A model generated the notes under the pieces. It searched no databases. It was not told the origin of the DNA and worked only from the letters and a program-made list of their open reading frames with translations. A stretch of 64,000 nt of DNA from Gaeumannomyces sp. JS-464 (lineage: Eukaryota > Ascomycota > Sordariomycetes > Magnaporthales > Magnaporthaceae): positions 1,818,399 through 1,882,398 of the forward strand of contig NGZR01000007.1 in NCBI GenBank assembly GCA_002197995.1. The letters are read 5' to 3'. Below, one piece after another: positions 1 through 64,000 of the stretch (its first letter is position 1; each line of letters opens with the position of its first letter). A program made the position numbers and the translations under genes.

Positions 1-3000
1 GCTGGGCGTCCTCCCGAACTGGTGGTCGAGCCCCTCGGACGGCCCAGCTCAACCACCGTACTTCAGAACGGACGAGCTGCAGTCGAGGCTTGCTGTTGCC
101 GGCTTTGGCGCACCCGAGGCCGTGGTTCTCGACGCCGAAGCCCCTTATCAGGTCACGGCAACCATTGTCACCAGGCCCGTAGCCGAGGCGCCTGTCAAAA
201 GGGTCACCGTCCTCGTGGAGTAGGAAGGGCCCCAGGTTCAGCGTATCCTGGGTCAGCTCGAGAAGGCCGGCTATGAGATCTTCAAGTGCGGGCTCGCCGA
301 TGAGCCCCCGGCCAGACAGGACGTACTTTCCTGCTGGACATTGACAAGCCTTTCTTCCACGACATTGATGAGGCAAGCTTCAAAGCATTCAAGCCTTATC
401 TCCTTGGGCTCCAGGAGAAGAGCGCTGGCATGCTCTGGGCGACGCGTCTCGTCGACATTGGATGCAAGGATCCCAGGTACGCACAGGTTCTCGGCTTCGC
501 CAGGACCGTTCGCACAGAGCAGCTGGCCGAGTTGGCGACTGCCAGGTCGATGATTTCGACAGCCCCGAGTCCGTCAATCGCATCCTTCAGGTTCTAGCCA
601 AGTTCCAGACACGCTTGTATGATGACGAGGAACTCAACCCGGATTTCGAGTGGGCCATTTTCAACAACCGCGTCCAGGTCGCCCGCTTCCACCCCTTTGT
701 CCTGAGCGACGAGCTCCTGATCTCGCACAAGGCGAACGACATGTCCACCCTGAATGTTGCCACGCCTGGACGCATCAACAGTCTGCACTATGCTAAGCAA
801 CAGCGCAAGAAGCTCGACGCCGATGAGGTCGAGGTCGAGGTCCATGCGGCAGGACTGAACTTTAGAGTGAGTTGACTCCCCCATTCAACAAACCTACTGG
901 CCATGCTGTCGACTAACGCATTGGTTATAGGACGTGCTCGTTGCTCTGGGGATTGTCGAGCTTCCCGTGCGCCTATTCGGCATCGAAGCCGCAGGCATCA
1001 TTACCCGCGTCGGATCGGACGTCAGCCCAGACGATCTCCAAGTGGGAGATCGCGTCGTCTGCTTTTGCAGGAAGGACGCCTTCTCAACCTACACAACCAC
1101 CTTGGCGGCCGTCTGTGTGCGGATTCCTGACAGCCTCTCATTTGAACAGGCTGGAACGATGCTGATTCCCTACTTCACTGCCATCCATTCCATGATCAAC
1201 GTTGGACGTGTTACGAAGGGCCAGGTCAGTAATTAGCCTGCACTCGCCCGCCCCAACACGCCAACACGCTTGAGGTGGCGTTAGCTAACCGTGCCATTCT
1301 ACAGACCGTTCTCATCCATAGCGCCTGCGGCGGTGTTGGCCTTGCCGCTATCCAAGTTGCCCGGATGTTGGAGGCCGAGCTGTACGTCACGGTCGGCAGC
1401 GAAGAAAAAGTCAAATACCTGATGGACAACTACAACATACCGAGGAACCAGATCTTCAACTCTCGGGACGGATCCTTCGTGGACGGTGTCATGCGCGAAA
1501 CCGGAGGCCGCGGCGTTGATTTCATTCTCAACTCGCTCTCTGGAGAACTTCTGCACGCCACCTGGAGCTGCGTCGCCGAGTTTGGAACACTGCTCGAGAT
1601 CGGAAAGAGAGACTTGATCGGCGATGGAAAGCTCGACATGAAACCCTTCCTGGCGAATCGCAACTACTGCTGCGTCGACATCGACGGTCTTTGGAAGAGG
1701 ATTCACGTCGCCAGAGCCTTGATTTTCACCATCCTGGATTTTTACGACAAGGGCCACATCTCGCCGCTCCCCATGAGCATTTTCCCCGCGTCCCTGACCA
1801 AGGACGCATTCCGATTCATGGAGAAGGGTCAACATATCGGCCGTGTCGGCGTGGTCATGAAGCAGGCTGGAGACTCCGAGCCGCTTCAGACTGTCAAGAG
1901 GCAGTTGGATGTTTCCTTCAACGGCTCCGTCTCTTACCTCATGATCGGAGGGCTTGGCGGAATCGGTCGCGCCGTGTCCACGTGGATGGCCGACCACGGG
2001 GCCCGAGAAATCGTCTACATGTCTCGCAGCGCCGGCCTCAGCAAAAAGGACGACACTTTCGTCCGAGAGCTAGAAAGCATGGGCTGCAAAGCCAAGCTCG
2101 TCGCTGGCGATACCACCAAGATCGAGGACGTCGAGAGGGCAATCGCGACGGCAACTTGCCGCTCAAGGGCATCGTCCAAATGTCCATGGTGGTCGCCAAC
2201 GAGAACTACACCAGAATGAGCCACGAGGAATGGAGCGCGTCGACGGCGCCCAAGGTCCAAGGTACCTGGAACCTGCACAACGCCTCCGTCGCCGCGGGTG
2301 TAGACCTGGACTTCTTCCTCATGTTCAGCTCCGTGTCCGGCATCGTCGGCCAGGCCGGCCAAGCCAACTACGCCAGCGGTAACACCTTCCTGGACGCCTT
2401 TGCCCAGTACCGCAACCGCCTCGGGCTCCCCGCCTCGGTCGTCGACATGGGCGCCGTCGAGGACGTTGGGTGGATCTCGGAGCATCAGGGCATGATTGGC
2501 AAGATGTCGCGCAGCGGCTTCAAGCCGGTCCTAGAGCAGGAGGTCATCGACGCCATGGCCATCTCCATGCAGGTCCACAACAAGGCCGAGAGGAACCTCG
2601 AGGGGGCCCTCGCCGCCGCCGCGGACTCCAAGAATGCGTTCAGCTTCTCCCACAAGAACACGTTTCTTGTCGGCCTCGCCATGCTCATCCCGCTGCACGA
2701 CCCGAGCAACTACGTCATCTGGAAGAAGGACCGCCGCACGGCGTCGTACCACAACAACTCCACGGCCGCCGTCACGGCGGCCTCGACCGACGTCCTCAGG
2801 TCGTACCTGAGCGGCGCCCAGGCAGACCCGTCCGTACTCAAGACGGCGCAGGCGGCGGGCCTCTTCGCGCTCGAGATCGGCAAAAAGCTGCTTGACCTGC
2901 TGCTCAAGCCCCAGGACGGTCTCAAGACCAGCATGCCCCTGGTCGATCTCGGGCTCGACTCGCTGCTGGCTCTCGAGTTGCGGGCGTGGATCAAGCAGGT

Positions 3001-3115
3001 CTTCTCGTTGGACATCCCCATGTTGGAGATGATGAGCATGGGGTCCCTGGACATTCTGGGCCAGCATGCCGCGGAGGAACTTTATAGGAAGACAACTGAG
3101 GACAAAGGAGCCTAG
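1..3115 (+). CDS. Highly reducing polyketide synthase, C-terminal part (5' end outside window)
   Basis: This is the 3' part of an iterative type I PKS that makes a reduced polyketide chain. Visible in order are the tail of a C-methyltransferase domain (LPNWW-type motif, about 2-190), a linker (about 340-800), an enoylreductase (GLNFR at the first intron; NADPH motif SACGGVGLAA near 1320), a ketoreductase (GGLGGIGRA near 1950; catalytic YASGN near 2365) and a C-terminal ACP (LGLDSLLALE near 2950, the Ser being the phosphopantetheine site). No thioesterase, reductase or condensation domain follows the ACP, as in FUM1-type synthases, so release must be in trans. Two GT-AG introns lie at about 868-930 and 1225-1304. 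Breaks seen: an in-frame TAG at 221-223, and reading-frame shifts near 328 (T run), 537 and 2149 within the ketoreductase. Whether the gene is functional is therefore open. The next gene starts 0.7 kb downstream on the same strand. Confidence 0.93.
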
Positions 3116-3832
3116 GGTTCCTTTTTGGCTGTGTTCTTTACGAGGCCTTTTGTTTCCCATCGTTTTGTTTGTGCGCTGGTTTCTACTTGCTGCTCCGATT
3201 ACTGTTATGTGCTTTTTATTCCTATATGTCACGATGTATGAAGCTACGACATCTTTGATCAAGTCCAGTCTATCCTCAATGCAATCCACCTGTTGTTTTT
3301 ACATATTCTTGCGTCACTGGTAAAAAGTCCGAGCATCCAAGCTAGCTGTTAGTTGATGTGGGCAAACTAATCATGGATATTTTATTGCTACAAGTAACTA
3401 CGTCGATTCTATCGTAGAGGCAGTTCCCGTAATGACCCAAACAGCCTCTTCTGTCTTCTTCTTGAACCCTAAAGTTCCTGAGCCAGGCCTGCTGCCCGCT
3501 CTCAGTGAGTTGATCTTGTGGTTGCCATAGGACGACCAGGACCTGCGTGTCTCGATTTGGCCCCAGCGTCGGGACCGGAACCCGCGAGCCCGCTGGCTGC
3601 GACCTGCGGACGGCCGACGGACCGATAGGACCCCGGGCCATGCCTGGGGCTGCTTCTGAGGCAGATCTAAATTCCGAGGATTTTGTCCTACGATAAGACA
3701 CTGACTGATAATGCCTAACAGATGCTACTCCAGCACATTTCACGCTTCGCCCAATCGATTACTGAAGCCTCCGAGCCTTGATCCATCCAACATCGCAATT
3801 CCGTCCACCCCTCGTTTAGACAGGTCGCAACC
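3116..3832. other. Intergenic region between PKS and dioxygenase
   Basis: This 717-bp stretch holds the AT-rich 3' flank of the PKS (3116-3320), a more GC-rich middle part and the presumed promoter of the dioxygenase gene. I see no convincing coding sequence, RNA gene or repeat in it. Confidence 0.6.
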
Positions 3833-4856
3833 ATGTGGCGAGTCCCCATCGACGTGCCCCAAACCGCCCAGGCCAACGGGCTGCGCAAGCTCGCCGAGGT
3901 GACGGTCGACACGCCGCTCGACGAGGTGTTTGCGCTGTGGCGCGAGTCCGGCGCCGTCATCATCAAGAACATGCTCACGCGGGACGAGGCGGGCCGGATC
4001 AACGCCGAGCTGGAGCCGCTCCTGGGCACGGTCCAGCGCGGCTCGCTGGTGCCGCACCGGGACGTCCAGACGTTCCACGGGCCGCGGACGCGGCGCGCGG
4101 GCGACCTCATCAACCACTCGGCCACGTTCCGCGCGCGCGTTGTCGAGGGCGGCTTCGTGCACGCCGTCTGCGCCCGCTGCTTCCGCGAGGGCGGCCACAA
4201 CGGCGACTACTGGCTCTCGACCGCCTCGACCCTCGACGCCATGGGCCCGCAGCCGGGCCAGGTGCTGCACCGCGACCTGACGTCGTACCCGCCCTACGCC
4301 CAGCTCGGCCCCGAGGGGACCGAGGCCAAGATCAGCTTCCTCTTCGCCTTCTCCGACTTCCGCGACGACAACGGCGCCACGCGCGTCATCCCAGGAAGCA
4401 ACAAGTGGGCCTTTGACCAGCGCGGCCGCATGGACCAGACAATCCCCGCCGAGATGGACATGGGCGACTGCCTGCTCATCAGCGGCAAGGTGGTGCACGC
4501 CATGGGCGAGAACCGGACGACCACCGAGAGGAAGTGCACCCAGCTGACCGTCGTCCTGAGCTTCCTCACGCCCTCCGAGGCCCACCCCCTTCATCATCAC
4601 CCTCGACACGGCCAAGAAGCTCTCGAAGCGGGCGCAGCGCTTCGTCGGCTTCAGGTCGCAGTACCCCCGGGGCTCGCCCGGGCTGTGGACCAAGGACTAC
4701 ACCGAGCTGGCGCTACATCTGGGGCTGGATGATTTCCAAGGCGCGATGCAGGCCTGGTTGGACGAGGGCGTCATGACCCAGCCCAAGCAGTGGGACATGA
4801 TCGATGATGACAAGCTGAACGGCAACAAGGCGAATGGGCAAGCAGCTGAAATCTAA
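3833..4856 (+). CDS. PhyH-family 2-oxoglutarate/Fe(II) dioxygenase (FUM3-like hydroxylase candidate)
   Basis: The protein is about 340 aa, in the phytanoyl-CoA dioxygenase family, whose members hydroxylate acyl or polyketide chains. The iron-binding HxD is seen as LHRD near residue 145 and the distal His in GKVVHAMGENR near residue 225, with the downstream Arg that would hold 2-oxoglutarate. There are no introns. The start at 3833 is the first ATG giving a full N-terminus. In fumonisin clusters a dioxygenase of this family (FUM3) hydroxylates the sphinganine-like backbone; that role here is inferred from the neighbours. A run of five C at 4585-4589 shifts the frame; the last 85 or so codons continue open in another frame to the TAA at 4854-4856, so a one-base error is likely. 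The gene is convergent with the MFS gene. Confidence 0.88.
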
Positions 4857-5020
4857 AAGTCTAGTCCCATATGATCACACCCATGAAAGACGTCAAGTCC
4901 TTCTGCCCATGAACTTTGACAAAAATTAAAAGGAAATATTTTCCCCTCAGCCTCTTTTCCCAGTCGCAGATCCTGTCTCAGTAACGAAAAGTAAGCAAAC
5001 CTTTTCACGTCGCAGCAGGT

Positions 5021-6832
5021 CTAGTTATCCTCAAAGTGCTGGTTCCCACGGTCCTTCCTCTTCAGCTCGATCTCGTCCAGGAACACCGAAGACACCAAGC
5101 CAATCCCGGTCAGCCCTGTCATAGTGTAGAAGATGACCTTGAAGGACTCAAGGTAGACCCCAAGACCCGATGCAGGGTTGAGGGGGAAACATCCAGTCCT
5201 ACCAACTTGCCGATGAAGTTGACGGCGTTGGAGGCATCCTTCAGAGGAGCCAGCGTCCCCGTCAGAGCAAGCCCAGCCTGGGAGATGGAATTTGAGAAAA
5301 CAACATTGAAGATGGGAGAGCAGATGGCAAGGCCGACAAGAGCCCCAAACATGCGGATGGTGAGGAAATTTGCCGTCGCCAGGCCTTCATCGTCGACCTG
5401 CTTGACGCTCGCTGAGCAGGAAGCATGGTGAGACGCAACAATGAAACGCCTTGTCCCCAGAGAATTGGCAGCCCGTAGAGCATCGGCGCCGAGGCCCCCA
5501 CCTCGAAGAGGGCCAGCAAGCTGGTCCCCACCGCGGTGATGACCCATGAAACCCGCAAAAGCCATACGTATCCCCCAAACAGGGGGACCATGATCATGGA
5601 GACGGCCGCGACCACCACGCTCAAAATTGTGGTTGGCAGCAGGAAGACGGCTGCCTGAATGGCAGTCTTGAGCTCGACAGCTTGGTAGAACAATGGCAGG
5701 TATTGAAGCAGGGAGATGAGGACTATGCCGTGGATGAAGCCACCCAACAAGGCCATATTCCCGGTCTTTGTCTGGAAGAGCCGATGGGGATGATTGGTGC
5801 CGCAGGCTTGGACTCATACCAAGAAAACACGCAGAGAATGGCAACTCCTAGGAGCAAGGGAACGAGGGTTTGCCAGGAGGCCCATGGGAATAATGACCCC
5901 GCCCAGCTGACCGGTATGCAGAAGATGCTGATTCCGACGACGACAAGCGGCATGCCTACCCAGTCGAGACGCTTCAGGTTGGCGACGAGGGTCGCGTCGA
6001 GCGGGACGGCGCGAAGTTTGAGAAAGAAGAAGAGCAGCACTGCCCCGGTTCCCAGCAAGGGCAGGTTGATCCAGCCGATCCATCTCCAGGTGGTGTAGGT
6101 GGAGAAGAGCGCGCCGACGAAGGGCCCCAGGATGTTGCCGACGGCGCTGGGGATGGCCATCAGTCCGAGATACTTGGAGCGCTCTTCCAGCGTGGTCATG
6201 TCGGCGAGGATCACCGACGCCAGGACGTCGATCCCTCCGCCGCCGAGCCCCTGGAGGACACGGCCGGCGATGACGGTGTTCATGTTTTGCGCCAGGGCGA
6301 ACACGATGGAGCCGACGAAGAAGAGCGCCACAGAGACGTGGAGGGGGTACTTTCGGCCGAACGCTTGGGAGAGGCTGGCCCAGACGGGCTGCATGACCAG
6401 GCCGCAAAGGCTGTAGCCAAGGTTCGCCCAGAACGACTCCAGGCTCGTGCCCTTGAGATCGCCCGAGATAGCCTGCCAATGCATGCCATGGGTTAGAATT
6501 GGGGTTTGGTCAACAGGAGAGACATTGTTCCAGTCGAACACGGATGATGATCTTGTCAAGCTCACAGGGAGGGCGATGCTCAGGCAGGTCGCGTCGAGTT
6601 GGAAGACGAAGAGGACCAGGGCGAGCCCCGCGAAGGCAAGCCAGAACGACAGGGACTTTTTTGGCGCGGGCTGGATCTTGACCTCTCCAATCTGCTCGTC
6701 GGGTCCACAGGACTCCTCGGTTGCCTTTTCTGCGTCCTTGGGCCGTGCTTGCAGCTCCAGCAAATCCCCGACAACGGCGACGGCAGTGGTCTCGGCGCTA
6801 GGGCCGCCGGTCTCGGCGTCGGAATGGCGCAT
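5021..6832 (-). CDS. MFS transporter, DHA2-like 14-TM drug/toxin exporter
   Basis: The product is about 570 aa with the usual MFS layout: a long cytosolic N-terminus (about 65 aa), then multiple hydrophobic segments. The motif A-like loop GRKYPLHVSV and the GRVLQGLGGGG motif C region are characteristic of fungal DHA2 exporters. One intron, complement(6473..6565), has a good branch site; because it is 93 nt long the frame stays open even unspliced. The start at 6832 was chosen because the frame upstream reads as promoter-like sequence. Frame breaks occur near 5184, 5410 and 5775, each explained by one missing base. The gene is divergent from the SUR2-like gene. By position it is the likely exporter or self-protection gene of the cluster; substrate unknown. 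Confidence 0.86.
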
Positions 6833-7507
6833 GGTGAAGAAGCCGGGAGATGGAGTCCACTCGGGCCGCCTGGAGTGCCCTTGATTGAACTTGGAGACGC
6901 GAAGCGACGTCGAGGGTGCCAAGGTGGGCGCAGATTCTCGAGTTTGTCGTCCATTGAGCGTTGGTCTTCGCCGTGGGACCCGCAGCACCCTGGATTTTTT
7001 CGGGGTGGGAGGGAAGTTTCCTCCCTCGTGCCTGCTGTCTGGTGGTGTCGGCTCCGCAGAAAACCCCCAGCCGGCTGCAGCTGGTGCCAATTCAATTCCT
7101 GTCTGGTTACACGGGACGCACCTTCGGCTTCCATGGAGCACAGCGGCGCGATTGAGGGAAGCAAAATCAGCGTCTGGTGGCAGTTGGTTCACTCTGGGAG
7201 TCTGGCTGTGCACGGGGCAACGCGGGAGGCAGTCGGTGGTTGCGCATCGCTGACATCGCATCAATTTCGTTTGTCTGTCCAACCACGCGTGCTGCAGGGT
7301 GCATGCAGCCAATACATCCCATTCATGCTGCTCGCAGGAAAGGGATTGAAATCAATTTGGGGACCTTCAAGTTTCGAATCAATAAAAATCAACATCCAAA
7401 ATCGAGAATGAAACCCCGCCCCTATCCAGCAGGAACCGAAAGAAAAAAAAAAAAAAAAAAAAACGGCACCGTCATTCCTGCGCAATCCATCCTCTCTTGC
7501 CTCCAGC
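6833..7507. promoter_or_regulatory. Shared divergent promoter, MFS / SUR2-like hydroxylase
   Basis: This 675-bp intergenic stretch separates two divergently transcribed cluster genes, suggesting co-regulation. It contains a 21-base A tract at 7443-7463, only 45 bp before the hydroxylase ATG. I see no clear Zn2Cys6 inverted CGG pair that I would defend. Confidence 0.5.
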
Positions 7508-8602
7508 ATGGACATTCTCCCGAGTTTGACAACCTCCCAATGGGCAGCCCTCTCCCCCGTCACGAGCTACATCCTGGGGACGCTTTTCTTCACAACCCTC
7601 GAGACCTTCAACATCTGGGAACAGCACCGCGTCTATCCCAGCGACGAAGAACTGAAACGGAACAAGGTATCGAGGGCGGACGTCATCACGCACGCCGTCG
7701 CCTACCACAGCGTCACCACTGCCCTGTCCCTCGTCTTTGTCCACGTCCAACCTCCCCTCCAGGAATGCTCAGACTGCTTTGGCTCGTACGCCTACTGGCA
7801 GTCGTCCGCAGCGGAGCTCCTCGGCATTGCCCACGATAGTAATTCGATACAGCTGACTGCCCTATCCTGGCTCGCGAGGCTCACGTATCTTGGCGTGAGA
7901 CAATTCATTGCCTTCTTCATCTTCGACACCTGGTTATACTGGACACACTTGTTTGCCCACCGCAATAGGTTGGTTCAGTAAGTAATACCTGCCGGGGTGC
8001 ACTTGCAATTCGTCTTGGTGACTAACCTCCACGATTTGCAGAGCACTTCCACTCAAAGCACCACGAGCTCTACAACTCCTTCTCTTTTGGTTCAGCCTAC
8101 AACCACCCCGTCGAGAGTTTCTGCTTCGACGTCGTTGCCTCGCAGCTCGCCTCTGGAATCCCACGCCTCACAGACATCGAGCAGGCCGTGTTCCTATCGT
8201 TGGCCACGGTCCGGTCCTGCGAAAATCATTGTGCCTACAAGCTGCCGTACAGTCCCTTTATTCTCTTTGGAGGTCTGATTGGATATACGCCGGAGTGGCA
8301 CAACATCCACCATGCGAACTTTGGATTCCAGGCAAGTAAACCCATTCAGTCTCACCTGGGCGGCAGCCATCTGATAACCTGACTTTTGCTTTATTGATTA
8401 GTTCAACTTTGCGACTTACTTCCCATGGTGGGATATCTGGATGGGCACGGCGTATACTGGGCCCCGCAAGGTTTACGATCGTTCCAAGGTTGCTGTCGAT
8501 GACTCCAAGGCGGCAGCCTCCATCAATGGCGCTTCAGACGGCGCTATTACTACGGGCCTCGTTCTTGATAACGAGTTATCCGAGTTTAGGTCGAGAAAAT
8601 AG
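7508..8602 (+). CDS. SUR2-like sphingoid-base/fatty-acid hydroxylase (di-iron, membrane)
   Basis: The protein is about 320 aa of the fatty-acid hydroxylase superfamily, closest in layout to sphinganine C4-hydroxylase (SUR2). His boxes are seen as HLFAH (exon 1), HSKHH followed by YNHPVE, and WHNIHHANFG (exon 2); several hydrophobic N-terminal segments fit an ER membrane enzyme. Exons are about 7508-7977, 8042-8331 and 8402-8602. The second intron (8332-8401) is a GC-AG intron (CAG|GCAAGT). The first junction is unclear: the consensus donor GTAAGT with the acceptor at 8041 leaves the frame off by one, while a weaker donor at 7973 with an acceptor at 8043 is in frame. Next to an oxoamine synthase and a ketosphinganine reductase, hydroxylation of a sphingoid-like chain is the best guess. 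Confidence 0.87.
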
Positions 8603-8893
8603 GCTTGAGTATGACAAAGCGGCTGTCACAGGGAACATGGCCGAGCTGCGAAATTATATGTAGTTAGTATTTTAGTTCGGAGCTTTATCCCAGTGGGGCG
8701 CCCATCACTTAGGGTCTTGGCGAGGCTTAATCCGTTAGCCTGGCCAAATAGGTTTCTTGGAAATTCATTCCAGACCAAGGCTCACATAAAAAGCCCTAGA
8801 ATGAATAATCACCGAGATAGACAACTTAAATAACAAGGCCTCAAAATACTACTTGCCTGCCTACCTGTACCTGCCCATCTCGCCATGCCGTCT

Positions 8894-10462
8894 CTAAAGT
8901 CCATTTGCGTCTTCCTTGGACAAAGCAACAAGCTGCTGTTCTATCGCTGGCCAAGTCCCCTTACGCAAATTATACGACAACCAGTAATTCCCACCAGCAT
9001 CCTTGCCGATCACCACGCCGGTGTTTCGAGTCGCATAGTGTCTCGTGCCGCTCCCCTGGATGCAAGACGGCATTCCCACCTGATTCTTTCGTTCTTTGAG
9101 GCTCAATCCCTCGCCAACCGCTGCAGGCGAGAAGTCCACCCTGAACAGCTTGGCCTTCTCCCAGTTCGAGACCATGAACATGAACATACCAGGGTCTCCG
9201 AAAATGGCCGGATGCCCCGCGTCCTCGAGACAGCGCTTGCGGATGGCGTCCAGCGCTTGGAGCTGCTCCGGCCTCCGCTGCTGGACCAGGGCCCTGCGGA
9301 CCTCGGACGCCGTGAAGCCGAGGGGCCTCTCGAGGACGTCCCGGACCTTGAGGAAGGTGATAGCCCCGAAGACGGCGTTGGTGACGAGCGCGGACGCCGC
9401 GGACGGGACGAGCCCGAGCTCAGCCAGCAGCGACCGGCAGCAGCACGTGTTGCGCATGTTGAGCGTGCGGTCCGGAGAGGGCCTCTCGGCCTGGAGGACG
9501 ACGCGCGTCCACCAGGCGAAGACGACGTTCCCTCGCCTCACGAAGGGCGCCGCCGCCTCCCCTTCGCCCCTCTCCCTGGCCTGCTGCTGCGTCGTTGCGA
9601 TCTCCTTCAGGGCCTCCTCACGCATCCGTCGGAGGTGTTTCGCTGGCAGGAAAATGATCCGCTCCTCCTCCCTGCGCGGCCACAGCAGCTCGATCGACAG
9701 GTAGTACCGCGCAGCGAACAAGATCCAGTTCCAACCCATGAGGAGCCTGTCCGCAAACATATATTTCCCCGGCGGCGATTTGGCGTTCGCCTTTCTGTCG
9801 CTGAGCGCTCCTAGCGGGTCGTCGGAGAAGCCCAGGAAAGGCTTCACTTGATCCTCGTCCCCGCGCAGAACCCGGTCCGACGTTCAGATCCCATCATGTC
9901 CCGTCACTGTGAGGAAAAGAAATCGTGACCAGCGTCGCGTCCCGGAGAAGCGGATGACATGAAGTCCAGCTGGGGCTGTCGGAGCACAGCCAGTCGTCGA
10001 GGCGCTCGGGGAACCCCGGGGTGCGGATGAAGGCCTTGAAGCCGGGCGACTGCGCCAACGGGACGCGGAAGGCGACAGGCACGCCGGCCGCGTCGAGGTC
10101 GTGGGGCCGGGCCAGGCGCGACGCCTGCGGGTGCTCGTCGACGGCGACGTCGAACGCGGCCGTGGAGAATGCGAACCCGGGCCGATCGTCGTCGAAGCGC
10201 TGGGGACGTGGTACTCCAGCGCCCCGTTGCTGCTATTCCTGCGGATGCGGGCGCCCAGCTTCCGCCAGTCGCCCAGCTCTAGGAGCCGGGAAAGGGCGGC
10301 GCGGAGCTTATCGCCGTCGAGGACATCGTCGAAGCGGAATGTGAAGTCGAAGCAAAGACCGTTCGTGTGCTTGGAGTCGTCGTAGTAGTGGAAGGGAATG
10401 ATTGTGTCTGTCGGCACGGTCGGTGGACTGGCAAATCGCCTCCTGAGCCCGAAAAAATCCAT
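8894..10462 (-). CDS. BAHD-like acyltransferase (fungal transferase family)
   Basis: The C-terminal 317 aa are uninterrupted (8894-9847), and the N-terminal part from the ATG at 10462 shows the start typical of fungal BAHD-type transferases, which move acyl groups from CoA to alcohols or amines. The expected HxxxD active-site region falls at about 9890-9925, where the sequence reads SFPHS followed by frame breaks and a stop, so the catalytic motif cannot be read cleanly. Another frame shift lies near 10200. No DFGWG-type motif is obvious to me. In this context it could acylate a hydroxyl or the amine of the sphingoid-like product; sphingofungin C is an O-acetylated example of such decoration. 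The protein could also be a decayed copy. Confidence 0.72.
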
Positions 10463-10987
10463 AATGGGGCTTCGATCTTCTGGAGCACAGCTGTGCGGGC
10501 TGGCTTGGCGATAGGAACCGCTCGAACCCACCCTTGGCCATGGCCCCTGGTTTCCCTTAGTGTTCCGTGTCTCGGCAGATCGGCTTCGCCGTATCTCCCT
10601 CATGCTGGGGTCAGCCCGCGGAAATCAGCCGAGTCCTGCAGTCGGGCGCCGGAACCCGGGAGACCGCCAATCGGCGCCTGCCTGGATGCAGCCCCGCTCC
10701 GAGCGCGTTGAGGTGCCTTCTGGAGGCACAGCAAAGTCGCCCAGCGGCGCAACGAGTCTAGAGTCCAATGTCACCCCTGAGCGTTGCCGTGCCGCTGACA
10801 CTACGACACTCAATATCACCTGTGTCGTGAGTCTGCTGTGCGCGTGCATTATGCATGGGTGAATGCTGCCGAGCATCTACAGAGTACCAGAAGTACCGAT
10901 ACATGTAATTTCACAGGATTCCCAAGCCGAAAGCGCAACGCGGTAGCAGTCATTCATTATTCAGGAAGTAGGATGTACCGCAGTCAC
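10463..10987. other. Intergenic region upstream of the acyltransferase
   Basis: This 525-bp stretch is the promoter side of the acyltransferase and the 3' flank of the SDR gene. No gene is supported. Upstream in-frame codons of the acyltransferase extend to about 10603, but lack family resemblance. Confidence 0.5.
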
Positions 10988-12227
10988 TTATTCGCCTAAC
11001 TTCCGCAGCTCCTCGCCGTCCTTCCTCGCAAGCCCCTCCCACTTTGATCGAAGATACGGCATGACAATCCAGCTCATCAAGGGCTGGAGCAGCGTGTCGA
11101 CCACGCCCCAGCCCCTCTTGGGCGAGGCCCCCATCATGTTCGCAAACAGGGCGTGCTGCTCGAGCGAGTACGTGACGATGAAGTCGCCCCGGTCGACCGC
11201 CCTGATGATCATGCCCGCCACCTTCTCCGACGACGGGAACTTGCCGACCAGCTTCTCGATCGGCTGGTGCAGCCCCTGGATCGTCTTGTTCAGCTGCACC
11301 TTTGTCGCCTGCTCCTTCATGAACCCCGGCGAGACGAAATCGCCCGGGAAGGCGCAGTGGATCGAGTAGTGTGACGCCGCCGTGTCGTGGCGGAGGACCT
11401 CGAGGCGCAGTGTGTCTGCCAGGGCACGCAGGGCGGCTTTGGAAGCTGCGAGAAAAGAAAAAAAGAAAACAAAAAGGTCAATCCTTTTGATCACCTGACA
11501 GCAAAATCCCACAAAACCGAGACTCACTGGTGTAGGCGATCGAGCCCGGCAGTCCCAGAAATGCGGCGGCGCTGTTGTGAAGACGATCTGGCGGTGCCTT
11601 TGACGGGGCGGCTTGGGGACCGATGCGTCCTCGGCGAGCCAGATGTCCATCAGCGTCTTTGCGGCGTTGGCGGCGGAGAAGTAGTTGTTGCGCATACAAT
11701 CCTCGAGGTCCTTGGCGCTCAGGTCGACGAAGAAGCCGTTTTGGTTGTAGTTGCCTCCTGCCACGCAGTAAACGATGTCCGGGACCCGGGGCTGCGACTT
11801 GAATGCCTCGTCGACCTAGGGAAAGGGATTTAGCGGTCCGGGACGTTGGAGGCAGACACGCGAAACTGGGCCTGGAAATGCTTTTTACCTTCTGGGCATA
11901 TCCCATATCGACCGCCACGATGTTGACATCTTGGGTTTTGTCAAAACAGAAGGGAGTGATTTCCTCCTTCGCCTCCTGCAGCGGGTCGTGGCTTCGGGAG
12001 AAGAGGGTGATGTGTGCACCTGGCTGGTATTAGAACGGTATGCTTGACCGGGATGGGATGGCATCAACCCACGTACCTCGAGATGCCAGTTCTTTGGCAA
12101 GGGCTCTTCCCAATCCTCCAGCGCCTCCAGTGATGAAGGCGGTCTTCTCGAAACGTCAGCGCTTGCCCCACGTCTTCTAGAGAGGCAGAAACTCGTCACC
12201 TGCCTTGCCGATCAAGTCTTGCTTCAT
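10988..12227 (-). CDS. 3-ketodihydrosphingosine reductase-like SDR (TSC10/FUM13 type)
   Basis: The protein is about 330 aa, a short-chain dehydrogenase that would reduce a 3-keto sphingoid intermediate with NADPH. Seen are the nucleotide motif TGGAGGLGRALA, an NNY motif (CMRNNYFSAANAA), the catalytic pair in YTTSKAAL formed across an intron, and FPGDFVSPGF, as in 3-ketosphinganine reductases. A hydrophobic C-terminal stretch (LLQPLMSWIVMPYL) fits the membrane-associated tail of KDSR proteins. Exons on the minus strand are about 10988-11445, 11528-11815, 11889-12019 and 12077-12150. The 5' exon is uncertain: the ATG at 12227 needs a frame correction near 12150. FUM13 in fumonisin biosynthesis has the same role. 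Divergent from the oxoamine synthase. Confidence 0.88.
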
Positions 12228-12786
12228 TTTTGGTGGCTGGACGATGGATGGATGCCCTGAGTTTGCTACCAAAGGGCAAAAAGAACACTCGGGACAGGCT
12301 GCAGTTTGTCTATTCCTTTGTTTTCTCGTCTGAGACGGTCAGATGCTATGGATGATGATATGGATGGATCCTTGGGGCGGACCGCGGCCTCCTCGGCGGA
12401 ACGGTCTGTCCTATCGCGGGCCACCCCCATCCCGGTCAGCGGCGCTGATGTCGGGTCCGCCCGTGCCGGCAGCATCGGGTTCCGGCCCCGGATCCAGACC
12501 AAGGTGCGACGCGACACACTGCACGGAGGCATTCACGCCGACATGATTACTTGCAAACACGTATTCCGGAACACGGCTTAGGTTCGTAGGCAGGGACTGG
12601 CATTTCATTGTAATACCAGGTCCAGATGCTGCAAGCTCGACTTTTTCTCTTAAACTGCAACCCACCATCGTCGCGACGTAATCCGTTCCATCCCAGGCCA
12701 CCACACGACGAGCGCGATTGACTCATTCTATCAACGAAACACACTCGGAGCTTCTCTCGTCAGCACACCCCTTTGCAAATCTCAAC
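12228..12786. promoter_or_regulatory. Shared divergent promoter, SDR / oxoamine synthase
   Basis: This 559-bp region separates the two genes that would carry out consecutive steps (condensation, then 3-keto reduction), so shared control is plausible. No open frame in it has family resemblance, and I could not pick out a defensible transcription-factor site. Confidence 0.5.
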
Positions 12787-14338
12787 ATGTCTGAGGCAGC
12801 AATCTCTCTGCTATCCGGCTGGATCAAGAGCCAAAAGCCCCAAGCCCCCCAGATGAAGGACGCACCGACTTTCTTCCGCAACCTCGAGGAGGCCCTCGAC
12901 CTCCGCCGCGCGGACCACTCCATGTTCACCCGCACCAAGTCCGCCTGGAAGCTCGGCCACGCGTACGACTTCTGCTCCAACGACATGCTCTCCCTCGGCA
13001 AGACGGGCGCGATCCGCCGCGCCTTCCTCGGCGAGCTGGCCCGCAACCCGGACTTCATGATGTACTCGGGCGGCTCGCGCCTCATGGACGGAAACTACGG
13101 CTACATCGAAGAGGTCGAGGCCGAGATCGCGGCCTTCCACGGCGCCGAGACGGCGCTCATCGTCGGCAGCGGCTTCGAGGCCAACATGGCCATCTACGCC
13201 GCCATCCCGAGGCCTGGCGACGCCATCGTGTACGACGAGCTGGTCCACGCGAGCACCCACGACGGCATGAGCACCTCCCTGGCCCAGTGCCGCGTGCAGT
13301 TCCGGCACAACGACGTCGACTCGCTCGAGGCCATCGCGGGCATCATGGACACGCAGCCGCAGGTCGCCGACGGCTCGCGCTCGCTCTTGATCTCGGTCGA
13401 GAGCGTGTACAGCATGGACGGCGACGTCTGCCCGCTGCTGGAGATGATGGACGTGGCCAAGGAGATGTGCCCCAAGGGGAATGCCGTCTTCATCGTCGAC
13501 GAGGCCCATGCCACCGGCATTCTGGGGCCCAAGGGGGCGGGCCTGGTGTCTCAGTTGGGTGTTGAGAAGCAGGTGGCAGTGCGGTTGCATACCTGCGGAA
13601 AGGCGCTGGCGTCAACTGGAGGTAAGAGAATATGACTCTCGCCTACGCCATGCAATGAGGCAAAATTACTGATCCCCCAGTTTGGGTGTTAATTAGCGGA
13701 CATCCTTGGGAACGACTCGGTCCGCAACACCATTATGAACTTCGCCCGCTCCGTCATCTACACCACCGCTCCCTCGTTCCCGACCGTTGCTGGCATCAGG
13801 GCAGCATACAAGCTCATGGCCGACGGCGAGACACAAAAAGTAAGCAACCGCCTCCATCTCTCATCTTATTCTCCCATAAACGACACAAAATACTGACTCC
13901 CGCAACCACCCGGATAGTACCAAGACAACATCCAACACCTGGTCAAGCACTTCTTCAAGACCATCCAGGCCAGCCCTCACTGGGCCAAGGCCAACGAGGC
14001 GGGCATCCTCAGCATCCCCGTGATCGAGGACTGGGAGGAGCGCGAGTTCAACGCCCACATCGTGCCGCTGAGTCGCGCCAGCGCTACGTCTGGTGGCTGG
14101 TCTTCCAGCTGCAGCTGGCCTTCCCCGTCGACTACCCCACCGTGCCGCGGGCCAGAGCCGCATCTGCCTCATGTTCCACGCGGCCAACACGTCGGAGCAG
14201 GTCGAGCACCTGGCCAAGACCATCTGCGACTGGGCCGCGGAGATGATGGAGATCGAGGCGAGTCCCGGCGGGGGCAAGAACAAGATCCCGAAGGCTGCGC
14301 AGCAGGTCTATGCGTTGATGGCTGCGCATAGTAGTTGA
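12787..14338 (+). CDS. Alpha-oxoamine synthase (PLP, AONS/SPT-like; FUM8-type releasing enzyme candidate)
   Basis: This class II PLP-dependent acyltransferase of about 466 aa condenses an acyl thioester with an amino acid, losing CO2. Visible signatures are NYGYIEEVEAEIAAFHG, VDEAHATGILGPKG (the PLP-ring Asp and His) and HTCGKALASTGG, whose Lys is the Schiff-base residue. Introns are 13622-13696 and 13840-13917. Unlike FUM8, which is a two-domain protein of over 800 aa, this is a single oxoamine-synthase domain, like the stand-alone enzyme reported for sphingofungin-type clusters. Frame breaks occur near 14068 and 14150, the latter in a G run; the open frames resume in order and reach a TGA at 14336-14338. 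It is the most diagnostic gene of the cluster: a PKS lacking a release domain beside it suggests release as a 3-keto-2-amino product. Confidence 0.9.
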
Positions 14339-14803
14339 AACTAATGGCCACAACTCACTCGAATCACATGCGCCAAATAATAACATAGACCGTCAATCTC
14401 TCCCTATGTATATATGCCTGTTTCCTCATTCCATCTCGTCATGGTAAGCTGCAACATTTGACTTCCTGCCTCGTCAACCCCGGCACCTACCATCGAGTCC
14501 TCAGGGATCTTCCGGGCAGCTTCGGAATATTTGCCTCCACCGGGAAGGCCAGTCTTGCGATCCTGGAGGCGTCAAGCTGTTCTAGGTAGCAAGTTTTGAG
14601 TTTTGTCGACGTTTCGTGCCACCCGCCGCGTTGATGTTTTCGGGGCAAACGAAGGCACAAAACGTGATAAAAAGCAATAATTACACGCCCATGGAATACC
14701 TGGGCTGGAGGCAATCTTCGGGGTGACGCGCGGCTTTTGAATTGTGAAGTCTTTGTGATATGTACACACTCGCGGCCGGAGACACTTTCAATATCTCATC
14801 GAT
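14339..14803. other. Cluster-to-transposon spacer
   Basis: This 465-bp stretch holds the 3' flank of the oxoamine synthase and AT-richer sequence up to the element insertion. Nothing codes convincingly. Confidence 0.5.
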
Positions 14804-14811
14804 TTTAATAA

Positions 14812-14842
14812 GAGGCTCTTCCCGGCCACGCACCCTTTTTGC
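14812..14842 (+). repeat. Left terminal inverted repeat of the hAT-like element
   Basis: This 31-bp sequence is the exact reverse complement of 15608-15638. It runs from GAGGCTCTTC to CCTTTTTGC. Confidence 0.92.
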
Positions 14843-14877
14843 ATCTACACGCACCCTTTTTGCATCTACACGCACCC
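14827..14877 (+). repeat. Subterminal 21-bp tandem repeat
   Basis: Two exact 21-bp copies (14827-14847 and 14848-14868) plus a partial third start inside the left inverted repeat. Subterminal repeats of this kind often act as transposase binding sites in hAT elements; that function is inferred here. Confidence 0.85.
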
Positions 14878-14991
14878 TGCCCCACTTTTGGCCCGTGCAA
14901 CGCCTGTGCGTTCCGGTTTCGCAGCCTACGTAATTTTGCCTGCAAATTGAACTTGGTGCCATTTTTGATCCATTTTTCAACAATTACCCCT

Positions 14992-15347
14992 ATGAACGAA
15001 GTGATCACGATCTCGAGCGACGACGAGGCCGGGCCGGACGAGGCTGGGCCGGCCTCGAGGGACCGCGCCCTTTGGTAACGAGGCGCCGGCGGCAGGGCCT
15101 CGCACCCGCGCCCGCACGGGTATACGGGCCAGCGCAAGGCGTGATTACTCTCAACACGAACTGGGCCTCCCTGGAGGCACGTGACGAGGCTGACGAGGCG
15201 GAAGGTCTGGTGCTTACCCTCGGCACTCCCCTACCCTCAACGCCGGCCACTTTCCCCTCAACGCCGGCCGCCCTGCCTTTAAGGCTGGCCGGGAGGGCCT
15301 CCACGTTCTTTCCAGCGCCTGCGCCGGCCTTTGACGAGTTTTTTTGA
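14992..15347 (+). pseudogene. Short internal reading frame of the hAT-like element
   Basis: From the ATG at 14992 a short acidic peptide starts with EVITISSDDEAG, a good match to a SUMO-interacting motif (hydrophobic core followed by Ser/acidic residues). That frame stops at 15078. A second open frame overlaps it and runs Pro/Ala-rich to 15347, so the two may be one frameshifted coding remnant of about 118 aa. It could be the start of an element-encoded protein whose rest has been deleted. No enzyme motif is present. Confidence 0.4.
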
Positions 15348-15607
15348 TCCCTTTGCGAGTCCCTAGGCCCCTTTGTAGCCCTAGATAGACGGCCTTAACG
15401 CCGTGCCCCTGCACTTTTCCTATGTAATTTGGCTGCTCAACACCGCGTTTTTGATCGTTTTTTAATAAATTGCTCGTGGCGATAACTTCTATTTGCTTCC
15501 CTCCTGTTGATTGAGCCCCTGCCTGCATTGAAGCCTATGTTCGTTTGTGTGGGCGCCCCATAGAAAGTTGCATGGCGGCCGATATCGGTGCGGGTGTGCG
15601 TGTGGGA

Positions 15608-15638
15608 GCAAAAAGGGTGCGTGGCCGGGAAGAGCCTC
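15608..15638 (-). repeat. Right terminal inverted repeat of the hAT-like element
   Basis: This 31-bp sequence is the exact reverse complement of 14812-14842; similarity weakens further inwards. It is followed directly by the TTTAATAA duplication. Confidence 0.92.
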
Positions 15639-15646
15639 TTTAATAA

Positions 15647-18203
15647 CCCATATCCTTACTGCTACCCCAGTTTTGCGAAAGCCTTTTTATATTCATATGT
15701 GTAGAGTTTTGGTGCAGCCTTTACCAACCAGCTTCCGTCCATTGCGCGAGTGTTTGCCCCATCAAAACAACCTTTTTTGGCCCCGTTTTCAATTTTTCAA
15801 GTTTAGGCAAGAATAGATGATAAGAGTGATACTGTTTTGTCACAAAAACAACACGTGGATAAACGACCCCCAGAGTCGGGGCCGCGAGCGCATTACCGAG
15901 GCTGTAGTATGAATGCGAGGACAGAGTATTGTTATTAGCATGGATTTCCTAGTACCGTATTATAAACTTGCACAAAAGCTCTCATACGCGAGCCTCAACA
16001 TCGGAATGCCAAGGATTGAATGCAACCTTTGTACAGCAGGCCGATCCATGGCTTTGGCAAGCAGTGCAATTAGGGGCCGCTCATGCAAAAGATCAGTGGA
16101 TCAACGAATCCTGCATCGGGTGGATGATACGATACGGGAAACCAAAGTGGGAATATACAGCAATAATTACCGCTAGAAGACCAGTCGGGCTCTGCCACGA
16201 GGTGGCCAAAAGGGGAAGCGCGGAAGTCAGATCTCGTCTGCTAGTTAGCGTCGAGCAAAACTTCCAAGTAGAGACATGCATCCAATGCGGCCCGCCCCAA
16301 ACGGCTGGAATCTGTTGGCCCAATCGTAAAAGCGATCTGGATGCTCCCGTCAGATCCTTATGCGCGCCCAAAACCCCCAATGGAAGCGGTCAGCCCCTGC
16401 TGAGCTACAGCCAGGCGCAGCGCGAGGAGCCGGACTGCTGCCGTCATCCTGCTCGTTGATTCTTTCTTTTTCCAGCCACCGGCTCCCCAACGCTGCCAGC
16501 TCCTCAAGGCCCAGGTCCCGGCATCTGGGTCTTGGCACCAGATGTCAGCTGTCACTAGCTGGTCTTGTCATGGGGAAGCTTTCTGGGCCAGGCTCCGTGG
16601 GAATGGTAAGCCGCCAGCAGCTGTGCCACGCGACTGTGCCGCAAATAGGCTATGGCGCCCCGTTTATCAGAACCGGTGGGGTCGCTATTGGCTGGCGGTT
16701 GGGTGCCTGCAGCGGCCACGGCGGGATTGAATCGGCCTTGCCGGGAGTCAGGAGCGATGGGAGCCTGGAGCACCTCCCTCCTAGAAAGGACGGCTGTGTG
16801 CTTTGTTATGATTTCTTGCCATCAACAATAATTAATGAATTGTTCCCCATTCTTTGGCTTCTTCGGAGATGTCTCTGGGGCGTTCCGCAGGCAGAACCCC
16901 GTTGGAAGCGAGCCTGACATCAGATGTCGCCTGCCACCAGGTGTCAAGCCCTACGATGCAGCGATATACCCGACTTGCCTGTTTAGGAAAGCGATGCTAC
17001 CAAGCGACATGACAAACACCCAGGGCGCAACTCCCCTTTTCGGCCCTGGGCCGACTCCCGGGTGCACCCGCCCCTTGGGTCGGTCTAGAACGGCCTCTGT
17101 CAAAGGGCAGGTTGATCTGACGTGCAGCCTTCAAACGCATGTTAACCGCAAAAAAAGGACAATGCATGCCCATGCCAAGAGAGGGGTCTTAGTAACGATA
17201 GATCTCAACGGCGGTGTGAGGGACGAGGGGTTCCAGCCAATATCACCGGCCCACGACTCGGTAGGGCTGCATTGAATGGCCATTTTCCAGGGGTCCTTCT
17301 TCCCACCCAAATGGTTGAGGACGCACCGATGTAACCAGGTCCAGCATGCATGGTATCACTGGAAATGACTACCTACCTAGGTACCTACCTACTGCGCCGT
17401 TTGTTCAGATTCCTTTGTCGGGTTGCCAGTGCACCCACGGCATGGGGCGGTCATCACCATCAGCCGCAAAAATCAAAAATCTAGACCCTCCAGAAACATC
17501 CCCAGCATAATTCCACGGAAAGCGGGCTTGAAGCTTGGCCCGCAGATTTGCGGGCTCCCATGGACATAAGCTGGTGTCGGCCCCCATTCTCAGCTCCTCA
17601 ACGCGATCTGGGGAGAGTCGCATTGGACGCACCGTTGAGGCGCGGTTTTACGCAGCCGGCCTCACGATTGGCGGGCTCCCCCGCGGCGGCCCGACGGCCG
17701 ACCTGCTCCTATGGATCGAGGGACGCATTCGAAGGATTTGCTATAGGGCTTTCACATCTTACCTTCTTTTTTTACACACTATAAGCCCTAGGTCGACAGG
17801 CAGGCAGGACGTCGGCCTGCCGATCCAATCACGACGGCGTTCCCTGTGGACATTATTGACGTCGCCTAACGAAGGCATCGTGGTTTGGAATTATTGGAGG
17901 CCAACAATGCTCTTGGCATACGACGTCGGCGGCAGGAGGAAGAATCCGCCCATACGATCTCACCTCTCAATGCTTCTGGCCTCGTAAACGATGATGTTTT
18001 CGCCGAGGCAGGAGAGGCCTCTTGCGATGGAGGGGAGTTCACGAGGCCTATAAAAAACCTCAACATCCTCTCCTCCAGGACCGTCCATTTCTCTCCAGCT
18101 CAGCAGCCCTCAGCAAGCCCTCACTCCAGCCCCCTCACAACTCGGCCTCACGCAGCTACCAGACGAGCCTCGCTCCAGCTTCTTTCCCTCAAACTTCTTC
18201 AAG
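15647..18203. other. 2.6-kb gene-poor stretch
   Basis: No open frame here shows family resemblance or a consistent exon pattern. It contains a small ACCTACCT microsatellite near 17370-17393. The last 400 bp are CT-rich and contain a TATA box, so they are probably the promoter of the secreted-protein gene. Confidence 0.5.
18049..18055 (+). promoter_or_regulatory. TATA box of the Cys-rich secreted protein gene
   Basis: TATAAAA lies 155 bp before the ATG at 18204, followed by a CT-rich leader, the layout typical of strongly expressed fungal genes. Confidence 0.6.
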
Positions 18204-18759
18204 ATGCAGCTCCTCGTCGTCGTCACCGCCCTCCTGGCCTCCGTGGCCTCGGCCGCCGACATCTGCGGCGCCACCGGCTCCAACTGCAACGGCAACCGCT
18301 TCTGCTGCCCCGGCATCCAGGAGGGCGGCTGCTGCACTTTCGGCGGTCAGGCCAACTCCATCGAGTTCAAGCTCCCCGCCAGGAGGTAAGCGCCCAATCC
18401 CCCATCACCAGTGTTTTTTTTTTTCTTTTTTGTTTTTTTTTTTCCGTTTTGTCGTGATCACAAGTCGAGCTGACCCCTCCATCTTTCTCCTCCCCCACAG
18501 CCGCGGTCGTGCCTGGTCGGCCGCGAGGTGCCCGGGCAACCCGCAAAACTCCTTCAGCACCAACGTCGCCGGCACCTTCTGCCAGCAGTGGTCGAGCCGC
18601 CGCTCCGCCAAGTGGCTGCAGGGCACCTCGCTCGTCAAGGCCAAGCGCGAGCCCCTCACCAACGAGGAGGACTGCGTCCAGGCCACGCAGGTCATCACCG
18701 CCCGCGGCGAGGTGCTCACCATCGCCGAGGCCGAGGAGCGCGGCATCAAGATGGAGTAA
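18204..18759 (+). CDS. Small Cys-rich secreted protein (effector-like)
   Basis: The protein is 146 aa, with exons 18204-18385 and 18501-18759. It has a clear signal peptide (hydrophobic core LLVVVTALLASVASA, cleavage expected after ASA near residue 18). The mature N-terminus is dense in Cys (ICGATGSNCNG, FCCPGIQEGGCC), with further Cys residues in exon 2, where a Lys/Arg/Glu-rich tail follows. The intron is phase 2 and holds two long T runs (18413-18442). I do not recognise a named family. The Cys pattern and size resemble fungal effectors or secreted antimicrobial proteins, but no function can be assigned. There are no frame breaks. Confidence 0.85.
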
Positions 18760-19596
18760 GGTTCGTCGCCGCCCATCTCGGCGCAACCCGCACTTGAACG
18801 GAGGCCGGCAGGGCGGGCATGCATGGTGGCTTCGATTCGGGTGGCGCGTCTCTCCTGCTGTGGGAGCTCTTGACATGTCTCGCCCGCTTGGCCCTTGTTG
18901 GAGGCGGGGAAAAGGGGGATTCGAGGAGTTTGGGGACGGGAAAGGGATTCCATGTTGTTGCTTCACCCATTTGTTCTCGTCGGCCAATTTTCCTGGGCGC
19001 GAGACTTTCATGTCTCTCTTTTTGACCCTGCAGCAAGCTGGGCCCGGCTTGCGCAAGGCGACTTTCCTTTTTCTTTAGATGTTAGGGTAATGTTCAGCTG
19101 AATTTCGCTCCAAACAAAAAGGCTCCGAAGTGATTCGACAATGCGGGTAATGCTGCTGCTCCCATCCGACGATTGTATCGAATTCCCCAAACCGTTGGCC
19201 ACAAAGACGGCGGCCTTGGCATTGAAACCGTCACGTCGCAGATCTCCCGAAAAGACGCCAAAGCATCAACGGTGGCGTCTGTGGTCTTGCGGGCCGACTG
19301 CAGCCTCCAGCGCCAATCCTCGCGTGTGCGCTCTGGGGAGTGAAATTTGTAAGGCTTCTGCTAGATGATTTAGTTCCCTCGGGACCGAACCGGCGGCCGT
19401 GGCCTAAAAGCTCCGGCCGATTACAGCCACAAGATCGAAGGGTTCAATACGCGCATTTTTACCACGTGCTGCGCAGTGTCCGTGAAGGGCCGATCTCGTC
19501 TGAGCGACAGATCGATCCATGGACGGGTCTAGACTTTCGGCTTGCGAATTACAATTATTCGGTGTCGGAAAGACATCTGCTTGTGCAGCATGGCTT
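18760..19596. other. Intergenic region between secreted-protein genes
   Basis: This 837-bp stretch contains the 3' flanks of two convergent genes. I see no coding sequence, RNA gene or repeat. Confidence 0.5.
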
Positions 19597-20216
19597 TCAT
19601 TCCGTCCAGACATCAAAGCCCGACATCTCCTCCTCGCTGCAGGGCCCCTTGTGAAGAACCGAATACCTCCCAAACCCCAGCCGGCCAGCAGCGATGGGCA
19701 TCTGCAAAACGGCCGTGAGCTCGTCGCCGGGGTAGTCGGTCGTGTGGCCCAGCCCGGACACGTCCCTCGTGTCTGCAGCGACAATGATGCCATTCCTCCC
19801 GCCCCGGATATCGACGCTGGTGCTATTCTCGCCGCCGGTGCCGTCCCGCCGCTGGAGGGCGACGGCAGCGTGATGCGCGCCCATCCCTGACAGGAAGACG
19901 ACAAACTGGAGGCGCGGCGCGTTGTGCAGCCCGCCCGTGTGTTGGCGGGGAAGACGGTGTAGCTAACCTGGCTCGCCGCGCCGCCTAGCAGCAGCGCCGA
20001 CGCGCCCGAGACGCCCGGCGCCGACACCGAGGCCAGGGGGCCGAACTGCCAGCACTCGAAGACGGACGCGTTGGAGGCGGCGGATACCGCGGTGATGTTG
20101 AGCGGCGGCGGTGTGCTGTTGTTGTTGTTGGCCTGGGCGTAGACGCCATGGCCGGAAAGGACAAAGGCCACGAGCGTGACGGCCCAGGGCAGCAAAAGGG
20201 CTCCGGCTGACGGCAT
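19597..20216 (-). CDS. Secreted cupin-like small protein
   Basis: The product is about 206 aa. The N-terminus at 20216 is a signal peptide (LLLPWAVTLVAFVLSGHGVYA) followed by an Asn/Pro-rich spacer. The C-terminal part contains RLQFVVFLSGMGAHHAAVAL and later a Gly-rich strand pattern that looks like a single cupin barrel. One frame shift near 19938 separates the two halves; both are open and collinear. The family call rests on pattern only; it could be another beta-barrel secreted protein. Nothing nearby suggests a pathway. Confidence 0.65.
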
Positions 20217-21524
20217 GGTTATTTTGGAAGCCTGTGATAGTCTGTAGTCCCTTGCCAGGTCGACGTCCGGATGTGTAAGTGATCGGCACTGCAACTTCCA
20301 GGGGCAAGGGTTGACAGCAAGGGCGGCAGGGCTGGATTTGTTCTAGTGAGCTGAAATGCGTGGGAGCTGGCGCCACGAAATGATCTCGTAAAACAACAGA
20401 AAAAAAAAAAAGAAAGAAAACCCCAAGGGGCGGCCAGGGTCGAGCTCGTTTTTTGCTTCTTCTGTCCTGGCCTCAGTGTCCGTGCATCCATCGCGCTTGG
20501 GTGAATGCTGCATGGTTCGGGGCAAGCGGTTCCCTGATAGCATCGTCGGTCATTGTCGCGACAGTTGCCATCCGTCATCCTGGGGATAGCTTGGAAAGTT
20601 ATCGACAGCCCAAATCCCATTGGAAAAAGACACGGCGGGTTCAGAGGCAGTGGTCTTGAGCCCTGCCGCGACTGGCTGATGCCCCATGGCCTGGCGAAAC
20701 GGCCAACCGCTTCGCGCCGGCGCCGGCCAAACAGCTGTCACAACACCAACGGTCCGGGCAACGCATGGGATGAATGGGGGAGAGTGCCACAGACCTTTCG
20801 CTGTCTGGGAAGGTCTTGGTGGAGATATGTTTTTGTTAGGCTTTGAGGGCACGTAACCCGCTTTGTGAACTGCGGCTGATGCGTTATGGCGCTCTGGGTG
20901 ACAGACGCCGCGCTAGCCTGGGGGCCGCTCAGGGGAGGAGCGTCTGGGGTTGAGGTGTCTCCACACATGCAGCTAAAATATGTGCCAACGCGCATAGTGC
21001 GGTTTGTTAAAATTGAGGCGGCAAGGGCAGCAAGTGGCACGGCGCTTGAGGAGAGGAACACAATGGCGGAGGAGTGAGGCCTACCTGTCTTGTTTCGTCA
21101 AGAGTTCCGACTATGCACGCCGTCGATCCTCCCACAGCAGCTAAGATTGCTTCTCTGTCTCGACTTGGACCCGAGGCTGGATCTCACCCAGATGCTAGCC
21201 AGGTACCCCTACTTTTCTCATCTCGGACTCGAGGCTTACCAGTTCACCGCGAGGGGCAGTCGGGAAGAGATGGAGGATGGCAAGCCGCCGAGAGCCGCTG
21301 GTGACGGACCATATAAACCGGACCGGTCCTGTTCCTCCAAATCCTCTGTTTGCACCAGTCGGTCAGGAAGCCAGCTTCGGATTCTCACACTCCTTGAATC
21401 GTTTTGCCAGTCACTCATTTGCAACAGGCACACTCGTTAACCACACGCTCTTTACTTTTCCTTATCAACACTCCTTCATATTTTGATACCCCCTTCTCCC
21501 GAGCAAATAGTTCCGCTTGAAACC
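20217..21524. other. Divergent 1.3-kb promoter region
   Basis: This lies between the cupin-like and HsbA-like genes, which are transcribed away from each other. A TATAAA at 21312-21317 lies 208 bp before the HsbA-like ATG, and a 12-base A tract lies near 20400. No further gene is supported. Confidence 0.5.
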
Positions 21525-22434
21525 ATGAAGTTCTCCATCCCTGCCATCCTTGGGCTCGCCATCGGCGCGAGCGCCAGCGCCGTTTCCCCGCGCGCCGCCG
21601 TCGAGGCCCGCTCGCTCGAGGTCGTGATGCGCGTCATGAGCAACGTCTACGAGCACATGGGCCGCCTGGACGGCGCCATCACCAAGTTCCAGGGCGTCCA
21701 GGACATCCCTGAGCTGAAGCTGCGCGGCGCCGAGATGGTGGCGGCCGTCAAGAGCGCTGACGCCGAGGTCCTCGGCATGACCCCCGTCACGCTTCAGGAG
21801 GCCATCCAGTTCCAGCCCCTGAGCGACAAGCTCAACGCCATGGGCGAGAAGCTGCTGGGCCATGTGGTCGACAAGATCCCCACGTTCGGCGAGGTTGGCG
21901 TCTGCCCCCACGCCGAGGAGATGATCAGCCAGATCGGTGAGGCTTCCTGGGTCACGACGTGACAACGATGCAACGGGGACCACGTTTGCTGACTTGACCA
22001 TCAAAACAAACAGGCACCGGTGTCGTCAAGCTGATGGGCGACGTGGCCGCCAAATTCCCGACCGACGGCCAGGGCGAGAGCAACCAGGGCATCATCCAGC
22101 ACTTCACCAAGATGTTTGCTGACACGGTCGCCAAGCTCAAGAGCTGCACTGCCTCCTCTGGGCCCAAGCCCAACGACGTCTGGGTGACGGCCACCATCGA
22201 GGCCACCTCGACCGTCGACTGCACCACCAGCACCGGCATGCCCATCCCGCCCACCAAGCCCCTGACCTTCGCCCCGGCCACCCCGACCCCTGTCTACCCA
22301 AGGCCAACGGCACCGCCGCCGCCTGGCCGCCCGCGCCGACCGGCACCAAGCCCGTCATCGTCACGGCCGGCGCTGCCCTGAACGGCGTCGCCAAGGCCGC
22401 CGTCGCCCTGATGGCCGCTGCCTACTTCCTGTAA
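21525..22434 (+). CDS. HsbA-like / cell-wall mannoprotein, probably GPI-anchored
   Basis: The protein is about 277 aa, with exons 21525-21936 and 22014-22434. It starts with a signal peptide (KFSIPAILGLAIGASASA). The helical domain that follows resembles the hydrophobic surface binding protein A / cell wall mannoprotein family, whose members sit at the fungal surface and bind hydrophobic surfaces. A Thr/Pro-rich linker with Asn-Gly and Thr runs leads to a hydrophobic C-terminus (AKAAVALMAAAYFL), as expected for GPI attachment. The frame breaks in a C run at 22297-22299; the GPI tail is in the shifted frame, so a one-base error is likely. The start at 21525 was preferred over 21483 because it directly gives the signal peptide. 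Confidence 0.85.
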
Positions 22435-23341
22435 ATATCTTGTGCCCCTGGCAAGGGGAGAGGCTAGGAGTGGTTTTAAGAGGCTGGTGTTCGGGGAGAA
22501 TGCTTGTAGCCAGCACTGGGGTGTATTAGGGCGCCTTGAAATCCAACATATACTACGCAATAAAAGCCGATTTTGGTGGTTTGCACACTCGTCTTGATGA
22601 CAGCGTTCGACCTGCAGCGTGATTGAATTGAATGTGAACCGCCAAACGAACGCGTATTCCGTGTCCAGGAAACGCGCCCCAGAGGCGGTCGAGTAATTCT
22701 CACTTGCAGTCGGCTAATCGGCCGTGTCGTGGTGTTTGATCGACATGAAAATTGACGAATTCACACAGGGTGCACACGACGCATCCAAGACAAACAACCG
22801 ATGATGAAAAACCCAAGTCATAGCGTGCCAGTGCCGTACCCCAATCCAGTCGCCCAAGCCTGGCCGTCCGGTGCGGCTGCCACAGGTGCTTGGCACAACG
22901 CTTGGCCAGGCGCGCGGGTGTGCGGCATCGGCGCCGAGCCCACCGGGTCCACGGCGTTACGTCAGGGAAGCGGCGTGATGTGGGCACTTGCCGGAAAACA
23001 TGATGCAACATGGAACCAACAAGCTCTCCGATCAGCGACATCCTGACGCGGCCTCCGGAGTGACCGCAAACTGCTGGAAACGATGCCAGATATGGTGATG
23101 TGCTCTAGAAAACAGGGAAGTTGGCATTGTGGCACCACCATTCCGGGGTGTACCCATCGTAGATATCCAGGATTTGGGAGGGACGGAAACGCCCATTCGC
23201 TCGCCAGTTGGGAACACAGAATAAAAGAGAAAGGAGAATAAATAAAATAAAAATAATAAAAGTATGCAATAAGATCCCCCGCCCCGAATAGCAAAAGGAG
23301 ACAAAACAAGAAACGTACCCAAAGGGAAACATCCAATCCAG
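22435..23341. other. Intergenic region after the HsbA-like gene
   Basis: About 0.9 kb with no supported gene. The segment 23218-23270 is very A-rich (AATAAAATAAAA-like), probably part of the next gene's promoter or leader. Confidence 0.5.
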
Positions 23342-23533
23342 ATGCCCGTCAAAAAGATGCTGGCAGGCCACCTCCTGAGAAAATCCATCAAGACCCAGCT
23401 CAAGCGCGTGTTCAACAAGGACAAGAACCCCAGCACCAAGAACAAAAAAAAGAAACACCCCAAAACATCCAGGCGTGGGAAGCCCAGCGACGTCAACGTC
23501 AGCGAGCCCCGACGGCACCGGCGGGCGCTATAA
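23342..23533 (+). other. Lys-rich upstream reading frame, in frame with the next gene
   Basis: This 63-codon frame starts at an ATG at 23342 and ends with TAA at 23531-23533, three bases before the ATG of the next gene and in the same frame. It is strongly basic (NKKKKHPKT). It may be a uORF allowing reinitiation, an N-terminal extension cut off by one stop, or chance. Confidence 0.35.
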
Positions 23534-23536
23534 AAC

Positions 23537-24247
23537 ATGAGCTACTCGCCGCGAGAAGGCCGGCACGGCAGCGGGCGGCGGCGGCAGCACGACGACCCGT
23601 ACGACCGACGGTCCCGCCCGCAGAGCCGGGTGCGGTTCGACGACGGCGCGGGCAGCGCGTACATGCCGTCCAAGTACCGGCCCGGCGGCGACGGCAGCGA
23701 CGACAGCGAGGTCGTCATCGAGCCGCCGCGCAGGCACAGGAGCGCGCGCCGCTACGACGAGGAAGAGGGCCGCAGCCACAGGCGCCACCACGGCAGGAGG
23801 AGCCACAGCCACCACTACAGCGACACCGACGACGAGTACGACTACGACAGCGACCGCGACCGACGCCGCCACCGGTCCCGCGACCACGGCCACGGCCACC
23901 ACCACCACCACCGGGACCGCAGCAGACGGCGGGAGAACCGGGCCAAGTCGGAGCCCGGGGCGCGAGGATGGAGCGACCACGACGACGAGAACGAGCCCTC
24001 GACGCTCAAGATGGCGGCGTCGGCGGCGCTGACGGCGGGCGGGATTGAGGCGCTCAAGGCGCGCGACGAGCCCGGGCCGTGGGTCGGCCCCAAGGGGCGG
24101 CGCGTCGTGACGGCCGCGCTCGGCGCCGCCGCCGTCAACAGGCTCGTCGACAAGGGCTTCGAGGGGAAGCCGGTGCGGCAGAAGGCCGGCGCGACGATAG
24201 GGGGACTGATCATCAATAGGATCATGAACGGCAAGCGGAAGGACTGA
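23537..24247 (+). CDS. Disordered Arg/His/Asp-rich protein with C-terminal glycine-zipper-like segment
   Basis: The protein is 236 aa with no intron. Residues 1-150 are low complexity, rich in Arg, His, Asp and Ser, with a run of His (HGHHHHHRD) and Tyr/Asp repeats (DEYDYDSDRD). The last 80 residues (from LKMAASAALTAGGIEAL) look ordered, with small-residue helices typical of fungal stress or nuclear proteins of unknown function. There is no signal peptide. RNA binding or condensate formation could be imagined from composition but is not shown. No frame breaks. I do not recognise the family. Confidence 0.75.
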   Translation: MSYSPREGRHGSGRRRQHDDPYDRRSRPQSRVRFDDGAGSAYMPSKYRPGGDGSDDSEVVIEPPRRHRSARRYDEEEGRSHRRHHGRRSHSHHYSDTDDEYDYDSDRDRRRHRSRDHGHGHHHHHRDRSRRRENRAKSEPGARGWSDHDDENEPSTLKMAASAALTAGGIEALKARDEPGPWVGPKGRRVVTAALGAAAVNRLVDKGFEGKPVRQKAGATIGGLIINRIMNGKRKD

Positions 24248-24678
24248 TGTGTTTCTCTTTCTGCTCGTTTTCTTTTCCCCTCCCTTTCTTCTTCTCCCTC
24301 TTCCTTTTCTTGTCCCTTTGGTAATATTATGTAAATGTTTCAGCAGCGGAGACGAACATATACATCTATGCAAGCGCGGGTAATACGGCAATTAAAATTT
24401 AGACGTTAGACGGCTCGCGATATGCGAGGGACCCATTCGAGTGCAAAAATCCCTGACGGTGGTCGATTCTCGGGGCAGAGACTGAGACAGATTATAAGAT
24501 CTGGCATCGGCATCAGCATGGCACTGTGCCAAAGGTCGGAACCCTATTGGTAATTTCAAGTAGTCTGTGAATATGTTGCATCGTGACTCTCCGCAAACGA
24601 GGAAATATGAATCGAGTTAGACTCCAGGAATTTCATGCAGAACGATATAGGCCTGATAGCTGAGAAACCACCCTGGGT
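24248..24678. other. Convergent 3' flanks
   Basis: These 431 bp lie between two converging genes, with CT-rich sequence at 24253-24320. No gene or repeat is seen. Confidence 0.5.
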
Positions 24679-26556
24679 TTAGATATAGGCCAGGGTATTG
24701 TCCTCCCGAATCTTGCCCAGCACCCCGAGAGACGCTTCGCCGCCGGCCACACAGGGTCCCCGAACAATAATCTAGATAGTACAGGTGGTTAGTGTCTTGG
24801 TCTGCAGTGGGGAAAGCAAGGAGCATAAGATAAAAGAATGTCAACGGGAAAAATCGTACTTCGCCTTCAATCTTCTCATCGGTCGTCTTATGCTCGCCCT
24901 TATCACGCAGCAGAATCTCGGTCGTGGTGAGCGGGGGCCCGAAATGCGACGCGCGCGACGCGGCTGACGGATCCTCGACGACGCGGTAGTCATAGAATCC
25001 CGTCTGCGCAACGGCGCCGGCGGCCTTGGGCGCTGTGAGCGCGTAAACCACGCGCGCGCCTGTGAAGACGCGGAGGTCCGACAGCACGGCCGAGGACAGC
25101 GGCGGCGTGCCCGCGCCCACGCGCTCGGCCACGAAGACGAGTCGGAGCTTGCCGGGGGTGCGACCCAGCGCGGGACGGAGGCCGTCGTTGAGCGAGGAGA
25201 GCAGCGAGGCGACGGGCATGACGCCCGACTGGGTGAGGGACCGGGACTGCATGCCGTGCACGCTGCGTGCGAGGGCCGACTTGGCGACCGAGGCAGAGGT
25301 TTGTGCGTGGGTGCGGAGAAGCGCGGCGGGCGTCGCAACCAGAACGGTCGGTGAGATGCCGCGTGTGGCCAGGGTGAGGTCCTCGGCACGGCCGGCGGCC
25401 GAGTTGAAAGCGACAGAGCTGTTGCTGTAGAGGGCGGCGAGCGTCAGGATCAGGGTGTGGGTGTTTGCGAGCGAGTCGGCGGGCAGGAACAGATCCGAAG
25501 GGCCAAGACGCTGCGACGTGGGGACTGCCAGCATTTGGCCCGCGATCGCAGCGACCAGGTTGGCGCTCGTGAAGCGGACCATCTCCTCCATTTCCCCAGG
25601 CTTCGACTGCCAGAAAATGGTGACATCGCGGGCCTCCTTCTGTCCTTCGACGGCAGGCAAGTCCCGACCGGCGTCAACAGGCTGCTCGGCCACAACATCG
25701 TGCCATGTCGAGACGTTGACGGCGCCACCAGTGCCCTTGGGTACTTCGTTCCAGTCCAGGTGCCGGTTGCCCTCCTCAACAACCCAGACGATGTTGCGCA
25801 GGGAGGGGTAGTTCTTGACTACGGCGTCGAAGGGGAAGGAGCCGGGAAGTGCCACAACCGTGTCGGCAGCGGAGCGGCGCAGCATGGACAGGACGGCTTC
25901 TTCGGTCTCGTCGAAGGGAAGGATAATGGCCGTCAGGTTGTGGAAGGCGCAGGCGAACAGGGTGGCGATCAGCTCGACCGAGTTGGGCAGGTAGACGGCG
26001 ACCCGGTTTCCGCCCTGGTCAAGAATGTGGGCTCCGATCAGGTTGATCTGGCGGGTGACATCGTCTGCGGCGGGGTCCCGGTGTCAGTGAAGGCCATAGG
26101 CTGCAGCATGCAGAAACAGTAAGGCGTACCCAGATTGTGCTCGATGACGTTCTCAGAGCCGTAGACGGTGAGCAGGCGACCCTTGCCCTTAGCCTGTCCC
26201 TCAGTCTCGGGCGTGCCGGCGACCGCCTGCCTCCAGACGTCACGCAGATCACCGTCGCGGCCTCTGGACCACTTGGAGGCGCCCGGATCCTTGACGTTGA
26301 GGCCGGTGTTGAGGGGCATGCCGTGGGGCGAGGCGTGGCAGCGGTAGACGGCGGACTCGCCCTCCTGACGCACGGGAGCCGCCTGGGCCTGTCGGGCGAG
26401 GAGCATGGGGTGAGTGTCGGGGTCGGCGCGGGTGAACAGCGAGTAGGTCAGGATGCCGAGGAGGAGGGTGACAAGGGCGGTCGTGTACGAGTTCCACTGA
26501 CCGACCATGCCCGTCAGGCCCTCGTCGATGTGCCACATGATACTATCGAGACCCAT
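24679..26556 (-). CDS. AMP-binding (acyl-CoA synthetase-like) membrane protein with degenerate core motif
   Basis: The protein is 574 aa, with exons complement(26130..26556), (24860..26064) and (24679..24771). An N-terminal membrane segment (TTALVTLLLGILTYSLF) precedes an adenylate-forming enzyme fold (GNRVAVYLPNSVELIATLF; HNLTAIILPFDETEEA). The Ser/Thr/Gly-rich P-loop expected of these enzymes (TSGTTGxPK) is absent; the matching place reads FWQSKPGEMEEMVRFT. The protein ends about where the C-terminal subdomain of ordinary ligases would begin (REDNTLAYI). It may therefore be a pseudo-enzyme or lipid-binding derivative at the ER. It is intact over all three exons, arguing for selection. No cluster link is apparent. 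Confidence 0.8.
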
Positions 26557-27586
26557 GGCGATGGCAGAGGTGTCGGGTGCTCGCGTGTCCGTGATATTCG
26601 GGTGTCCCGTTCAGAAGTGGCGCCAGCACGTTTGCGACATCGAAGGCTAGAAAGCGAGAGGCGAGGGCGAGGAGGGTTGGCGATTATGCCGCGGAACAAT
26701 TTATTAGGTTTCCCTAATAACCGATCGTGCCGGACGATAGCTCGTGGGAACGACAGGAGCTTGCGCCAGTTGGTGTCGGGTCGGGCTGGTGCTGTCTGCG
26801 AGCTCCGAGACAGCGGGTACCTGTCCAGTGGCCACGATGCACCGCGATTACGTTATTGGCGGGGCTGGTCGCGGCCCGTCGCAGTTTTCTTGGAACTGTT
26901 CCGGACCCCCACTTAATCCTGCCGAGATGGCAAGAAGCTCTGGATGGAGGCAGCACTGGAGGCGGATGCATGTGCTTTGGAAGCTATCTTGGGAGCTACA
27001 AATCACCGTATGGATTCATGGTGAATTTTGACAAGTGTGCATATTATGTGGTCTATACAATGGATGTAGCCGTGGGTTTGTTTGGGCAAAGGCCAGCTGG
27101 GCTTCAATGGGCTGGCCGTTGCTCTCGCTGTTCTACCTGGGTCTGAAAGGCACCGCCACACATGCAGCTATGTGGCGTCAACCCGAGGCTGATGGAAGCT
27201 GGTTGTGGTCCCCAGAGTGGGGCCGCCGTTTATTGACTTTGCTGCAGGGACGAATTTCAGATGCAACCAGAAAACAACAACAATTGATCCCAGGCACTTC
27301 CAAACGGTCAACGGGCTGGGGCACCATCGCCCTCAATCCGAGGGAAGCCTCGCGAGTTTTACTAACCTCACAGCATACAGCAGCGCCCAAGCAGTCTCCT
27401 GTCTTCCACCGACCGACGACAGGAGTATCGAGTCCTCGCGGCTAAGTTTGGCAGGGCATTTTCTCTTCTATTGCCGAGCCGGCCACCTGGTTGCGGAGGA
27501 ACTGTGGTTGGACATCGCAAAGTCGCGACGACTGCGTCTCAACCGCCCGACAGCCACCACCCAGTAATCACTTCGATCCTCCCGCG
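26557..27586. promoter_or_regulatory. Divergent 1.0-kb promoter region
   Basis: This lies between the AMP-binding-protein gene and POM34, which are divergent. I see no further gene and no repeat. Confidence 0.5.
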
Positions 27587-28574
27587 ATGTCGTCTACCGC
27601 TGTCGCCTCCAGGCCGGCGGCCGTCAAGACACCGGTCGGCACGCCCCAGAAGGCTGCTGCAAGCAGCGCCGCCGTCACCGAGAGCCCTGGCAACTGGAAG
27701 CATCCGCGCTTGACCGAGATCACTAGGAGACAGAACGCCACCAGGTTCTCGGAGAAGAACCTCAGGATAATCCTGTACAACGCTCTCGCCTTTGTCATGG
27801 TGGTCGTCGTCCGGTCCAATGCCGCGGTCCAGAAGCACACGCAAACGTTCGTTGGCTTATCTCTTGAGAGCCCGCGTGCTACCAAGCATGATCTTCAAAC
27901 AAGCCGAAAAAGCTGACATGATCTATCTGACAAACAGATATAGCCCGTCAATAAGAGGATACATCTGGTGGGCCTTTCTCGGGCTGCACCTTATCCCGCT
28001 GGTAAACATCGGCCTGGCCCTCCTGCCGCTGATCCGCGCCAAGGACGAAATATCCGATATCCCCCTCACGGCCGCCCAGCGCCAGCTCCTGGGCCTCCCA
28101 CCCAGCTCCGCCCCCGCCACACCTGGCTCCGCGTTCAGCACGCCGCCCCGTTACGCGCGTACGCCGTCCTTCTCGGGGTCAGTAGGGAGTGCCAAGAGCT
28201 TCTCGACGTCTCCCCTGTTAGGCAAGGGCGCCGGCAGCCCCGGGCCGCTGCTGGGATCCCCCGCCAATCTCAAGGCCAACGGCAGCGGCAATGGCTCTCC
28301 GTTCTCGCCGTTCTCGCCCGGCGGCGCCGTCGGCGGTAGCCCGCTGTTCCAGAAGGCCGTTAAGGGCGGTCAGCGGAAGGCGTCTTTTGGCGGCTCGCCG
28401 GCACCCCTGCTGAGCGAGAAGTCGCTTTCGGCGGCTCCCACCCTCGTCCCCGACTCTTCGGCCACTTCGACGGGCACTCCGAGTCCTTCTGGCAAGCGCA
28501 CTTCGGTGGCTCTGAACAGCAAATGGCTGTACGAGAAGGGTCGGAGGAGCTCGGGTTCTGGGTGGGCCCATTAG
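27587..28574 (+). CDS. POM34: Nucleoporin POM34 (NPCC family membrane nucleoporin)
   Basis: The protein is 298 aa, with exons 27587-27846 and 27938-28574. The family anchors nuclear pores in the pore membrane with POM152. Two hydrophobic segments are seen ([15 protein letters not shown] and [19 protein letters not shown]), followed by the family motif [19 protein letters not shown] long Ser/Pro/Gly-rich tail leads to the conserved C-terminal box [15 protein letters not shown]. The donor is a weak GTTCGT; it is the only site that joins the two membrane segments in frame, and a CTGAC branch site precedes the acceptor. Intact, no frame breaks. Confidence 0.88.
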
Positions 28575-28968
28575 AGGGGATGGTGGTTAGTCGAAAAGGC
28601 GACAGCCAGTGAGAGAGAGACGTGACCGGCACATGACTGAATAGCCAAGATCTTGCGTTATGAACCATACGACAGGACAAATAGAAGCGGGGATGGCGAA
28701 TATACAAACTACGTACTAATGGATAAAACGGCATTTTAATGCGTGCGCTTCATTTACATGACTGGGCTTGCCAGCTGGCCGTTTTGACCAAAAGACGGTG
28801 ACTGTTTGACGGGCGATTTAAGGCTGGATGGAGACCGAAGTTTCAAAGCAACACTGGCATGTCAAGATCAGACGTAATACAAAAACACACGGCAGGCGAC
28901 AGATTCAGGGCTTCCAACAAACCTGCCCATATATCCAAAAACATGAGCAATCTATCACTAGACCGCGC
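28575..28968. other. Convergent 3' flanks
   Basis: These 394 bp separate the converging POM34 and acyl-CoA dehydrogenase genes. Nothing else is seen. Confidence 0.5.
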
Positions 28969-30456
28969 CTAGATTTTACTCCTGACAATACCCGTGCCGA
29001 GCTCCAGCCTAGCAACCTTGTACTCGCGCAGCAGCTCCTCGGTCCTCTGCCTCTGCTTCTCGATGGACTCGGCCACGGCCTTGCCGCGCTTGTTCTCGTT
29101 GCGGCCCATCTGGGCGAGGTGGACCTCGTCGGGCCCGTCGGCGAAGCGGAGCGTGCGGATCTGCGCCCACATGCTCGCGAGCGGCGTGTCCTGGCTGACT
29201 CCCGCGCCTCCGAACGACTGCACCGCGCGGTCGATGACGGTCAGGGCCATGGTGGGCACCAGGACTTTGGCCTCGGCGATCTCCTTGAGCGCGGCCTTGG
29301 GGCCCTCCTCGTCCATGCGGATGGCGGCGTTGAGCACGACGAGGCGGGCGGCGTCGATCTCGATGCGCGAGCGCGCGACCCACTCGAGCACGACGCCGTG
29401 CTCGCGCAGCTGCTTGCCGAAGGGGGCCTTCTTGGGGTCGTTGATGCGCATCAGCATCCAGTCGAGCGCGCGCTCGGCCGCGCCGATGGTGCGCATCGCG
29501 TGGTGGATCCGGCCGGGGCCCAGGCGGCCCTGGATGATCTCGAAGCCGCGGCCCTCGCCCAGGACCATGTTGGCGACGGGCACGCGCACGTTGCTGAAGG
29601 TGATGTGGCCGTGGCCGTGCGGCGCGTCGTCGTAGCCATACACGCTCAGCATGCGGTGAATCGTGATGCCGGGCGCGTCGGCGGGCACCAGCACGACCGA
29701 CTGCTGGCGGTACACGTCCTTGTTGCGCGCGTCCGACTTGCCCATGACCACGTAGACGGCGCAGCGCGGGTCGCCCGCGCCGCTGGACCACCACTTCTGG
29801 CCGTTGAGGACGTACTCGTTGCCCTCGCGGCGGATGTCCATCTGGATGTTTGTCGCGTCCGACGACGCGATGCCCGGCTCCGTCATGAGGAACGCGGACC
29901 GGATCTGGCCCTCCATCAGCGGGACCAGCCAGCGCTGCTTCTGGGCCTCGTTGCCGTACTTGGCCAGGACCTCCATGTTGCCCGTGTCGGGGGCGGCGCA
30001 GTTGACAGCCTCGGACGCGACGCGGGACCGGCCCAGCCACTCGGCCATCAGGCCGTACTCGAGGTTCGTGAAGCCGGGCGACTCCTTGTAGTGGCCCTTG
30101 GGCAGGAACATGTTCCATAGGCCTAGCGCGCGCGCGCGCTTCTTGAGGTCGTCCACCACGGGCGGGTGGCTCTTCCACCGGTCATCGCCCTTGCCGAGCT
30201 GTGCTTCGAAGACGGGGTCGGCGCTGGGAGGGAGCACGAGGGTTTGTTAGAGGTTGGCGAGTGGAAGGAGCTTCAAAGGGGAGACCTTACGGGAGACATT
30301 CTTCCTCGACAAACTTGGCGACAAGGTCCAACGTCTGCTTGGCGCGGTCGCTCACGCGGTCGCGGCACTGGAAGACGAGTGGTTAGGGAAGGTGGTCTGA
30401 CCACGGAAGAATAGGGCGATCCACAAGCTTACAATGGCGGGTATCCTGGCAGACAT
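28969..30456 (-). CDS. Acyl-CoA dehydrogenase (ACAD11-like), possible peroxisomal form
   Basis: The protein is 451 aa, with exons complement(30433..30456), (30291..30367) and (28969..30223); the first exon encodes only eight residues. The flavoprotein oxidises acyl-CoA. Signatures are [16 protein letters not shown] and [13 protein letters not shown] (FAD/substrate domain), [20 protein letters not shown], and [15 protein letters not shown] with the C-terminal helical domain. The length is close to the usual family length. The protein ends in Ser-Lys-Ile, a plausible variant type-1 peroxisomal targeting signal, and no mitochondrial presequence is visible, so peroxisomal beta-oxidation is favoured. 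Intact, no frame breaks. Confidence 0.92.
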
Positions 30457-31158
30457 TTTGGAGAGGGAGGTAAGGTGATGGCTGTCGAAATGGGGAGGAA
30501 GGATTTGACTAAATAATGGTTGGCCTCAATCAATGGCCGGCCACATTTGATGTCCAGACGGCAGTAGATGTAGTCGCTCCACCCCAGAGCAGACCGAGGC
30601 TGGCAAGCTTCCCCAGACATGGCGTGGGTCGATTTGCTGCTTCGTCGTGGAGACAAGCTGACGCTTTGCCGAGGTCCATGGTGGCGGGGGTGGGTCGACC
30701 CTGCATTTGGCCCGGGGTGGCTTGCAGGGGTGTTCCAGGCCGACTGGCTTCCCTCTCCACAATGCCCAACTTGAGGTTTCAAGACTTTGCAAAAGGAGGC
30801 TTCAAGAAGGGATGAGCTGCCACAACATTCGATCGCCCCCTTTTCACCACCGCTCCCGCTGCGGGCCTCTGCAACCTTTCATTGGGGTCGAGATGTCCAT
30901 GAGAGTGCTTTTTGGTTATGAGCGTCGTCCTCGCCACAACAGCCGGGAGTGATACATAATGTGAACCCAATAGGCGGCTGAAGAAGGATGCCCAGACAGC
31001 CCTGGCGGGGCGTTGGGTCTTGGTAGCTGCCTGCTCGCTCCCTAGTAGCCGCTTATCTAGGTTTCTGCGCGGCGGTGTAGAACAAAGCACAAAATCCCAA
31101 TGCCCCGTGGGTGTTGGTGACGGCTGGGACGTGTTCTCGCTATCAACACAAACCAGCA
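30457..31158. other. Divergent 0.7-kb promoter region
   Basis: This lies between the acyl-CoA dehydrogenase and the uncharacterised gene. No gene, RNA or repeat is supported. Confidence 0.5.
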
Positions 31159-32637
31159 ATGGCAGCCAACATCAGCATCGACGACCGGCCTCGTCACGGC
31201 CGCCAATCCGGCCCCTACCTATCCCTCGGGCATGGACCACGCGCGGTGCGCCGCCCTCCACAACTACCTCGTCGACTACCACCTGGCAGCCGAATGTCTA
31301 GCCAACCCGGGCAGCGAGGGCGACAACAGCAACTACTTCAGTACGCACGGGACCGCCGCCACGGCCATCCTCTCGAGGCTGCACCCCTCCGTGGCCGCCT
31401 TCCTGGCCGCGGCCCGCACGGCCAGGTCCCCGTTCTTCTTCTTCGCCCACGGCATGCCCAGCCCGGACGGCGAACCTGGCAGTCTGTTTGCCAGCGAGGT
31501 CGCCGACCTGCAGGACGAGCCGGTGGACTCGATCGTGCGCCTGTACTGCCCCCTCCAGGAGTCCGGCGGCGAGAGCGGCGGCCTTTTCTACCACCAGGGC
31601 CGCCATCTGGCCGCCTTCTTCATGTACATGGAGGACGCTGCTTTCCCCATCGACGAGCACCTGCAACTATGGCACCCTCTCGAGACCATCCTGTCCCACT
31701 GGATATCCTTGATCCATATTGGGAAAGTCGTCGCCTCGCCCACCGACAGTCCTTCCCTGTACGGCGGTGAAAAGATCGGACCCTGGGAATGGCGGTCGTA
31801 CAGCGACGCTCAGGTCACGAGCTGCGTGGCGGCTTGGGATCGTCTTTGTAGCGCCATCGAGGCGCGCCGTCGTCAGGTGATCGCCACGGGCCGTGGCAAT
31901 AATGATGATGCGGACCATCCCAGTGAACCACTCCTCACGCCTGCAGCCATAGACGCCGCAAAACTCCCGAACCCCTGCTTCGCGCGTGCGTTTCTCGGAC
32001 TCGCCCACCGTCCGCGGCACATCCACCACATCGCCCCGGGAATCTGCCTCCCTCCCGCCGACGGGGACGCCTTTGCCGCCGCGCAGCCCTACACCCACCT
32101 CGCCCAGCGCACCGCCGCTGGAACTACTACGCGGACCGGGAGGAAGAAGGAAACGCGCTCATACCGCCGGTGTACATGTTTTTCAGCCGGGCCGGTGATC
32201 CGCCGGTCGACGTGACGGAGTGGAGGTCCCCGTTCCGCGGACACTACGACAACGGCCGCAGACAGGTGCGGAGCGGCGTGGTGCTTCCGTCCCTTGTGCC
32301 CGCCGGCGTGTACAGCGAGTGAGTCGAGCGGCAGGGCCTCGACAGCGCTGAGGAGGGGTTCCGCCTGTTGCTGCCATTTGACCTGTCCGGCGCGCGCACG
32401 AGCGACGGGCACGAGGTCAGGAGGGATGTGGTGAACGGCCTGTTCCAGCACAGGTACAAGCCGTTCGGTGGAAGCTCATACAGGCCACAGCGCCTGGAGA
32501 GGCTGCTGGATCACTGGGCGGGCATGGTTAAGCGCGGGGTCTGGTCTGTCGGCCCGCGCGGCGTGCAGGGCTCGATTGATGTTTTCAAGGACGCCACGGT
32601 GAACTGGGCGGACTATGTGATCCCGCCGAGCTGGTGA
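31159..32637 (+). CDS. Uncharacterised fungal protein, interrupted
   Basis: The main frame (31232 to about 32110) encodes a protein with Phe/His/Leu-rich globular sequence (FFFFAHGMPSPDGEPG, FYHQGRHLAAFFMYMED). It continues in a shifted frame from about 32115 (NYYADREEEGNALIPP, WRSPFRGHYDNG) to the TGA at 32635-32637. In that second part an in-frame TGA at 32320-32322 replaces what looks like a Trp codon, followed by clearly coding sequence. The N-terminus is uncertain: the ATG at 31159 is in another frame, so the real start may be 31159 with a correction or 31232. The full product would be about 460-490 aa. I do not recognise the family. It may be a pseudogene. Confidence 0.6.
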
Positions 32638-32765
32638 CACTGCTTTTATTATTGCATTACGATGAACCTCCATGTATCTTCTGCATTAGCTACCAGAGAG
32701 ACACACTTAATCATTCCTCACATCGGAGGACCCAAAATACATCTCATCGACAGCTACCTACACAA

Positions 32766-32920
32766 CTACTGCGAAGCGGCGGCGGCTGCTTTCACCGTCT
32801 CCACGAATCTGTCGTAAGCCGCCTGGTCCTTTCCCTCGTTGACGCCCTCTGCGTTCGCAAAATTGCAGTCGACGAAGATCCCTCCATCTTCCATGATTGC
32901 GATTTTAGAGTTTTGCCCGG
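32766..32920 (-). pseudogene. Remnant of a 3'-terminal exon
   Basis: On the minus strand an acceptor-like CTACAG is followed by about 50 codons of well-formed sequence (SKIAIMEDGGIFVDCNFAN) ending at TAG 32766-32768. No upstream exon can be found before 33740. It looks like the last exon of a deleted gene. The family is not recognised, and a short real gene cannot be excluded. Confidence 0.4.
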
Positions 32921-33737
32921 CTGTAGGTACGGCGTAGGGGCGGAATGGCCAGCAGGGTCATTATCCCGTGGTTACGGGTACCGGGGACTCGGTCATGGCG
33001 CGCGGAGGGTGGGCGAGGAGAAGGATACATTCGCAAGTGGACTCGCTCAGATTGCCAAGGTGGAGCCTTGGCCATGGCGAGCGATGCAAATCCGGGTCAT
33101 GAAAATGTATCGCCCTAGTTTGGCGTGGCCAGTGCCAAGTCGTCCGCCCATCCTGTCAACGCACGCAGCGCGGCCGGCGGCTGAAATAACCTCTCGCACT
33201 AGCGCTGCACCCCGAAGGGCGGAGAAGGCAACCGTCGCAATCACTTTAGGATGTGGCGTTTACGTTCAAGCGGTCTTGGGAAGGTTGCATAGTACGAATC
33301 GGTGGCGTGGCCGTCACGGATTTTCCCCACATTTTAATAATCACGGCGATCGTTGCGAGCGAAGCACGGATTGCAAGCGCACTAGTACACGGCTAATGCC
33401 TCCACAAAAACGCCAAAGGCAGAGCTGAATTTGCGCCACTTTGCATTGCATATATGTCAGGACCACCGCCCGACCATGGCAATTGGCTATCGAAACATGG
33501 ACGATAAGCAAAAACTGGCATGCTAGGATCGTCACATTTGCACCATAAAGCCAAAGAGGCTGCGCTAACGCCATTCCTTGATGCCTGACTCGCTGGGTGT
33601 CGCTGCAGCCATGTCGCTCTCGTCCCTTCTGGTTGCCTTCCTTTCTATATGTAGGAACGACTGACCAACCGTCGCAGCCCGTTTGACTAAGGCAGTAACA
33701 AAACCCTCGAGGACTCCGTCGCCAAAACACCAGCACC
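32921..33737. other. Gene-poor spacer
   Basis: About 0.8 kb of mixed composition before the PTH11-like gene. No exon pattern or repeat that I can support. Confidence 0.45.
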
Positions 33738-35386
33738 ATGTTGTCGCCGAATAGTGTCATGGTACTGTTCTCAATTGTTTTCATTCCTACGCCCAAATTT
33801 GCCAGATGGTTGCTAACAGTGGGGAATTAGGCAATCGAATGGCTGATGCTCGTGCTTGCGTGGCTCTTGGTCCTGTTAAGGGCTGGTGTCCGAATGAGTT
33901 CGAAGCAGACCAACGTGCTGTTGTCCGATATTCTCTTGTTTTGCGCTCCCCCTACCATGTTGGCTACTGTCATTTGCGACACCCTGACATATCGCCGGGG
34001 CGCAATGACAAACTTCGGCAAGGTTGACATAGAGCTCGGCAAGGTAAGTACCCAGAGGATCTTGAAAATAATTCAATCGAACGCTAGGAGGCTTCTGACC
34101 CGTGAGATAGATCCGATTCGCAACAAACTTTTTCAACGACGTTGGGTTTTACCTGCCTAAATTCAGCATGCTGGCTATGTATTTCCAGCTGATTCCCCGA
34201 CATGCACGATATCATCGATGGGCTCTTTATCTCGTCACGGGTTTTACGGTGTGCGGGGCGACTTCCGCCCTTTTTATTCTCATTTTCGCGTGTGGGATTG
34301 ATCCATCAGTAAATTGGTGGGTTATGGCCGCTTTTACGCTTTTCCGCTTTTTTTTTTTTTTTTTTTTTTTTTTTGCTAATTTGTTATTACACCACAGGTC
34401 TATGGATCCAGACGCTTGCTCGGTTTTCACATCCCTTTTTGTAAATATTACAAACTGGGCAATGTGCATTACTTCCGAAGCTCTGAGTAAGTGATATCCA
34501 CACCATTTTATCTTATTTCAGTACCCAAGGACGGCTGACATGTTGCTAGTTTTTCTTCTCCCGATCCCCCTTCTGCGTCAGGCGAGGGCTTTCGGCCGGC
34601 GGAAAAAGGGAGGTCTTGTCGTGCTGTTCTCTCTCGGTATTATCACTATCACTGTTTCCGCAATACGCTTTATCACATTTATGTATACGGAAAACTATAT
34701 CTCCATCTGTAAGTGATTCCCTGGCTGCCAAGCAATCTCTCCGCGACGGCCTGCAAAACTGACAGCGAGTTTTTTTTCTTTTATCAGACGTATGTTTGGC
34801 CGTCGAATTTTCAGTATCCATAATGGTCGCGGCTTGCATGGCCCTCCGCCCTCTAGCAAGCAAGGTGTGGCGGGCCACAACATCCAGACGCACCACCCAG
34901 TCCAACCCACGTTCGAAACGGAGCGATTATCACCGCGATACCCGGATTCTGGCAGAGGGCTGGGACCCGGCTGGTAGCGAAATCGGACTAGTTGGCTTAC
35001 GGCCGGGGGGATTGTCAAGAAGAACTGTATCAGCATATCGGTCGAGAGACGGTCCGAGAACGACGCCGGCTCTGTGGCGCAGAAGGGAGTATGTGGAGAT
35101 TGGAACAAAGGTCCTCGGGACGGAGCCGCGGATGCCGTATCCGATGGGAGAATGGGGCGAGCTAGTGTTTGTTAAAACAGCAGGTCTGATTCCACGGGGG
35201 CATTTACTCTGCATGCTACGCCGCATCGAGACGCAGTGCCATCGGGCGATGAAGCGCTGGGCCCGGGGGAGCACGCTCTCGTGCATGATGCCATGGGCGG
35301 CATATGCCGCCGAATCCTCCAGCTCCTTAGCTCGTTTAGTCGTTAATATCGCGATTCACCTTGCGCCGGTGCGAAAGAAAATCTGA
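33738..35386 (+). CDS. PTH11/SAT4-type seven-transmembrane protein (fungal rhodopsin domain)
   Basis: The protein is 429 aa in six exons: 33738-33761, 33831-34043, 34111-34316, 34398-34486, 34550-34708 and 34788-35386. All junctions are in frame with good branch sites. Seven hydrophobic segments are visible, among them WLMLVLAWLLVLLRAGVRM, FSMLAMYFQLIP, LVTGFTVCGATSALFIL, IFLLPIPLLRQAR, VVLFSLGIITITVSAIRF and EFSVSIMVAACM, in the order typical of this family of putative fungal receptors. The C-terminal 190 aa are cytosolic and low in conserved features. The third intron contains a 27-base T run (34348-34374). No frame breaks. It sits among transposon remnants, and its ligand is unknown. Confidence 0.85.
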
Positions 35387-35503
35387 GGCGCAGCGGCTAA
35401 CGTTGAGGTGTCGTTCTCATTGCCATGTTTCTGCCGTCCTTCCCGCCAGTGGCGCTGCCGAGCGGCTCAAGGGGCGGATAGCCGGAGCTGGAAGACGGCG
35501 GGG

Positions 35504-35728
35504 ACCTCGGGGCCAGGTGCTTTAGCCAAACTTCTCCTGGGTAAGCTATCTTCCCTTACGTGTCTCTCTCTCCGCTATCCTCCACCGGCTGCTCCGCTCA
35601 CCTCGGTGTCGCCGGATGTTGCGGCACTGTGGTTTCTCACATGCACCAGCAGCTTCGTTCGTTCTCCCTTATCGTCTGTCTCTCCAGTTAAAAAAGAAGT
35701 CACCTCGGGGCCAGGTGCTTTAGCCAAA
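35504..35728 (+). repeat. 27-bp direct repeat pair flanking a 171-bp segment
   Basis: The 27-mer starting ACCTCGGGGCCAGG occurs at 35504-35530 and again, identically, at 35702-35728. The second copy abuts the truncated end of the LINE remnant. It may be a duplication scar of a nested or rearranged insertion. Confidence 0.8.
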
Positions 35729-37445
35729 ACGGTAAACTTTGTCTTCTAGGAAAATGTCCGCTATGTGGAGCAGGAAGAGGACGGGGGATGCAGGTAATCC
35801 TTGTGGTAGTCCGCAGCCAATTTTCTGTGTTTCTGTTGTCGTGTCCTCGAAGCGTATTCGGGCTTGCCTTTCTTCCATGAAGACCACAAATTTGACTAGG
35901 TTTGTTGGCCAGCCTTACCGCCGCATCCCTAGCATAAGGCGTCTGCGGAGGTGGCATAGAAAGCTCCTTGCACGTCGAGCGTCATCATCGTGGCCGTGCG
36001 TCTGTCTTCTAAGGAGTGCTCGACCTCGTGCGTGAGCCAGGTGAGGAGGTATGTGGCTGATCGCGTCGGCAGTGCTCCAGCTTGCTGTGGGCTAATCACT
36101 TCGTGTACGAGGACTGTCGAGGCGATTCTTTTTGAAATTAGCCTTTCGAGGCCTTTACCGAGACAGGAGAGCAGTGCAATGGCCTCCACGAGCGTGTGGA
36201 GGTTCGATCCTTCTCGTTCGGCTTGCGCAGCATCACCACTTCGGCGATTCGGGGCGGCAGGGGGTGGTGCCCAGCTATCAGACCGGCCTGGAATAGGCGG
36301 CGGACATGTTCCTTGATTCCCGCCCAGCAGGCCTTCAGGAGCCGGACCGAAGTCCCATCCGTGCTTAGGGAGGTGCTTTTCACTTTTATGGTGGCCGCTT
36401 TCAGTTCGTTTTCCGAAAGGTGGGCTTACCGGGGAAGATGGTTTCTAGATATGATGTGTGCGGTGAAGGGACCGTAGTTCAGGTCCGTGCATCTTTCGAG
36501 GAGCGCCGTTCTAAGCGCGTGGGCTTTCTCCGTTGGGTTGTCGATTGACTTGTCGTTGATCACAAGCGGGGGAGCTTTTGATCGCCGGGCCAAGTTTATG
36601 CCAGTGCATGATTTTGCAGTCGTCCCCGTCTGATTCTGCGGTCTCTATCTGTTCTCGCCAGTAGTTGCGTTTTTCCTGGCGAACTATCCTCTGGAATTCC
36701 TCCCTCTCCTCCAGGTGGGTCCAATTCTCCCCTCGGTGCAGTCGTTTGGCGTGGCGGTACTCCTTGGCGGCTTTTTGGCACTTCTCCGTCCACCAGGGAG
36801 CGCTGTGTCCGTTATTGTCAGTCCGGCGGCCGACGGTTTCTATCGCGGTTTTTGAAGGCACCGATTAGGCGCTCGGTGATGCTATCGAGCTCGTCGGCGG
36901 TCGGATCTGCTGAGGGTATGGGACGGAGGCTGTTCCCATCGCGACCAGTCCGGCGAGGGCTTCGAGCTTATCTTCTGGGACGGAGAGTCTGTGTTGTTCA
37001 TAGGAAAGCGGCCCCTGAGACGGTATGGTGATTAGAATACATTCGTGGTCCGCTCCGGGGTGTAGTGTATCTGCGACTTCCGCCGTCGCAAAGGGGATAT
37101 TAGTGAAGGTGAGGTCGAGCACGTGGCCGGCGGCGGTGTGAGGTCGGGGAGCTGGCTCGTAGCCTCGCTGTAAGCATCATGTGGGGGTCGGTAAACGTTA
37201 ATTATAGCAAGCCCATTAACGTCCACCCAGAGGAGGTCGCGTGTATTTCATGGCCTTTTTTGTGTAGTTTTAACCCCTTTCCCTTTCTTGACGTAGGTTA
37301 TTACGCGCGGGCGGTTATCTGTGCTGTCCCAGCTGTCAACCGGGACGTAGGCGGTGTATCTGGGATGTGAGTTGAAAAAGTTCCTGTTTCCCAGGCTGAC
37401 CCATGGCTCCTGGACCAAAATGACATTTATTTTCTCCGCCCAGCA
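35729..37445 (-). mobile_element. Degenerate Tad-like LINE (endonuclease + reverse transcriptase), truncated at both ends
   Basis: On the minus strand, discontinuous frames give an apurinic endonuclease-like part (VILVQEPWVSLGN near 37420; DLTFTNIPFATAEV near 37110; GADHECILITIP near 37050). A linker follows, then a reverse transcriptase (PPRIAEVVMLRKPNEKDR near 36250; PVLFLLHIADIFLED near 35750). This is the order of Tad/I-clade fungal LINEs. Several stops and shifts break it. The copy ends at YRFG just before the place where the catalytic YADD would follow, so it lost its 3' half as well as its 5' end, which is unusual for LINEs, where 5' truncation dominates. Confidence 0.85.
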
Positions 37446-37952
37446 CAGTTGGAGGAAGGCAGTGTGGGCGGGTAAGTTTTCTCCTATGTTGCTTTGGGCG
37501 ATCCGTCAGGGTTTTCGGGTGGGCTTGTGGCGCCGTCTAGTTCTCGCTTGCGGACTCATCATGTTCGAGGTAGTCGTACTGGTTTCCATACTGGGCGTAG
37601 TTGCGCTTCGTTGTATTCCTGCGTGGGCGCTGGCTGTCTTGAGGTTGGAGGTCGGATACGCCCATATGGCCGGCTACTCCCCTAGGCTTTCGCTGGCGGC
37701 TGCGGCTCCGGGGCGTCGATGTCCATAGCCCCCAGTGCCCCGTTCTCGGCGCTCGTGTCTGGGCGGGTTTCGCCCGGGGGTTTGCTGTTTAGGGTGTCGC
37801 CGGTCCGTGCCCTGGGGCGCCGTCGACTACCAGGCAGCCCGGGGCTTTTATAGCGAGCCGATACCATCGGGATAGGGAAAGTAGTAGGCGGCCCCGCCGG
37901 CCGGGTAAAGGGGCGCCGCCAGCGGACGGCGCGGCGAGGGCCACGCGGAAGC

Positions 37953-38218
37953 GTGGAACGGCTGCTGCGGTACCGGGAGCTCGTGGTGCTGGGTTTCGCG
38001 CGAATGGCGTATCATTTGGGCAACGCGGCGTTTTTGCCGCTGTACGGGCAGGCCGTGGTGGCGGAGCGCAAAGCGGACCCGGCGGCTTTTACGGGGCTGA
38101 CGATCGTGGTCGCGCAGGGCACCATGGTCGTCATGGCGCTGGGCGCGTCGTGGGCCGTGGCGCGCGGGCTTTGTGGCCACTGGCCGGCTGGACCGCCCAG
38201 CTCCGGGGCTACAATAAG
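37953..38218 (+). pseudogene. Fragment of an MFS transporter
   Basis: About 70 codons (VVLGFARMAYHLGNAAFLPL, then GLTIVVAQGTMVVMALGAS) match two transmembrane segments typical of the middle of an MFS protein. No other MFS segments flank it on either side. It lies directly beyond the LINE remnant, so it is probably a gene piece left after rearrangement. Confidence 0.6.
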
Positions 38219-39828
38219 TCAGAGCCCCCCTGTTGGGCACCCAGGTTTCGCGGCGAGCGGACGCGAGCATCGTTAGCGGCCTCGGCAACGACGGCAGCTC
38301 GAGCTGCAGTCAGCGAGCACCCCGCGCGGATGCTGGCCCGCCCCTTCTGCCCCATATTGCTCGTCATCCGGCAGTTCAGGGGCACCAATCAAGGTGGCCA
38401 AGCTTTTTCGTCCCGCACTCTCTCGTCGTCGTGCATGTTTAGCCGCAACGAAAACCACCTGCTTAGGAGGGGGCGGTTCATACCGGCCTAAATTAGTATT
38501 GTCCGTCGCGAAACGTCCTAAGGATCCCGCCATCCTCTCACCCGCTGATGTAACCAGGCCAATGTCGTTCGAGGGCAGCCACGGCTCGTCTGGACAACTC
38601 CCACCCTGCCGAATAAGCTGTCTGCTCGATACGAGCAGGGCTGATGAACCTACACCCAGGTATTTTGCTCTGGGTCAAGCGACCGCCGAACAATATTTCC
38701 CCAGCTTATGCCCATCACAGTCTACCAAATGCCAGGAACCAGCAATTACGGCTAACGAACGTGGCATATGATGCCAGTTATGGGCGTTATTTACTAGGAA
38801 CACCTCGTTTGGGCTGCCTGCACATCCCGCGTCCTTTGGGCTCGCAAAATGTTCGCGAAAACCGGCACTCCAGGTTTGGGCTGGCTTCGGTAGCAAGCAA
38901 GATCACCGAACGCTAGGAATCCAGCATCCATGACCCTTTGTCTTCCCACACAGAGGGCCAGCCATCCCCCTTTTTCCCTCAGGTCCGCATTCTTCCTTCT
39001 GCAGCCCGGTCAGTACTCGGGCTTCTTCGGACCGGGTTTTCCTGGTTGCCATACAGGGAGGGTATCCTGCTCGTCCTGGACCGGGGTCTTGACTGAGGTG
39101 CTTTTGTCGATCATGGCACCATCGGTCGTCAGGTGAGCCTGTGATGTAATTCACGGGCCTTTGGTACAGCCGGTCTCTTCGACATCCCCGAGCCACTGCC
39201 ATTCCTGCGCCGCTTCGGCCCTTCTTCCTCTGCATCGTATGCCGCTTGCTGATTCAGTCCCTCACATACAGGGTGCAAGGGGCTAGCCATCTGCGTCGGT
39301 GCCACATGGAAATACATCTGCCACTTCGAGCCGTTTTCTCTGTCGCGTATTCTCTGCCGCCCCGTAAGCTCGATGTCAGTACGCGTAATGCGGGCTGAGT
39401 CCTGCAGTTTGCGCCGGGACCAGAACTTGTGGGTGGGCTAGGAAGCTCGGCCCCAGGGCCCTTCGTCCCTGAAAACCACGTTCTCCTATGGCTGCTTGGA
39501 GCACCTGGAAGCGTGTTTACCCAGGGCTTACCCATATGCCTGCTGTGAAACCCCTTCGAGCCTCATAGTTGGTGGAAGGGGCGTTGCTCTCAATATGATG
39601 GGCCCATTCTTCCATATTACTTGCAATATCCTTCCCCACGAAGGTGTCGTCAGCTTCAAAAAGTACAAACGCCATGCGTAGCCATCTGGTGCCCTCCAAG
39701 ATGGGTATAAAAGAGACCAGTTGTCAGTGCACTGGGATCACGTCTTTGGTTCTGCACCTCGAGCCTCGGCCTTCAGTACAGCAGCCCCTGACCCGAGTCG
39801 CCAATTCCTCTTCTGAAAACCGCCCAAG
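38219..39828. other. 1.6-kb gene-poor stretch before the Lys/His-repeat gene
   Basis: Several short frames exist on both strands, but none shows family resemblance. The last 120 bp contain a TATA box and the leader of the next gene. Confidence 0.45.
39706..39713 (+). promoter_or_regulatory. TATA box of the Lys/His-repeat protein gene
   Basis: TATAAAAG lies 123 bp before the ATG at 39829, with a leader ending in CGCCCAAG before the start. Confidence 0.65.
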
Positions 39829-40589
39829 ATGGTCTCTAAACTCTTTTGGGCCGCCCTTTTCTTCACGCCCGGCGTCCTCGGCGCGGCCCTCCCCGAAGTC
39901 CAGGAGAACGTAGGTCAAAAGTCCCGACTTTTAGGCCGTCCAATTCCTCGTCATGCTAACACTTGTGCTTAGGCCTTGGACCTTGGCCGTCGCGATGAGG
40001 TCGAGATCGCGTCCCTGCCCCTCGTGGCCCGTGCCGAGGCCAATGTGGCGGTAGCCGACGGTGCCACCGTGCCCGAGGACGTCGACAACGACGCCGACGT
40101 GGCCGACGCCGACAAGAAGAAGAAAAAGAAGAAGCATGGCCACAAAAAGGGAAAGAAGCACGGACATAAGAAGGGCAAGAAGGGCAAGAAGCACGGCCAC
40201 AAGAAGGGACCCCACGACCTGGAGGCCCGCGACGAGGCCGAGGTCCAGGCCGCAGCCGGCGAGGTGATCGCCGACGACGTCGACAGCAATGCCGACGTGG
40301 CCGACGCGGATAAAAAGAAGAAGAAGAAGCACGGCCATAAGAAGGGAAAGAAGCACGGTCACAAGAAGGGCAAGAAGGGCAAGAAGCACGGCCACAAGAA
40401 GGGACCCCACGACCTCGAGGCGCGCGATGAGGCCGAGGTGGCTGAGGAGGTTGTGGCCGACGAGGTCGACAACGAGGCCGATGTTGCCGATGCCGACAAG
40501 AAGAAGAAGAAGAAGCACGGACACAAGAAGGGAAGAAGCATGGCCACAAGAAGGGCAAGAAGCACGGCCACAAGAAGGGTAAGAACTGA
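39829..40589 (+). CDS. Secreted Lys/His-rich tandem-repeat protein
   Basis: The protein is about 232 aa, with exons 39829-39909 and 39973-40589. It has a signal peptide (KLFWAALFFTPGVLGAALP), a short pro-region with a dibasic site (LGRRDEVE), then three repeats of about 57 residues. Each combines an acidic part (EVxADDVDxxADVADAD) with a polycation built of KKHGHKKGK units and ends in PHDLEARDEAEV. The charge-segregated, His-dense blocks could bind metal ions, nucleic acid or anionic polymers. Repeats separated by basic cleavage sites also resemble kexin-processed peptide precursors. The third repeat breaks frame at 40533-40538 where one A is missing; the corrected frame ends in KKGKN then TGA. 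The family is not recognised. Confidence 0.8.
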
Positions 40590-41864
40590 TGACGGGATGC
40601 CCCCCGCATGTCCGTCTTGATCTTGATCTAAATCTCGTCGGCGAACAGGTCCCCACTCCTAAGCCAGCCCCGAGCACTCGCCCCTTCGACGCTTCAACAG
40701 CAACACGCCGTCGACCATCCTTGGTGGAGCTTCGTGATCAGGGGTTAGCCCAGGCGGGGTTGGTGTGCGAAAAGGGATGTGGCGAGGAGGTGACTTCGAG
40801 GGAATTCCTACGGCCCCTAGACCATTGCCAAAGGACAACGTACTTCACCAGCTGAGGACTTTGCCGGAGCCCCTCGTCACCATTGACAATGATGGAGATC
40901 TCAAAAGCTTCTTAGGAGGGTTGGCATGTACTCCTTGAAAGATAAACGCAAGGGAGGAGGGTTCTACTTCAAACATTCATTATCCCCACATGTACCGTGT
41001 AACAAAAGCTGATTTCTCAGTCTCCTGCGTTGGGCCTTGCGTTAGGTGGGCCTCGTGGCAATTTGATATCGCGGGCGGGCATCTGGCGCCTGCGCCTGTG
41101 TCTGCTCGCCTGCTTGTTCCTTCCTCCTCTGGACCGCTCTCCTTATATGCACGGACGGGAGCCAGACCTCCAATAGCTCCCAGCAGCAAACCGAGTGGTG
41201 GAACGGGTGAAAACCGTGGCTATGAAATTAAATGCCACAACCTCCCTCCACGGGTGAGGGCCAGGAAACCCCAAGCTCGCTGGTTCGAATCCGTCCTTTG
41301 GTGGCGGATTAGAGCTAGTAAAACCCTCCGGGTGAGTTTTCGTAGCGAGGTTGTCCCAAAAGAAGGGCAGCCGAGTGAGCTTTTGCTTTTTGCTTCTTTT
41401 CTTTTTTCTCAATGTGTGTATCGCGGACAAGCAGCAACCCGCGCGGGAGGCAATGGAGTGCGCTGCGAGGGTGGGTGGGCCTCCGGTTCCTGGCAATAAA
41501 TTGATGTTTCCCAATCGCGGCACATTTGCAAAATTACACGACCACGCCTCTCAGCGCGACACCAACAGGTCCAAAGGAAATTTCCATGTTGGTGACTTCA
41601 GTACGTGTGTGAAATTAAGTGCTTCCTTCCGAGCATTCAACCGATTGGTTCATGTTTTTGTGATACCTGAGCAATCCCTGCTGGAGGCCTCGTCGAGACG
41701 CGATGCCCACCCAACGGCCACGTGTGCAAGCAGCAAAATCAACAAGCCGGAAAGAAAAGACCCCGTTACCCAGAAACACAAATCACCACCTCCCACTCGG
41801 GCTCCCATGGCGATTGCAGCCTCATCTAATAACCACCACCACGAATTGAGCCCTGAATGTCGCG
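40590..41864. other. 1.3-kb intergenic region
   Basis: No gene is supported. A T-loop-like GGTTCGAATCC at about 41282 lacks the rest of a tRNA. A CT-rich part at 41385-41410 may belong to the MFS promoter. Confidence 0.45.
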
Positions 41865-43691
41865 ATGGGGAAAGCGGCGGCAGGAACAGCACCAGAAACG
41901 ACGGCCAGCCTTGAAGGCTTGGAGGCGGCAGGGCGGACGCCGCCGCGCGAGGATTCAAGCCGGGGCTCTCCTTTTACGGCGCCTTTGGCAGCCTCCTGGT
42001 CGTCAACCTGGCCGCCGCGCTCGATGCAACATCGCTGTCCGTGGCGCGCTGCCTGTACGTTTTTTTTTTTTTTTTTTTGAGCTGCAAAACCACATCATCC
42101 AAACGATTCGAGGCTGACACCCAACCCCCGAAAAAAAAAAAAAAAAAAAAAAAAAGATCGTATCCAAAGACCTCGGCGGCACCGCCATCGAGGCCTTCTG
42201 GAGCGGCACCTCGTTCCTCCTAACCAACACCGTCTTCCAGATCACCTTCGCGTCCGCCTCGCACACCTTCGGCCGCAAGGCCCTGGTCCTGCTGGCCCTT
42301 TTCCTCTTCACAGCCGGCTCCCTTGTCGCGGCGCTGGCCCCGGGCTTCCCGCCCTGCTGGCGGGGCGCGCCGTCCAGGGCGCCGGCGTCGGCGGCGTCAT
42401 CAGCCTGACCGAGGTCATCATCACCGACCTCGTCCCGCTGCGCGAGCGCGGCAAGTGGTTCGGCCTGCAGGGCGCCGTCTGGGCCGTCGGCTCCGTCGCG
42501 GGGCCCCCCGTCGGCGGCGCCTTCGCCCAGGCCGGGCTGTGGCGCTGGATCTTCTGGATCAACCTGCCCATCGCGGGCGTCGGGCCGTCGCCGTTATCTT
42601 CTTCCTCAAGCTCCAGCCTGTCCCGGGCCCCTCGCCCGCAAGCTGCTGGGCTTCGACTGGGCCGGCGTGCTGCTGCTCACGCCAGCGCGGTACCGCCTTC
42701 CTCATGCCCGTGACCTGGGGCGACATCGTCTTCCCCTGGTCCGACTGGCGCTCCATCGTCCCGCTCGTCCTGGGCACCGTGCTTATCGCGCTATTTATCT
42801 GCTACCAGGCGCGCTGGGCGGCCCGCGGCGACCGCCTGCCGCTGGTGCGCCTGCGCATCTTCCGCCGCCGCACCGCGGCCGTCTGCTACTTTGGCACCTT
42901 TGTGCACGGCGTCGTGCTCTGGTGCATGCTCTACTACATGCCGCTGTACTACGAGTGCGTCAAGGGCTACGCGCCCGCCATGGCGGGCGTCGCCATCTTC
43001 CCGCAGACCTTCACCGTCGCGCCCACCTCCATCCTCGTCGGCGTCCTCGTCAGCCGCTTCGCCCGCTTCCGCTGGGCCGTCTGGCTCGGCTGGTCGCTAT
43101 CGGTGCCGGGGCTGGCCGTGCTGTACCTCCTCGACGCCGCCCACCCGCCGCAGTGGGTGTTCCTGAACCTGGTGTCGGGCGTCGGCCTGGGCCTCTTGTA
43201 CACGCCTGTCGTACGGCACCATCGGCGCCGCCGACGAGCGCGACGCCGGCCAGGCCGCCAGCATGTACGTTTTTCGCGCTCGCTGGGCCAGTGCGTCGGC
43301 GTCTCCGTCGGCGGCGCCGTCTTCCAAAACGTCTTTGCCGCCGTCTGGCTGGCAGCGGATCTGGAGGTCTGGCCGACCGCGCGGCCGGCCTGGCGCGTGA
43401 GGCGAGCGCCCTGGTCGAGGTGGTCCGCGGGATGGACCCGGCCTCGCCCGAGCGTGCCGCCATTGTGAATGCGTACGCGGACGCGCTCAAGGTCGTGTGG
43501 GTGTCCATGGCGGGCGTGGCGTTCCTCGCGCTGCTGGCGGTCTGCTCATACGGCCGATCGACATCACGAGGGGCCTCGAGACGGAGCAGGGGCTGCAGGG
43601 AAGCCGGCGGGGCGTGAGGCGCCAGCGACGAGCTCCGATGGCGCTTGAGGACTGTTTTCGGGGGACATACAACACGAGATCACGGGAATAA
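41865..43691 (+). CDS. Second MFS transporter (DHA2-like), heavily frame-broken
   Basis: Pieced across frames, the region encodes a 14-TM MFS protein. Parts seen are LDATSLSVA (TM1), FWSGTSFLLTNTVFQ, FGRKALVLLALFLFTAG (motif A), GRAVQGAGVGGVISL (motif C), WRWIFWINLPIAG, and a C-terminal half starting FGTFVHGVVLWCMLYYM. One intron, about 42055-42156, interrupts TM1. Eight or more frame shifts are needed (near 41945, 42345, 42580, 42635, 42690, 43210, 43275, 43375 and 43550), a higher density than in any other gene here, while the neighbouring P450 has none. It is therefore either a decaying gene or a stretch of poor GC-rich sequence. It is convergent with the P450, with which it may form a small accessory pair. 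Confidence 0.75.
42055..42156 (+). other. Intron bracketed by T19 and A25 tracts
   Basis: Five bases after the donor GTACG the intron has 19 T (42060-42078), and directly before the acceptor G it has 25 A (42131-42155). In the transcript the two could pair over 19 bases and bring donor and acceptor together. The acceptor lacks a pyrimidine tract. Confidence 0.6.
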
Positions 43692-43970
43692 AAGCGCGTC
43701 ATTACGAATGGTAATGTTTAATAGAGACGAGTAATCTTTTGGGCTATATATATGGCTTTGGCTAAAATGGCGTCTCTGGACGTTGAGAATAATTGCTAGA
43801 AGGTACAAGATTGGAGGTGAGCGAGTGTACGTCTCAAGAGTAGACGAATAGACTAGAGGCCGATGGAACAACCGCTGGTTACAGTTTTGAGCTAGCAGAC
43901 TCAACAACACAAGCAATTCCAGAACATACAAATTCGATCTCGCTGATTTGCTTTGTCCAAACTAGCCATT
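43692..43970. other. Convergent 3' flanks of MFS and P450
   Basis: About 280 bp, AT-rich, with no gene or repeat. Confidence 0.5.
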
Positions 43971-45886
43971 TTACCGCACCTCCCTGAAGAGAAGAGTCTT
44001 TGTCGGATCAGGGACGATCTGTGAAAGCGAATATAGTCAGTAACATGCTCATCAGAAACGCAACGAACCGAGCACAGCGAGAATCCTAGCAGAGAAAGGA
44101 ACTGACCGCTCCAGAAAACTCAATGTTGGGATACCTCTCCGTCACGCCGTCCTGCAGCCTAACGTCGTACTCGAGCAGGCAGCGGGCGACAATCATCTTG
44201 ATCTCGTTGGCGGCGAAGAAGCGACCCGGGCAGGCGTGGCGGCCGTAGCCGAACACGAGGCTGCGGTGGCTGACGCTGACGAACTGGTTGTGCGCGTTGG
44301 CCAAGACGGCGGTGCTCGACCGCCCGGCCTGGCCGTTGTTGTTGTTGTTGTCGTTGTCGTTGAAGTCCTCACCCGCCTCGCGCAGCCGGTAGAAGCGCAG
44401 GCCGTCCCACCGGTCCGGCTCCGGGTACGGCTCCGGGTCGCGCGACTGCGGGTACGCGGGCACCTCGAGCGTCACGCCCGCGGGGATCTTTTGGCCGTTG
44501 GAGAGCGTGACGGGCCTGAGGACCTTACGGAAGAAGGAGGCTGTTTCGTTTGTGTTGCCCCAAGTCAGCTACTCCCTGAATCTGTATCCAGAACCATCGG
44601 TGACAAAAAGGAAATGCTTACCGAATCCAGGGGGGTTCACCCTCAGAGTCTCCTTGAGGCAGCTGTCGAGCTTCTTGAGGCTTTGAAGGGCAGGGCTGGT
44701 AAAGACACCGCCGTTAGCCGCCAGAGCGGCCGAGCACTCCTCGCGCAGCTCGGGGATAATATCGGGATTGGCGGCGAGATCGTAAAAGGCGTTGGTGACC
44801 ATCATGGAGGTGGTGTGGATGGCGGCGAAGCTGAGCGAGAGCTGGAGCTTGGTGAGCTGCCGCTCCGTCATCTGGGACCCGCCGTTGGCCACGGTCTTCT
44901 CCTTGCTGTCGAGCAGCCACTGCAGCATGTCGTCGGGCTTGACGTAGCCGGGGTCGGTGCGCTCGGCCTCGCGGCGCGCGTGCACGATGGGCTGGATGAT
45001 GGCGTTGAACTCGTCCTCGCGCTGCTGGAGCCGCTTGACCTCGGGCAAGAAGGGTGCGCGGAAGCGGCGGAGCCAGGGCTTGAGCGTGACGATGGCGCTG
45101 CGCGCGTTGGAGATCTCGAGCGTGTAGTTGATGGCGGCCTCGATGTAGCGCTCGTCGTGGCACAGCTCCGGGCCCAGGAAGATGCGGCCCGACACGATGG
45201 CGACGATGCGGAGGAGCTTTTGGTATATGTTGACTTCGGTCCAGTCCGGGCACGCCGCTACCTCGGAGCGGACGGCGCGCGCCACCTCCTCGGTCAGATC
45301 CTGGCTGTCGTGGTTGTCAGTGGCCGTGTGCTGGGAACAGGATGGTCCCGTCGTACGCCCTACGTACCTAGAGCAGGAGTGAGGTTCGCCTTCACGACGT
45401 GGGGGATGGTTTGATCGCCGGTGACGAGCTTGGTGTACTTGCTGGCCATCAGCTCCTCGATGGCTCCATCAAAGCTCAACACATCATCAGGCAGCCTCTT
45501 GAGCTCGTCAAGAAACTTGGTCGGCACAACGACAACGTCCTTGTCTGCACAACTGTCGTCAGCCAAATTGGATCCTCACAAAGCAGCCGAGGCAGTCCCG
45601 AAGACCAGATTCCGAAAAGAGCTTGCTTACTGGTGGGCGTGGTGATCTTGAAGATGGTGTCCTTGAACGTGCGGTAGCCCTGCATGTATATCGATTTCGT
45701 GTCGATCAGGAAGGCCTCCCTCCTTTTCTGCTCGGTGTGCAGGCCCTCTCCGGCAAAGGGTAAAGCTGCGAGTGGGTCTCCCTTGAGCAAGTGCTGGGCG
45801 GCCACGGTGACGGCAAGGACGAGCAGGGCCGAGCACACGAGCGGGAGCCTGTCAGCCAGGACGTCGACCAGCCGCGCTGCCTCCAT
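43971..45886 (-). CDS. Cytochrome P450 monooxygenase
   Basis: The protein is 533 aa in five exons: complement(45631..45886), (45364..45544), (44622..45304), (44107..44540) and (43971..44018). Total coding length is divisible by three. An N-terminal membrane anchor (LPLVCSALLVLAVTVAA) is followed by PTNKDVVVVP, an I-helix region (FAAIHTTSMM), the K-helix ETLR and the heme loop FGYGRHACPG, whose Cys ligates iron. The sequence style resembles fungal P450s of the ent-kaurene-oxidase/LovA-like group used in secondary metabolism. An Asp/Asn insert (NDNDNNNNNG) before the heme loop comes from a GTT microsatellite on the plus strand. The second donor (GTAGGG) is non-ideal. A TATA-like ATTTATA lies at 46097-46103. 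Confidence 0.92.
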
Positions 45887-47749
45887 CTTGGGCAACTTTG
45901 GACGACAGTCGTGGGTCAAGCTGCGCAAGCGTTTCCGCGCGGTATAGAGCGTGTCCCAGGACTCTCCCGTTGGGGAGGCTTTGTCCGTATAGATGTTTGG
46001 AAGAAAGATGTAGTCGTCTGGTTCGACCTGACCACACGAGACAGTCGGGAGATGGGAGAACAAAACAACCAGACCGAAGACGCGACGGGATTGCACATTT
46101 ATAGCTCCCCGCACCCGCCTGCCTGGGCCCGTTTCCGTCTCAGCCAAACATCGGATCGACGGGACCAAGGCCACCCACGCATGGTAGGCCAGACGAAGCT
46201 AGGGGTCGGGAGGGGCAGGGAAGGACTGGCCTGCCTGCTCTCGGGACCGCCCAATCACCGGGCTGCGGAGGCTAGAGACCGCCCGCGAACCCGCGCCGAC
46301 AGGATAGGCGACGGGTTCTGGACGGGTTCTAGACTAGGGTGGTGGGCGGCCAAACCATCCAATGGGGAGGGTCCCAGACGTGAGGGCGTGTGGCCCATCC
46401 GCCGTCACCTTGGGATGGGGAACATGGATGGAACCTAATCTGCACGGCTGGGGGAAGAGGGGGACCACGGAGGAGCCGTCGCAACGCCGTGCGGGACCAA
46501 GTCGGGCCCAAGGAAAGATAGCGGATGCTGGAAGCACAGAACCTAGAAGCCTGGTTGGCTGGTTCGCGTGAGTGTTCAAGCCGACTCCCCCTGTGGCAGC
46601 ATGTCGGCCAGTCGCGTTTTTAGCATCGTATTCGGGTCTGGCCATGGCTAAGATCCGTTCTGGGATATCGATCCGCCAGGGCTATTGCCGGCCGCCCGCG
46701 TCTCACCGGGAGTTGCTACCCACATACGCGCGTACTGTACGCAGAACATCATATTACACACTGTGATCAGCAAGCGGCGGCTGAGATTTCCCCCGAAACT
46801 TTGCCACGGTGCGCACGCGGGATTGGGCCCGCCATCTCGATTTTGTCAGCTCAACTGTATGTAGAATTGAGGGCTTAAGCCCGCCACCACTGCCGCCAAA
46901 GTCGCAGCGGAACTGGGGCGGGCCAGCGGCCAAGAACCGACGTCAACGAGGAACCCCGAGGACGTCGGTGACCTGGTGGGTGATGGCCTCGACCCGCAGA
47001 CGAGCATCTCTGAGAACGGGGCCACACAGTGCGTATCTCCATCGTATCGGGTACGATGCATACGAGAGGACGCTTGGCGACGCGGCCACCACGGCTTCCT
47101 CACTTGCCGAGAGTCGAATGCCAATCACCTTGGAGGCATTTCCGTTCTTTTGTGACCGGGTCCCTGTTTTTTCGACTGCGGGGGCTGCCACGGGGAGGGA
47201 TGACCCGATGGGCGAGCTCAGGCGAGTCAGACCAAGCACCTCTTCGACGCCGTATTCCATACGATCCCTATACGATTTGCGCGCAGCACTAAACGTACCA
47301 CGTCCGGGTTTTCCTCTTCAGGTTCATCGTAGATGCAGGCAGCTGTCCAAGCTACTGGAAGCGTGTTTGATCTCGCAGCAGCCATCCTTGCCTCGCATAT
47401 TCTCGGAACATACGAAGGATGGAAATGCGATGCAAGGAGCCGCCGCCCAAATACGATCCACCAAGCCACACACTTGTCAGGATGGCACCTGCAGACGCAC
47501 GTTTTTGCCTCACCGTTCGGCTGGACGATGTTTTGGTTGATACCAATACCCCACCCGTGGTCTATCCATCATCACCATCCGTCATACCGCGTTTACCCTA
47601 CATCATCGTTTCGGCTAGACGTAGGTCACCCTGAATTAATCGCCCCTATCAGGTCCTGACCAGCTCCCCAATGCCAACACTATCCCAAATACGGCCAAAT
47701 CAACAGGGGCCTCGAAAACAGGGGAAAAGAAGAAGAAAAAAAAAAAACA
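45887..47749. other. 1.9-kb intergenic region, P450 promoter and MCM5 3' flank
   Basis: The P450 promoter with a reverse TATA box (46097-46103) occupies the left part. The rest contains short frames on both strands without family resemblance. An 11-12 base A run lies near 47737-47747. Confidence 0.45.
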
Positions 47750-50169
47750 TTACGCGCCGTTACGGTAAATCTGCGCCCCCTGGTTCCTGAACATGATGGT
47801 CTCTCTGCGCTGGAGGATCTTGAGTGCCCGGTTGAGAGCCATCTCGCTGAATCCCTTGCCTTCCACCATCTCCCGCCTCAGCGTCGCGAAGCTCGTGCTC
47901 CAGCCGATGGGCAGCCGGCGCCGCAGCTCCGCTTCCACCTTTCCGGCCTCGTCATTGATCTCGCGTGACCCTTGATCCGCGCCCTGGTTAACCGCCTCAA
48001 GCGTTGATGCCAGGAACAGCCGGATCGCCTCCTTGACATGGTCCTCGGTCGCTATTGGCGACAGTGACATCTTCGCCAGCGATTCCGTGATGCGCACAAT
48101 AGCCTCAAGCTGCCGAACTGTGATGGGGATTGAAGACCGTGCGTTGGACTCCATCTCGGCCGCGTGTACTTGCCGCCGGATCGTGACAAAGTGAGACGAC
48201 AGCCGTTCGGCCGCTTCGGGGCTGAGACGGGGTGCACATCGACTAACCGGTAACGGGGGTTCTTCGCGTTAGCACCCGCACGCCGCCATTTTACCCCTCA
48301 CACAACATCCGCGACAAGCAAGGGACAACTCACGATTTGCAGTAGCTGATGTACCGTCTCAACTTGTCAAACGGTATCTCCGTCTCAGCCTCGGCCTCGG
48401 CAGCTGCCCGGCCCTGGTGCAGCGCCATGACGAATTTCGCTATGCGTTGGTCCTTGCCGGCCTCGTGCTCATCGCGCACGATAAAGATCATGTCAAATCG
48501 AGACAAAATCGTGGTCTGAAAGTCGATGTTCTCGCCGGGCGACTTGAGCTCGTCGTACCGTCCGAAGATGGGATTTGCCGCAGCCAGGACCGAAGTGCGT
48601 GCATTCAGGATCGTAGTGATGCCCGCCTTGGCGATGGAAATCGTCTGCTGCTCCATGGCCTCGTGGATCGCCACACGATCTTCGTCGCGCATCTTGTCGA
48701 ACTCGTCGATACACACCACGCCGTTATCAGCCAACACCATGGCGCCGCCTTCGAGGTAAAATTCACGCGTCGACTGGTCCCGCTGCACTGATGCAGTAAG
48801 ACCGGCCGCCGACGAACCCTTGCCCGAAGTGTAGATAGCGATAGGTGCGACTTTTTCCACAAACTTTAGCAGCTGCGACTTGGCGGTACCCGGGTCTCCC
48901 AGCAGGAGCACGTTAATGTCGCCACGGAGCTTCATCCCGTCCGGTAGGATCTTCTTGGAGCCGCCAAACAAGAGACATAGGATGGCCTTCTTGATGTCAG
49001 CACTGCCGTAAATGGATGGCGCTATACAGCTCGCCAGCAGCTCGTAGATGTTTTCGCGTCTGCTGAGCTCCAGAAACTCCTGCTCCTCCTCGGGCGAGAA
49101 TGTGGCGGTGCCCCTCGATGCCGTGTCGATGTCGGTCTGGATTCCCACGGCGCGCAGGTACGGAGTCCTGATGGCCACGGCACCGCTGGTCGAGTTTTTG
49201 GACCCCTTGTTCTGGTAAATGGAAAAGATGCCCATGACAGTGCAGCGCGAACCAGGCACTACGCGGTTCGTCAGGTACCGGTCCGCCGAAATGAGTACGT
49301 GGCGCGGCAGCTCGCCGACAGGAACGTCGTCGGGGGCCTCCTGCAGTTTGATGACCTGCTGGTCTACAAACCGAGACTTCTCGTGCATGACAAAATAGGG
49401 GTCGAGCGGGCATTTTTCGGTCGGGTCGTTAGCGACCCTATGCCGCTCGCAGCGACGCGGCAGGCTGACGCCGCTAAACCACCCGATACGGGAAGTTCCA
49501 TGGTGTGCGCGCAGTTGCGGCACTGCACCGTCAGGGCGTTGGCCTTGGAAGACATGACGGAGGCGCCAATGACGATACCTGGCACGCGGACCAGGCGTGA
49601 GATGGTCATGGAGTCGAGCTTCCGGATCGATACGTCTTCCTCATTCGAGTGCAGCAGGAGCTGATGTTCGGGCAGGTCGACCTTCTGCTTGTGGGGAAGA
49701 CAATGCGATGGGTGGCTTTCCGCAGTGCATTCTCGAAACTGGTTCCCGTGTTGGTTCACATGTCAGAACAGACCCATCAGTGCGTCGAGAAGAGGCGCGT
49801 AGGCTTCGGCTCGTACCAGGGGATGATCTCAGTCGGCTCGGTGACCAGCCGGTGCGCAAGCTCTTCGTTGAACTTGATCAGATCGCCGATGTTGACATCG
49901 CAGTAGTACCTGAGCAGGGCGTTTTCCCGCAGTTGGTCTCTGGATTCGTGGCGACGGGCACGACTAAGGTTAGCCACATGCCCCGCGAGTCGCCTTGGAC
50001 CGCTGTGGCAGAAAGAAAGGGCCAGGGCATACCTGTAAACGAATTTGTTCTCGAGTCTGAAGTCGAGGATAAATTGCAGCAGCTGCTCCTGGACTTGAAC
50101 GTTGGAGTCCTCGCCCTGCTCGAAATTTGCCGAGTAGGCGTGGACCGAAAAGGCGCTCTGGCGATCCAT
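47750..50169 (-). CDS. MCM5: DNA replication licensing factor MCM5
   Basis: This subunit of the MCM2-7 replicative helicase has four exons: complement(50033..50169), (49817..49939), (48334..49738) and (47750..48242). After correction of one frame shift it is about 719 aa, the usual length. Motifs are Walker [16 protein letters not shown], Walker [10 protein letters not shown], the arginine finger in [14 protein letters not shown], and the N-terminal [15 protein letters not shown]. The C-terminal winged helix ends in [13 protein letters not shown]. The break at 49476-49479 fits one missing T in a run; since the gene is essential this is almost surely a sequence error. It is transcribed away from VPS54, with an MCB site upstream. 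Confidence 0.97.
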
Positions 50170-50987
50170 CTTGACGGCGATGCCTCGGGGCCTGGGGTGA
50201 CTACACGGCTGGGATTTTGGAGGTTGTCGCCAGAAGACTCTTGCCGGCGCAATGTTGAGGCTTCAAAAGTCGGCGTGGGGGTTTGTGGTGCGGTTGCCGA
50301 TGCGACAATAGCGGGCAACCTTGTGGTGGGGAATCCCAGTGCAGGGAGGGGAATCGCCAGGGCGACGGTGACAGCGACAGGGGCCAGCCAGACGCGTCGG
50401 TTCGCGTGGCACCCCGAATTGCGCGTCGAGTTAAAGTGCTTACATTGGATTCCGCACCCATATGTCCAGGGATCCTCGAGGTATCGCTATCATCACGTGT
50501 CGCCTCCCCATCGGGAGCGAGCTCCTTTGTTCGGCTCAACCTCGGGGCTGCCGCAGCCCCCAGCGCAGTAGCAAGGTCGACATTAGCTGGCCTTGAGTGA
50601 TGGCGTCTTTGGCGCGGCGCTTGGCAAGGAAGTAAGACCCGGCCCAGCACTGCGCATCCTAATACAATCGATACCCAGCTACGGAGAACTGGTAAAAAAC
50701 GTTTCCGGCACGGCCAGCTCACATCTTGCCTCTTGCTGCTACACGACGTGCAACACTCGCACACGGTCCCCAGCCCGCGCACCGAAAACCAAACACTCTG
50801 CCGACCCCAAGGCTGTCTCCAACTGCGCTGGATATGATCTCAAGATAAAAGGACAGACGCCGAAGCCCGCCCTCCACCGGAACCGATCCGGCCACTACCC
50901 ACCCGGATCAGCCGATCCCGACGGCCTCCCCCCGCCGTCCCGTCATGCCCTGACCTCCGTCGCCTGCTTGCGCGGAGGCTGTTAAAC
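50170..50987. promoter_or_regulatory. Bidirectional MCM5/VPS54 promoter
   Basis: This 818-bp region between divergent starts contains one MluI cell-cycle box (50392-50397) and an E2F-like TTTGGCGC at 50608-50615. Both suit G1/S control of MCM5. Confidence 0.7.
50392..50397. promoter_or_regulatory. MCB element (ACGCGT)
   Basis: The palindrome ACGCGT lies 223 bp upstream of the MCM5 ATG. In yeasts MBF binds this site to drive replication genes at G1/S; the role here is inferred. Confidence 0.6.
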
Positions 50988-53900
50988 ATGTACGAGAACA
51001 CGGGCGGGCGAAAGTCAATGGACAGCTTGTCGTCGACGTCCCCACATGGCCCGCGCCATGACTTCCCCTTCCACTCCAGGTACGAGAGAAGCCAGACCCT
51101 CGATCGCTGCGCACGCCATCCGATGCGCTCCAATGTGCTCTAACTGACATCCCCTCCCCCTTCCAAGGCAGAGCTCAACCAGCAATTCTCTCCAGATCCA
51201 AAGGAGGGGCTCGACAGCAAGCTCCATACACTCGATCGGCGGAGCGCTGGACTCGTCGTTTGGGAGCTGGGGAAACGCAGTCGTGGAGTCGGGGCAAAAC
51301 GGTATGTGATGCGACTGCTGCCAGACTCTCTTCTCAGCCTTGGGGCGCAACTAACCCCAGAATCCTCCACTGCAGCGATATCAACGCTGCTCCAGCCCCC
51401 TATTGTCAGGACAGGCCTCCTGCCACACACGTCGGCGCCGTCCTCAGCCTCGCACAGGCCGCCGACAACACGAGACATCCCACCCGTGACCCTGACAAAC
51501 ATCCAACGCATCGATGCCTCCGAATTCCGGCCCTACCTCACGCAGGTCGGAGCCCTGTATGAGCAGCTGCGGCGCGCGAAGGAGAGCGAGGAGGAGGGCG
51601 CCGACGCTTCCCGCCGCCGGGGCAGCAAGGATGACCCTGCCGAAGGCCACGATGATGGCAGGCACCTCCGCCCAGGGAAGCGGCCCGCGGTAGCCCCAAA
51701 ACGGAAGAGCTCGGTGTCGTCGGTCATCTCTGTGTCGTCCATAGCTTCGTCTCTCGAACCACCAGCGACCCCGGGCCGCCGGACAAGCTCCACCTTCGCC
51801 AAAAGGGCGGCTCAGGGCCCGCCGCCACTATCGACCATCCCGAACGTCTACTTTGATGATGAATTCCATCTCGAGAACCCCCGCACTTTTGATATCGTTA
51901 GCGAGCGCTCCGAGGTCATCAGGCAAACCCCCGCTGGCGGCGGCGACGACAAGCCCGGCGGCGCTGCCAACGGAAACACCTCGGCGCCAAGGAAGGCGCT
52001 GGCGACCAATGCGATCCTGCAGGAAAAACTGTCGTGGTACATGGACACGGTCGAGATGCACCTCATATCGTCCATCTCGGCCGCTTCAACGACCTTCTTT
52101 ATGGCTCTTGGCTCTCTCAAAGGCCTGCACATCGAGGCGGCAGAGTCGGTAGAGCGGATCAAGACGCTGCGGAGCGAGCTGGAGGCGCTGGACAACGAGG
52201 TTGTCACACGTGGTCTCAGCATTGTACAGCAACGGCGGAGGCGCGAGAACCTACAGCAGCTGCATGACGCAACTTTACAGCTGCGCGACATCATGCAAGG
52301 AGTCGGCAGATGCGAGGTCCTTGTGGACGAAGGGCAAATAGATCAGGCCCTCGACAGCATCGACGCGCTTGAACAGCTCATAGATGGCCAGGTGGAGCCT
52401 TTCAACGGCTTCAACCGACCCGTCGTCCCGCGCTACCAACTACGTGACTTGAGGGGTGCCTCAGCTCTGCAGGGCGTTAACGATGACATGAACGTCCTCC
52501 GTTACCGCATCGGCAAGGCGTATGAGGCCAAGCTCGTAGAGTTGCTATTGGGTGACCTCCGCAGGCATCTCGAGGAGATTTCGCACCAGGAGGTGCTCAT
52601 GCGCTGGAACGCCGCCTCGAACCGCGGCAGGGGGCCCACGCCAGGGAGCCGTCCGCATACCCCTCATACATGGCGAAACAGGAAAGCCTGCGGATGGCCC
52701 TGCCAGCCATCCTCGGGGGTCTGCAGCGGTCCAAGCACCTGGCGGTCGCGACAGCGGCTTTCCGCGACGCAGCTCTGAGGGAGATCAAGAACCTCATCAG
52801 GAAACCGCTGCCCAGCTCCAATGACGACGATGCCGAGTCGATGATGTCGTCGTCGACGATGGGGGGCGCAGGAAGGCAAAGGAATGCGCAGCAGAAGTCT
52901 TCGGTCCTTGCTAGGAACCTACGATCTCTGGAAAGAGAAGACGCGGAGGAGCTACTAATAAAGATATACATCAGCGTCACCGAGACTCTCAGGAGGTTAA
53001 CTACACAGGGGAAGCTTCTGTTGGACGTCGCCAGCTCCATCGGCATCGAGTCGGCAGGCCCAGAGGGGCTCAAGTCACCTCCTCTTCGATCGCCACCGTT
53101 CAGTCCGATGAATCGCAGGACCTCGATCGCTGGGCTTGAGGCGCAGGAAGAGATACACAAGGCGCTCGAGCTGTCGAACCTACTTGGGCAAGCGGTCGAC
53201 ATCTCGCAGGACAAGATAGTGAAGCTCCTCCGAGTGCGGACGGAGCAGAGCAGCCACTTGTCTGGTTTTTGCGCTACTTCACCCTCAACCTCCACTTTGC
53301 GAACGAGTGCGAGTCCATCTCAGGCCGCAGCGGCACGACGCTCAAGACGGTTGTCAACGGGCAGATCCGCGATTTTGTGCAGGTGCACGGCGATGCTGAG
53401 AAGCAGAAGCTGGCACAGGGCATGGAGCAAGATCAGTGGGCCGTTCACGACTTTACCGACGCCGACACGGCCCTGCTCCACAGGCTCCTCGCCTGCAGCA
53501 CTAGGGATGCGGAGGCGTGGGCCGAGGGGAGCAAGATCTGGATCCCTGTCGAGGGGGCAGACAAGAGCGAGGCCGACAAGGGCGGCGACGAAGACCAAGA
53601 GCAGGCTCAAGCCAACGGTACTGCTGCCAAGGCCAAGACGCGAGGCGCCGTGATCGACGACGAGACCTATCTCCTCCCGCACTCGGCGGTGCTCTGCCTT
53701 GAAGGCATGACACAGTTCCTGCACCTGGCGGTGGGGATCCCGTCCATGACGGCCGACGTCTCGGCGTCGCTGGTGGCGTACCTGCAGCTCTTCAACTCGC
53801 GGTGCACGCAGCTCATCCTGGGCGCGGGCGCGACGCGGTCGGCGGGGCTCAAGAACATTACGACCAAGCACCTTGCCATCGCGTCGCAGGCCCTCGGCTT

Positions 53901-54680
53901 CGTGGCCGCGCTGGTGCCGCACGTGCGCGAGTTTGTGCGCCGGCACGTCCCGGCCGGCCAGCAGCAGCAGTCCGGTGGCGGTTCGGGGCCCAACAGCAAC
54001 GAGGGCGCCACGGCAGCAGCGACGCCCAACTCGGCGGCAAGCCTCATGGGCGAGTTCGACAAGGTGCGCCGCCTGTACCAGGAGCACCAGAACAACATAT
54101 ACGACAAGCTGGTCGAGATCATGAGCCAGCGCGCGGCGACGCACGCCAAGACGATGAGGGCCCTGGACTGGGACGCGCCGGCCGGGGACGAGGCAGCAGT
54201 GCACCCGTATATGGAAACCCTGACCAAGGAGACATTGACGCTGTACAAGAACCTGATCAAGCTGCTGCCCGAGGGCACGGTGCACTTTATCATGAAGCCC
54301 GTCTTTGCGAGCTACAGCGAGCAGCTCGGGAAGGTGCTCATCGCCGCCGAGGTCAGGACCGAGGCTGGCCGGGACAGGTTCGTGTTTTTTTGTGCCCCTC
54401 CTATTCTACGGGATGTGATGACTTTGCATGTGCTAACATCTGACATTCGCGGAATCACAGCATTCTTCATGACCTCGAGCACTTCAAGACCAAACTCAAC
54501 AAGATTGAGGGCAACGGAGACACAGCCGACTACCTCATCAGCCTCGCCACCAAAAAGAACGTGGCCAAGGGCGGCGGCGGCGGCGACAGCAAAAAGCAGA
54601 GCTCGGAGAGCGCACCGAGCTCCGAGGCCGCCAATCGGGTGGGAAGGACGACGGGTGATGATGACGACGATAGAGGATAA
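50988..54680 (+). CDS. VPS54: VPS54, GARP tethering-complex subunit
   Basis: The product is about 1,149 aa in four exons: 50988-51079, 51168-51301, 51376-54377 and 54461-54680. The GARP complex tethers endosome-derived vesicles at the trans-Golgi. Features are the N-terminal RRGSTASSIHSIGG, DIPPVTLTNI, and the coiled-coil N-terminal domain (NVYFDDEFHLENPRTFD; LQEKLSWYMDTVEMHL; LVDEGQIDQALDSID). The C-terminal domain contains WFLRYFTLNLHFANECE and, after the last intron, HDLEHFKTKLNKIEG. A disordered acidic tail follows (GDDDDDRG). Frame breaks near 52634 (G run) and 53260 are explained by single missing bases. The start at 50988 is supported by in-frame phase-2 and phase-1 introns. Confidence 0.95.
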
Positions 54681-57600
54681 CGCTGGATTAGCCGGGACAG
54701 TGTGATTGTTAATTGAGCAAGCAAGCACTCTCTGTGGTGCGGTGATGACTCTGTCTATTCCGACTTGACCCCTCGAGGTTTGCCACGTTTCCCTGGCTGC
54801 AACGCCGGCGTAGATTTGTATTTCCTGTGGGACATTTCGACACCAAAATAGCATTTATGACAACGCAGCATCCGTCCTTTTCCATAATGATACTCCTCGA
54901 CGCATCCGGCATTGTTACCTGGCTTCTGAGTTTACTTTTCCAAACTCATAACCGTATTCCCTTCTGGTTCCCTTCACGTTCCTGCTTCTCGTCCTTATTC
55001 ATGTATGTGTTTTACAGTGCTTCGCTATCGAAGCTCAAAGCGTTTGCCACTTGATCTGTCTACCAAGTCCTGAAAGGACAGGCTTGCTTTTAGGGTTGGT
55101 ATCGTACCTCCGTGGCGTGCCCCCCTCCAAAGACTCCAGAGGATCAATCTGTTGGGCCAGACCCTTTTACTTCAAGACGACCGTGGGACGGAAAGGAGAT
55201 TGGAAGCTTCCTCCGTCCCGCGGGGGGAAAACGGCCCGACAGGGCACAGCCAGAGAACCAGTTGTTGGGCTTTCCAAAAGATTGCCGCCAGCGATGGGTC
55301 GATCTTGAGGCGGGCCGTTTGCCGCCATGGATTCCATTGCACGTGTCTAGGTCATCGAAAAGGGCTGTCTTTGCCCTCATGAGGGTGTGATTATGCAGCA
55401 ATACCCAACAGAAAACTGAACCGGAGACTTTTCTCGTTTGCCCAGCACACCAATATCACATGCCGCCGGACGTGTCATTTTTCTGTTCATCACAACCCCC
55501 GGCCTGCAGTCGGACATTTTCCCGAAGCGGGTTTATTTATTCCTTTACCGCCCTGTCCTTTTCGGCAAAAAAAGAAAAAGAAGATTCGCGAAGTCCATCC
55601 AAAGGTAGGGTAGGCGGCGCGATTTTTTCCGGCCTGCTGGAAGCGAGAAGGGTCAAGTCCCGGCCGGCCACTTGGTAGCGGAGCAGGGTGGTGACATCGC
55701 CTTTTGGGAACCTTGGGAAGGTTGCATCCATCAGACGCCGAAGACACTCGCCCATCAATTGCCGATGGCCGTTGCCTTGCGGGCCGTGGATGACGGAGAC
55801 CGCCGCCAAGAGACACTGATAGAGTGTGTGCGTGTGGCGCTTTCTTTTTTCTTCTCCTTTTGTCTTATTCAAGTAAACCGAGACTTGGTCATTTTTCCGG
55901 AGAAAAGCGACAATCGTCAGCCTCCGGCGAGTCTCCAAACAAGGGGAATTACAACGAAAGGGAGCCGAACGCCCCATTCGTGACGGCTGGTTGGCTAGAG
56001 AAGAAAAAAAAAATGAGATGGCAGGGTGGAGGATAAAAGGAAGCAGGGTCAAGCCCAAACAAACAGAACAAAATCGCTCATCTTGGTTCGGGATAGAAGG
56101 CGAGTGGACCAGCGGACCCACCATTCAAGCCAACCGAATGCCGAATCAGGCAACCGTTCCTGTCGATCCCTAAGTAGCCCCTTGCAGCTGACGAAAGGCG
56201 GGCAGGTGGGTGCGGGTCCAAGCTGGGGCCCACCCGTGCCTGCACACACTGCTGACGCTGAGGGAGGGGGTCAATGAGGCACGAGCAGGCGCGCGCACTC
56301 GCATTTGCCAGTCGCAGGTGCAGTTGGGCGGCGCGGTAAGCAAACACGCGCCAGCATTGGGCGAGTTCGAGCGCACCATGCAGACTTTGCGGCACCGGCA
56401 TCTTACCGTCTGCTTGTTGTTGTTTACCTATTCTTGTCCATACACCTAGACGCCCTTTCGCCCCCCTTGTTGGCTGCTCTGCTGCAAGTATCTGCCGAGT
56501 CCGACGAGCGGGGAAGCAGGACGGAAAACTGAATTGGAAGCAGAAAGAAGCGTGCCGCTCTTGGCATCAGCGGCGCGGCGAGGTGGCGGTGGGAACGATT
56601 CAGCCGTTCCTGTGGTTCCGGTCATTTTTTCTCCAAAGCTGGCCTTAGGCTCGGGACCGATGACGCGCCATCACTGGCTCCATCGAGGGTTGCTGAGGGA
56701 GTGAGAGAGGCGGCGGCGCTGTCGCGGGAAGAAGGCCCGGTGCTAGGTGCGCAGTGAGCTGTTTTCTCCCTTGTCCCTCTGGCCAACTAGCCAGCCAGCC
56801 CCTCCGCGGAACATCCGACCCTGGCTTTGGTGCAGGATGCATCATCGCACTGTCGGGGTCACTGTTCCCGACTCAGACTCAGCGGCCTGAGCCCACTGCG
56901 CGGCCCAGAAAGCGGCTGACGGACAAGATTGATTGTTCCAGGGGGCGGTAGGCCGCAAAGCCACCCAGGCTGCGGTGTTAGGCTGCGTGTGTGTTGCCAT
57001 GGTGGTCGTGCAGCCGCACCGCCTGGGGGACGCCATTGCACGGTCCAATCCAAAGCGCAAGGCCACCTCCTTCGGCGCTCTTGTATGCCCGTCCCGAGCA
57101 CCAAGCACACCGGTCCTTTGTCTCCGCAGGCCAACTAGCTGTCTCTGTGTCTTGTCCGGCACACTTTGCGTATTGTGTATATGGCACACAGCACGGCAGA
57201 CCAGTTCTGCCGACACGTGGCAATACAGCCACTGCCGCCAAGGCCGTGTTCCTCTCTGTCTGCGGGGACGGGAGAGGAGCCGAGTCGGTCGTAAGTTTTC
57301 CATTCTCCCGTCTGTTTCTTGTTTAACTAGAACGAGGAGGTGGAGAGAGATGGCGAGGCAGGTACGCAGGCCTCAGGGGTCTATCCAGCCTTTCGCTTAT
57401 TTGGTCGGCCGCGAGGGGCACAGCCTTGAATCCGGAAGGTTTACGGCCCCACCAGGAACGCAACACGAACGAATCGGCCCACAAGAAGGCCCCGCCAACC
57501 AGCAGAAGAGCAGGGAAACAGCGATCGAGAACCGAGATAGCAAAAAAGCCTCGACCTGCTGGCTCAACTCTGAACCCCACCATAGGCATCTTGGCAGGGT

Positions 57601-59222
57601 GTGGGAGACCTGCTCCTCAATCCTCGTGCTCGTCGGCAAGGCAGCGTGGGCAGTCAACACGAGATCGCGGGTCGTGGGGATGGAATGTCGTCTCTGCCGG
57701 ATTAGCAGATGCGTGGTAAGCAAGTCCTGGCCGAGTGGATGGGGCGCGATGGGGGATGGGGGAATGGGTTGGACGTGTTCCTTTGGCCCTCTCAGCGCCT
57801 GCCACGATGGATTCTGCCGCTGTCAGGTACCAGGCACCGCATGCAGGCCCTCGCCCAATGGGAGGCCAGAGTCGGCTTCTGACCAGGAGCCGACATGCAG
57901 CCTGCTAATTCTGAACCCAACCACGCCCACCCGCGCTTTCCTTTGCAAGCACCCAACTTTGCTTTTACCCGATTGGCTTTCTTCCTCCTTTTTGTCCCGC
58001 TTTGACTGGTCCAATGAGGCAGAAAAAAAAATCTTTCCAGGGGCGTCATTCCAACCCGCCCTCCCCTCTTGTCGCCCCCTGCATCGTCTTTGACGCTCAC
58101 TCTCAAATCCTGTTGGGATTTTCTTGTGTTTTTCCTATTGCGTGCTTTGCTCACTCATCGTGCTGGGCACTCTGCGCGCCGTCTATGACGGATGCCCAGG
58201 CATGGCTCGGTACCCATCGCTGGGAGTGTTGGGAAGACCTGCGGCACTTATGGAAGCCCAAGTTACGGGAAGCCAAGGCCCATGTAAGCTGGCTTTGGTA
58301 CATGCGCCGTCCGTGGCGTGATGATGGCCCAGCACTCCCTCCCTTTCCCAAGTCACTCTGCCGCGTCCCTCGTCCACTTTGACAGGCCGTTTGGCTAGTC
58401 GCGGGCGGCTTTGGCTTGTTTCACTATCAAGACCAGTGCCAGCGGCCTTCCCCAGACTAGCGAGTTGCTAGTCGTCTTCCTCGAGATTGCCTCCTTTCCC
58501 AGCGCTACGTCTCAGATGAGAGCCTCGTCAATCCCTGTATCGACTCTTGCAGCTAGTCCCCGCCGGGGCTCCGTCATGGACTCAGGACTGACGCCCCGGC
58601 TGCTCTGCCTGCTCCGGATGTCCACACACCACGCGAGGGAAGGGTGGCACACACCATGGGGGAGACGGGTCTCTTCCGCCACTGCAGCCCGAAAAGATTG
58701 TTCCCTCCCTGCCCATCCCCCTTCCTCGAGTGGGCCTCTCCAGTCCCCCTGCCTTACCGGTCCGTGGCCTGGCCCACTCACCTCCTTGGTGGTGGTGGTG
58801 GTGGTCGAGGCTGTTCCCTTTCGTATAATAACAGTCCCTCCCCTCGGCCAAAAGCTGTAAACACTGCTTTGTTTGGATATCTCATCAACAACCTTCTTTT
58901 CCGCCTCCACACTCCTTTAGGGAAACCTTTTATACACACTCTCTCTTCCTTCCAACCACAGGACAGATCTGTCGCTGTCAAGAGCTAGGCTCACTCTTTT
59001 TCGCCTACACAAACCAAGATCCAAAGGACGCACCAGGTCGCCCCTTTTTGTCTCTTGACACTCAGACCCTACCAGAAATCTTTCGTCTTGCAGAGCTAGC
59101 CCACGTCCAACCGCGGCTACTCCCTACCTCGGGTACATCGAGTACACAAACAACAAAAGGATCCCCCTTTCAGAGGACTTTGGGCACTTTTCTCATCTTC
59201 TCTACACAGCCAGCAACACTCA
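54681..59222. other. 4.5-kb gene-free stretch
   Basis: No protein family, exon chain, tRNA or transposon repeat is recognisable over this length. Parts are CT-rich (58060-58170, 58380-59222), and the last kilobase, full of CTCTC/CCTTT tracts, looks like the promoter and long leader of the small secreted protein gene. A long non-coding transcript or a very long 5' leader is possible. Confidence 0.5.
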
Positions 59223-59803
59223 ATGCAGTTCCTCAGCATTGCTACTCTCCTGGTCGCCGCCGCCTCGGCCGTCGTGGCGGAGAACAAGGTTATCTTCAAG
59301 TCGATTGACGACGTGAACCGCACCGTCTACTTCACCCCCAACGCGGGCCTTGAGACCATCAAGCCCGTCAAGGTGCCCGCGGGCTCTACGGTCAACGTTA
59401 CCATCCCGCATGCCTGGATTGGCAACTACTACTCGGTCTCTGACGGCAAGCCCAACAAGCCCGGTATGCTCGGCGAGGTTGCCTTCAACGGCTGGAACGG
59501 CCTGACCTACTTTGACGTCTCGGCCATCGTTGATCCGCCGATCATGAGGGCGTCGCCGAGATGTGGCCTGCCAAGTCTCTCAAGCCCACCTCTGGCTGCC
59601 AGCTCTACCCCTGTGGCAACGCCTACTACCTCTGGGACGACGTCCAGACCAAGGTCACCAAGGAGACCGAGCTCGTCACCACCCTAGGCAAGACGGGCTA
59701 CGACATCAAGAAGGGCGACAAGGTCCGTGGCGCCGACAATGATGGCAGCTTCGAGGGTTACACCGTCTACAAGCGCAGCTACGTCGAGGGCAAGTGGTTC
59801 TAA
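59223..59803 (+). CDS. Small secreted protein, fungal 'DNase1'/thaumatin-like family
   Basis: The protein is about 193 aa. A signal peptide (LSIATLLVAAASAVVA) is followed by a beta-rich domain with the motifs IGNYYSVSDG, PGMLGEVAFNG and TYFDVSAIVDP. A Cys-containing part follows (SGCQLYPCGNAYYLWDD), matching fungal proteins annotated as 'DNase1' but resembling thaumatin-like folds; nuclease activity is not implied by anything seen. A frame break near 59537 is explained by a one-base error. There are no introns. The long CT-rich upstream region suggests strong expression. Confidence 0.78.
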
Positions 59804-60972
59804 GCAGGAATCCACACGACCAACAACATGCCCTGCATCGCGGACACGCAAAGCAAACTGTTTACTTTGTGATCCGGCCTGACGACTTTATGACCCACCC
59901 CTTTGCCTTTCTTGGTTCGACTTTTAGACATGGGCTGCTGCCGCGGCCTCGTACCTATTCTCTTTGTTCCCTTCTTTTTCGACGTTCTGCGTGCTGCCTC
60001 GCGCGATCGTTTGAGAGATACCCCGCCGCTACAGTTCTGGACGCTTCCCGCCTCCCCTGTGCGCACATTTCTTCTCTCAACCGCACTGGTCCCGGAAAGG
60101 CCGGCCTGGTTGAGGGACAACAACAAACCGCAGTTTTGTGTTTTGGGTACTATAGAGGAGGAATCAAAAGCATGATGCGCTCACATTTTCCACTGAGCGC
60201 TCTTGCATCTCACAACTTTTCTTATCGTTTTTATCTACGGTTCCGCTTGACGTCGGACTTGCCCATGTGTCTTGTTCCGCGAAGGGTGGAATTGGGTTTC
60301 TGGGAAAATATCTTTGCCCCTTATTCATGACACTCCTTGTCCAGACCACTTACTTTGTAAAGTTGTACCATATTCTTCACTGTACATATTTCGTCACCAT
60401 TTCAAGTGTACCTCTGGACGAAGGTGTCCGGGTGGCTTGATTTCAGAACCAAAAACGCAATAGACCTGGATTCTTTGCCAGCCTGGATGACGTTCTCTGC
60501 CCTGGACTGTAATCCACTACCATGACTGCTGCGCTGTTGTCCTTTCGATTACTTCCTCTCCCGAGCGTGTGCGTTCGACAACACGTATCAGATACTTGGG
60601 CTTGATTATGGGGCTGCCATTTTCCCTCTTCTTCCGCAGCCCCGGCACCCAGTAGTGTGGTTTTGGGACATGAAGGCTTCACGCCATGGGCCTAGACTCG
60701 TAGAGTCCCCCCTGAGGGTCAATGCCTCCTAGCCCTACCGGCTGCGGCCTAGTGCCTTCTTGAGGTGACCTGTCTTCAGACCCCAAGCGCTGCTGTTTGT
60801 CCCCAAACCTTGTTGCTGCTCAGAGTCCCCATCCTCCCACGGTGCGGTTGCTCGATGACGTGGCGGGCAGGGAAGAATCACATGCATTTTTTTTCTGCCG
60901 TGTTCTTCTCGTTGTTTTGTTGTCATCCTAGAATTTTGCTTCGTCACCGAATTCGAGAACTTTGACGCACAC

Positions 60973-61003
<31 letters not shown>

Positions 61004-61917
61004 AAAGGGGACTCCTGGTCTGGCGTTGGTTGGGGATCGCTGAGCCGCCAATCTTCCCCGAGCCGCGCGCAACGCGACGGAAGCAGAGTCTTTTTTTTTT
61101 CCTTCTTCGCTCCCGCTCAGGGGGGCTAGGCTAGCGGCCATCCATCCACCTCCACCCTTGCCCGTCCCTCAGCCGGCTGATCTCCGACAGAGGAAGCGAC
61201 GCGAGGGCGCACGAGGGGGGGGGGGGATACACAAAACCATGCAGCAGCCCGCACCCTGCAGCTCGGCGTTGGGTGGATGCTGTGCGACGTTCCGATCGAA
61301 TCCGGCAAGGCAATGACAGGATATTTCAGCCCATCATCGTACACCCAACCCACAGCAGGCCCCTTGTTTGGTGTGGTTGGACCAGAATATGCGGGCTACG
61401 GCCGGAGTGTTGTGGTATAGAAAGAATGGAAGACGCGGGGAGGAGGGGTGCTTTCTTCACATGTCCGGGCTAATGCAGCCCTCAGACGTGGGGACCAGAA
61501 CGGAGGCGACAAAGTAGCGACAGGTGGAAAAGGACAATACCACAAGGAAAGGAAGCACGAAAGAAACGGTACAAAAGAGGGTGAGAGAAACTCATGAAAT
61601 TGAGAGCAACAGCAAACTTGTTGCGAAAGGGGCGAAAGCTCTTGGAAGCAGAGGGGAGAATCAACAGAGATGGATACATCTAGCGGGACATGTACGGATA
61701 AAACGAGTAGGATTCAGAAGAAAGAGATGAATCTGAAAAAAAAAAAATGAAAAAATAAAAAAAAATAAACCAAGGCTGACACAATACATGGCAGCACTCA
61801 CGTCATCAACCACAACGCCAAGCAAGAAGCGTCACAGCCGTCCCGATGTCATTTTGTAAGGTAATAGGAGGGGTACAGTACAATAAATAAACAAAACATG
61901 AATCTGCCGTTGCCCCT
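59804..61917. other. 2.1-kb intergenic region with long homopolymers
   Basis: No gene is supported. It contains a 29-base A run (60973-61001), a T run near 61091-61100, a nine-base G run near 61216-61224, and A-rich sequence at 61738-61770. Confidence 0.5.
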
Positions 61918-64000
61918 TCACTCCGCAAGGTCGTAGTAGATGCAGCTCCCCGTCCGAAAGTTGTACACAAACGCAGGCATCGCCCCGACGCCGCCACCCT
62001 GGGATGCCCCAAACGCCCCGCCCGAACCAGTACTGCCACCGCCGCTATCATACGAGCCGTAGCTCCCGGCGCCGACGGACGCCCCAGCCCCGGAGCCCGC
62101 ACCGCCCATGCCACCGGCACCACCCGCCGCCGCAGCCCCCGCACCGCCGCCGCCGCCGCCGCCACCTCCACCGCCGCCGCCGCCGCCGCCACCTCCACCG
62201 CTCCCACCGCCGCCCCGGTGCTGCTGGATCGCCGCCTCGACCCTGAAGTCCTCGAGCATCTCGTGCAGCTCGCGCATATACTTGCGCTCCGACGAGCCGA
62301 CCGCCTGCTCGGCTCTGCGCCACGACTCGGCGTCCGACAGCGCCGTCGACCGGATCAGCTCCATGACCGCGTCCGTCGTCTCGATGGCCGCCACGGGCCC
62401 GGCCAGGAACCCCGACACGAGCCGCGACGCCGCCGCCTGCGCCTGCTCCACCAGCGCCTGCCGGTTCGACTTCTTGCTCCGCGTCTGCGCCATCAGCACC
62501 CGCACCTCCTGCTGCTGTACCTGGTGGTGGCCGTGCGACCCCTCTACCCCCGCGCCCCCGAGCCCGTGCGCCGGGCCTGCCGTTCCCGATCCGGACGAGT
62601 AGTCGTGGTGTCCGTGCCGACCGTAGCCGTGCTTGTGTAGCCCATAGCCATGGGCCTCGAGTGCGTGTGCAGCGGCCGCCGCCGCGGCAGACGCTCGTGA
62701 TTCGCGTTCGCGCATTTCGGCCCGCAGCCACTGGCCTAGCTGTGAAGGGGGCATGTCGGCGTCTGGTGCGTCCTTACGTCCCGGCGTTTTGACCTTGACC
62801 ATGTCCTGCTGCTTCACAATCACGTGCCAGTAGTGGCTGTCCTCCCTGTGCTTGGTGACTAGCTCCTCGGGAGAGCGCGCGTCGCGTGCGAGCTCGGCCG
62901 AGATGTCATGCGCCCACAGCATCTGTAGCACGTCGATGCCTGCCGTGCGCAGTAGTGTCGGGTCGAAGCTAGCGACCAGAACATCGCACTTTTTCCGTGC
63001 GATGTCGTCAGCATCGTGGCTGGACTTGGTCCCGGATGACATCCTGCGGTTCCTGCGGTTAGGCGGGGTTTTGGTTGTGCTCCCTGTACTTACGCGCTTG
63101 GTTACGAAGATGCCCCGAGCCTCCTCCGCGCCCTCTTTCTGAGCAGCGCTTTGCTGGTACCGGTAGGCGTGACCACCTGCGCCAGCCGCTCCCAGTTGAA
63201 GCCGAATCCGACCGCGTGCCGCTCTTCGAATTGCGTGCTGATTCGAGGCCGTTGCTCTTTGATGAGCCCGTCATACCTTCCGCCGGCCGCAAAGATCTCC
63301 TTGCTGCGCTTATCGAACAGGCACGAGAACATTATCCGCCCGCGAAGAAGACCTCGTTCCAGCTCCAAAGGGGTACGATGAACATCTTGGTGCGCACACC
63401 AAATCGTTTACAATATTCTGACATCTCCTTGAGGTGGGCTAGAGTGGGAGAGACAGCTGGAAGTGGTTGGTGCGCTGGAAGATGGTTTTGAGCTGCGCCG
63501 ACACCTTGCTGGGTGTATCTGCGGACAGTTATCAGATTTAGTCACTGCTAACTCAGAAGATGAAAACAGATATGCTACTTTGCCATGAGTGAGGGTGGAA
63601 ACGGAGAGGCGTGATGGCGGTCTCCGATCACTTACCCCTGAAGTCAAACTTCTGCAGCTCGTCCACGGTCGTGGTCGACACGCCGGCAGAGCGAAGCTCT
63701 GACTTGATCTTTGTCCAAGTAACACCCCTAATATTGAGCTTGCTCAGCGTGTCGGCGACTTTGCGGGTGGCGGCTGGCTCGACACCGCAGAAGTTGAAGA
63801 TATGCCGCAGCAGTTCCGAGTGGCCAACGTGGAAGCACATCTGGCCAGGAGACAGCGATGGGAAGGTGGCCACGATCTCGTCCAGCACCTTGATGGCCTC
63901 GGCCTCCTTGAGCGCCAGGTCCAGCACGTCGTCCGTCACCACGTCAAAATGCACCTCGCCGAACATATGCGGCTGGCCCCCGCTGGCCTTGTCGCGGAAG
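61918..64000 (-). CDS. GCN2: eIF2-alpha kinase GCN2 (CPC-3 homologue), C-terminal half, 5' end outside window
   Basis: The segment carries the pseudo-histidyl-tRNA-synthetase domain that senses uncharged tRNA (FAAGGRYDGLI, GFGFNWERLAQV). It is followed by the C-terminal dimerisation and ribosome-binding region (KCDVLVASFDPTLLRTAGI; AHDISAELARDARSPEELVTK), ending at TGA 61918-61920. One intron is complement(63519..63635). Frame breaks near 63160, 63340 and 63445 fit single-base errors. Two inserts are unusual: a basic, Thr/Ser-rich stretch just before KCDVLV (about 62995-63090), and a Gly/Ala-rich low-complexity stretch with about 20 Gly in a row near 62145-62215. The kinase domain lies to the right of the window. 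Confidence 0.9.
62142..62218. repeat. GCC/CCG triplet tract encoding poly-Gly in GCN2
   Basis: The plus strand reads repeated CCG/CCA triplets, which encode the Gly run on the minus strand. It is in frame and sits between the C-terminal helices and the last conserved segment of GCN2. Confidence 0.85.

What the first reader, a model, noticed from the sequence alone, without database searches (positions are those of the whole stretch)
1..14338. Candidate new sphinganine-analogue (sphingofungin/fumonisin-like) gene cluster
The sequence shows a release-domain-less HR-PKS, a stand-alone alpha-oxoamine synthase, a KDSR-like SDR, a SUR2-like hydroxylase, a PhyH dioxygenase, a BAHD-like acyltransferase and an MFS exporter, all within 14.3 kb. 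Established fumonisin (FUM1/8/13/3) and sphingofungin logic uses the PKS, oxoamine synthase and ketoreductase in this way. The combination with both a SUR2-type hydroxylase and an acyltransferase is not one I can match to a named cluster, so the product may be a new 4-hydroxylated or acylated sphingoid-base mimic. Such compounds often inhibit ceramide synthase or serine palmitoyltransferase.
Basis: partly seen in the sequence, partly recalled or inferred. Interest (0 to 1): 0.92.

Follow-up and report, generated by a model that had tools for sequence, protein, structure and literature searches.

The report
Sphingofungin-type cluster with SUR2-like hydroxylase
This fungal gene cluster is of the sphingofungin type, so it is predicted to make a sphingolipid-mimicking compound; it carries a SUR2-like hydroxylase gene and no P450 gene was found in it, whereas the characterised Aspergillus cluster has a P450, so the product would likely differ, although the genes read as broken in this assembly and may not all work.

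Summary
The seven gene types are there, but the PKS starts 4.6 kb left of the window and a Zn2Cys6 regulator lies beyond it, so the block spans about 23 kb. It is not a wholly unmatched combination. The oxoamine synthase matches PDB "Aminoacyl transferase sphA" (E 2e-121), and the "BAHD" enzyme groups with proteins named sphE (A. fumigatus relative 60% identical). PKS, SDR, PhyH and MFS fit the same sphingofungin/SAM1 set. Two things differ from the published A. fumigatus cluster: no P450 (SphH) was found, and a SUR2-like FA_hydroxylase gene sits beside sphE; that pair bears consecutive tags in Claviceps sorghi and lies on contigs of equal length in Discula. The same contig carries a second SAM1-type cluster (AOS 80% identical) with the opposite set: P450, but no sphE or SUR2-like match. 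Cluster genes carry at least 20 frame breaks in 15 kb. The only MCM5 gene, 33 kb away, carries 2 in 2.2 kb, so assembly error is the likeliest cause; real decay is not excluded (pooled essential genes 13 in 25.6 kb, second cluster 0 in 10 kb). Verdict: new variant of a known kind; chemistry untested.

The parts
1..3115 (+). 3' part of a highly reducing PKS (MT end, ER, KR, ACP; ends after the ACP, no release domain). The gene starts outside the window at L012:5367, 4.6 kb left of base 1 (KS, AT, DH, MT there).
   Evidence: Pfam on pieces: PF00109, PF02801, PF16197, PF00698, PF21089, PF14765, PF08242, PF08240, PF13602, PF08659, PF00550; broken frames
3833..4856 (+). PhyH-family Fe(II)/2-oxoglutarate dioxygenase, 56% identical to the PhyH of the second cluster
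   Evidence: PF05721 1.7e-27; paralogue L069:217-1251; PDB matches to PrhA/AusE; stop read
5027..6832 (-). MFS transporter (SphD-like position)
   Evidence: PF07690 2.4e-27; paralogue in second cluster; N-terminal limit approximate
7508..8602 (+). SUR2-like FA_hydroxylase, three exons, eight histidines of the three His boxes readable
   Evidence: PF04116; 6 homologues, best 84% identical over the searched part; exon map; boxes read
8903..10462 (-). SphE-type O-acyltransferase; the region of the HxxxD motif is altered in this sequence
   Evidence: two hits named acetyltransferase sphE, tree, tblastn, translation
10991..12227 (-). short-chain dehydrogenase, SphF/KDSR-like 3-ketoreductase (predicted)
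   Evidence: PF00106 0.00025; 56-61% identical pieces in the SDR of the second cluster; start read
12787..14338 (+). alpha-oxoamine synthase, SphA-type
   Evidence: PF00155; PDB sphA 9pep E 2.2e-121; 93% to P0001; tree

Best explanation
The block is a sphingofungin-type (SAM1-like) biosynthetic gene cluster with a SUR2-like FA_hydroxylase gene and no detected P450 gene, and it would likely make an acetylated, hydroxylated sphingoid-base mimic. Predicted steps: the PKS builds the acyl chain on its ACP; the SphA-type oxoamine synthase releases it by decarboxylative condensation with an amino acid or aminomalonate; the SDR reduces the 3-ketone; the PhyH dioxygenase would add the C-4 hydroxyl (the SphC role); the SUR2-like di-iron enzyme would add one further hydroxyl in the ER membrane, in the place that the P450 SphH has in Aspergillus; the SphE-type enzyme would acetylate a hydroxyl; the MFS protein would export the product. 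The expected action is inhibition of serine palmitoyltransferase. Shown: gene identities, the SUR2-like/sphE pairing, the lack of a P450 match, the second cluster. Inferred: every catalytic step, the site of SUR2-like action, and that the genes are intact in the organism.
For: AOS exon 1 matches PDB sphA over 275 residues, E 2.2e-121. The acyltransferase falls in a 19-row group (93/96) with two proteins named sphE. The published A. fumigatus set is SphA, SphB, SphC, SphD, SphE, SphF, SphH (passages); SAM1-like clusters hold PKS, AT, SDR and a dioxygenase, with or without a P450. The SUR2-like and sphE proteins of Claviceps sorghi bear tags E4U53_001271 and E4U53_001270, both listed with an 8,529-base contig; those of Discula are both listed with a 4,418,486-base contig. 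AOS and sphE hits share contig lengths in five further cases. Four members (window, C. sorghi and two unnamed sources) sit together in both trees. The SUR2-like gene is only 38% identical to the best other match in the genome, so it is not a recent copy of it. Eight His of the three boxes are readable.
Against: At least 20 frame breaks, at least four in-frame stops, a four-residue loss in a conserved AOS stretch, and an altered HxxxD region in the acyltransferase. The paralogous cluster has no break in about 10 kb of four genes. That SphC is a PhyH protein was inferred, not read; if PhyH already makes the C-4 hydroxyl, the SUR2-like enzyme's usual position is taken. Only 6 SUR2-like relatives were found, so the pairing rests on three genera, and is read from tags and contig lengths, not from the contigs.
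Confidence: 0.58

Rival explanations
1. The cluster is a decaying relic: its genes were inactivated and the second SAM1-type cluster on the same contig does the work.
For: Break rate 20/15.0 kb against 0/10.4 kb in four genes of the second cluster (p 3e-5), 2/11.8 kb in HSP70 genes (p 0.0008) and 13/25.6 kb in pooled essential genes (p 0.006) (an earlier count of 19 is). A four-residue in-frame loss in the AOS and an altered HxxxD region in the acyltransferase are not typical one-base errors.
Against: The only MCM5 gene in the genome, 33 kb away in the window, has 2 such breaks in 2.16 kb, a like rate (p 1.0, small sample); CCT genes have 9 in about 11.6 kb (p 0.19). The readable AOS exon is still 93% identical to its nearest relative, and the catalytic residues that I looked for (motifs recalled) are readable.
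Confidence: 0.33
2. The SUR2-like enzyme protects the producer, by supplying 4-hydroxylated sphingoid bases to its own sphingolipid pathway, and does not modify the product.
For: SphA and SphF of A. fumigatus were reported to double as self-protection enzymes (passages); SUR2 is a sphingolipid enzyme by family (PF04116).
Against: The gene is far from the best other match in the genome (38%) and travels with sphE, a tailoring gene.
Confidence: 0.15
3. The SUR2-like and sphE genes belong to a separate two-gene unit that happens to lie here.
For: They are the two genes of the block for which no counterpart was found in the second cluster.
Against: sphE is part of the published sphingofungin cluster, and both genes sit between MFS and SDR inside the block.
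Confidence: 0.05

Closest known systems
Sphingofungin (sph) cluster of Aspergillus fumigatus (PMC10936153, passages read)
   Same: SphA-type oxoamine synthase, HR-PKS, SDR, SphE acetyltransferase, MFS, a cluster regulator, and an oxygenase in the SphC role (inferred)
   Different: No P450 (SphH) match found; SUR2-like FA_hydroxylase added; AOS in a different clade, 68% identical to an Aspergillus relative
SAM1-like clusters, Kim et al. 2020 (PMC7376913; outline, sections 5, 7, 8, 9, 12 and passages read)
   Same: PKS, AT, SDR and dioxygenase together; the Metarhizium cluster also lacks the P450
   Different: The word hydroxylase does not occur in the text, and the Fig. 3 legend lists no hydroxylase or acyltransferase code for SAM1-SAM5; supplementary files not read
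Second SAM1-type cluster in the same genome (C32, about 258-281 kb; its PKS end not read)
   Same: PKS, SDR, AOS (80% in exon 1), MFS, PhyH, fungal regulator
   Different: Has a P450; no sphE and no SUR2-like match
Fumonisin (FUM) cluster
   Same: PKS, oxoamine synthase and ketoreductase logic; a Fum3 dioxygenase
   Different: AOS here is a stand-alone protein of about 470 residues; Fum8 has its residue 83 equivalent at position 580; no tricarballylate genes among the ORFs scanned

Membership tests
Sphingofungin (sph) cluster | SphA-type oxoamine synthase | tested here: met
   PDB sphA 9pep E 2.2e-121, 9dos 2.5e-123; distinct clade from Aspergillus
Sphingofungin (sph) cluster | Highly reducing PKS without release domain | tested here: met
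Sphingofungin (sph) cluster | SphE acetyltransferase | tested here: met
   activity untested, HxxxD region altered in this sequence
Sphingofungin (sph) cluster | SphF 3-ketoreductase | tested here: inconclusive
   SDR present (weak) with a paralogue in the second cluster; not compared with SphF itself
Sphingofungin (sph) cluster | SphC C-4 hydroxylase | tested here: inconclusive
   PhyH present; that SphC is PhyH is inferred
Sphingofungin (sph) cluster | SphH P450 | tested here: not met
   no tblastn match of the second cluster's P450 in 104 kb
Sphingofungin (sph) cluster | Product is a sphingofungin | not testable with these tools
   needs chemistry
SAM1-like cluster | PKS, AT and SDR within a few genes, plus dioxygenase | tested here: met
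   criterion
SAM1-like cluster | Serine at the AT position matching ALAS residue 83 | tested here: met
   SGGSR in the window AOS; the column assignment is recalled, the rule is; the same serine stands in an Aspergillus SphA relative, so it does not settle the amino acid used
SAM1-like cluster | PKS in reducing clade III | not tested
   no PKS tree built
Fumonisin cluster | Long Fum8-type oxoamine synthase | tested here: not met
   AOS is about 470 residues, like P0001; Fum8 length inferred
SUR2 sphinganine C4-hydroxylase | FA_hydroxylase domain with eight-His motif | tested here: met
   motif recalled
SUR2 sphinganine C4-hydroxylase | Hydroxylates sphinganine at C-4 | not testable with these tools
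   structure model of a homologue was too poor to use (pLDDT 40)

The most novel reading that the evidence does not exclude
A sphingolipid-pathway enzyme type (SUR2) has been recruited into the making of an anti-sphingolipid compound, replacing the P450 of the sphingofungin pathway, in a lineage seen in at least three genera; and one fungus keeps two SAM1-type clusters whose tailoring genes are complementary (A: sphE and SUR2-like; B: P450), so that their products or intermediates may be shared.
Probability: 0.35. Interest if true: 0.62.

Novelty: new variant of a known kind. Interest (0 to 1): 0.42.

Why it matters
Sphingofungin-type compounds inhibit serine palmitoyltransferase. A cluster that seems to swap the P450 for a SUR2-type di-iron enzyme points to congeners with another hydroxylation pattern, and asks whether an enzyme of sphingolipid metabolism was turned against sphingolipid metabolism. 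It also warns that frame breaks in this assembly must not be read as pseudogenes without a control.

Tried and rejected
Fumonisin membership: rejected on AOS size. Clear pseudogene verdict: not drawn, after controls on CCT, HSP70 and MCM5; the local control is small (2 breaks). Against the assembly-error reading: HSP70 has only 2 in about 11.8 kb (7 genes; one weak place left out), an apparently whole GHMP kinase frame lies 20 kb left of the window, and the four genes counted in the second cluster have none. Break counts and matched lengths were taken by hand from the tables; for CCT I used 8 of 10 places and left out two partial ones. Two of the cluster's 20 breaks could hide an intron boundary; the SDR start seems to hold two more that I did not count. 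On rechecking I found one PKS break that I had missed (19 became 20), and moved the odds of the relic reading from 0.30 to 0.33 and of mine from 0.60 to 0.58.

A home-made frame-path model was discarded: it bridged breaks with false introns. The structure prediction of the SUR2-like homologue P0121 gave pLDDT 40 from six sequences and was not searched. A PDB search with the SUR2-like profile found nothing at E 0.01. NCBIfam added nothing specific. Of the eight paper searches I saw listings only; passages were read in PMC10936153, PMC11051388, PMC9603476, PMC7711896 and one in PMC12821873. The original sphingofungin paper (ACS Chem. Biol. 2022) was not listed by the searches and was not read, nor were any supplementary files. 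No PKS tree was built; the acyltransferase tree has two long outer rows that may attract each other.
Full report
The window lies in a 53 Mb fungal genome of 34 contigs, at C32:1818399-1882398. I read 40 kb to its left. The PKS starts at L012:5367 and runs to window 3115. Pfam on stop-free pieces gives KS, AT, DH, MT, ER, KR and ACP in order, with nothing after the ACP. Left of it, on the minus strand, is a Zn2Cys6 regulator: its finger is readable and its body aligns to the regulator of a second cluster. To the right follow PhyH, MFS, SUR2-like, acyltransferase, SDR and oxoamine synthase (parts list).

Identity. The oxoamine synthase exon 1 matches the PDB chain named Aminoacyl transferase sphA at E 2.2e-121. 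Its nearest protein is 93% identical. In a tree of 38 rows (36 of the 120 listed hits, plus the window copy and its paralogue) it falls in a 10-row clade, 100/99 support, with Chaetothyriales, Claviceps, Teratosphaeria and two unnamed proteins, apart from the Aspergillus/Paecilomyces and the Fusarium/Metarhizium groups. The acyltransferase has 35 hits; two are named acetyltransferase sphE, and an A. fumigatus protein is 60% identical. In a tree of 21 rows (20 of the 35 hits plus the window) it lies in the sphE group with the two distant rows outside (93/96). Other matches to SphE in the genome are 28-38% identical.

What is unusual. The published A. fumigatus pathway uses SphB, SphA, SphF, SphH (P450), SphC (C-4 hydroxyl) and SphE (passages). 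Here no P450 was matched, and a SUR2-like gene stands next to sphE. A search with its exons 2 and 3 gave 6 proteins of 169 candidates. In Claviceps sorghi the SUR2-like and sphE proteins bear consecutive tags and the same 8,529-base contig length; in Discula both are listed with a 4.4 Mb contig. Context was read from tags and contig lengths only, since fungal contigs could not be fetched here. The best other match to it in this genome is 38% identical over 118 residues.

A second cluster. On the same contig, at about 258-281 kb, lie a PKS, an SDR, an AOS (80% identical in exon 1), a P450, an MFS, a PhyH (56%) and a regulator. No SUR2-like or sphE match was found in the 37 kb read there. So the genome holds two SAM1-type clusters with different tailoring genes. 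Whether the two cooperate is speculation.

Are the genes intact? Against related proteins, cluster genes show at least 20 frame changes without clear room for an intron in 15.0 kb (PKS 9, AOS 2, acyltransferase 2, PhyH 2, MFS 3, SDR 1, SUR2-like 1), and at least four in-frame stops (three PKS, one acyltransferase). The control matters: from the search tables I count 9 in 5 of 8 CCT genes (about 11.6 kb), 2 in 7 HSP70 genes (about 11.8 kb), and 2 in 2.16 kb of MCM5. MCM5 lies at window 47.8-50.2 kb and is the only copy (next matches 36-61% identical). An essential single-copy gene is not expected to be broken, so the assembly has one-base errors, also near the cluster. By rate, cluster against MCM5 p 1.0, CCT 0.19, HSP70 0.0008, pooled (13 in 25.6 kb) 0.006, and four genes of the second cluster (0 in 10.4 kb) 3e-5. 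So error explains part; extra decay is open. The four-residue AOS loss and the altered HxxxD stretch count for decay.

Mechanism. PKS chain, SphA-type release with an amino acid or aminomalonate, ketone reduction, hydroxylation by PhyH and by the SUR2-like enzyme, acetylation, export. All steps are inferred from family and from the published pathway. The site of the SUR2-like hydroxylation is the weakest step: its family works at C-4 (recalled), which SphC already serves in Aspergillus. I prefer the reading that it stands in for the ER-bound P450 SphH, with the exact carbon open. Residue-83 reasoning gives serine here, as in SAM1, and does not fix the amino acid.

Verdict. A sphingofungin-type cluster of a new make-up, in a known kind of system.

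Noticed in passing
window 14810-15640: Terminal-inverted-repeat element (45-base arms, 93% complementary) just right of the oxoamine synthase; 39 other long matches over the genome (40 of 180 candidates scored), 82-97% identical.
   Followed up: partly
G000 C32 about 258-281 kb (L071, L014, L068, L069): Second SAM1-type cluster with a P450 and without sphE or SUR2-like matches.
   Followed up: yes
window 47753-50262 minus strand: MCM5, single copy, with two frame changes without room for an intron: an assembly-error marker.
   Followed up: yes
window 51144-54702, 61921-63270, 27771-28571: Vps54-like gene, HGTP_anticodon2 domain (GCN2-like, recalled), nuclear pore component domain: ordinary genes right of the cluster.
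   Followed up: no
window 24620-26083 minus strand: Partial AMP-binding domain, not placed in any pathway.
   Followed up: no
window 12787-13632: Oxoamine synthase 93% identical to a Chaetothyriales record while the acyltransferase is nearest to Gaeumannomyces: horizontal transfer or a mislabelled record.
   Followed up: no
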